Of a stretch of DNA of 33,320 nt, positions 1 to 33,320 are shown one piece after another. Every line of letters begins with the position of its first letter. The first letter of the stretch is position 1. The DNA lies in NCBI GenBank assembly GCA_944375885.1, contig CALWBB010000010.1:1-33320 (forward strand). The letters run 5' to 3'. A program made the position numbers and the translations under genes. The stretch comes from an uncultured Merdimonas sp. Its GTDB lineage: Bacteria > Bacillota > Clostridia > Lachnospirales > Lachnospiraceae. Under the pieces are notes generated by a model. The model did no database searches. It saw only the letters and a list, made by a program, of their open reading frames with translations, and had not been told where the DNA came from.

Positions 1-43
1 CCTCTCCCGGGCCGTGTACCGGGATAATCACATCAATCTTCAT
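1..43 (-). CDS. Start of a GT2 glycosyltransferase (partial, runs off the left edge)
   Basis: On the minus strand an ATG at 43 opens a frame reading MKIDVIIPVHGPGE before the window ends. The hydrophobic strand followed by IPVHG is the usual first beta strand and loop of GT-A family 2 glycosyltransferases. A GGAG lies six bases before the ATG. An in-frame ATG at 55 would add MEKK and is the alternative start. The gene begins just 18 bases past the terminator hairpin at 61-98, so it is probably a separate transcription unit or depends on readthrough. Only 14 residues are visible, so the family call rests on the motif alone. Confidence 0.5.
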   Translation of the reverse strand, partial: MKIDVIIPVHGPGE

Positions 44-60
44 CTTCTTCTCCATTCCAG

Positions 61-98
61 AAAAATGGACGAGGCGCATACCTACCCCGTCCATTTTT
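61..98 (-). terminator. Bidirectional intrinsic terminator after the LCP gene
   Basis: A perfect 11-base inverted repeat, AAAAATGGACG at 61-71 and CGTCCATTTTT at 88-98, encloses a 16-base loop in which two further G-C pairs can form. The stem ends in a T run in either direction, so it can work on both strands. It begins 8 bases after the TAG of the LCP gene at 107-109, where an operon-ending terminator would be expected. Confidence 0.85.
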
Positions 99-106
99 AT
101 CCAGCC

Positions 107-1309
107 CTATTCTGTACTTCCCGATATTCCCGTATCTGCTATAATCTTATCATTAATCTCAAGTACGGTCGGCGACGGATAGTAATCCTCCTCGTCAAAG
201 AGGAAGCGGTGAAGCTCCGTCACGTTCGTCACCAGATCTGCCGGTACCACCACCATCTGGCCGTCCATCGTAGCGTCCCCGCGGGCGCTTGGGAAACCGC
301 TTGACTCTCCCAGCTCGTAGGACATCATGCTGAGCGCCATGTTAATCATGGTCGTCTTCGGGATGTTTGTGGCCACCAGAGGAAATACCTCGTCGATCAT
401 CTCATTGATCTTTCCCAGGCCCGCTGTCTTCGCCTTGTCCACGATCTGCTCGATCACCCGGCGCTGACGCTCGGTTCTCTCATAATCATTGTTTCCGACC
501 TTACGGATCCGGCAGTAAGCCGTCGCCTGCACGCCATGGAGCGTCTGAAGCCCTGGCTCCTCGATGAAGCTGTTGTAAGGATTGATGGAATCATCCTCCG
601 CCTTCTCCGCAATCGCCGTCGTCTCATACATGTAGCCGTTGATGGCATCGACCTCCTCCGGTTTGACGTCTATCTCCACGCCTCCCAGCAGATCGACCGT
701 CTTAATCAGGGCGGTAAAATCAATGCTCACATAATACTTGATGTTCAAATCCAGGTTGGTATTGAGCATCTCCATGGCCTGCTTGGGGCCTCCCTTGGAA
801 TAGGCCGCGTTGCATTTTCCGTAGGTGTCGTCCGCCCGGTTGAGGTAGGTATCGCGGTAGATGGACATCAGCCGCACTTCCTTCGTCTCGTTGTTGATAC
901 TGGCGATGATGATCGTATCGCTCAGTTCCCCCTTGCCCAGGCTTCCCGGAGTCCTGGAGCCAAGGCCGAACAGGGCGATATTCGTATATCCTTTCAGAAG
1001 CTCGACGGTATCCTCGTCGATGTCCTCATTCATGCTGATGTCGTCCGGATTGACATCCAGATCCTGGAACTTATCCAGCTTGCTTAAGGCAAACACTCCC
1101 ACGCCCAGCACCAGGATCAGAAGGAATTCCACCGCCAGGATCGCGATCAGCTTTCTCCTGCGCTTTACCTTTTTCATCCGCTTCTGTTCCCGGCGGCTTA
1201 GCTTATACCCGCTGTATTCGTCCCGCTCCTTGTGTGTCCCGTGTTCCTTATGTCTTCCGTTTCCCGAGTTCCTTTTTCCTGCATTTCTGCCTTTCGTATT
1301 GGCTGCCAT
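107..1309 (-). CDS. LytR-CpsA-Psr (LCP) family glycopolymer-peptidoglycan ligase
   Basis: LCP enzymes move a polyprenyl-linked glycopolymer onto peptidoglycan outside the membrane. The 400-residue product has a basic, hydrophilic N-terminus rich in Lys, Arg and Gly, one membrane anchor near residues 53-75, and then an extracellular LCP domain. Family signatures visible are ELSDTIIIASIN near 128-139 and MSIYRDTYL near 148-156, which carries an invariant Arg-Asp pair, followed by the FTALIKTVDLLGGVEI segment. I chose the ATG at 1309 because AAAGGG sits seven bases upstream. A further in-frame ATG at 1336 would add nine residues but has no ribosome binding site and abuts the stop of the previous gene. 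Being last in the operon fits attachment of the finished polymer to the wall. Confidence 0.93.
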   Translation of the reverse strand: MAANTKGRNAGKRNSGNGRHKEHGTHKERDEYSGYKLSRREQKRMKKVKRRRKLIAILAVEFLLILVLGVGVFALSKLDKFQDLDVNPDDISMNEDIDEDTVELLKGYTNIALFGLGSRTPGSLGKGELSDTIIIASINNETKEVRLMSIYRDTYLNRADDTYGKCNAAYSKGGPKQAMEMLNTNLDLNIKYYVSIDFTALIKTVDLLGGVEIDVKPEEVDAINGYMYETTAIAEKAEDDSINPYNSFIEEPGLQTLHGVQATAYCRIRKVGNNDYERTERQRRVIEQIVDKAKTAGLGKINEMIDEVFPLVATNIPKTTMINMALSMMSYELGESSGFPSARGDATMDGQMVVVPADLVTNVTELHRFLFDEEDYYPSPTVLEINDKIIADTGISGSTE

Positions 1310-1336
1310 AACATAACCCTTTCTGTTTCCCAACAT

Positions 1337-2746
1337 TTAATAGGCATTCTTGTTGATAAAGCCCTTGAAAATTGTCAGAAATAAGATTTTTATATCAAAC
1401 CCCAGCGTCCAGTTTTCAATATAGTAAAGGTCATACTCTATCCTTTTGCGGATAGACGTATTTCCCCGGTACCCGTTAATCTGTGCCCAGCCGGTCATGC
1501 CCGGACGCACCTGGTGTTTAATCATGTAACGCGGGATCTCTTCCCGGAACTTTTCCACAAAGAACGGTCGCTCCGGCCGTGGTCCCACCAGACTCATATC
1601 CCCTTTTAAGATGTTAAAAAGCTGCGGAAGCTCGTCAATGCTTGTCTTCCGTATGATTTTCCCTACCTTCGTGACTCTCGGATCCCCTGGAACCGTCCAG
1701 GCTCCCCGCTCCTTCTTGGGAGACTGCACATCCATGGAGCGGAATTTGTACATCCGGAAGGTCTTATTGTGAAGGCCGACCCGCTCCTGGGTATAGATCA
1801 GCGGCCCAGGCGAAGTCAGCTTGATGGCGATGGCCGTGACCAGCATCACCGGGGAAAACAAGATGATCGCACAGACGCTTCCTACCAGATCCACGGAGCG
1901 CTTCACAAAAGCATTGAAGGTATTCGTAAGCGGCACGTGGCGGATATTGATCACAGGAAGCCCCATCAGATCCTCCGTGTATGGCCGCGTCGGTATAATA
2001 TTATTGTAATCCGGAATAAATTTCGTATGCACGCCGGATTTCTCGCAGACCGCTACGATATGCTCCAGCTTGGAATACTCGCTTAAGCCCAGGGTAATCG
2101 CGATCTCGTCCGGCCTCGCCGTCTCCAGCGCCTGGGCGATCTCCTCGGTCCGCCCGATGACCTCCACGCCGCGGTACTTCATGCCGGTCTGGACATTGTC
2201 ATCCAGGATGCCCATGATGTCGTAGCCCCATTCAGGATTGGCCTTGATGCGGTCGATGTATTCCTCCGCCGCCCTGCTGTAGCCCACCAGAATCATGTGC
2301 TTCTGGTTGAAACCCTTTTCCCGGATATGCTGCAGGAACAGGCGGATAAAATTGCGGAACAGGCATTCCAGCGTGACATTGATCAGGAAAAACCATGCCA
2401 GCAGCATACGGGAAAAGTTCGTCGTAAAATTCGTATCCTGCCGGAAGAAGAACATGGCTGTCATAAACAGCACAATGCCGACCGCGTTGGCCTGTACGAT
2501 CTTTTCGACTTCTACCCGTTTTCTCCTCACGCTCTTGGTGGTGTACAGGCCGAAAACAGCGTACAGCACCAGGTAGAGGGGAATCAAAAACGGCAGCATG
2601 GTCATATAATGCCGGAATACATACCCGGACTCCCGGTTCAGCAGCTGAAACTGCACCGACCAGGACAGGACATAAGCCAGCGCGATAATAATGGCATCTA
2701 TCACCACATGCAGCCGGTTAAAATGCTTCTGGTTGTCCTTAATCAA
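1337..2746 (-). CDS. Polyprenyl glycosylphosphotransferase (initiating sugar transferase, WbaP/CpsE type)
   Basis: This enzyme transfers a sugar-1-phosphate from a nucleotide sugar to undecaprenyl phosphate, the first committed step of polymer synthesis. The 469 residues have the usual plan. Four to five N-terminal membrane segments span about 12-135. A Rossmann-like CoA_binding_3 region spans about 148-260. The catalytic Bac_transf domain starts at KRSVDLVGS near 282. Its signatures are YKFRSMDV near 333-340, the catalytic SIDELPQL with Asp371-Glu372, [10 protein letters not shown] near 383-392 and RPGMTGWAQ. The only start that fits is a TTG at 2746, seven bases after the TGA of the preceding GT2. 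The preceding GGGTGAGAG is a modest ribosome binding site, so initiation may rely on coupling. The sugar used cannot be told from the sequence. Confidence 0.93.
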
Positions 2747-2752
2747 TCTCTC

Positions 2753-3712
2753 TCACCCAAATCTCTTTCCAATGTTGATCCACAATTCCAGCTGGATCCT
2801 GGCATAGGAAGGGAGGTTCTTCCACCGAAACTCCACCTTCCTGCCCTTCCGGCACATCTGGAAGCCTTCTCTTAGGCCCTTGATATAGATCCCGCCCATC
2901 CCTTTTTTCAGAAAAAAAAGAAATTTGATGCCAAATCCCGCCAGCAGAAGCGGCAGATTCAGCAAAATCTGAAGGGACGGCATATTTTTCCAAATCAGAT
3001 ATATATTATTACGCGAGCTTAAGCTCACTTTGAATTCATTATAACGGGAACCGCTTGTGCCGCTTCCCGCGTGAAGCACCTTTGCCGCCGGAACATACAG
3101 ATTCCTGTATCCCGCGACCCGGGCCCTCCAGCCCACATCCACGTCCTCCAGGTACGCGAAATGCCCCTCGTCAAAACAGCCAAGCCTCCCGAAAAATTCT
3201 TTCCGGTAGGCTGCCGCTCCCGCGCAGGCCGCAAAAATGGCACCTGGCTTTTCATAGTATGCCGCCGATCGGTTCTTTCCTCTCGCGAAAGCCCAGCCAA
3301 GCGCACAGTAAAAATTACCTGCGTCGTCAATTTTTTCCGGATTATAAAGGGAAATCAGCTTCGCCTGGGCTGAAAACGCGCTGGGATCCGCCTCAAGCGC
3401 ATCTGCAAGCGCGTCCGTAAATCCCGGAAGCACTTCCGTATCGTTATTCAGAAGAATCACATAAGGACGGCTGGAAGCCTTGATCCCCTCATTCACCGCC
3501 CGTGGGAAACCATAGTTCTGGCCAAGGGCAATCAGCCTTATCTGCGGGAACCTCTGTTCCGCCAGCTCCCTGCTCCCATCTGTGGAGCCATTGTCCACCA
3601 CCAGGATCTCTGCTTTCGGCGCGTCCAAAAGCAGGGCGCTTAGGCAGGCTTCGATGAATTTTTTTCCATTATAGTTTGGTATCACGACGGATACCCTGCT
3701 ATCTGCTCTCAT
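2753..3712 (-). CDS. GT2 glycosyltransferase, WbbL/rhamnosyltransferase-like
   Basis: A 319-residue cytoplasmic GT-A enzyme expected to add one sugar to the lipid-linked repeat unit. It starts with VSVVIPNYNG near residue 8, has VVDNGSTDG near 40 and the metal-binding LLNNDTEV near 91-98, and later the FDEGHFAYLEDVDVGWRAR acceptor-side motif typical of the WbbL-like branch. Residues about 240-270 are hydrophobic and basic and may sit on the membrane. The start at 3712 overlaps the end of the upstream GT2 gene by 14 bases, with GGCGGTGAT ahead of the ATG, which suggests coupled translation. Donor and linkage cannot be assigned; rhamnose would be typical of the family but is only a guess. Confidence 0.9.
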   Translation of the reverse strand: MRADSRVSVVIPNYNGKKFIEACLSALLLDAPKAEILVVDNGSTDGSRELAEQRFPQIRLIALGQNYGFPRAVNEGIKASSRPYVILLNNDTEVLPGFTDALADALEADPSAFSAQAKLISLYNPEKIDDAGNFYCALGWAFARGKNRSAAYYEKPGAIFAACAGAAAYRKEFFGRLGCFDEGHFAYLEDVDVGWRARVAGYRNLYVPAAKVLHAGSGTSGSRYNEFKVSLSSRNNIYLIWKNMPSLQILLNLPLLLAGFGIKFLFFLKKGMGGIYIKGLREGFQMCRKGRKVEFRWKNLPSYARIQLELWINIGKRFG

Positions 3713-5159
3713 ACATCACCGCCCAGGGCTCGTAATAAATGGGATAGCCTTTTTCTTTCAGGTGCGCGCACAGCTCCTCCACCGATACCGACCTTTTCCC
3801 GTCCAAAAGCTCTCTGCGCACGAGAAAGCAGTCGGTAGGGCTTTCCAGCTCCTGCTGCAGGAGCGCCCTGTGGAAATAGCCGGAATAACCTTCTTTCAGC
3901 CCTTTCATGCCGCCGGAAAACGGATCCCTTACTCCAGCCATACGGATATCACTGGAAAGCCGCCTGTCCCTGCCGTATACCCGGGCACAGGCCATGCCTG
4001 TCTCCGGCCTCCTGCAGCAGGCAAAAAGCGCGGGCCAGAATCCAGCGTTCACCCTGGCATGCCGGATGGAAGTAAAGAGTACATACTCTTCCTCGCCGGA
4101 AATTATTACAGAATTATTACGCGCCTTATCATAATATACAACGTTTACGCCTGTTTGTCCATCAAAAAATTCAAAAGATTTTCTGAAGAATTGCGGGCTT
4201 CCCGGATATTTCACCCTGTAAAAACCATAATTTTCCGTATCCTGGAGTTCTCCATGCCTACCTGTCCGCAAAAGATGCGCCGCCACCGCACGCTTTCCCG
4301 CCTCGTACGCATAGAGCTTGCTCTCCGGGTTGGCCGCCGTGGAAGCCGCATGGCAGCGCCAGGAATACAGCACCTTCGGGACATGGACGACATCCCGGGC
4401 CAGCTCCGTACAGCGGAAGATAAAATCGTGATCCTGTGCCCCGTCGAACTCTTCCCGGAACCCCCCGGCCTGCAGGGCAATCTCCCTCTTCACCAGGAAA
4501 AAGTGGCAGATATAATTATTGCTTCTTAAATATTCCGGATTAAAATCCGGCTTGAAATGCGGCTGGAAATGCCGGCCCCGCTCTGGATCCAGCTTATCCT
4601 CATCCGTATAAGCCGCATCCGCAGGCTCCCTTCCGTCCCTGCACAGCGCCTGCACGATCTCAAAAAGAGCCCCTGGAAGCAATAGATCGTCATGATCCAG
4701 AAGGCCCACATAATCCCCTGACGCCTCCGCCAGGGCCGCGTTCGTATTGCCTGAAATCCCAAGATTTTCAGAAAGCTTCCGGTAGCGCACGCGGGAATCC
4801 CGCCGGGCATACGCTTCCACCGTGCGGCGCACCCTGTCCGAGGGGCTTCCGTCCGCGATGCACAGCTCCAGCTTTCCATAGCTTTGCTCCAGCACAGAAT
4901 CTATCATCTGGCGCAGGAAAACTTCCGGCGTCTCATACGCAGGCACGAGGATGCTGATAAGCGGGGAGAAGGAAATTTTCTCCTCCCTTTGCTTTTTCAG
5001 CTCCTCTTCGCCCGGCAGCTGGCCAAAAAGCCAGGCCTCATACCCTCTCTCCGCCAGATTCCTGTCCCTTCTTTCCTTCACCTTCCGGTAAAGGCGCAAA
5101 GCTCCGTACCGCCTTGTAAAACGCCAGGCGCGTCCCAAAAGTCCGGCCAGTGTTCCCAT
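3699..5159 (-). CDS. GT2 glycosyltransferase with a degenerate second GT-A-like domain
   Basis: A 486-residue protein whose N-terminal GT-A domain (about 66-310) is complete. It shows LISILVPAYETPE, the LCIADGSPSD loop, GISGNTNAAL, the metal-binding LLDHDDLL with DHDD at 155-158, and AQDHDFIFR. It closely resembles domain 1 of the 653-residue enzyme at 31359-33320. After about residue 325 the protein continues with a shorter region aligning by eye with domain 2 of that enzyme, but the strand that should carry Asn-Asn-Asp reads LFTSIRHARV, so the metal site is missing. Domain 2 is probably structural or acceptor-binding. AGGAGG lies six bases before the ATG. It is followed by an overlapping third GT2 gene, so the two may act on the same chain. 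Confidence 0.88.
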   Translation of the reverse strand: MGTLAGLLGRAWRFTRRYGALRLYRKVKERRDRNLAERGYEAWLFGQLPGEEELKKQREEKISFSPLISILVPAYETPEVFLRQMIDSVLEQSYGKLELCIADGSPSDRVRRTVEAYARRDSRVRYRKLSENLGISGNTNAALAEASGDYVGLLDHDDLLLPGALFEIVQALCRDGREPADAAYTDEDKLDPERGRHFQPHFKPDFNPEYLRSNNYICHFFLVKREIALQAGGFREEFDGAQDHDFIFRCTELARDVVHVPKVLYSWRCHAASTAANPESKLYAYEAGKRAVAAHLLRTGRHGELQDTENYGFYRVKYPGSPQFFRKSFEFFDGQTGVNVVYYDKARNNSVIISGEEEYVLFTSIRHARVNAGFWPALFACCRRPETGMACARVYGRDRRLSSDIRMAGVRDPFSGGMKGLKEGYSGYFHRALLQQELESPTDCFLVRRELLDGKRSVSVEELCAHLKEKGYPIYYEPWAVMYESR

Positions 5160-5169
5160 AAAGTGCCTC

Positions 5170-5844
5170 CTAGAACGTCACTTCGCCGTCATGGGAAATC
5201 AGAGAGGCTGACTGTACGCCGTCCAGGGCAGAGACTTCCTTCACAAAAGCGCTCTCTTCCTTCACACGCACCTCCACGATCATATCCATGCTTTCGCCCG
5301 AGACATTGCGGGAGCGGACCTTGTAGAAGCGGCTGAATTTCTTTGTGACATCCAGCACCTGGGACTCCTGCCCCGCGTCGGAAAGGTTGACCACCAGCAT
5401 CATCGGCGCCCGGGAAGCAGGAAGGTTCTCAAGCACCAGCACCAGCACCGTCACCACCAGGCAGGTCAGAAGCGCCACCTCATAGAGGCCCGCGCCGCAG
5501 ATGATGCCCACGCTGATGGACCAGAACAGAAATACCAGATCCATCGGATCCTTGATCGCCGTACGGAAACGGACGATAGAGAGGGCGCCGACCATACCAA
5601 GGGAGATAACCAGGTTCGACTGCATCGCCAGGATAATCGCAGCCGTAATCACGGACATCGCAGCCAGGGCTACGTTAAACCCCTTGGAATAGAAGGACTT
5701 CCGGGTCATCAGCCGATAAACCAGGAAAATGTAGCAGGCTAGGACACAGGTCACCGTAAAGGTCGCCATGATCCTTCCGGCCGAAATGTCCATACTCGTG
5801 AACCCCTCCAGAAATGAGTTTTTAAACACATCTTGAAATCCCAT
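5170..5844 (-). CDS. DUF4956 family membrane protein
   Basis: The 224-residue product has about four membrane helices between residues 20 and 140 and a soluble C-terminal domain of about 80 residues. The family signature is the loop GALSIVRFRTAIKDP, about residues 90-104, between membrane segments, as in DUF4956 proteins. Its biochemical role is unknown. The C-terminal domain resembles a small alpha-beta regulatory fold, with a repeated pattern of strand, helix and strand, but I cannot name it. The gene follows a VTC-domain gene and two CotH-kinase genes, an association known in many Firmicutes, which suggests a shared process. GGAGG lies eight bases before the ATG. It ends ten bases before the start of the next glycosyltransferase gene, placing it in the same transcript. 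Confidence 0.85.
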   Translation of the reverse strand: MGFQDVFKNSFLEGFTSMDISAGRIMATFTVTCVLACYIFLVYRLMTRKSFYSKGFNVALAAMSVITAAIILAMQSNLVISLGMVGALSIVRFRTAIKDPMDLVFLFWSISVGIICGAGLYEVALLTCLVVTVLVLVLENLPASRAPMMLVVNLSDAGQESQVLDVTKKFSRFYKVRSRNVSGESMDMIVEVRVKEESAFVKEVSALDGVQSASLISHDGEVTF

Positions 5845-5915
5845 TCATTGTTCCTCCAATTTCTTCTCTCTATGTGAATATACGCTGCCCTTCCCGCGCA
5901 GCGGTTATTCCAGCA

Positions 5916-6611
5916 CTAAACCCGGATCCCGGAAAACGAGAACCGCCTGCAAAGGTAATACTTAGAAAAAGCCGTCTGCTTCAAACGGGCAAGCTGCAGG
6001 TTACGGTACAGGTGATCCGGCAGGAACTCGTCATACTTGACTTCCAGGATCTGCTTCCCCGTCGGCATCACCGGACGCCCCGGGATTTCCTGATCCAAAA
6101 AGCACCCGGCCGCCCCGCAGGAGCGGATATTCCGGTCAAGCGTCACCCGCGTATTTCCCAGCTTCTCCACAAAGGGCGTCCTGTCGTACTCCACAATCAC
6201 CTTGGGCCGCATCAGGCGGGTGCGCATCAAAAGGTTCAGCTTCTGGAGTACCGGCGGATATGACGGGTCAAGGGGCAGGGGCCTTCCGGCCATCAGCTCC
6301 CGGCACTGGGCTTCTGTCAAAAGGCAGGAGAGCTTCTGGGTCATACTGTGCTGCTTTTTTTTCAGCTCCAGGCTGATCCGGTCCGCGCAGCCGTTATAGA
6401 TCCGGATGCGGAATTTCTCCCGGGGATCTGTCCCCATCTCATTCTCCTGGTAACAGGTATCCTCAAAATCATCAAAATACAGGCTGCGGATCTGGTATGT
6501 CCCGTCCGCCCCCGCATGGCTGTCCGGGCGGATCAGATTCCGTATCCGGTTCTCCAGAAGCGCAAGCTCCGCCTCCGTCACCACATATTTGAGCTCGTTC
6601 CGATAATCCAC
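5916..6611 (-). CDS. VTC-domain (polyphosphate polymerase-like) protein
   Basis: A 231-residue soluble protein forming a single VTC domain, the triphosphate-tunnel fold. In yeast Vtc4 this fold makes polyphosphate from ATP. Visible strand motifs are RNELKYVVT at 4-12, IRSLYFDD near 42-49, KFRIRIYN near 66-73, SLELKKK, PKVIVEYDRTPF, RVTLDRNIRS, the catalytic-type ILEVKYDEFLPD and FSKYYLCRR. The alternating Arg, Lys and Glu residues that line the tunnel are present. The start is a GTG at 6611 with GGGAG seven bases upstream; it gives the usual family N-terminus. The substrate is uncertain, since bacterial VTC proteins next to CotH genes have not, to my knowledge, been shown to make polyphosphate; phosphotransfer to a surface molecule is an alternative. 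Confidence 0.9.
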   Translation of the reverse strand: MDYRNELKYVVTEAELALLENRIRNLIRPDSHAGADGTYQIRSLYFDDFEDTCYQENEMGTDPREKFRIRIYNGCADRISLELKKKQHSMTQKLSCLLTEAQCRELMAGRPLPLDPSYPPVLQKLNLLMRTRLMRPKVIVEYDRTPFVEKLGNTRVTLDRNIRSCGAAGCFLDQEIPGRPVMPTGKQILEVKYDEFLPDHLYRNLQLARLKQTAFSKYYLCRRFSFSGIRV

Positions 6612-6629
6612 GCTCTTTCTCCCTTCCCT

Positions 6630-8273
6630 TTACTGGTAGCCAAGCCCCATATATTCTTCCAGGTTCCCGTCAAAATAATAATCCAGGATTTTCATGCGGT
6701 AAAGCGCCATCCGCGTAAACAGTTCATAATCCTGTCCCTGGCCGCTGTCGGGCCAGCGCGCGCGGTCCCGCGCCAGCGCCCCGGAATCCTGTATCTGATG
6801 AACCAGGCCTTCCACTGCCCCGCATAAGCTCTCATCCGAAAGCACTCCCTGGCGGAGCTCTTTCCACCGCCCCTGTACATAGGAGCGGGAACCATCCACG
6901 TCAAGCTCGATCAGCCGATCCCCAAAGCTCCAGTTGATGCGCTCCGAATAGAGGGCTGTGTTCATCCCCACATCCCAGACCTTTCCATCCGTGCCGGCGC
7001 TTAGGGCGTCACCCCACGTAATGTCCATATCCCAGGGAGCGAAATAAATCTTCTGGGAATTTCCCCTGTTTTTTGCCACATAATACATGTTTTTCCCGCG
7101 GTTGTCAATTCCCAGCACTGCCTGGAGATAGAGCCAGACGTCCAGCGCCCCCTCCTGATCGGTAAGCTCTGCGGCTTTTTCCGCGAACTCCCCGTCATCA
7201 GCCAGATCCCGGAGTTCCAGATAGGACAGAAGCGGTTCCCACAAATTCCTTCCTATCGCGGAATGGCTCCCTTTCAGCTCATAACCCGCGAGACTTTCCC
7301 CGTAGGCCTCCTGGGTGAGAAGTCCTTCCGTCGGGACATCCTGGGGCGTCACGGATTTATATGAATACTCCTCTTTTGCCCCCTCGCCTTCCCCGATCCG
7401 GTCAAGCTGTTTGGAGTCCACCGGTTCCATCAGGGCATATAGACCCCAGTATTCGTGGTTGAAGAAGACCTCCACATAGACCATCCGTGTGCCGAAATAC
7501 GCCTCCGGGAATTCCTCCTGCACGGCTCCGATCTGCGACCAGATATCCGCGCTCAACTTATCCCGGATCTTAGAAGAATCGCTATACATAGCGTTTAAAA
7601 GCCACTCGTCATCACTGCGAAGGCCGAACAGGGGCTTCTTATCCTCTACAATCTCGCCCTTTTTATTCTGCTTTTTTAGGTTCAGCTTATAACCTTTTTT
7701 CTCGTAAGTACGGCTCGTATTCCCCCGGATATTGGCTTCCAGGATACTGGAGGAAGCCCAGCCTGCCTTCGTGCCGCTGTCCCAGAAGTACACGCTTCCG
7801 CCAAATACCTCCATGTCCGGCGAAGCCTCTGTCTCAATCGAAACCACCGGAAGCCCCGTGGCCGTCAGCCAGCACTCCTGGTACTCCTCCCCCTGCACCG
7901 CGTAAAAGCGGAAGCGGGCTCCCGTCCGGATAGCCTCCTGCTTGTCCGATGCTGTAAAGTCCTCCTCAAACACCAGGGACACCCCCGGCGCAGCGCTTGC
8001 AAGCTCTCCCCGTTCCCATCCTTCCGTCTCCATATCGAGAGGCAGGTAGAATACGGAACTCTCCTCGTCATACGGGAGCTTTTCCCCCGAGAAGGCCAGG
8101 TCTGTAAAAAAGGGCTCTTCTGCTTCCCGGTGCGTCGCCAGAAGCTGCGCGATCTCCTCCTTCGTCCCTTCGTGAATGGCTATGGGCCCCATAAAAAGCG
8201 GCCAGAGGAAAAGGGCTGCCAGGCAGAAGGCCGCCAATATCAAATTCAGGAAAAGAGCCTTTCGTCTCTTCAC
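6630..8273 (-). CDS. CotH kinase family protein, membrane anchored (second copy)
   Basis: CotH proteins are atypical secreted protein kinases first known from the Bacillus spore coat. This 547-residue copy has a short basic N-terminus and one hydrophobic anchor at about 6-28, so the kinase domain should lie outside the membrane. Motifs visible are RGNTSRTYEKKGYKLNL at 183-199 (the Arg and Lys nucleotide-binding region), YWGLYALMEPVD near 275-286, and APWDMDITWGD near 412-422, which holds the metal-binding Asp residues. The start is a GTG at 8273, overlapping the stop of the first CotH gene as GTGA, with AAAGGAG upstream. A second ATG at 8280 is out of frame. Tight coupling implies the two CotH proteins are made together. 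The target is unknown. Confidence 0.9.
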   Translation of the reverse strand: MKRRKALFLNLILAAFCLAALFLWPLFMGPIAIHEGTKEEIAQLLATHREAEEPFFTDLAFSGEKLPYDEESSVFYLPLDMETEGWERGELASAAPGVSLVFEEDFTASDKQEAIRTGARFRFYAVQGEEYQECWLTATGLPVVSIETEASPDMEVFGGSVYFWDSGTKAGWASSSILEANIRGNTSRTYEKKGYKLNLKKQNKKGEIVEDKKPLFGLRSDDEWLLNAMYSDSSKIRDKLSADIWSQIGAVQEEFPEAYFGTRMVYVEVFFNHEYWGLYALMEPVDSKQLDRIGEGEGAKEEYSYKSVTPQDVPTEGLLTQEAYGESLAGYELKGSHSAIGRNLWEPLLSYLELRDLADDGEFAEKAAELTDQEGALDVWLYLQAVLGIDNRGKNMYYVAKNRGNSQKIYFAPWDMDITWGDALSAGTDGKVWDVGMNTALYSERINWSFGDRLIELDVDGSRSYVQGRWKELRQGVLSDESLCGAVEGLVHQIQDSGALARDRARWPDSGQGQDYELFTRMALYRMKILDYYFDGNLEEYMGLGYQ

Positions 8274-9862
8274 TCCACATACTCCTTTAAGTCCAGATAA
8301 GCCAGCGGATCCGCAAGCTTTTCGTCGAGAAACGCCATCCGCCCACAGGCAAGCTTTTTCAGGCTCTCATAGTCTCCGTTATGCCCGCTGCTCACCCAGC
8401 GGGCGCCGTCCCTGTCAAAAGCCCCGGAATCCACCACCTGGCGCGCATAGGAATCAATATGCTCCGTCAGCCATGCGTCAGAATAGACGGTCTGCCTTAA
8501 TTCCTGCCACCGGGCCTTTACCTTTTCCCGGGCATTCTCCACGTCCAGGCGGATCAGCCGGTCTCCCAGCTTCCAGGCAATGCGCATGGTCAGAATCTCC
8601 TCCGAAAACCGGGTACGGTTCCCCGCGTCAAAATCATGCACATTCCCCCAGGAGTAATCCATATCCCAGGGCATGAACCGTATCCGGTACTGCCCGTCCT
8701 CCCAGACCGTGGGATAAAAAATGTTTCTCTCTATATTGTCCATGCCGATGACTGCCTGCAGGTACAGCCAGACATCCAGCGCGTTGTCCACATCGATAAG
8801 CTGCGGCATCTTCTCTGCGAAGACCTCGTCCTCCGCGTCAAGATACCAGAGATACGTATTCAATGCCTCGAAATCTTCCTCGTTCTGGGCCGTCCAGTTT
8901 CCCTTCAGCTCAAACACGCCCGGATCCTTCTGTTTGTACAGGTATTCCTCCGGCTGCGCCTCGTTCTCCTTCGTAAGCTTCAGCTGCTTGTAATCCACCG
9001 GTTCCATCAGCCCATAGATGCCGTAATACTCCCCGTTCTGGAAAACCTCGATATATTCCATATGATACCCGTAAAAGCCTTCCGAGTCAATCTCCAAAGC
9101 CCCGGATTCATTCCACACATCCAGGGACAGCTTGTCGCGTACCTTCGTGTCCTCGCTGTACATGGCATACAAAAGCCACTCGTCGTCTTCACGCATCCCC
9201 AGGAAAGACTTGTGGTTTTCCCGCAGGGCGCCCATTCCTGTCTGGTTCTGCTTGTAGAGCGTGATTTTATAGGATTTCTTCGGATTCAGGCGGCTGCTCC
9301 CTCCCCGGATGTGGCCGCTCATGACGCTTTCCGTCACCCAGTCCTTCTTAGAGTCCGCCTCATAGAAACGCATGGAGCCATAGATCTCTTCATAGCGGAT
9401 CTCCGCCCCTGAATCGGTATCCAGCGTCAGGATCGGAAGGCCGGTAAATACCACCGCATATTCCCGGTACTGATCCCCCTTCACCGCCAGCAGCCGGTAG
9501 CTCTTTCCCTGCCGGATGGCTTCCTGCTTGTCATCTTCCAGGGGATTATCCAGAAGATAGATACGCGCGCCGCCCTCCGCAGCCGTAAAGATGCCGTCCT
9601 CCCACGCTCTCTCATCCATATCCAGCGGAAGGTAAAAGGTTCCGGAAGCCCTGTCCCACGGAAGCTCTTCCCCCGCAAAGGCCAGGCCCTGCAGGAACTC
9701 CTCCGCCGCCTCTTTACGGCCTTCCATAAGCGCTTCTGCCTCCTCTGCGTCCAGCGCCTGCGCCTCCATGCCCGGCATCTCCAGCGGAAAAAGCACAAAC
9801 CTTATGAAGCCGCAGAGAAGCAGAAGCAGTCCGATTCCAAGCGCCGTCCTCCGATTCCGCAT
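8270..9862 (-). CDS. CotH kinase family protein, membrane anchored (first copy)
   Basis: A paralogue of the next gene, 530 residues from the preferred start. It has an N-terminal membrane anchor at about 5-26 and then an extracellular CotH domain. The nucleotide-binding stretch reads RGGSSRLNPKKSYKITL near 186-202, the middle motif YYGIYGLMEPVDYKQL near 279-294, and the metal site PWDMDYSWGN near 398-407. All these match the second copy, and both copies look catalytically intact. GGAG sits six bases before the ATG at 9862; an ATG at 9865 directly upstream and a TTG at 9904 are alternatives. About 70 bases separate it from the GtrA gene, the widest gap in this part of the operon, with no clear promoter or terminator in it. 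Sharing an operon with VTC and DUF4956 genes suggests one surface-modifying module. Confidence 0.9.
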   Translation of the reverse strand: MRNRRTALGIGLLLLLCGFIRFVLFPLEMPGMEAQALDAEEAEALMEGRKEAAEEFLQGLAFAGEELPWDRASGTFYLPLDMDERAWEDGIFTAAEGGARIYLLDNPLEDDKQEAIRQGKSYRLLAVKGDQYREYAVVFTGLPILTLDTDSGAEIRYEEIYGSMRFYEADSKKDWVTESVMSGHIRGGSSRLNPKKSYKITLYKQNQTGMGALRENHKSFLGMREDDEWLLYAMYSEDTKVRDKLSLDVWNESGALEIDSEGFYGYHMEYIEVFQNGEYYGIYGLMEPVDYKQLKLTKENEAQPEEYLYKQKDPGVFELKGNWTAQNEEDFEALNTYLWYLDAEDEVFAEKMPQLIDVDNALDVWLYLQAVIGMDNIERNIFYPTVWEDGQYRIRFMPWDMDYSWGNVHDFDAGNRTRFSEEILTMRIAWKLGDRLIRLDVENAREKVKARWQELRQTVYSDAWLTEHIDSYARQVVDSGAFDRDGARWVSSGHNGDYESLKKLACGRMAFLDEKLADPLAYLDLKEYVE

Positions 9863-9934
9863 CATCCGCTCCTTTCCGCTTTTTGCCCAGCCCGCAGCCA
9901 GCAAAGGCTTCCGCCCATAGCCGCGCGTCCCGTT

Positions 9935-10363
9935 TCAGTGTTTCTCAATGAAAATCTTTCTCGTAATGAAATTATATACCATAACGATGGCTGTCGCAAA
10001 GATTTTCACCACCATATAGGCATACCGTGAATACGCCGCAAGCGTCTGGCTCTGCTCCATCAGGCTCTCCAGCCACGCCGTGCCGGCCCACATGCAGAGC
10101 TGGTTGATGCCCAGGCCGATGAGGCTGAAAAACACGAACACGATGAACTGTACCACCTTGTTCGCCTCTTTGTCCGCGTCGAAGACCACGGTGACGCTTA
10201 AGATATAGTTTACAACCGTGGAGATGGTATAGGACACGCCGCTGGAAATAAGTGAGGAAATTCCCGCAAGCTCCGTCAGGCCAACCATGATGCCATAGTC
10301 GATGAAAAAGCACAGGAAACCCACGGCTCCGAATTTAATGATTTGCGCAAATAATTTTTTCAT
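9935..10363 (-). CDS. GtrA family membrane protein
   Basis: A 142-residue protein with four predicted membrane helices. The opening IIKFGAVGFLCFFIDYGI and the later SYTISTVVNYILSVTVVF are the standard GtrA signatures. GtrA proteins are thought to help polyprenyl-phosphate-linked sugars cross the membrane for side-chain glycosylation, although a direct flippase activity is not settled. Here it follows a GtrB/ArnC-like transferase and two ArnE/ArnF-like proteins, so there are two candidate translocation systems for the same lipid-linked sugar. GGAG lies seven bases before the ATG, 12 bases after the preceding gene. Confidence 0.9.
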   Translation of the reverse strand: MKKLFAQIIKFGAVGFLCFFIDYGIMVGLTELAGISSLISSGVSYTISTVVNYILSVTVVFDADKEANKVVQFIVFVFFSLIGLGINQLCMWAGTAWLESLMEQSQTLAAYSRYAYMVVKIFATAIVMVYNFITRKIFIEKH

Positions 10364-10375
10364 AAGAGATCTCCG

Positions 10376-10705
10376 TTACAGATTAAAAATTACAATTCCG
10401 GCTATAATCACAATAAGCCCCAGCAGTTTTTTCCTGCCTATTTTTTCTTTCAGAATAAAATATCCCATGACTGAGACAAAAATATATCCGCTGGCCTCCA
10501 GAACAGGCCCCAGAGAAAGAGGCACAAACTTATAGGCATACACCGTCAGAAGGCTTGACAGAAAGAACAGCCCATACGCAAAAATCACCCGGAAATTCAG
10601 ATATTCGTCTATCCACCTGTCATATTTTTTATCGGCGCTCTTTTTCAGCATAATCTGAGATATGGAAGCCACCAGCACAGAGCCCAGAAAAACCGCAATT
10701 CCCAT
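10376..10705 (-). CDS. ArnF-like EamA/SMR-fold small membrane protein
   Basis: A 109-residue protein with four hydrophobic helices and the SMR/EamA half-transporter pattern: an N-terminal helix with a polar patch (SISQIMLKKSA), then VPLSLGPVLEASGYIFVSVMGYFILKEKIG, in which the ILKEKIGRKK turn is characteristic. In Gram-negative bacteria ArnE and ArnF form a pair proposed to flip undecaprenyl-phosphate-L-Ara4N. Here the partner is the directly preceding gene, and a GtrB/ArnC-like transferase comes before both. GAGGAG lies eight bases before the ATG. Only two bases separate it from its partner gene, so a heterodimer is likely. A multidrug exporter of the EmrE type is less likely in this setting. 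Confidence 0.85.
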   Translation of the reverse strand: MGIAVFLGSVLVASISQIMLKKSADKKYDRWIDEYLNFRVIFAYGLFFLSSLLTVYAYKFVPLSLGPVLEASGYIFVSVMGYFILKEKIGRKKLLGLIVIIAGIVIFNL

Positions 10706-10707
10706 AA

Positions 10708-11067
10708 TTACTTCTCCTCTTCCGACACTACCAAAAGGATTCCCGCGATAATTACGACCGCCCCTATTACATTAGTAAATGTAATATGTTCCTTAAAAAC
10801 CAGCATTCCCCAGACCACGCCCCAGATAACTGTAACAGCCTTTGAGGCATACGCGGTAATCAGCGGAAGCCTTTTTATCACCTGCTGCCAGCCTATGGCA
10901 TAAAGCGCCAGGATGAACAGCACCATTCCATAATACAAAATGTATTTCGGGGAAAGAAACGGCTCTCCTGCCGCCATTTTGGAGCAAATTCCGCTTAAGG
11001 AATACACCAGTAGCAAAAGCTGGAGCCCTAAAAATGTCTTCTTTTCTGATTTAGTCAGTTTTATCAT
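10708..11067 (-). CDS. ArnE-like EamA/SMR-fold small membrane protein
   Basis: A 119-residue four-helix membrane protein, the probable partner of the next gene. The C-terminal half holds TAYASKAVTVIWGVVWGMLVFKEHIT followed by NVIGAVVIIAGILLV, the standard EamA ending. The ATG at 11067 is preceded by GGAGG with a five-base gap, so it is preferred over the TTG at 11079. The gene then overlaps the end of the GtrB/ArnC-like gene by 17 bases, which couples their translation. The arrangement of transferase, ArnE-like and ArnF-like genes supports a role in flipping a polyprenyl-phosphate sugar to the outer face. The sugar is not known; the nearby dideoxy-aminosugar is one candidate. Confidence 0.85.
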   Translation of the reverse strand: MIKLTKSEKKTFLGLQLLLLVYSLSGICSKMAAGEPFLSPKYILYYGMVLFILALYAIGWQQVIKRLPLITAYASKAVTVIWGVVWGMLVFKEHITFTNVIGAVVIIAGILLVVSEEEK

Positions 11068-11992
11068 CCCTGCCTCCAATCGTCTCCCGAATCACATACT
11101 GAGGCGCATTATTGATACTGATATAGATTCTGCCGATATATTCGCCGATAATCCCCAGTAAAACCATAATAATTCCGCCGATGAACAGGATCACCGTAAT
11201 CAGCGAACTGTATCCCAGCACCGTAGTGAAACCCAGGAGTTTGCGGATCACCATGACCAGGCCATATACAAAGCCGGCGAAGGCGCAAAGAAAGCCCACC
11301 ACTGTGGCCAGCCGCAGTGGCTTCACCGAAAAAGCTGTAAACCCGTTAAACCACAGGGCCAGAAGCTTCCCAATGGAATAGCCTGATCTCCCCTCCATCC
11401 GGGCACGGTGGTGCACGGGCACATTCGCTATATTTTTCGTGCTGCGCAGCACCAGCCCTCCCACATAGGGGTAAGAATTCTTATAGCGCAGCATTTCTTC
11501 AATGATAAATCGTCTGGCTGCATAATAACTGGTGCATTTCAGCGCTTTGGGCTTTCCCAGGAGGATTTCCACCATCTTTTCATTAACCCAGCTTCCAAAA
11601 ATCCGGAAATGCGACTGCTTGATTTCCGGATAGCAGCCATACACCACATCATATCCCTCCCGGATCTTGTCAATCAGAAGGAACGCCTCATCTGCCGGCG
11701 TCTGCCCGTCGTCATCCAGGGAAACGACAATCTCGCCCCTGCAGCTTCTGTATCCCGCCATCAGGGCAGCATGCTGACCAAAGTTACGGGCCAGGGAGAT
11801 ACCTATTACATTCCCAAAGGTATTTACAAGCCTTTGTATCACGCCCCAGACCTGATCCGGGGAATTATCATTGACCAGAATGATCTCATAGCTGTATTCC
11901 GGCCTCTGCGCCATAGTGTTCCGCAGCTCGTCCACCACCCTTTCCAGGGTATGTTCCGAACCATAGCACGGTATTACAAACGATATATCCAT
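11051..11992 (-). CDS. Polyprenyl-phosphate glycosyltransferase, GtrB/ArnC-like (GT2)
   Basis: This 313-residue enzyme should move one sugar from a nucleotide sugar to undecaprenyl phosphate. The GT-A domain covers about 1-220: ISFVIPCYGSE, ILVNDNSPDQ, GISLARNFGQHAALMAG, and the metal site SLDDDGQTP with Asp93-95. These match the GtrB/ArnC branch rather than enzymes that extend polymers. Two C-terminal membrane helices at about 228-252 and 264-289 are the usual anchor. GAGGAAG precedes the ATG. The genes after it encode ArnE/ArnF-like and GtrA proteins, and the two genes before it encode GT-C-like proteins, so transfer, flipping and final use of the lipid-linked sugar are encoded together. 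Confidence 0.92.
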   Translation of the reverse strand: MDISFVIPCYGSEHTLERVVDELRNTMAQRPEYSYEIILVNDNSPDQVWGVIQRLVNTFGNVIGISLARNFGQHAALMAGYRSCRGEIVVSLDDDGQTPADEAFLLIDKIREGYDVVYGCYPEIKQSHFRIFGSWVNEKMVEILLGKPKALKCTSYYAARRFIIEEMLRYKNSYPYVGGLVLRSTKNIANVPVHHRARMEGRSGYSIGKLLALWFNGFTAFSVKPLRLATVVGFLCAFAGFVYGLVMVIRKLLGFTTVLGYSSLITVILFIGGIIMVLLGIIGEYIGRIYISINNAPQYVIRETIGGRDDKTD

Positions 11993-12015
11993 GTCTTCCT
12001 CTCTCTTTCAACGGC

Positions 12016-13200
12016 CTATGCGGCCGGGATAAAAAAAGTGCTTATGTAATAAATCCCTATGAAAAACTGCAGGATAAAAATCACCCAGCCGCCCAGCACC
12101 AAAATCCGGTCTTTCAGATTCTGGTAATCGTACTCCCGGTTCCGCTTCAGGAAATACCGGAAGGCTGTCACATAGACCAAGAAGGCCGACAGCACATGCC
12201 CCCAGCCAAAATTACCGTGATATCGGCGGTAGCCTGTCTCAGCCAGGGACGCAGCCTCCAAAAAGCCGGCAAGCCACATGAAAAACGTCACCTGTACGTC
12301 CCGCTCTTTCACGATCCGGATATTCGTCAGGACAACGTAAAGAGGAAACAGGAAACCCAAAAGCAGGGAAAAGGGTATGCTGGGTGATGTCGCGCCCATC
12401 ACGTCAAACCAGGCGATCTCAATCCCGCCTTCCGCCGAACTGGATGTTCCAAAGGAGACACCCATCTGCCACAGCATCACGCAGACGCAGGGAATAAAGG
12501 CCGACGCCAGCTGGACACAGAACCCAAAAGCCTTTCCCCTGGTGCGGGCCAGCAAGATCAATAAATAGACTGCCAGTCCCGGAACGGCTATCTGCACAAA
12601 ACTGGGCTTTGCCAGGTTGCACAGCACCAGAAGCCCCGCCAGCAGAATCCAAGTTTTCGCTGTCAGCTTCTTCTGTTCCTCCTCATATTCTTTTAGCAGC
12701 CGCAGAATCAGCAAAAAAGCCGCAAAGGCAAAAGGGCGGACACAGATCGTCGTCGGGTTATGCCAGATATTCGGGGTCACCTGCCCAAGGTATACATTTT
12801 GATTATACCATGGGATATAAAATGGGCCTGCCAAAAGCAGGAACCAGCTAAGGACAGCCACCCACAGCCGTTCTTCTTTACATTCTTTTACCAGATACCC
12901 ATACACCATAATATAGGTCAGAATGTTCAGCAGCCCTCCTGCTATCGCGGATGCCTCATAAGCAGGAGCACGGGAAATTTTCATAATCCCGGCCACCAGG
13001 AATGCCCATAAAGGATAGCCTATCTCATGAAGCACCGCGCCCAGGCCAGAATTCAAAAGCAGCTCCGCATTTTCTGCATGTCCCAGATAATCACTCTCAG
13101 GATTTCTGATCGCACCCATAATTACTTGATAAGTAATCACAAACAGAAATAACGCAAAAAACAGCATTATGATCAGATTTTTCTTTTCACTCTTTTCCAT
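12016..13200 (-). CDS. GT-C-like polytopic membrane protein (putative polyprenyl-sugar transferase)
   Basis: A 394-residue protein with about nine or ten membrane helices. After the first helix (9-30) comes an acidic outer loop, NPESDYLGHAENAELLLNSG, with Asp37 and His41. GT-C enzymes place their catalytic acidic residues in this position and use polyprenyl-phosphate sugars outside the membrane. The same loop ends in a LHEIGYPLWAFL segment entering the next helix. I cannot assign a named family. The start overlaps the previous GT-C-like gene by 14 bases, with AAAGG upstream of the ATG, and the GtrB/ArnC-like gene follows 23 bases later. That context supports a transferase role better than a transporter one. 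Confidence 0.75.
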   Translation of the reverse strand: MEKSEKKNLIIMLFFALFLFVITYQVIMGAIRNPESDYLGHAENAELLLNSGLGAVLHEIGYPLWAFLVAGIMKISRAPAYEASAIAGGLLNILTYIMVYGYLVKECKEERLWVAVLSWFLLLAGPFYIPWYNQNVYLGQVTPNIWHNPTTICVRPFAFAAFLLILRLLKEYEEEQKKLTAKTWILLAGLLVLCNLAKPSFVQIAVPGLAVYLLILLARTRGKAFGFCVQLASAFIPCVCVMLWQMGVSFGTSSSAEGGIEIAWFDVMGATSPSIPFSLLLGFLFPLYVVLTNIRIVKERDVQVTFFMWLAGFLEAASLAETGYRRYHGNFGWGHVLSAFLVYVTAFRYFLKRNREYDYQNLKDRILVLGGWVIFILQFFIGIYYISTFFIPAA

Positions 13201-14782
13201 TGCTCAGCCTTTCATTTTGCAAAACTACAAAATATTCATCTTCCAGAAGAACTTTATGTCCCTTTCTGACAAGCCTGTTTTTCATTTCTTCTGTATGCCA
13301 TTCTCCCTGGGTAATCACCGCATACCCGGCTGACTCATTTATCCAAAAATCCAGCATATAATTAGAGCCGTACCCGGCAGGAAGAACCAAATACCGGAAA
13401 TCCACAGTCCCATAAGTAGCTACCGTATTGTCCCAGGGAGCAGCGTCCGCATCCAGTTTTATCAATTCCTGCAACGTTTCTTTTTCCGCCTCAGCCCTAG
13501 TAAGGTTCTGGGAAACAGCGAACCTCTCATCTGCCATAGAACTGTAATAGCCCCAGATAGCAGTTATCTCAAAGAAGGTAAGGAGGATCAGCACAAGCTT
13601 CAGATTCTCCTTTTTGTCAGCAAAAGCCAGATAAATGGCTCCCATCAGAAGCCCTGTATTGATTCCCCGGCACAGGGTCCATTCCTGCCCTGTGTAAAGC
13701 GCGCAGTAACCGATTAGAAACCCTGTCATGAAAAACGCCGCCTCATAACAGTAAGAGCGGTTCTGCACAAGCCGTCTTCTGTGTTTCAGGATATGCAAAA
13801 GCAGCGCAAACAAAAGCACCAGATAGTTGACAAAAAACCAGGATAAAATCCCATAGGTATCCGAGGCCATAGAGAATATGGAAAATAAATCCACTGTCCG
13901 CAGATTCTGGAAAAAGTTATCCAAGAAAAAGCAGGCTCCCTGATAAAGCCCTCTCTCCGATATTGTCTTAAAAATAGTCGTAATTGTAGAATCCACATAC
14001 GGTGCACAGACAGCTGTAACCATTTTATTTGACACAACGGTCACAACCCCTGTAATAAATATAATCGCCAAAAATTTCCCCGCATATAAAAAGCCGCGTT
14101 TTCTTCTGCTTTGCTTCTCCCTTAGATGAATTCTCCTTAAAATGTACCAGCAATAAACCGGGAGCGCGAGAACGAACACCAGATAAACCTGAATGGCATA
14201 CAGGAGAAACACCCCTAAAACGACACAACTCCCCATTTCCTTCTTAGACAGTTTTTCTGTCGTTCTCGTATGCCGTTCCATCCAGATCAGGCCGCCTGTC
14301 AGGACAATCGCCAAAGAATAGCGCAGCCCTTCTGACATAGACGTCATGGAATATCCGATCGTAATAAAGCTGCCGCTGTATAAAAGGAGCAGCCACAGCG
14401 TCTGTCCTACTGACGGCTTGGTCATAATAACCAGTAGCAGCATTGCCAGGCATAGGAAAGCAATATTGGCCCATGCCATCGACGAGAATCCCCAGCCAAA
14501 CAGCTTCCCAAACAACGCGTACGGCAGGAGCGGGGCTACTCCCCAGGCTCCCCAGGTTCCCACCTGGGCATGCGTTCCATTGTATCCGTAATATCCAAGC
14601 GGATGCCCATATTCGATCACCGCTGAAACCTGATTATGCCAGCCCACCTCGTCATTCCAGGCAGGCACCAGGATGGACAAATCAAATTTATACCCGTTGC
14701 AGAACAGGATACACAGCACCCACAAAAGGGGAATCACGATTAAAAGAGCATACAGCACTATCTGTAGCTTTTTCTGCCTCAT
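13187..14782 (-). CDS. GT-C-like polytopic membrane protein (putative polyprenyl-sugar transferase)
   Basis: A 531-residue protein with about eleven membrane helices and a C-terminal outer domain of about 90 residues. The first outer loop reads VPAWNDEVGWHNQ with Asp44-Glu45, then a Gly- and Tyr-rich stretch (GYYGYNGTHAQVGTWG). Acidic pairs in this loop are the hallmark of GT-C glycosyltransferases of the PMT and ArnT type, though the named family is not clear to me. A Wzy-like polymerase is the main alternative, as these are also polytopic and poorly conserved. GGAGG lies nine bases before the ATG. The gene starts 27 bases after the LuxC-like gene and overlaps the next GT-C-like gene, linking the two modules in one transcript. 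Confidence 0.75.
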   Translation of the reverse strand: MRQKKLQIVLYALLIVIPLLWVLCILFCNGYKFDLSILVPAWNDEVGWHNQVSAVIEYGHPLGYYGYNGTHAQVGTWGAWGVAPLLPYALFGKLFGWGFSSMAWANIAFLCLAMLLLVIMTKPSVGQTLWLLLLYSGSFITIGYSMTSMSEGLRYSLAIVLTGGLIWMERHTRTTEKLSKKEMGSCVVLGVFLLYAIQVYLVFVLALPVYCWYILRRIHLREKQSRRKRGFLYAGKFLAIIFITGVVTVVSNKMVTAVCAPYVDSTITTIFKTISERGLYQGACFFLDNFFQNLRTVDLFSIFSMASDTYGILSWFFVNYLVLLFALLLHILKHRRRLVQNRSYCYEAAFFMTGFLIGYCALYTGQEWTLCRGINTGLLMGAIYLAFADKKENLKLVLILLTFFEITAIWGYYSSMADERFAVSQNLTRAEAEKETLQELIKLDADAAPWDNTVATYGTVDFRYLVLPAGYGSNYMLDFWINESAGYAVITQGEWHTEEMKNRLVRKGHKVLLEDEYFVVLQNERLSNGKE

Positions 14783-14809
14783 TTTCCAAGCCCTCCCACG
14801 TCCTATTTT

Positions 14810-16027
14810 TTACATGAGACTGATTGTCCTGGTCAGCCTCTCATAAAGATTGCAGCCATCCCAAATCAGGTCGAAATCCATCGTCTTCCCTATCGGTACA
14901 ATCCTGTCCACACCGCGGATCCCCGCCTCCAGGAGCGGCAGGAACATCTTCCTGTCCCCGATATAGGATACTGTCTGGCAATGGGTGTCATCGCAGATAG
15001 GCTTCAGTTCCAAGATATCCCGGAAATTATATTCATAAAAATATCCCGAATCCCCCCGGAAATCCATCAGGTTGTCAAAAAGGCTGTCCAGTTCCACGCA
15101 AACCAGCCGGTTATCCCCGCAGCATACCATGTGGATCCCGCTATGCCCTGCAGCCGCAAGATATGCGTTCGTCAGCTTATTTACGCCCTGGATGGGCTGG
15201 AATTCATATTTCTGCCGCACTCTCTCCAAAAGAAAGCCCCAGAAGCGTTCCTTTGCCTGGCCAATCTTGGAACCGCACCAGGCTACCAGCCGCGGGCTGG
15301 TGCACGCGTTCTGGTCTGTCAGATACGTATCATTATAAAAATCATCTGCGATACGGCCCGGATCCTCTGCCGCCATATAAGTATCACTGTCAATCACAGA
15401 CAGCGAATACCTGTCCGCAAAAGTGATTTCTGTGGCTCGGGGAGCCAGCGGGGATTTCCGAAGTTCGGCAATCGTCCGGTCTCCGCCCCAGACGATCCTC
15501 ACATCCGCAATGGAGGAAAGCGCATCGTTAATTCTCTGCTCTCTTCCATAACGCACGAAGCAGATATAAGGTACACAGTCCGGATGCTGCTCCAGCGCCG
15601 CATGGACCGCTTTATTTATAAGCGCAATCTGCGGAAAATCTTTGGAAGGGATGCGTACTATATTCGCGTTTCCCGTCATAAAGCCTGCGGCAAAGGAATA
15701 CGCATAATTCACCGCCACATTGGACGGCGCGATATGGAACGCCACCCCTCTTCCCAGATGAAATCCCTTCCCATTCTTTTCGGTAAAACGCTCCGCCAGC
15801 TTTTTCACAGATGATTTGCGGATCCAGAAAGCAAAGGTCACCACATCGGGATAAAGTCTCGCCTCAGGCATGGAAAGCAACGTTCTGGACAGAGTATTCA
15901 AAAATTCCTGAATTTCTTCCCCGAAGGGTTCCCGCGCCTCCGCCTTGGGCATCCGCATAAGTATTTCTTCATTTCCCGTCAGATACTGAATTCCTTTTAG
16001 CCCTTCTCTATCTAAACTTTTCCGCAT
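14810..16027 (-). CDS. LuxC-like acyl-CoA/acyl-carrier reductase
   Basis: LuxC-family enzymes reduce an activated acyl group to an aldehyde with NADPH through an enzyme thioester. The 405-residue product has the aldehyde-dehydrogenase-like fold: GRGVAFHIAPSNVAVNY near 92-108, which binds the cofactor, SFAAGFMTGNANIVRIPSKD, then DQNACTSPRL with the probable catalytic Cys242. The later WDGCNLYERLTR ending is also family-like. The ATG at 16027 and a GTG at 16036 are both possible; a GGGGGTG lies four bases before the GTG and 13 before the ATG. The gene overlaps the LuxE-like gene by at least 20 bases, so the two are probably made together. No luxA, luxB or luxD genes are present, so light emission is excluded; the aldehyde is more likely a building block. 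Confidence 0.9.
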   Translation of the reverse strand: MRKSLDREGLKGIQYLTGNEEILMRMPKAEAREPFGEEIQEFLNTLSRTLLSMPEARLYPDVVTFAFWIRKSSVKKLAERFTEKNGKGFHLGRGVAFHIAPSNVAVNYAYSFAAGFMTGNANIVRIPSKDFPQIALINKAVHAALEQHPDCVPYICFVRYGREQRINDALSSIADVRIVWGGDRTIAELRKSPLAPRATEITFADRYSLSVIDSDTYMAAEDPGRIADDFYNDTYLTDQNACTSPRLVAWCGSKIGQAKERFWGFLLERVRQKYEFQPIQGVNKLTNAYLAAAGHSGIHMVCCGDNRLVCVELDSLFDNLMDFRGDSGYFYEYNFRDILELKPICDDTHCQTVSYIGDRKMFLPLLEAGIRGVDRIVPIGKTMDFDLIWDGCNLYERLTRTISLM

Positions 16028-17099
16028 AGGTATCACTGCACCCCCGTATCTCAGCGTTTTTCAGCCTGCCAAGCACTTTGAAATATTTTCCCTTCCTGCC
16101 GCAGGGGCAGTCATCCTCACCAAGTATCGTTCCCTCGTCCTCTGTAAGGAGTGAATGTCCCGGGTAAGACTCCGGGAGCGTGGAAACCACCTGGATGATT
16201 CCCTTTTCCCCAAATTCACATTCTGAAAAATCCAAAGGCCGCCTGGTAATGACATCCGAAAAAATGCTGGCATGCAGATGCCCGCACTCGCACTCCATAT
16301 AAATGCAGCCCGTCTGCTCCACCATCCCGTAATAATCATGCACATGGCTTAAGCCACAGACATCCTGCAGGCATTTCTTAAATTCTTCCGGGCTGACCGC
16401 TTCACTGATCAGCTTTTTCCAGCCCCCGCCATGGATCAGGACGCCTTCCGACAAATCAAAGGTGACGCCCTCCTTCTTCAGCCGCACAAGCTCTTTGTAA
16501 AAATGCTGCCAGATCATAAAAGTAAAGCCAAACAGGAAGATTCTCTGCCCCTGGTATTTATCCAGAAATGCTTTCAGCCCCTCCACATCCAGCTTCATAT
16601 CATCATCCAGCGCATAGATCCTCTTTGCCCCGAAAATGGAAAATCCCAGGATCCCGGCTCCCCTGGCCGAAAACATCAGGCGGTTTTTTACCACCGATGG
16701 GCAGTCCAGTATAATCATGGGCATCCGGCTGCTTCCTGTAAAATCAGAGACAATCTTCACCATAACCTTCTGCTGGTTGGCAGAGGTAGTTCGATCCAGA
16801 TAAATTTTTGAGACTGCCTGCCCGGATGTCCCAGAGGATGTCATTGTCTTTACAATCTGATCATCCGGAATGCTTTTGAGTTCCAGTTCCTTAAACAAGC
16901 GTACGGGAAGAAACGGCAGTTCCTTATAGCTGCCGATCTTCCCTCTCTCATATCCCGCACATTTTAACATATTTCCATACTGGGGACAGTTCTCTTTGTG
17001 TTTCTCCGTAAGTTCTGCAAGCCTCTCTGTCAAAACTGCTTCTTTCTCTTCCTTTGAAAGGGAATACGGGCTTCTCTGCAGCATTTCCTCAAAATCCAT
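16008..17099 (-). CDS. LuxE/PaaK-like acyl-protein synthetase
   Basis: LuxE activates a carboxylic acid with ATP, carries it as a thioester on its own cysteine and passes it to LuxC. The 363-residue product has the AMP-binding loop TSSGTSGQAVSK near 88-99, HGGGWKKL, YYGMVEQTG near 270 and a zinc-like ECECGHLH segment. It ends ECPCGRKG-like (DDCPCGRKG), then LGRLKNAEIRGCSDT. In LuxE the acylated cysteine is near the C-terminus, and Cys354 in RGCSDT is the natural candidate. An open frame extends upstream to 17255, but AGGGAG eight bases before the ATG at 17099 and the overlap of the extension with the previous gene favour the shorter form. Working with the ACP and LuxC-like proteins encoded beside it is the simplest reading. 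Confidence 0.88.
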   Translation of the reverse strand: MDFEEMLQRSPYSLSKEEKEAVLTERLAELTEKHKENCPQYGNMLKCAGYERGKIGSYKELPFLPVRLFKELELKSIPDDQIVKTMTSSGTSGQAVSKIYLDRTTSANQQKVMVKIVSDFTGSSRMPMIILDCPSVVKNRLMFSARGAGILGFSIFGAKRIYALDDDMKLDVEGLKAFLDKYQGQRIFLFGFTFMIWQHFYKELVRLKKEGVTFDLSEGVLIHGGGWKKLISEAVSPEEFKKCLQDVCGLSHVHDYYGMVEQTGCIYMECECGHLHASIFSDVITRRPLDFSECEFGEKGIIQVVSTLPESYPGHSLLTEDEGTILGEDDCPCGRKGKYFKVLGRLKNAEIRGCSDTYAEKFR

Positions 17100-17136
17100 A
17101 ATTTGCTCCCTTAGCGCCGATACAGGGTGTACCAGG

Positions 17137-18558
17137 TTACTTATAATACTTTTCCAGTTCCTTGTAAAGTGTTTTCCCAGAATCATTCTTCGGGATGTTG
17201 TCCACCACAACCACCTGGAACGCGGCCTGGTTGAGCCCAGTCTTTGCCACCACAAACCCCTTCACCTGGTCTGCATAAGCCCCGTCTGTCACAAAGAGGT
17301 ACATATGGTCGTCCACGCCGGTGCTGGCGCACTCCAGGTTTTCAAACTTCCCCTTGATCAGCCGGTCAACCTCATCCAGGTTCACACGGTTTCCATAAAT
17401 CTTCAGGAAGCGCTTTCTGCGTCCGACGATATAGTAATAGCCATCCTCATCAAATTGCGCCATGTCGCCTGTCTGGAGAAGGCCGTTCCTCTCATCGCCT
17501 TTTATCAAGTCTTCCCCACACTCCGCATAGCCCAAAGTCACATTTTCCCCTTCATAGACAAGTTCCCCCGTCACATAGGGTTCTGTAATCTCCCTGCCGT
17601 TTACATCTATCAGACGGAATTTCCCCCCGGGAACCGCGATTCCCATGGAACCGCATTTCTCCACAGCCTTATCCGCAGGAAGGTATCCCATGCGGGCGGT
17701 AGCCTCGCACTGGCCATACATAACAATGAATCTCTTTCCGGTACCCGCGGCATATTCTGCAAATTTTTTATGGAGTTCCGGGATCAGCTTCCCGCCGGCC
17801 TGGGTCATAGTCCCCAGAGCCGGAAGATCCATACGGAAAAAGCGCAGCTTGTCCAGCATCTCATAGGTATAAGGCACTCCGCCAAAGGATGTGGCCTTCT
17901 GTTCCTTCACGAATGACCAGAACCCTCTCTCCATCAGGGTTTTGTCAGTCAGGAGAATCGTGGCGCCCACCAAAAGATGGCTGTTGATAATGGACAGACC
18001 ATACGTATAATTCATCGGCAGCGTAGTAATAGGCCGTTCTTCCTGGCCAAGTTCCAGGTATTCCGCAATCTGACGGGTATTCACCTCAATGTTCTTATAG
18101 CTCTGCCTTACAAATTTGGGGCTGCCTGTGGAACCAGAAGTAGTCAGAAGGAGGCCAAGTTCCTCATAAAGGGGATAGGATGTTTCATACCCTGTCCTTA
18201 ACAGGATATAGCCTCTGCTGGCGTAAATCCTCTTCCAGCCTGCTTCCGCTTCGTATCGGTCCGCCATATCCTCCGGCATCCACAGATAAGCTGGGCAGTA
18301 TTTCTCCAAGAGTCCTGCCAGAAGCTCCTGGTCCAGGTGGGCGTTCAGCAGCACCGGGACAATCCCATGCTGTATGAAGGCCGCATAGCCGATTACAGAG
18401 CCTATTGTGTTGCTGCACATGGAAAAAACAAGGCAGCGTTCCCCGATTGCCGACGCAAGCCGCCCTGTCTCCTCCCCAAGCTCCCCATAGGTCAGCTGCA
18501 CCCCATCATCGGAACGCAGCGCTATGTTCCCCGAAAACTCATTAAAATTCCACATCAT
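17137..18558 (-). CDS. AMP-forming acyl/aryl ligase of the ANL superfamily
   Basis: ANL enzymes adenylate a carboxylic acid and pass it to a thiol such as that of a carrier protein. This 473-residue product has all core motifs: the phosphate loop TTSGSTGSPK near 139-148, MYGQCEATARMGYLP (aromatic/Glu motif), GELVYEGENVTLGY, QTGDMAQFDEDGYYYIVGRRKRFLKIYGNRVNLDE, and the C-terminal NDSGKTLYKEL with the catalytic Lys. It is shorter than typical acyl-CoA synthetases of about 550 residues and nearer the size of carrier-loading domains such as DltA. The start is an ATG pair at 18558 and 18555, preceded by AAGTGAG; a GTG at 18567 is also possible. The gene overlaps the ACP gene end, which favours the ACP as its acceptor. 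Substrate unknown. Confidence 0.9.
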   Translation of the reverse strand: MMWNFNEFSGNIALRSDDGVQLTYGELGEETGRLASAIGERCLVFSMCSNTIGSVIGYAAFIQHGIVPVLLNAHLDQELLAGLLEKYCPAYLWMPEDMADRYEAEAGWKRIYASRGYILLRTGYETSYPLYEELGLLLTTSGSTGSPKFVRQSYKNIEVNTRQIAEYLELGQEERPITTLPMNYTYGLSIINSHLLVGATILLTDKTLMERGFWSFVKEQKATSFGGVPYTYEMLDKLRFFRMDLPALGTMTQAGGKLIPELHKKFAEYAAGTGKRFIVMYGQCEATARMGYLPADKAVEKCGSMGIAVPGGKFRLIDVNGREITEPYVTGELVYEGENVTLGYAECGEDLIKGDERNGLLQTGDMAQFDEDGYYYIVGRRKRFLKIYGNRVNLDEVDRLIKGKFENLECASTGVDDHMYLFVTDGAYADQVKGFVVAKTGLNQAAFQVVVVDNIPKNDSGKTLYKELEKYYK

Positions 18559-18781
18559 ATTTCTCACTTAAAATTTCCATTCCCTTTTCAAAAGAGCTGA
18601 AATCAATAATGTCATCTGTGTCCATCATAATGTCAAAGGCATCCTCCAAAGCCGCCACAAGGGTCATGTGTCCCACAGAATCCCAAGCCGCAATGCCAGA
18701 GTACTGGAGACCCTCGGCCTCCTCCGGCGTTATATCAAAAGTCTCTGTAAATGCGTTTACATATTTTTCTTTATTTGTCAT
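18542..18781 (-). CDS. Acyl carrier protein
   Basis: A 79-residue acidic, helical protein with the phosphopantetheine attachment motif AWDSVGHM, Ser35 being the likely modified residue. The surrounding pattern, an N-terminal helix and then a loop, DSxxH and an acidic third helix (VAALEDAFDIMMDTDDII), is that of free-standing carriers in specialised pathways; the fatty-acid ACP usually has DSLDT. AGGAGG lies eight bases before the ATG. It sits between transketolase and ligase genes and overlaps the latter, so it probably carries the acyl group used by the LuxC/LuxE-like pair. Confidence 0.93.
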   Translation of the reverse strand: MTNKEKYVNAFTETFDITPEEAEGLQYSGIAAWDSVGHMTLVAALEDAFDIMMDTDDIIDFSSFEKGMEILSEKYDVEF

Positions 18782-18800
18782 CTTCTTTTCCTCCTGGATG

Positions 18801-19778
18801 TTAACCTAAATTTTGATATGCTTCTGCAATCCTATCTGCAAGATGCCTGGCAGACAGCCCCTGCTGATCCAGCATCCACGCATAGGCGCCTGCCTTTCCA
18901 AAGCTGTCCGGCAGTCCTATGATTTCCAGCCTGGTTTTTTGGTTGTGCCAGGCTTTATACTCTGCTACTGCAGCTCCTAGGCCGCCAATAACCGAATGTT
19001 CCTCAGCTGTAACCACTAGCTTATGGGAATCAAAGGCCTCTTCCAGCGCCTTCTCATCCAGCGGCTTCACGGTACTCATGTCCCAAATTGTGCAGGAGAT
19101 TCCCTCTTTCTGCAATTTTCTTGTAGCGCGCAGGGATTCATATACCATAGTCCCTGTGGCCACAATCGCCACGTCAGTGCCTTCCCTGACCTTCGCTGCC
19201 CTGCCTAGCCGGAAATCATAATCCTCCTTATACACAGGCTGGTTGCCGTTGACACCGGTCAAACGCAGATACGCCGGCCCTTTATGCTCCAGCAGGGCTT
19301 CGACTGCCTTTACAGTCTCTGTACAGTCTGCCGGGGACACCACGGTCATATTGGGAATCGTCCTTGGCAGTGCCAGGTCTTCCAGTCCGTAATGTGTATT
19401 TCCTGCCGTTCCCATACTTACACCGCTGGCAATTCCTACCACTGTAACATCCAGATTCATGTATCCCAGATAGGTGCGCAGCACCTCAAAACACCGCATG
19501 GATGCAAAAGGCGCAAAGGAAACAGCAAAAACCTTATATCCTGATTTCGCCAGTCCGGCAGCAATAGCAATCATGTTCTGCTCTGCAATGCCCACATTGA
19601 GAAACTGCTCCGGATGGTGCTCCCCAAATTCTCCCAGCCCTGCGGAATCTGCCACATCCGCCACAAGCACCATCAGATCCGGGTACTCGTAAGCCAATTC
19701 ATCCAGAACCAGGCCAAAAGTTTTTCTGGAGCTTATCCTCGACCATAAGGCAACATTTTCATTCGAAATATTAATCAT
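18801..19778 (-). CDS. Transketolase, C-terminal (pyrimidine and C-terminal domain) subunit
   Basis: This 325-residue protein carries the pyrimidine-binding and C-terminal domains of a thiamine-diphosphate enzyme. The catalytic Glu is seen in NVGIAEQNM (Glu66). Further on are FAVSFAPFASMRCFEVLR, SMGTAGNTHYGLEDLALPRTIPNM and a C-terminal domain from about 190. It pairs with the preceding gene, which holds the other half; split transketolases of this kind are common in anaerobes. GGAGGAG precedes the ATG, and the gene overlaps its partner by eight bases, so the subunits are probably made in equal amounts. It may transfer a two-carbon unit in the cluster pathway rather than serve the pentose phosphate route, but sequence alone does not decide this. 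Confidence 0.93.
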   Translation of the reverse strand: MINISNENVALWSRISSRKTFGLVLDELAYEYPDLMVLVADVADSAGLGEFGEHHPEQFLNVGIAEQNMIAIAAGLAKSGYKVFAVSFAPFASMRCFEVLRTYLGYMNLDVTVVGIASGVSMGTAGNTHYGLEDLALPRTIPNMTVVSPADCTETVKAVEALLEHKGPAYLRLTGVNGNQPVYKEDYDFRLGRAAKVREGTDVAIVATGTMVYESLRATRKLQKEGISCTIWDMSTVKPLDEKALEEAFDSHKLVVTAEEHSVIGGLGAAVAEYKAWHNQKTRLEIIGLPDSFGKAGAYAWMLDQQGLSARHLADRIAEAYQNLG

Positions 19779-20580
19779 GGCTCAACTCCTCCACCGCCTG
19801 TTCATATTGCGCCTGGGTAAGGCCCGCATGGTGATATTTTACCTGGTTCTCCATAAAGGAAACACCTTTTCCTTTTACTGTATCAGCCACAACCATCCTT
19901 GGCCTGCCGTCCTCTTTTCTCTCTGAAAGTGCTTCATAAATTGCCCCAATATCATGCCCATTGATCTCGACGGCCTCCCAGCCAAAAGAGCGGAAGCTTT
20001 CCGCTATATTCGCTTGCGGGACAATTTGCTCCGGCCCGCCGTCCAACTGGAGGTGATTGCTGTCTACGATCGCGGTCAGATTATCAAGTTTCAGCTTCGG
20101 AGCCTGCATCACAGCCTCCCACACGCTTCCCTCATTACACTCCCCATTCCCCAGCAGCACAAAGGTTCTTGCTTTTGTCCCTTTCTTTTTATCAGCAAGG
20201 GCAAGCCCAATTCCAAACCCCAGACCCAGGCCCAGGCTGCCGCTTGACAATTCAATTCCTATGGCGTCGTTCATCACTTGATGCGCTGGAAACATTCCTC
20301 CATTGTCTTCAAAGGTCATCAGTTCTTCCTTGGAAATGGCACCAATCTCACAGAGGGCCGCGTACTGTACCATGGCGCAGTGTCCCTTGCTGAGGACAAA
20401 GTGATCTCCTCTCCCTTCCCTGTCCAGGATTCCGCAGTAAAGGGCTGCCACAATATCTGCTGATGACAGGGAGCCGCCGATATGGGCTCCATTGGGGCCT
20501 GCATGCAGCGTCATTTCAAGCATATTTCTGCGCATGTTGCGGGCTGCTCCCTCTATGCGTGTGCATAACTCAGTATTCAT
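19771..20580 (-). CDS. Transketolase, N-terminal (thiamine diphosphate-binding) subunit
   Basis: The 269-residue product is the cofactor-diphosphate domain of a split transketolase. Motifs visible are HFVLSKGHCAMVQYA near 60-74 and the diphosphate motif starting GNGECNEGSVWEA near 144-156 and ending IVDSN near 171-175, where GNGE replaces the usual GDGE. The glycine-rich SSGSLGLGLGFGIGLA precedes it. GGAGG lies six bases before the ATG, and the ATG overlaps the TGA of the SDR gene by four bases. Together with the next gene it should form one alpha2beta2-type enzyme. Known relatives include central transketolases and pathway-specific enzymes, and the neighbours here favour the latter. Confidence 0.93.
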   Translation of the reverse strand: MNTELCTRIEGAARNMRRNMLEMTLHAGPNGAHIGGSLSSADIVAALYCGILDREGRGDHFVLSKGHCAMVQYAALCEIGAISKEELMTFEDNGGMFPAHQVMNDAIGIELSSGSLGLGLGFGIGLALADKKKGTKARTFVLLGNGECNEGSVWEAVMQAPKLKLDNLTAIVDSNHLQLDGGPEQIVPQANIAESFRSFGWEAVEINGHDIGAIYEALSERKEDGRPRMVVADTVKGKGVSFMENQVKYHHAGLTQAQYEQAVEELSHD

Positions 20581-21320
20581 ACTTTTCCTCCATCTACTCT
20601 GAGAACCTGTCCTGTCACAAAGCTGCTATTCTCTGACAGCAGAAACACTACCATATCTGCAATTTCTTCCGGCCGGGCCAGCCTTTTCATAGGAATATTC
20701 TGGAGACTTTTCTCTTTTAGTTCTTCCTTCATCTGTCCCAGCATCCCAGTATCTGTCATTCCCGGGGCAACTGCATTTACCCTGATTCCCATCTCTGCCA
20801 GCTCGCTGGATAGTTTTTTTGTCGCTCCAACTAGAGCTGCTTTGCTTGCCACATATGCAAACTGAGCCGGTTCGCCATCCAGGGCAGCCACAGAAGCTAT
20901 ATTTACAATGCTTCCCTGCCTGTTCTTCATCATATTCCTGATAAGCTTCTGCGTTAAAAGCATCGGAGAAAAGAAATTAACCTGAAATACTTTGCGAAGT
21001 TCCTCCTGGGATGTCATAGCAAACAGCCGATTCTCTCCCGTAATTCCCGCATTATTTACAATTCCCCAGATAGGCTCCTTTTTACTTAAAACTGCCTTCG
21101 CACCATTTATCACGCTATCCTCATTCTGCATATCCATGATAACCGGAGCAATCCAGATATGATATTGGGATTCTAATTTCTCCCAATAAGAGCGTGTTTC
21201 ATCATCCACAGTTCTTGCCACTGCCCAAATATTGGCACGATTCTCAGCACATTTTTGGAGAATAGCTTTTCCAATTCCCCTATTTGCCCCTGTGAGCAGA
21301 ATGTTTTTTCCTGCAAGCAT
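20577..21320 (-). CDS. SDR family NAD(P)-dependent oxidoreductase, FabG-like
   Basis: A 247-residue classical short-chain dehydrogenase/reductase. It has the nucleotide-binding TGANRGIG at 10-17, the structural NNAG near 89-92, and the catalytic set Ser143, Tyr156 and Lys160 in NIASVAA and YVASK. The C-terminal substrate region NAVAPGMTDTGML and FVTGQVLRVDGG is also typical. It would interconvert a carbonyl and an alcohol, in this setting perhaps a ketone made by the transketolase, or a ketosugar. The ATG at 21320 follows GAGAGG by six bases and is preferred over a TTG at 21326. It is the first gene behind the internal promoter at 21370-21398 and overlaps the transketolase gene by four bases. 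Confidence 0.93.
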   Translation of the reverse strand: MLAGKNILLTGANRGIGKAILQKCAENRANIWAVARTVDDETRSYWEKLESQYHIWIAPVIMDMQNEDSVINGAKAVLSKKEPIWGIVNNAGITGENRLFAMTSQEELRKVFQVNFFSPMLLTQKLIRNMMKNRQGSIVNIASVAALDGEPAQFAYVASKAALVGATKKLSSELAEMGIRVNAVAPGMTDTGMLGQMKEELKEKSLQNIPMKRLARPEEIADMVVFLLSENSSFVTGQVLRVDGGKV

Positions 21321-21369
21321 ACGCAACCTCTCTGAAAAATTTTTCTAATTTTCTTTCAAACTCAGTATG

Positions 21370-21398
21370 ATTTTACCCGCTATTATATCCAGTGTCAA
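21370..21398 (-). promoter_or_regulatory. Internal sigma-A-type promoter driving the SDR to LuxC block
   Basis: On the minus strand a perfect -35 box TTGACA at 21398-21393 and a near-perfect -10 box TAAAAT at 21375-21370 are exactly 17 bases apart. Transcription should begin near 21363, giving a leader of about 43 bases before the SDR start. It lies in the largest gap of the window, which is AT-rich unlike the flanks. A second TATAAT lies inside the spacer, but only five bases from the -35 box, so it is not the match used. Confidence 0.8.
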
Positions 21399-21435
21399 TT
21401 CATACTCGCTATTTATGTACTAATTTTATCTGATT

Positions 21436-22161
21436 TTATTGATGTTTGACCAGTACATACTGCATTTCACTAATCTGAAATCCAAATTGACGATGCAGAT
21501 GTATAATAGGCGGATTATTAGATGAGACGTGTGTCTGGATTTTTGTATTTCCATGCTGAATACCGGAAATCAGGTTCGCATAAATTGACAAGAAGCCAAG
21601 GCCTACTACTGCCTCATTATTTAATGCGCCCCCAAGTACTGCATCCGATACGCCTCTTCCTTTGTCCTGATTTACTCCAAAGGCCACCGGCAAGTCTTTA
21701 TAGTAACCTACACATAGATGCGCTCCTTGCTGAAGCAAATCTCGTATCCAATTTGCATACCTTCGCCCTGCTGCTTTTGGCCCAAAATGAGGATCAAGAG
21801 CAATTCGGTCAGTACTGAATATACTTCCACTTTCTACTTCCTGCAAAATCTCTTCTATCTGTTTCGCCTCAGCATCCCGTATAGAAATTTCAGGTTCAAA
21901 ACGCCTATATATGGAAGGGAGACCTACATCTTTAGTTTTTCCTTCCAGCCCTATACTCATCTCTATCACCCGGTATCCCTGCTCCTGGGCGCACAGCAGC
22001 AGCTCTGCCGCCCCGCCCGGAATCTTGCATACCGAATAAGGCGTCCTTACCTCAGAGAGTACTGAAATCAATTCTTCTTTATTGTCGGATACTGCGCATG
22101 CAATTTCTGTCACATCCACGCCCAGGTTCCGTTTTTCCCAATATGCGTCTGTAATTTTCAT
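21436..22161 (-). CDS. GNAT N-acetyltransferase, WecD/RffC-like
   Basis: A 241-residue protein resembling dTDP-fucosamine acetyltransferase, which acetylates dTDP-4-amino-4,6-dideoxygalactose in enterobacterial common antigen synthesis. The N-terminal segment YWEKRNLGVDVTEIAC is like the WecD opening, and HFGPKAAGRRYANWIRDLL near 123-141 matches the RFxxxxxxxxYxxWI pattern of that family. The C-terminal half ends with the GNAT-type region TKIQTHVSSNNPPIIHLHRQFGFQ. A short run of aminotransferase then acetyltransferase genes supports the assignment. It could take a different acyl donor, possibly an acyl-ACP from the neighbouring block, which is my speculation. AAAGG-type signals precede the ATG. 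The stop is followed by the internal promoter. Confidence 0.8.
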   Translation of the reverse strand: MKITDAYWEKRNLGVDVTEIACAVSDNKEELISVLSEVRTPYSVCKIPGGAAELLLCAQEQGYRVIEMSIGLEGKTKDVGLPSIYRRFEPEISIRDAEAKQIEEILQEVESGSIFSTDRIALDPHFGPKAAGRRYANWIRDLLQQGAHLCVGYYKDLPVAFGVNQDKGRGVSDAVLGGALNNEAVVGLGFLSIYANLISGIQHGNTKIQTHVSSNNPPIIHLHRQFGFQISEMQYVLVKHQ

Positions 22162-22201
22162 CCTTTCCCGCCTTTCCCTGGCTTTATCATCAGGCAGTCT
22201 C

Positions 22202-23329
22202 CTATTTATAGAAATCCTTTACCTTTTCACAGATCAGATCTATCTTCTCCGGCTCCAGGCCGTAATACATGGGCAAACGAACCAGCCTTTCGCTTTCACC
22301 CGTCGTATAACGGTCTTCCCCGAAAAAGCGCCCATATTTCAAACCCGCCGGCGCAGAATGCAGAGGAATATAATGGAATACTGCCAGGATCCCTTCTTCT
22401 TTCAGATAGGAAATAAACCGTGTCCTTTCTTCCAGATCGCGGCATTTTATATAGAACATATGCGCATTATGTACGCAGCCTTCCGGTATCACAGGCAGCT
22501 CTATTTTTCCTGCATCCTCCAGCTCTTTCAGTTCCTGGTAATAGCGGTCCCAGTTTTCCATGCGGTTTTCATTAATCTCATCTGCCGCGCAGAGCTGCGC
22601 CCAGAGATAGGCTGCGTTCAGTTCACTGGGAAGGTAACTGTCGCCAAAATCCACCCAAGTGTATTTATCTACCTGGCCGCGGAAAAATTTTGAACGGTTG
22701 GTTCCTTTCTCCCGCAGAATTTCAGCGCGTTCGTTATACTCCGGATTGTTGATCACCAAAGCTCCGCCCTCGCCCATGGAATAGTTCTTCGTCTCATGGA
22801 AAGAATAGCAGCCGAAGTCTCCTATCGTTCCAAGAGCGCGTCCCTTGTAAGTACTCATAACGCCCTGGGCCGCGTCCTCGATCACAAGAAGATGATGCCT
22901 TCTGGCAATCTCCATGATCGTATCCATCTCGCAGGCCACGCCTGCGTAATGCATGGCTATCACTGCCTTTGTCTTCTCAGTAATGGCCGCCTCTATCTTT
23001 GTCTCATCAATATTCATGGTGTCCGGGCGAATATCCACAAAGACGAGCTTCGCGCCGCCCAGAACTGCAGACGTAGCCGTGCTGGAAAAAGTATAGCTGG
23101 GCAGGATTACCTCATCCCCCTCTTCCAGGCCACACAAAAGAGCCGCCATATCCAGCGCAGTCGTGCCGCTGGTAGTCAGAAGCACCTTCTGTGCATGAAA
23201 CCTTTCCTCCAGCCAGGCGTTGCACTTCTTTGTAAACGCCCCGTCTCCACATATCTTGTGTGACTCGACCGCTTCTTTAATATACTGTATTTCCGTCCCC
23301 ACACAGGGCGGTACATTAAAAGGAATCAT
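22202..23329 (-). CDS. rffA: dTDP-4-amino-4,6-dideoxygalactose transaminase
   Basis: This 375-residue member of the DegT/DnrJ/EryC1/StrS family is expected to turn dTDP-4-keto-6-deoxyglucose plus glutamate into dTDP-4-amino-4,6-dideoxygalactose. Family motifs are TTSGTTALDMAAL near 52-64, VILPSYTFSSTATS near 74-87, VIEDAAQG near 149-156 and the PLP-binding SFHETKNYS with Lys181. The opening IPFNVPPCVGTE and the SFHETKN sequence are specifically RffA/WecE-like. GGGAGGAG precedes the ATG with seven bases between. The next gene encodes the matching acyltransferase. The dTDP-sugar precursor genes rmlA and rmlB are not in this window. Confidence 0.93.
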   Translation of the reverse strand: MIPFNVPPCVGTEIQYIKEAVESHKICGDGAFTKKCNAWLEERFHAQKVLLTTSGTTALDMAALLCGLEEGDEVILPSYTFSSTATSAVLGGAKLVFVDIRPDTMNIDETKIEAAITEKTKAVIAMHYAGVACEMDTIMEIARRHHLLVIEDAAQGVMSTYKGRALGTIGDFGCYSFHETKNYSMGEGGALVINNPEYNERAEILREKGTNRSKFFRGQVDKYTWVDFGDSYLPSELNAAYLWAQLCAADEINENRMENWDRYYQELKELEDAGKIELPVIPEGCVHNAHMFYIKCRDLEERTRFISYLKEEGILAVFHYIPLHSAPAGLKYGRFFGEDRYTTGESERLVRLPMYYGLEPEKIDLICEKVKDFYK

Positions 23330-23358
23330 TTTCTATCTCCTCCCGTTATTTTAAACTT

Positions 23359-24780
23359 TTAAGGCTCTTTCACTTTCCAGTAACCGTTTCTGGCCGAACC
23401 TATCCTCTCTACTATTCCCATCTCATTCAATTCCTTTATACTTTTTTTTACAGCCCTTGATGTCACACCCAGCTTTTCGGCCATCGCCGCCTGCGTCACC
23501 CTTGGCTCCTCTAAAATCATTTCTATAATTTTTTGCTGTGTCTGATTCACAGTTTTTGGTGAACTTTTTAGTGAACCTTTTGGTGAACTTTGGTGAACTT
23601 CTGAGTAAGAAGGTCTATATAAATTCACTCTAAAACTGTCTCCAATTTCAAGCAATTCAGGTTCTCTGATTCCATATTCTCTACAGGAACTAAACATTCT
23701 CTTAATTCCAGTTCCCCAACTCTCAATAATCTTCATTCTGCTGAACACTTCTGCAATACATCTATTACGAATTTTGGATCCGCCTTCTTTAATCTGTTCA
23801 AGAGTAAGCCCTCCGTACAGCATCCCTGGAGAAGTTATTTCTACTCTGTCATCATACACCGCTACCTGCACACAAGCTTTATCCAAAAAGTTGCGGTGTG
23901 TTACAGCATTCACAATAGCCTCTCTAACTGCTTCTATTGGCAATTCATATCTATCAGATCTTATTAGTCCATTTATTTTCGCTCCCAGATTGATATGCTT
24001 TAATACAAATTCATAGGCTCCTTCAATTTGTTCATACAAAGGACCTTCAAAATCCTTTTTGTCAATAAACACAACTCTTTCTGTACCTTTAAACAGCGCA
24101 CACTGAATTTTAGCGAAGGGAAATATATTATTAGTCAATAAAACAAAAGCATTTGTAGGCACTAATTTTCCTTCCATACTTTTTAGAATTCCCCAATTGA
24201 CCAAATTTTGTACTGTAACATCTTTTACAGCCTCTTTTTCTCTTTTTGTTCCTGCTGCTTCTACCCTATACTTTTTGACAGCAGAACATAATTCTTCGGC
24301 CATCTTTTCATCATATTTCTGCCCTATACAGACCATTTCATCAAATGAACTATTATTTCCCTGCAATTCCAAATCTTTTAGAATCGCTTCATCAGCCAGT
24401 CTTGATGTCCCTGAAACTCTAATGTAGGTGCCTGCTTCTTTTCCCATTGATTTAATATAATAGGGCCTGCCTGCACCTGGGTATATCTTAATCACAATTA
24501 CACTTTTGCCTTGAATGGTATCTACGCTGATATTGGGAAATATTTGCGGATAACACATATCTGAAATAGTGTTGGAAATATTATCCATAATATTAAAAAC
24601 TTCATCTTTATCGACACCTACAACTTTTCGCGTTTTATCATCCACGCCAATAATAAGCTTTCCCCCTGCTGTATTAGCGAATGCAACGATGCTTTTTACA
24701 TATTTCTCACTTTTTTTTGGGATCTCAACTTTAAATTCTATATTTGACGACTCCCCTGCCCTAATTTCATCCTCTAACAT
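23359..24780 (-). CDS. AlbA_2 (Schlafen-like) and GHKL ATP-binding domain protein, putative regulator
   Basis: A 473-residue protein with three parts. An AlbA_2 domain spans about 1-125 (NIEFKVEIPKKSEKYVKSIVAFANTAGG, GKLIIGVDD). A GHKL-type ATPase region spans about 190-395 (EAIVNAVTHRNF N-box, IESWGTGIKRM). A C-terminal winged helix spans about 415-473. Members are annotated as ATP-dependent DNA-binding or regulator proteins, with unknown targets; some are linked to phage defence. Between ATPase and winged helix lies a Ser-Pro-Lys linker encoded by short repeats. Two 60-base lines sampled by eye (23941-24000, 24181-24240) each have 19 G or C, against 29 and 31 in two flanking lines, so this gene was probably acquired. 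AAGGG precedes the ATG. It is the only non-glycan gene in the window. Confidence 0.9.
   Translation of the reverse strand: MLEDEIRAGESSNIEFKVEIPKKSEKYVKSIVAFANTAGGKLIIGVDDKTRKVVGVDKDEVFNIMDNISNTISDMCYPQIFPNISVDTIQGKSVIVIKIYPGAGRPYYIKSMGKEAGTYIRVSGTSRLADEAILKDLELQGNNSSFDEMVCIGQKYDEKMAEELCSAVKKYRVEAAGTKREKEAVKDVTVQNLVNWGILKSMEGKLVPTNAFVLLTNNIFPFAKIQCALFKGTERVVFIDKKDFEGPLYEQIEGAYEFVLKHINLGAKINGLIRSDRYELPIEAVREAIVNAVTHRNFLDKACVQVAVYDDRVEITSPGMLYGGLTLEQIKEGGSKIRNRCIAEVFSRMKIIESWGTGIKRMFSSCREYGIREPELLEIGDSFRVNLYRPSYSEVHQSSPKGSLKSSPKTVNQTQQKIIEMILEEPRVTQAAMAEKLGVTSRAVKKSIKELNEMGIVERIGSARNGYWKVKEP
23559..23601 (-). repeat. Short degenerate repeats in the Ser-Pro-Lys linker
   Basis: On the plus strand four copies of GGTGAACTT or close variants occur at 23559-23567, 23571-23579, 23583-23591 and 23593-23601. 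Spacing is 12, 12 and 10 bases. On the coding strand they read GTTCACCAAA-like units. Three are read in one frame (Ser-Ser-Pro-Lys, Gly-Ser-Leu-Lys, Ser-Ser-Pro-Lys), and the 10-base unit in another (Val-His-Gln). They lie between the ATPase and winged-helix domains. Confidence 0.8.
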
Positions 24781-24826
24781 CTATCTGCCCTTCTTTCGAT
24801 GTTATCTTTTCAGAATACCATTCACA

Positions 24827-26665
24827 CTAGCCTTTTTTAGCCACTGAAAAGTCATACACCTCAAACACTCTTTCCCCATAGTCCAGCGTATCCACCAGCT
24901 CCCTCCCCAGATAATCCTCTCCATACAGGCTCGTATAATACCTGTCCATATACCGCAGGTTCACGTTTTCCAGGGAAATCACGTAGACATTCTCCTTTTC
25001 CACGATGTCCCGCTTCGGATCGCTGATTCCAAGCTTCTTATCCTTCTTATTTTCCAGCGGGGAAAAGGTATGCCAGCCGCCCACGGAAAGCAGGTTGGTA
25101 AAGTCAAAGTCCCGGCGGATCGTAAAATTATCCGTATAGGTCTCGATGGAAAAGGTCGTCATAAAATAGACATTTTCCATATGATCCGCCATATAGCGGT
25201 TCACGTCCAGGAATTCTTCATTGTAACTGCTGCGCCAGGCATTATTGCTTTTTACCTCTCCCCAGATATGAAAGGCAGCCAAAGAAAGTGCCAGGCAGGA
25301 CAGCGCCCATCCGGCAGCGCCAGGAAGAACTTTTCTAATCCAGAAACAGATTTCTGTGAATTTTCCTTTCTCTTCCCCATCTTTGCTTTGGGGTACTCCG
25401 GCGCTTTCCGCTCCTGGTTTTTTCCGCTCCAGCACTGCCGTACGGTACAGGACCGCCAGCATCGCAAAAATAGCCAGCAGGTACAGCGCGAAGCCCACCC
25501 GCTCCAGAATCCGGTTCCGATAACCAAGGTAGAACCAGTACAGAAGCACTACCACTGTCAGCACCAGCGAAAGCAAGCCCTGCTTTTTGCTCTTTGCAAG
25601 ACAAAAACCCAGCGTCGCTGCCGTAATGAACAGGCAGATCAGATTGGTTCCCCGGTAGGTATCTTTTCCCCAGTGCTCCCAGATCCCTTCCGCCGCTCCT
25701 GCAAGCCTTTCCTTTATGGAGTGCTGCGCCAGGTAACGCTCCCTGGAGCGCTCCGCAAGCGCATGCATTTTTTCACTGTACAGGTCATCTACCAGATACA
25801 GGGAGTACCGCTGCATATTTTCTGCTTCCTCCGGCGTGATTCCCAGAGAATCATATATTTCCGGATCTTCTTCATAGGTGGCAAGCCCATAATAATCCAT
25901 AATCGCTTCTCTGTCCAGATTATAGGCGAGAAATTCTTTCCATTCAGGCGAACGGTAGGCAAAAGCTTCGACGCCAAGCGCCAGCAGCACGCCCAGCAGC
26001 AGTCCCAGCGGAACTCCGAAATGGCGCAGCGTACCCGGCAGCTTTCCTTTTCCGGTAAAAACTGCATATTTCCAGCAAAAGCAAAGTCCGGCTATTGGGA
26101 GTACCATCAGAAATACATCATCACGGATCAACAGAGAAAACAGGATAAGGATAACCGCGATGCTTTCCTCCAGAATACTTTGAAAACGGTCTTCTGTCTC
26201 TGAGGTATAAAACAGGTAGATCCCAGCTGCCCCAGCGATAGCGGCTGTCACGGTCCACTGAAAAGCCGTAATGTGCTGAAGCCCCACGCAGGTAAACAAA
26301 AGAAGCGCCAGAATGGTATAGCCCGCCTTCCACAAAAATCCTTCCCGTGCCATGAAGCCTCTGTACAGGATCATCGCAAATGAGGCCAGGATGATCCCGA
26401 TCATGGTAAGCCCGTACCAGTCCAGCCCCGGAAGGGCCGCATACAGCCCGCTGATGACAAGCCCCAGCACATATTTCACATGGATCAGGTGGGCATCCGG
26501 CGTTCCTGTGATCACGCCTGCCGCCACATTACGCATAGCCACATCGTCATTGATATCGTAAATAAACGAAAACCGGGAATGAAGAAAAAGAAAATACAAA
26601 CCCATAATCCCAAAAGCCAGCGCAAGAGACGCCAGCATCCGGATTTTCACCTCTGTCCTTCTCAT
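24827..26665 (-). CDS. GT-C-like polytopic membrane protein, paralogue of 26700-28433
   Basis: A 612-residue protein with about eleven membrane helices and a C-terminal outer domain of about 120 residues. The first outer loop has FIYDINDDVAMRNVAAG then TGTPDAHLI (residues 34-61), with Asp40-Asp41 as the likely GT-C acidic pair. The same loop occurs in the next upstream gene. A second conserved region (about 260-310) contains MDYYGLATYEEDPE and YSLYLVDDL, and the C-terminal region has SVGGWHTFSPLENK. A GT-C fold and polyprenyl-sugar transfer are inferred from topology and the acidic loop, not from a recognised family. AGGAGGAGG precedes the ATG. Two such proteins beside a polyprenyl-type GT2 suggest two successive or alternative additions of the same donor. 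Confidence 0.75.
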   Translation of the reverse strand: MRRTEVKIRMLASLALAFGIMGLYFLFLHSRFSFIYDINDDVAMRNVAAGVITGTPDAHLIHVKYVLGLVISGLYAALPGLDWYGLTMIGIILASFAMILYRGFMAREGFLWKAGYTILALLLFTCVGLQHITAFQWTVTAAIAGAAGIYLFYTSETEDRFQSILEESIAVILILFSLLIRDDVFLMVLPIAGLCFCWKYAVFTGKGKLPGTLRHFGVPLGLLLGVLLALGVEAFAYRSPEWKEFLAYNLDREAIMDYYGLATYEEDPEIYDSLGITPEEAENMQRYSLYLVDDLYSEKMHALAERSRERYLAQHSIKERLAGAAEGIWEHWGKDTYRGTNLICLFITAATLGFCLAKSKKQGLLSLVLTVVVLLYWFYLGYRNRILERVGFALYLLAIFAMLAVLYRTAVLERKKPGAESAGVPQSKDGEEKGKFTEICFWIRKVLPGAAGWALSCLALSLAAFHIWGEVKSNNAWRSSYNEEFLDVNRYMADHMENVYFMTTFSIETYTDNFTIRRDFDFTNLLSVGGWHTFSPLENKKDKKLGISDPKRDIVEKENVYVISLENVNLRYMDRYYTSLYGEDYLGRELVDTLDYGERVFEVYDFSVAKKG

Positions 26666-26699
26666 GTTCCTTCCTCCTCCTTGTCCCGGCAGCCCTCTG

Positions 26700-28433
26700 T
26701 CATCCAGCGCTCACCTGATACAGATAATAATTTCTGCCTCCCACAGTCTCGGTCCTTTGGCAGACCAGAGTGCATCCGGGATATTTCTCCTGGAAATAGT
26801 CTCCCAAAAAGCCGGGATCCTCCACATCCCTTACCACAAGATAAGCATTGGGATTCTGGAGAATTGTCTCCTCCACATCCTGGATTCCAAGCGCTTCCAT
26901 GCGTTCCGCATCCAGAGGCGAGGTACTGTACCAGTCTCCCAAGGTCAGGCAGTTATTGAGCTGCGGGGAATACTCTGTGGTAACTTTGGCCCCGCCCACC
27001 GGCTCTGCCATAAAGGTCTCTATGAAATAGAGGTTTTCCGGATGCTCCTGGCAGCTTTGCTTGAACTGTTGGTAACTATCGTCCATCGCCAGCTTCTCCT
27101 CATTGGCTTTCACAGAAGCCTTCCACTGAAAAGCCGCTGCCACCAGGAAGCATACCAGCAGGGCCAGCATAACGGTATTCCCGCCTCTGCCCTGCTTTTT
27201 TCGCCTCTCCCAGAGGAGAAGGAACACCCCAGCCATCCCCGCCAAGCCGACCAAGTGCATAGAAAAGGCAACCCGCTCCGGCAGTCTTCCCATAAAGCCA
27301 AGATACAGCCATAGAGTTCCTTCTGCGCCAAGGAAAAGCAACAGCGAAAGAAACGCCTTCCTGCAGTGCCGGAAAGCCAGCAGCAACGCTCCTGCCAGAA
27401 ACAGAAGAAACGGAATGCTGGCCGTACAATACTTTTGATCTGCCGCCTGCTCTGCCGCAAGCTTTAAGCCGTTCCAGAGCCTGCTTTTAAGACCCTGTGC
27501 CTGCCCGTTCTGTCTTTCAGCCTCTTCCCCCAGCCGGGACATCTGCTCCGCGTCCATACCATCTACCAGGTACAACGCATAATGGCGCAGATTCCGAAGC
27601 TCAGCCTCATCAATTCCTTCTTCGTCAAAAAAAGAAGGATTTTTTTCATAGGCAGGCACTCCGTAATAATCATAGATATCTGAGCGCGCCGACTGAAAAG
27701 TCCCAAAACGCTCCCATCCCTCCGTGTTATAAGCCTGCCGTTCCACCAGCAGCATCAGCCCCAGCGTCAGGAAAACAGTCGCCGGAAGGATGATTTCTCT
27801 CCATACCACCTGTATCCGGCCATTCTCTTTTCGGAAAAACTTCCATAAAAAGGAAATCCAAAGTCCCGGCAGCACCATAAGAAATACATCGTCCCGAATT
27901 CCATAGGTTAGTATCAGCAGGAACCAGACAAGAACGCTGTCCAAAATCCGCTGTTCCCTTCCAGCGTCCTCACGCATCGTAATGTAAAGATAGAGGCCTG
28001 ACGCTCCTGCTGCTGCCGCGCTTACCGTCCACTCAAACTGCGCGGCATGAAAAATCATCGCACAGCCGAAAACACCAAGCGACAGTCCCACATATACAGC
28101 TTTCCAGCCCAGCGTTCTATCCGCAGACAAGCCCCGGTACAGCACCGCCGCAAGCCCCAGAAAAATCACTCCGGCCATAAAAAAACCATACCAATCCACA
28201 GACGGCAGCAAAAGATACATCCGGCTCAGCAAAAATCCAAGAACATACTGCATAAAAATCAGATGCCCGTCCGGCGTCCCCGTAAAGGCTCCAGACGCGA
28301 TATCACGCATAATGATATCATCTGCGATCGCGTAAATGAAGCCTATGGAATGATATACCAGCACCCCGAAAATCAATGTAAGAAAAACAGACGCCGCCAG
28401 TGCCGCGCCTGTCATTCCTCTCCTTTTTTTCAT
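26700..28433 (-). CDS. GT-C-like polytopic membrane protein, paralogue of 24827-26665
   Basis: A 577-residue membrane protein sharing topology and motifs with the neighbouring gene: FIYAIADDIIMRDIASG and TGTPDGHLI (residues 32-59, with Asp38-Asp39), a middle YDYYGVPAYEKNP and HYALYLVDGM, and a C-terminal outer region with TLGDWYSTSPLDAERM. Conservation is strongest in these three places, so they probably build the active site. The ATG overlaps the TGA of the upstream GT2 gene as ATGA, with GGAGGAG five bases away, so the transferase and this protein are translationally coupled. I infer use of the polyprenyl-phosphate sugar that the GT2 makes. No named family recognised. Confidence 0.75.
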   Translation of the reverse strand: MKKRRGMTGAALAASVFLTLIFGVLVYHSIGFIYAIADDIIMRDIASGAFTGTPDGHLIFMQYVLGFLLSRMYLLLPSVDWYGFFMAGVIFLGLAAVLYRGLSADRTLGWKAVYVGLSLGVFGCAMIFHAAQFEWTVSAAAAGASGLYLYITMREDAGREQRILDSVLVWFLLILTYGIRDDVFLMVLPGLWISFLWKFFRKENGRIQVVWREIILPATVFLTLGLMLLVERQAYNTEGWERFGTFQSARSDIYDYYGVPAYEKNPSFFDEEGIDEAELRNLRHYALYLVDGMDAEQMSRLGEEAERQNGQAQGLKSRLWNGLKLAAEQAADQKYCTASIPFLLFLAGALLLAFRHCRKAFLSLLLFLGAEGTLWLYLGFMGRLPERVAFSMHLVGLAGMAGVFLLLWERRKKQGRGGNTVMLALLVCFLVAAAFQWKASVKANEEKLAMDDSYQQFKQSCQEHPENLYFIETFMAEPVGGAKVTTEYSPQLNNCLTLGDWYSTSPLDAERMEALGIQDVEETILQNPNAYLVVRDVEDPGFLGDYFQEKYPGCTLVCQRTETVGGRNYYLYQVSAG

Positions 28434-29407
28434 CTATTCTCCTCCGCCTGGGAAGCTTCCTGCCCTCTGGCAGCCCTCTTCCCCTCAAAGCTCTCCTTCG
28501 CCTGGATCAGCCGCATCTCAAAATCCTGCTTGTTCTTCTGCTCCATGCTCTGGAGAACCAGGCCCGCGAACAGGGACTGCAGGGCCGCTATCAGCACAAA
28601 GCCGCAGACGATGAGCGTCGGGAACCTGGGCACCAGGCCTGTGCGCCCGTACTCCGCCAGGATCGGAACCAGGAACACCACTGCCAGCACAGCCAAAATT
28701 CCCGAAAGCAGGGAAAAGAAGGCCAAAGGCTTGTAATTCTTATAGAGGCTTAAGATCCGGCTTAAGACCTTCAGGCCATCGGAAAAGGTATTGAGCTTGG
28801 AGACGCTGCCCTCCGGCCGATCGCGGTAGTCAATCACCACATGATCCACCTGCATATGCTTGTCCGCCGCGTGGATGCTCATCTCCGTCTCGATCTCAAA
28901 GCCACGGGACAATACCGGGAAGGTCTTCACAAACTGGTAGCTGAAGGCCCGGTAGCCTGTCATAATATCCTGAATATTCGTATCGAAAAACCGGTTAATG
29001 CAGTTTTTCACGAAAGAATTCCCAAAATTGTGGAAGGGCCGCTTGTTTTCCGTGTAATAGGTGGATGACAGCCTGTCTCCCACGACCATGTCCGCCTGTT
29101 CCTCCCGGACCTTTCGGACCATCTCCTGAGCGGCCTCCGCCGGGTAAGTATCGTCGCCATCCACCATGAGATAGACTTCCGCATCGATCTCCCGGAACAT
29201 CCTGCGGATGACGTTTCCCTTTCCCTGCTGGTACTCATGGCGCACCACAGCGCCGGCAGCAGCGGCAAGCTCTGCCGTCCCATCCGTGGAATTATTGTCA
29301 TAGACGTAGACCGCCGCCTCCGGCAGAACCCGCCGGAAATCCTCCACGACCTTTTTTACCGTTTTGCTCTCATTGTAGCAGGGGACAAGCACCGCTATCT
29401 TATCCAT
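28430..29407 (-). CDS. Polyprenyl/dolichyl-phosphate-type GT2 with C-terminal membrane helices
   Basis: A 325-residue enzyme of the DPM1-like branch of GT2, which load sugars on polyprenyl phosphate. The GT-A domain shows IAVLVPCYNESKTV, VYVYDNNSTDGT, QGKGNVIRRMF near 61-71 and the metal site LMVDGDDTYP with Asp83, Asp85 and Asp86, then MTGYRAFS and GFEIETEMSIHA. Two membrane helices at about 227-250 and 263-287 follow, then a hydrophilic tail of about 37 residues. GGAGG lies nine bases before the ATG. The two GT-C-like genes that follow are its likely users. This is a second polyprenyl-sugar maker besides the GtrB/ArnC-like one at 11051, so two different lipid-linked donors are likely. Confidence 0.9.
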   Translation of the reverse strand: MDKIAVLVPCYNESKTVKKVVEDFRRVLPEAAVYVYDNNSTDGTAELAAAAGAVVRHEYQQGKGNVIRRMFREIDAEVYLMVDGDDTYPAEAAQEMVRKVREEQADMVVGDRLSSTYYTENKRPFHNFGNSFVKNCINRFFDTNIQDIMTGYRAFSYQFVKTFPVLSRGFEIETEMSIHAADKHMQVDHVVIDYRDRPEGSVSKLNTFSDGLKVLSRILSLYKNYKPLAFFSLLSGILAVLAVVFLVPILAEYGRTGLVPRFPTLIVCGFVLIAALQSLFAGLVLQSMEQKNKQDFEMRLIQAKESFEGKRAARGQEASQAEENR

Positions 29408-29423
29408 ATCCTACGTCCTCCGT

Positions 29424-31319
29424 CTATGATAATCCATTTTTTGCTGTTTCCTTCGCTGACATAGCGTCTCCCTTTTCACTCCATACTGTCCAGATGAGAT
29501 AGGCCAGAAGGGGAGCACAGGCGATAAAGGGGTAATGGTACCGCATCTTCACCACTGGACCCAGAAGGTTCGTCAGGAAATAGGCCCCGAATGGTACGAG
29601 CACCCAGGCCCTCCTCCACTGCTTCCCATACAGCGCCAGGAGGCAGGCAAATAGCCACAGCCAGGTGTAAATTCCCAGGTTAAAGAGCGCCGATACCACC
29701 GGAACCCTCTGGAAGGAAGACTCATTTCCGATTTTCCGGTAGAATTCCGACAGCGCCGGAATCTTCGATTCCATCTCCACATCGATATCTTCCCGGAAAT
29801 CCTTGCAGTAGTATTCAAAATAATCCCTTCCATTCCGTGTATCCTCAATCGAATTTCCCGGATACCAGTACCCGAAGGTATTCGCCAGGAAGGAGTCTAT
29901 ATAGATTTTCTTATGCCGCATACCTGCGGAAAACCAGGCTTTCAGGAAGGGAGCTGGATCCTCCGCAAATTTCTTCCCATGAAAGTATGCCTTCACCGGA
30001 TCCGCGAACCGGGAGAGATAGGAATTCAGCCCCTCCTCGTCCATAACAGACAGGAAGCCTTCCTTTTCCTCCTCTGTCAGTCCCTGGTTGTCCAGGTTCC
30101 AGACACGGGCGGCCTGCTGCATCAGCACGCTGCACATCTCCCGCGGGTCTCCCGCCTCTATGCCAAGGAGGCTGTAGACCGGGCCGTTGTAAATCCCATA
30201 GAGGCCCAGGCAGATCACCGCCAGCAGCAGCATCCTCTTCCAGAAGCGCCGGAACGCAAAGAGCAGGAACGGCACCGTAAGAAGAAAGGTGTGAAACCCG
30301 TTATTGCGCAGGGCAAACAGGAAAAACACGTTGGCGCAGAACAAGACCTGCCTTTTCCAGGAGGAAAAGAAGGCTTCCCCGTCCTCCGCCATCCAAAACA
30401 GCTGCACGATAAAGACCGCGAACACTGCCGTAAAAAGCGAATCCTTGGTGGCGCACAGCGCCATCAGCCCGTTCACTGGATGGAACCCCAGGAACAGGAG
30501 GTTTCCAATCTGAAGCCAGAGGGGCGTCCTTCTCTTGCGCAGAAACAGGCAGATGTATGCGTAAAGCAGCGACATCAAAAGCATCTGCACCAGTGAGTAT
30601 AAAAGCGCTCCCGTCTGGTTCCCGGCCTGCCCGCCTCCAGACAGCGCGTGTCCCAGCATCCGCGTCACGCCCAGAAGAGCCGTATGCAGGATCGGATGAT
30701 GGCCTGTCACCTCACCGTCCACAAAGGCCGCCAGCTGCCAGCCGCAGTCGTAGGAAAAGATTCCCGGCCAGGCCGCCAGGAGCACCGGACCCCAGGCCAG
30801 AAAGAGGACGCCCGCGCAGAGCAGATAAAACTGCCGATCCGAGAGCTTTGAAAGCCAGAGGCCTCTCTCTGCCGTCTCCGCTCCTTTCTGCTTATCCCTT
30901 TCCTCATCCTGCCTGCCTCTTCCTTCGCCGGCATACAGCGCCCTTAAGCCAAAGCCCGTACAGATGCCAAAAAAGGGCGTCAGGCATAAAAGCGCCGGAA
31001 AGACTTCCGGATTCCAGATGGTATCTGTGTAGTTCAAGGAGAAGCCAAAAGACGTAAGCGCCGCGAAGAGAAGCCCTCCGGCCAGAGAAAAGACGGCCAG
31101 TCTCCGGAATACCCTTCCCTGGAAGAACCGAAGCCCCAGATACAGAAAGGCGCCGAACGCCAGGACACCAAGCACGCTGTTGGAAAACATGGTGCTCTCC
31201 CCGCGTATCTGGTAGAGCAGGTTAAAGCCTGTGACAGCCAGGAAGGCCGAAAGCGCTGCTATGCTGTTTCCTATGATTCTGCCTGTTCTGTTTTCATCCC
31301 AGGACTTTCTTCCCGCCAT
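29424..31319 (-). CDS. DUF6020-like polytopic membrane protein, possible GT-C enzyme
   Basis: A 631-residue protein with about twelve to thirteen membrane helices, resembling DUF6020 proteins common in Lachnospiraceae surface-glycan loci. After a helix near 165-183 the outer loop reads WPGIFSYDCGWQLAAF with Asp191 and then HHPILHT near 207-213. Acidic and His residues there would suit a GT-C active site, but the biochemical function has not been shown. A large outer loop at about 395-500 is rich in charged residues, with SIEDTRNGRDYFEYYCKDF near its end. A GGGAG just upstream of the ATG serves as ribosome binding site, and the gene starts 39 bases after the tandem glycosyltransferase gene. 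A polymerase of the Wzy type is an alternative. Confidence 0.8.
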   Translation of the reverse strand: MAGRKSWDENRTGRIIGNSIAALSAFLAVTGFNLLYQIRGESTMFSNSVLGVLAFGAFLYLGLRFFQGRVFRRLAVFSLAGGLLFAALTSFGFSLNYTDTIWNPEVFPALLCLTPFFGICTGFGLRALYAGEGRGRQDEERDKQKGAETAERGLWLSKLSDRQFYLLCAGVLFLAWGPVLLAAWPGIFSYDCGWQLAAFVDGEVTGHHPILHTALLGVTRMLGHALSGGGQAGNQTGALLYSLVQMLLMSLLYAYICLFLRKRRTPLWLQIGNLLFLGFHPVNGLMALCATKDSLFTAVFAVFIVQLFWMAEDGEAFFSSWKRQVLFCANVFFLFALRNNGFHTFLLTVPFLLFAFRRFWKRMLLLAVICLGLYGIYNGPVYSLLGIEAGDPREMCSVLMQQAARVWNLDNQGLTEEEKEGFLSVMDEEGLNSYLSRFADPVKAYFHGKKFAEDPAPFLKAWFSAGMRHKKIYIDSFLANTFGYWYPGNSIEDTRNGRDYFEYYCKDFREDIDVEMESKIPALSEFYRKIGNESSFQRVPVVSALFNLGIYTWLWLFACLLALYGKQWRRAWVLVPFGAYFLTNLLGPVVKMRYHYPFIACAPLLAYLIWTVWSEKGDAMSAKETAKNGLS

Positions 31320-31358
31320 GCTCTCTCCCTGCTTCTGCCTTTCTTTGCTTATATTTCC

Positions 31359-33320
31359 TTATTTAATCGTATAATCCGAGTAGTCCAGAGAGAAGTTCGG
31401 GTTGAAATAGGGATCGCCCGCGTCCAGATCCGCCTTCCATTTCGTCCGGAACAGGTCGACCTCGTGCTGGAAGCGTTTCATCTTCTCACCCTCTTCCATG
31501 CCTCTCGTCTTGGACTCATAGTGGAACAGCTCCGCGAAGGGAGTGAATACATTCAGGTACCCGGCGTGGCGCAGCTTCAGGCAGAAGTCCACGTCGTTGA
31601 AGGCCACGCTGAAGGTCTCGTCGAGGCCTCCCACCTCGTCATACTGGGCCCGGCTCACCAACAGGCAGGCGCCTGTGACAGCCGTCACATCCTGGGCGTA
31701 GCAGAGACGCCCCATGTAGCCCAGATGCATCTTGTCGTCCTTGTAGTGGGTATGGCCCGCCGCCCGGTGGGCTCCCAGCCCTATGACAATGCCCGCGTGC
31801 TGAATCGTGTTGTCCGCGTAGTAAAGCTTCGCGCCCACAGCGGCCACGTCCGGGCGCTGGGCGTACATCAGCATCTCCTCCATCCACTCCCGGGTAATAA
31901 TCTTCATGTCATTGTTCAGCAGCAGCACATATTTGCCATTCGTAAAGGTGACGCCGAAATTATTGATGCGGGAATAGTTGAAGTCTCCCTCATACTTCAC
32001 CACCCGGATCTTCGGATTATGCTCCAGCGCCTTGTAGTAGTCGAAGATCTCCTTCGTCTCGCTGTTGTTCTCCACGATGACAATCTCGTAATTCTCGTAC
32101 GTAGACTTGTTTACAATGGACTCCACGCAGCGGGACAGGTCCTCCATGTGGTCCTTATTGGGAATCACGATGGAGATCAGCGGCCGCTCCAGCAGCGGAT
32201 AGCGGATCCGGAAAATCGTCGGGAAGGCCCGGGTACTCTCCACCTTCGCGTCCATGCCGTACACGTCCATGATAAAATCATGGACGGCCCGCTTGGCCGC
32301 GTCCACCGCGTAGGTCTTCGCGTTGATATCCTGGGCCACGGAGGCCTTGTGGGATCTCCAGTAATAGAGGGCCTTCGGCACATGGTACACCTTCTTCGCC
32401 TTCCAGGTAAGCCTGAGGATCATGTCGTGATCCTGGCTTCCGTCGTACTGGCTGCGAAACAGCCCCGTCTCGTCCAGCAGCTCTCTGGAAAAGGCAGAAA
32501 AGTGGCAGATATAGTTGTTGCCGCGTAAATTATCGATGGCGAAATCCGGCTTGAAGTGCAGCACGATCATGTGGTCGATGCTGTCGCCCTCGAAGGTGAT
32601 CTCATCGCAGTAAATATAATCCGCGCCCGTCTCATTGATGGCCTTCACATACTCGTAGAGCACAGCCGGGTGCAGGATATCGTCGTGATCCAGCAGGGCG
32701 ATATAATCGCCCGTGGCCAGCTTCAGACACTCGTTGGTGTTGCCCGAGATGCCCTCGTTGTGCTCCAGCACATGGTAGATGATGCGCGGATCCTCCGCGG
32801 CGTATTTCTTACAGATCTCTCCCACGTACGCGTGCTCGTGATCGCTTCCGTCCGCCAGGCACAGCTCCCAGTTCTGGTAGGTCTGGTTCTTCACGCAGTC
32901 CAGAAGTTCCGTCAGGAACTTCTCCGGCGTATTGTAGAGAGGGGTCAGGATGCTGAATTTCACCATATTGGGAAAGACCGCCTCTCTCTGGCGCTTCGCC
33001 TCCTCCGGCGACGGAAAGCTGGCCGTGCCGTGGCGCTTCATATTCTTACGCTCCTGCACTTTGCTTCTTACCTTGCGCATCAGCCCCGGAATGGAGCCGT
33101 AGCGGGTCAGCCGATCCCTGGTCTTCTCATAGAAGTGAAGCCCTTTTCGCAGGGGCGTCGCCAGCTTCCAGGCGAAGCTGCCCTTGATCCGATCCAGCTT
33201 AAACTGGAGCTCCTCGATCTCTTTTTCACATTCCTCTATCTTGCTTACGAGGACCTCGGACTTCTCCCGCTCGGCCTCATACAGCTTTTTGTAATCCTTC
33301 TGTAATTCCTGATTGTCCAT
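31359..33320 (-). CDS. Tandem GT2 glycosyltransferase (two GT-A domains)
   Basis: A 653-residue protein with two complete GT-A domains. Residues 5-50 are a coiled coil rich in Glu and Lys. Domain 1 (about 118-345) has FSILTPLYNTPE, LCLADGSDHEH, EGISGNTNECL and the metal site LLDHDDI with DHDD at 211-214, then DGSQDHDMILR. Domain 2 (about 380-620) has LISIVIPNKDHMEDL, IVIVENNSETKEIF and LLNNDMKI with Asn-Asn-Asp at 469-471, then FNDVDFCLKLRHAGY. Such enzymes often add two sugars in turn, or make an alternating chain. The start codon is the last three bases of the window, so its ribosome binding site and operon promoter are not visible, and a longer N-terminus cannot be excluded. Confidence 0.93.
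   Translation of the reverse strand: MDNQELQKDYKKLYEAEREKSEVLVSKIEECEKEIEELQFKLDRIKGSFAWKLATPLRKGLHFYEKTRDRLTRYGSIPGLMRKVRSKVQERKNMKRHGTASFPSPEEAKRQREAVFPNMVKFSILTPLYNTPEKFLTELLDCVKNQTYQNWELCLADGSDHEHAYVGEICKKYAAEDPRIIYHVLEHNEGISGNTNECLKLATGDYIALLDHDDILHPAVLYEYVKAINETGADYIYCDEITFEGDSIDHMIVLHFKPDFAIDNLRGNNYICHFSAFSRELLDETGLFRSQYDGSQDHDMILRLTWKAKKVYHVPKALYYWRSHKASVAQDINAKTYAVDAAKRAVHDFIMDVYGMDAKVESTRAFPTIFRIRYPLLERPLISIVIPNKDHMEDLSRCVESIVNKSTYENYEIVIVENNSETKEIFDYYKALEHNPKIRVVKYEGDFNYSRINNFGVTFTNGKYVLLLNNDMKIITREWMEEMLMYAQRPDVAAVGAKLYYADNTIQHAGIVIGLGAHRAAGHTHYKDDKMHLGYMGRLCYAQDVTAVTGACLLVSRAQYDEVGGLDETFSVAFNDVDFCLKLRHAGYLNVFTPFAELFHYESKTRGMEEGEKMKRFQHEVDLFRTKWKADLDAGDPYFNPNFSLDYSDYTIK

Follow-up and report, generated by a model that had tools for sequence, protein, structure and literature searches.

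A LuxE/LuxC gene set with a split transketolase beside WecE, a candidate route to an unusual N-acyl group on a surface sugar

Within the 33,320-nucleotide stretch of DNA analysed here (the window), seven minus-strand open reading frames at 14810–21320, encoding a short-chain reductase (SDR), the N- and C-terminal halves of a transketolase (TK-N and TK-C), an acyl carrier protein (ACP), an AMP-forming ligase, LuxE and LuxC, form part of one operon and adjoin genes for a sugar transaminase and a putative N-acyltransferase. Our preferred reading, to which we give about an even chance, is that this cassette builds and delivers an unusual acyl group that becomes N-linked to dTDP-4-amino-4,6-dideoxygalactose (dTDP-Fuc4N), with a C2 extension by the split transketolase.

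Gene content of the operon

The features are listed below from upstream to downstream.

22202–23329, minus: WecE/RffA, dTDP-Fuc4N transaminase (NCBIfam)
21436–22161, minus: WecD-like GNAT, proposed N-acyltransferase on dTDP-Fuc4N (predicted fold)
20577–21320, minus: SDR, FabG-like reductase (PF13561, adh_short_C2, 195 bits)
19771–20580, minus: transketolase N-terminal half, ThDP binding (PF00456, Transketolase_N, 113 bits)
18801–19778, minus: C-terminal half of the transketolase, with its pyrimidine and C domains (PF02779, Transket_pyr, 124 bits; PF02780, Transketolase_C, 104 bits)
18542–18781, minus: ACP of 79 aa with a phosphopantetheine site at WDS (solved ACPs matched by profile)
17137–18567, minus: AMP-forming acyl ligase (PF00501, AMP-binding, 132 bits)
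16008–17099, minus: LuxE-like acyl-protein synthetase (PF04443, 177.5 bits)
14810–16036, minus: LuxC-like acyl reductase (PF05893, 86 bits)
12016–14782, minus: two membrane-type proteins, 13187–14782 and 12016–13200 (position, hydrophobicity by eye, conservation in relatives)
11051–11992, minus: ArnC/GtrB-like GT2 (PRK10714, ArnC, 177 bits, under the cut-off of 529)
10708–11079, minus: EamA/ArnE-like small membrane protein (PF00892, 31 bits; ArnE, 23 bits, under the cut-off of 92)
9935–10363, minus: GtrA-like membrane protein (PF04138, 72 bits)

An earlier note on this DNA had described the cassette as tightly packed in one direction, with several overlaps and intact motifs, and this was confirmed by the open reading frames, Pfam matches, conserved residues and intergenic gaps (from SDR to LuxC: -4, -8, +19, -26, +37 and -29 nt). 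The genes that it placed in 14810–21320 are there, but the extent was drawn too narrowly, as the operon continues upstream to the WecD-like and WecE genes and downstream to the membrane and GT2 genes. For the SDR, the ATG at 21320 was favoured over the TTG at 21326; the ligase could start at GTG 18567 or ATG 18558; and the LuxE frame is open from 17255, with an ATG at 17099. A -35/-10 pair lies at 21398–21370, but it is no proof of a promoter, because the scan of 13000–25000 returned 17 matches where 16.8 were expected.

The receiving sugar, which the note had overlooked, is suggested by the two genes upstream. The window WecE is an equivalog match to WecE (RffA) of the enterobacterial common antigen pathway: it exceeded two NCBIfam cut-offs (PRK11706, 634 bits vs 375; TIGR02379, 625 vs 435), and its nearest solved chain bears the same name (563 bits). 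These matches strongly support the prediction that it makes dTDP-Fuc4N; a dTDP-glucose 4,6-dehydratase is encoded elsewhere in the genome. By sequence, the neighbouring GNAT gave nothing significant in Pfam, NCBIfam or PDB searches. Its AlphaFold2 model (pLDDT 93.4) had WecD (RffC) of the enterobacterial common antigen as its best PDB fold match (2FS5, E 1.7e-14, TM 0.74/0.80), but at 15% identity in the alignment and without family-level sequence homology. Considering this fold and its place next to WecE, we propose that it is an N-acyltransferase on dTDP-Fuc4N. WecD uses acetyl-CoA, whereas an acyl-ACP donor is proposed for the window protein.

The WecD-like family was found in 17/72 LuxC loci and in 0/40 control loci. 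A close WecE (62% identity or more to the window protein) was present in 9/17 loci with the WecD-like gene, among them L086, where it lies in two frames, and in 0/55 without that gene; the other 8 of the 17 had no close WecE. WecE-type aminotransferases in general were not enriched near LuxC (29/72 vs 13/40 controls, p 0.54).

For the acid-handling proteins, residue conservation was scored over 84 loci and the window (L018 left out), using the alignment rows that span 80% or more of the query. The ACP serine of WDS was present in 64/64 rows, the first serine of SSGTSG and the C-terminal cysteine of LuxE in 90/90 each, the catalytic cysteine of DQNAC in LuxC in 95/95, the first threonine of TSGSTG and the C-terminal lysine of the ligase in 73/73 each, and the SDR tyrosine in 68/68, with S145, Y158 and K162 conserved. 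The 79-aa ACP had no match in Pfam or NCBIfam; a six-row profile retrieved solved ACPs, the best being a weak match over 32 residues to 2LML (E 3.5e-4), the Geobacter metallireducens protein GmACP3, for which a role in LPS synthesis has been proposed. A bioluminescence-type fatty aldehyde is not favoured as the product of LuxC, which scores 36 bits against the NCBIfam LuxC equivalog, far under the cut-off of 750, and none of the 28 Pfam-scanned window proteins is a luciferase. Unlike the lux fatty acid reductase (LuxC, LuxD, LuxE), the window operon showed no LuxD-type thioesterase among the proteins scanned with Pfam. LuxE–LuxC fusions also occur.

The split transketolase and its distribution

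The nearest solved chains to TK-N and TK-C were 6YAK and 6YAJ, the split transketolase of Carboxydothermus hydrogenoformans, with which the cassette enzyme shares its two-chain layout. In human numbering, the window TK-N keeps H37, K75, H77, K244 and H258 and TK-C keeps E366. Among cassette copies, the ThDP and catalytic residues are kept throughout (E366 in 38/38 TK-C; H37, H77, K244 and H258 in 36/36 TK-N). H110, which reads the C1 hydroxyl of the donor, is histidine in just 28/36 copies, the window among them. For the sugar-phosphate site (R318, S345, H416 and R474) and for D424, the pattern is different: H416, D424 and R474 are missing from the window and from all 38 cassette enzymes, whereas the C. 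hydrogenoformans enzyme retains all three and 44 other split transketolases retain H416 in 27/44, D424 in 27/44 and R474 in 37/44. R318 is present in 24/38 and S345 in 16/38 cassette copies, and the window has both. From its sequence, the pocket no longer looks suited to ordinary sugar phosphates. The losses are not exclusive to the cassette, since a transketolase in a sugar-use operon (G465, L193) shares all three.

In the tree, the 38 cassette rows group as a single clade (support 98/91), separate from the 44 others, and three more split transketolases of the same genome all fall outside it. These findings bear on the reading that the enzyme simply serves the pentose phosphate pathway and is here by chance, which the earlier note had named as the outcome that would speak against its proposal. 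Its intact catalytic residues would suit such a role, but given the three other transketolases, the separate clade and the absence of the phosphate-site residues H416 and R474, we rejected a housekeeping function as scarcely credible.

For co-occurrence, a check that the note had named, LuxC-anchored loci were compared with 40 sugar-transferase-anchored glycan regions of the same order, all without LuxC. L012 and L014 duplicate L019 and L020 and were not counted; the near copies L013 and L020 were both kept. L020, from Lachnoclostridium sp. An131, carries the same operon as the window. All seven families were present in 25/85 LuxC loci. At the thresholds used, 0/40 control regions carried any of the seven, so the co-occurrence is beyond chance, and the note's check, co-occurrence next to glycan genes, came out in its favour. 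LuxE and the ligase, two acid-activating enzymes, were both present in 53/53 loci of at least 19 kb. Beyond this group, a Rhizobium plasmid carries TK-N, TK-C, a hexapeptide-type acyltransferase, ACP, ligase, a DegT aminotransferase, LuxE, LuxC and SDR, and G699 (L196), which has neither LuxE nor LuxC within 18 kb, encodes an MBOAT protein along with SDR, TK-N, TK-C, ACP and ligase, so the aldehyde source need not be LuxC.

In many other loci, ThDP- or NeuB-type enzymes stand in place of the transketolase, or the SDR stands alone. NeuB and pyruvate-type aldolases use aldehyde acceptors. ThDP-synthase, NeuB or aldolase-like genes occurred in 2/22 loci with transketolase vs 14/27 without, an exclusivity that was non-significant once relatedness was taken into account (median p 0.25), the 7 independent pairs being too few. 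An SDR is encoded in 11 of the 13 loci that lack all of these carbon-carbon enzymes, as one would expect if the aldehyde were simply reduced; there, the SDR would be the likely aldehyde reductase.

Proposed pathway and competing readings

In the preferred reading, WecE would provide dTDP-Fuc4N as the acceptor. LuxE would activate a free acid, which most likely bears a second carboxylate, and LuxC would reduce it to an aldehyde, following the chemistry of these families. The split transketolase would then transfer a two-carbon ketol unit onto this aldehyde, and the SDR would reduce the resulting ketone. The AMP ligase would activate the remaining carboxylate and load it on the ACP, a step suggested by the adjacency of ACP and ligase, and the WecD-like GNAT would place the acyl group on the 4-amino group of dTDP-Fuc4N. 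The ArnC-like GT2, which possibly moves the acylated sugar onto undecaprenyl phosphate, and the downstream membrane proteins may then pass it to a wall-linked glycan, a weakly supported last step; the EamA/ArnE-like protein is a possible flippase part, and the proteins at 12016–14782, neither of which has a family match in Pfam or NCBIfam, are possible polymer-side glycosyltransferases. The series of acid, aldehyde, C2 extension and SDR reduction leading to a hydroxyacyl ornament had already been put forward in the note and stands as the best reading, if an evenly balanced one; its ordering, with the acid on the ACP before LuxC acts, is one of two.

That ACP-first order, which we consider unlikely, would have the ligase load an acid on the ACP and the FabG-like SDR act on the bound chain, after which the acid would be freed and turned by LuxE and LuxC into an aldehyde ornament, with or without a C2 unit. 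In lux operons, the LuxD thioesterase would act at the point of release. A thioesterase gene directly follows 28/80 ligase genes in other loci, FabA/FabZ-like genes occur in 15/49 loci and FabG models are among the best NCBIfam matches of the SDR, yet no thioesterase that could free the acid from the ACP was found in the window operon, and the WecD-like N-acyltransferase would need a thioester rather than an aldehyde. A glycan of this sort (a "liposugar") has been suggested by the authors working on Dickeya, Aeromonas and Enterobacteriaceae. It is also conceivable, though we think it quite improbable, that an unusual polymer sugar or polyol is what the transketolase and SDR produce, apart from an acyl pathway with which they share the operon. 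On the LuxC tree, loci with the transketolase lie scattered (16 changes vs a shuffled mean of 16.4), so that the two parts would move independently, and the sugar-use operon enzyme has the same residue losses. This is countered by the finding that 9/12 genomes with a cassette-type transketolase encode both LuxE and LuxC within the flank retrieved, by repeated modules of the form SDR, TK-N, TK-C, LuxE, LuxC (L016, L069, L082, L197 and L198) and by the LuxC-free controls, 0/40 of which have a split transketolase above 200 bits.

The note's second option, a transketolase that places a C2 unit directly on the ACP, fared poorly. In naphthyridinomycin-type biosynthesis, two-component enzymes with E1 dehydrogenase-type alpha and beta chains load C2 on a carrier, and here TK-C is directly followed by the ACP in 14/37 pairs, with G699 holding the transketolase pair, ACP and ligase in the absence of LuxE and LuxC. 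But the window pair scores as a transketolase, its N half matching Transketolase_N at 113 bits, far over E1_dh (34 bits, Pfam), and the ACP follows the presence of the ligase more than that of the transketolase: the ligase comes directly after the ACP in 47/64 cases, and an ACP is found in 22/24 transketolase-free loci of at least 19 kb. The ligase would moreover be superfluous. We regard this option as very improbable.

In related loci, the transketolase gives way to other carbon-carbon bond makers or is absent. We tentatively entertain the broader possibility that the loci act as a combinatorial relay that turns aldehydes into caps for glycans, in which a LuxE/LuxC aldehyde, a swappable carbon-carbon extension, a ligase with ACP and an N-acyltransferase act together. 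Its extenders would be the transketolase (a C2 ketol), a ThDP synthase, NeuB-type enzymes (C3 from PEP) and, in a few loci, a pyruvate-aldolase type, and extension might even occur twice, as some loci have two LuxE/LuxC modules.

Relation to known systems and meaning

The wbeK-O (rfbK-O) genes of Vibrio cholerae O1 encode an ACP, an AMP ligase and a LuxC/LuxE-like reductive part for tetronate (3-deoxy-L-glycero-tetronate), parts that by gene role are also present in the window. That pathway includes an iron alcohol dehydrogenase; the window run has none and carries an SDR in its place. We know of no transketolase in the tetronate pathway. The sugars differ, perosamine in V. cholerae and, as WecE suggests, Fuc4N in the window; the likeness is one of gene roles. 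According to published work, WbeL is required for the O1 antigen and the amino groups of perosamine carry the tetronate acyl; a hydroxyacyl amide-bound to a 4-amino-4,6-dideoxy sugar is like the fate that we propose for the acyl group here.

The note had stated that no described glycan pathway holds this exact set. This does not hold: a published gene list places luxC, luxE, a ligase, tktA, tktB, fabG and acpP in the fliA–fliC flagellin region of Dickeya zeae, together with an acyltransferase (maa) and an aminotransferase (vioA). Compared through that list, Dickeya and the window share all seven families, in a single run in the window, and an adjacent acyltransferase and sugar aminotransferase. 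The Dickeya locus is a flagellin locus of a plant pathogen with a different gene order, and its VioA and Maa are by name of other subfamilies than WecE and the WecD-like protein. Its genes were named as fatty acid and sugar genes, with no chemistry in the accessible text. For Aeromonas group II flagellar glycosylation and Enterobacteriaceae flagellin islands, ACP, 3-oxoacyl-ACP reductase, AMP-dependent/CoA ligase, LuxE and LuxC are reported near glycan genes, and the word "transketolase" is missing from the main texts (PMC7874193, PMC4875605), whereas the window has the split enzyme. The gene set is thus already in print for Dickeya, and, by analogy, V. cholerae tetronate is its functional precedent. 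Among the titles listed in literature searches, those that dealt with the set were papers on flagellin loci of Dickeya, Aeromonas and Enterobacteriaceae, a weak indication of absence elsewhere, as subscription papers were mostly outside its scope.

If the preferred reading is true, an enzyme of central metabolism would have been recruited to extend acyl decorations on bacterial surface sugars, and the cassette enzyme would be a transketolase whose substrate site has been altered in nature. The genes concerned, widespread among Clostridia of gut and rumen, would allow new N-acyl groups of surface glycans to be predicted. The reading also offers a testable function for an unexplained cluster of plant bacteria, whose papers label such genes as fatty acid synthesis. 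Under the more tentative relay, the transketolase clade would have evolved for carboxylated, non-phosphorylated aldehydes, and gut Clostridia would possess a polyketide-like diversity engine that makes polyhydroxy acyl groups from central metabolites.

The gene run and its co-occurrence

The features of the window discussed here are as follows.

14810-21320, minus strand: the cassette, with genes for an SDR, the N- and C-terminal halves of a split transketolase (TK-N, TK-C), an ACP, an AMP ligase, LuxE and LuxC
21436-22161, minus strand: 241-aa WecD-like protein
22202-23329, minus strand: WecE
23359-24780: Schlafen AlbA_2/RecG-C/HTH protein, inserted between WecE and membrane proteins, in the lowest-GC region of the window (0.40); in the same-genus loci L012-L014, WecE directly follows the membrane gene
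5170-9904: consecutive DUF4956, VTC and two CotH-kinase proteins, an order common to the relative L012

The window gene calls agree with the earlier note on the seven cassette genes and their coordinates. Transcription on the minus strand runs from WecE and the 241-aa protein, which carries no annotation, to SDR, TK-N, TK-C, ACP, AMP ligase, LuxE and LuxC, then to two membrane-type proteins, a GT2, a small EamA protein, GtrA and two CotH proteins, and finally to VTC, DUF4956, two GT2 proteins, a sugar transferase and an LCP protein. Intergenic spacing from WecE through LuxC is -29 to +109 nt, which suggests co-transcription of the run. Among the matches listed in the LuxC profile scan, the nearest named relatives were uncultured Merdimonas and Lachnoclostridium sp. 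An131, and the whole WecE-to-LuxC run was also present in three same-genus genomes, whose LuxC is 80% identical. The SDR at L013 (4933-5709) and L014 (5301-6077) is 44% identical to that of the window (20577-21320), compared with 79-95% for TK-N, TK-C, ACP, ligase and LuxC, a pattern that suggests replacement of just the SDR gene.

For the wider comparison, the best 80 of at least 574 relatives from the LuxC profile scan of species genomes were combined with five loci from further relatives (85 loci, 32 shorter than 19 kb; duplicates L012 and L014 left out). LuxE was present in 84, ligase in 79, ACP in 62, SDR in 53, TK-N in 36 and TK-C in 37. The co-occurrence of the seven families, proposed as a check in the earlier note, was borne out: 25/85 loci held all seven (21/53 of those of at least 19 kb), and 0/40 control sugar-transferase regions (10 to 20 kb, picked from 60 places outside the window's genome) held any at the thresholds used. 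Cassette proteins served as training data for the family models, and the thresholds were set in this analysis; a 200-bit threshold for the transketolase halves would let through nearly all ordinary split enzymes (TK-N 206-334; TK-C mostly 240-356, one 139) and miss the single-chain ones (about 140 and 73 bits). ACP, ligase, LuxE and LuxC were complete in 48/53 loci of at least 19 kb. LuxC directly followed LuxE for 81/82 separate LuxE genes, and 13 more were fused in one frame (L018, L038, L061, L065, L066, L069, L070, L072, L075, L082, L089, L091, L097), fusions reminiscent of RfbN of V. cholerae. Two LuxC genes occurred in 11/85 loci, and one LuxE/LuxC pair in each of L016, L069 and L082 stands in the order SDR, TK-N, TK-C, LuxE, LuxC. 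At L195 (genome G573, 5681-7651), TK-N and TK-C are fused in one frame adjoining an ACP, and genes for LuxE, LuxC, ligase and SDR lie upstream. The L197 contig (G586:C14) reads as an inverted repeat of the cassette, probably an assembly artefact.

The receiving sugar

The window WecE scores 634 bits against a 375 cut-off for the curated dTDP-4-amino-4,6-dideoxygalactose (dTDP-Fuc4N) transaminase equivalog, and a dTDP-glucose 4,6-dehydratase lies on another contig of the genome (481 bits, cut-off 365). Sequence searches gave no significant match for the 241-aa neighbour. Its predicted model (pLDDT 93.4) best matched the fold of WecD, TDP-fucosamine acetyltransferase, in a library of 350,542 PDB chains (E 1.7e-14, TM 0.74/0.80; runner-up E 6.6e-11). 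The WecD-like family was present in 17 of the 72 LuxC-anchored loci that span 10 kb or more. Of these 17, nine also have a WecE with 62-90% identity to that of the window (complete in 8 of the nine; L013, L019 and L020, also among the nine, are closely related to the window), and the other 8 have no close WecE. None of the 55 loci without the WecD-like family has such a WecE (best 43% over 140 residues), so the two genes tend to occur together. At L086 (13489-14624) the close WecE is split over two frames of 192 and 159 residues, which may reflect a disrupted gene or an error in sequencing. The end product of the operon is probably N-acylated dTDP-Fuc4N, and the adjoining cassette points to an acyl group other than plain acetyl.

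The split transketolase and its alternatives

Among solved structures, TK-N and TK-C are each closest to one chain of the split transketolase from Carboxydothermus. In the tree, the 38 cassette TK-C sequences are set apart by one branch (support 98/91) from 44 other split enzymes of same-order relatives, human and Carboxydothermus; L131, a long-branched outsider, adjoins them. Catalytic residues are conserved (human numbering): E366 in 38/38 copies and H37, K75, H77, K244 and H258 in 36/36. R318 is found in 24/38 and S345 in 16/38, and the window has both. H416, R474 and D424 are missing from 38/38 (present in 27, 37 and 27 of the 44 other split enzymes, respectively), counts that are not independent because the rows are one clade; the R474 column is the least certain, since the cassette enzymes carry a single inserted residue beside it. 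In human transketolase, H416 and R474 bind phosphate and D424 the acceptor hydroxyl. The same three residues are absent from the Rhizobium TK-C and from all 13 other TK-C copies in the ten regions retrieved following the reverse test, including a sugar-use operon; their loss therefore marks a wider group. In E. coli transketolase, engineered changes at the positions equivalent to D424 and R474 reportedly shift the enzyme to non-hydroxylated and carboxylated aldehydes; mainly on this ground, we propose that the cassette enzyme may use an acceptor of this kind.

In the reverse test, cassette-type TK-C (E 1e-100 or better) occurred in 12/392 genomes of the order, with LuxE and LuxC in the fetched flank in 9/12. 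The exceptions were G555, where a contig edge cuts the region, G465, a sugar-use operon, and G699, with ACP, ligase and MBOAT without LuxE/LuxC. The G699 locus (L196, 8174-15717: SDR, TK-N, TK-C, ACP, MBOAT O-acyltransferase, unknown protein, AMP ligase) has a Dlt-like layout that includes a transketolase. Among plasmids, 46 records matched LuxE and 819 matched TK-C; the ten top-scoring TK-C matches were exactly ten Rhizobium records also with LuxE, close relatives counting as about one event. In one of these, TK-N, TK-C, acyltransferase, ACP (an ACP-sized protein scored by our ACP model), ligase, DegT aminotransferase, LuxE, LuxC and an SDR on the opposite strand all lie within 10 kb. In Rhizobium anhuiense plasmid pRA_T24_2 (L186, 7203-19386), the seven families are joined by DegT aminotransferase, acyltransferase, GMC oxidoreductase and FabZ; this region lies between a siderophore receptor gene and ABC transporter genes, and a single glycosyltransferase is annotated there. 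Plasmids of Deinococcus and Ponticoccus carry ACP, SDR, ligase, LuxE and LuxC, and the portion viewed contains no transketolase.

Other loci carry different accessory genes among or next to the fixed set, and the names of these genes rest on a single representative per cluster. A thioesterase directly follows 28/80 ligase genes. Among 49 loci with enough flank, FabA/FabZ-like genes occur in 15, NeuB-like genes in 14 (an unsplit count; these may also serve nonulosonic acid sugars), L-lactate-dehydrogenase-like genes in 12, acetolactate-synthase-like ThDP enzymes in 8 and a 4-hydroxy-2-oxovalerate-aldolase-like protein in 1 (3/85 of all loci); NeuD/VioB or LpxD-like acyltransferases also occur. 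A block of ThDP synthase and NeuB-like genes, then ACP, ligase, thioesterase, LuxE and LuxC, recurs in L085, L075, L086, L039 and L051. ThDP, NeuB or aldolase-like genes were found in 2/22 transketolase loci versus 14/27 others (Fisher p 0.002), an exclusivity that fell short of significance in an independent-pair test. The transketolase label changes 16 times on the LuxC tree, about as often as shuffled labels, and the transketolase therefore moves freely. An SDR is present in 11/13 loci with none of these enzymes.

Proposed pathway and precedents

The pathway has two enzymes that activate acids, LuxE and the ligase, which fits a substrate bearing two carboxylates. One carboxylate would become the aldehyde and the other would be retained for the amide; the transketolase would add a ketol unit to the aldehyde, the SDR would reduce the product, and ligase and ACP would pass the acid to the WecD-like enzyme. 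What the data show directly is the gene content, the family assignments, the conservation of catalytic residues, the WecE-WecD pairing, the transketolase clade with its altered pocket, and the co-occurrence. Every substrate, the step order and the ACP as acyl donor are what we infer; as an illustrative guess, succinate would give a 4,5,6-trihydroxyhexanoyl group.

The functional precedent is the tetronate pathway of V. cholerae O1, in which tetronate acylates perosamine amino groups and deletion of wbeL abolishes the O1 antigen. Roles of the other pathway genes reportedly follow Morona and colleagues. The seven-family set itself is already published for Dickeya zeae, where it forms a low-GC insert close to the flagellin gene, accompanied by vioA and maa; the authors interpret its members as fatty acid and sugar genes with a possible role in flagellin glycosylation (EC1, 2015; a D. 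fangzhongdai paper, 2018; EC2, 2020; banana strains, 2022; PMC4522980, PMC6206727, PMC7575072, PMC8864124). For Aeromonas and Enterobacteriaceae islands, the set without transketolase has been described (PMC7874193, PMC4875605). In the literature searched, no paper linked a transketolase to an N-acyl group; with the gene set in print, the cassette is therefore a variant of a known system, and its proposed mechanism is specific and testable, with a clear rival in the order of steps.
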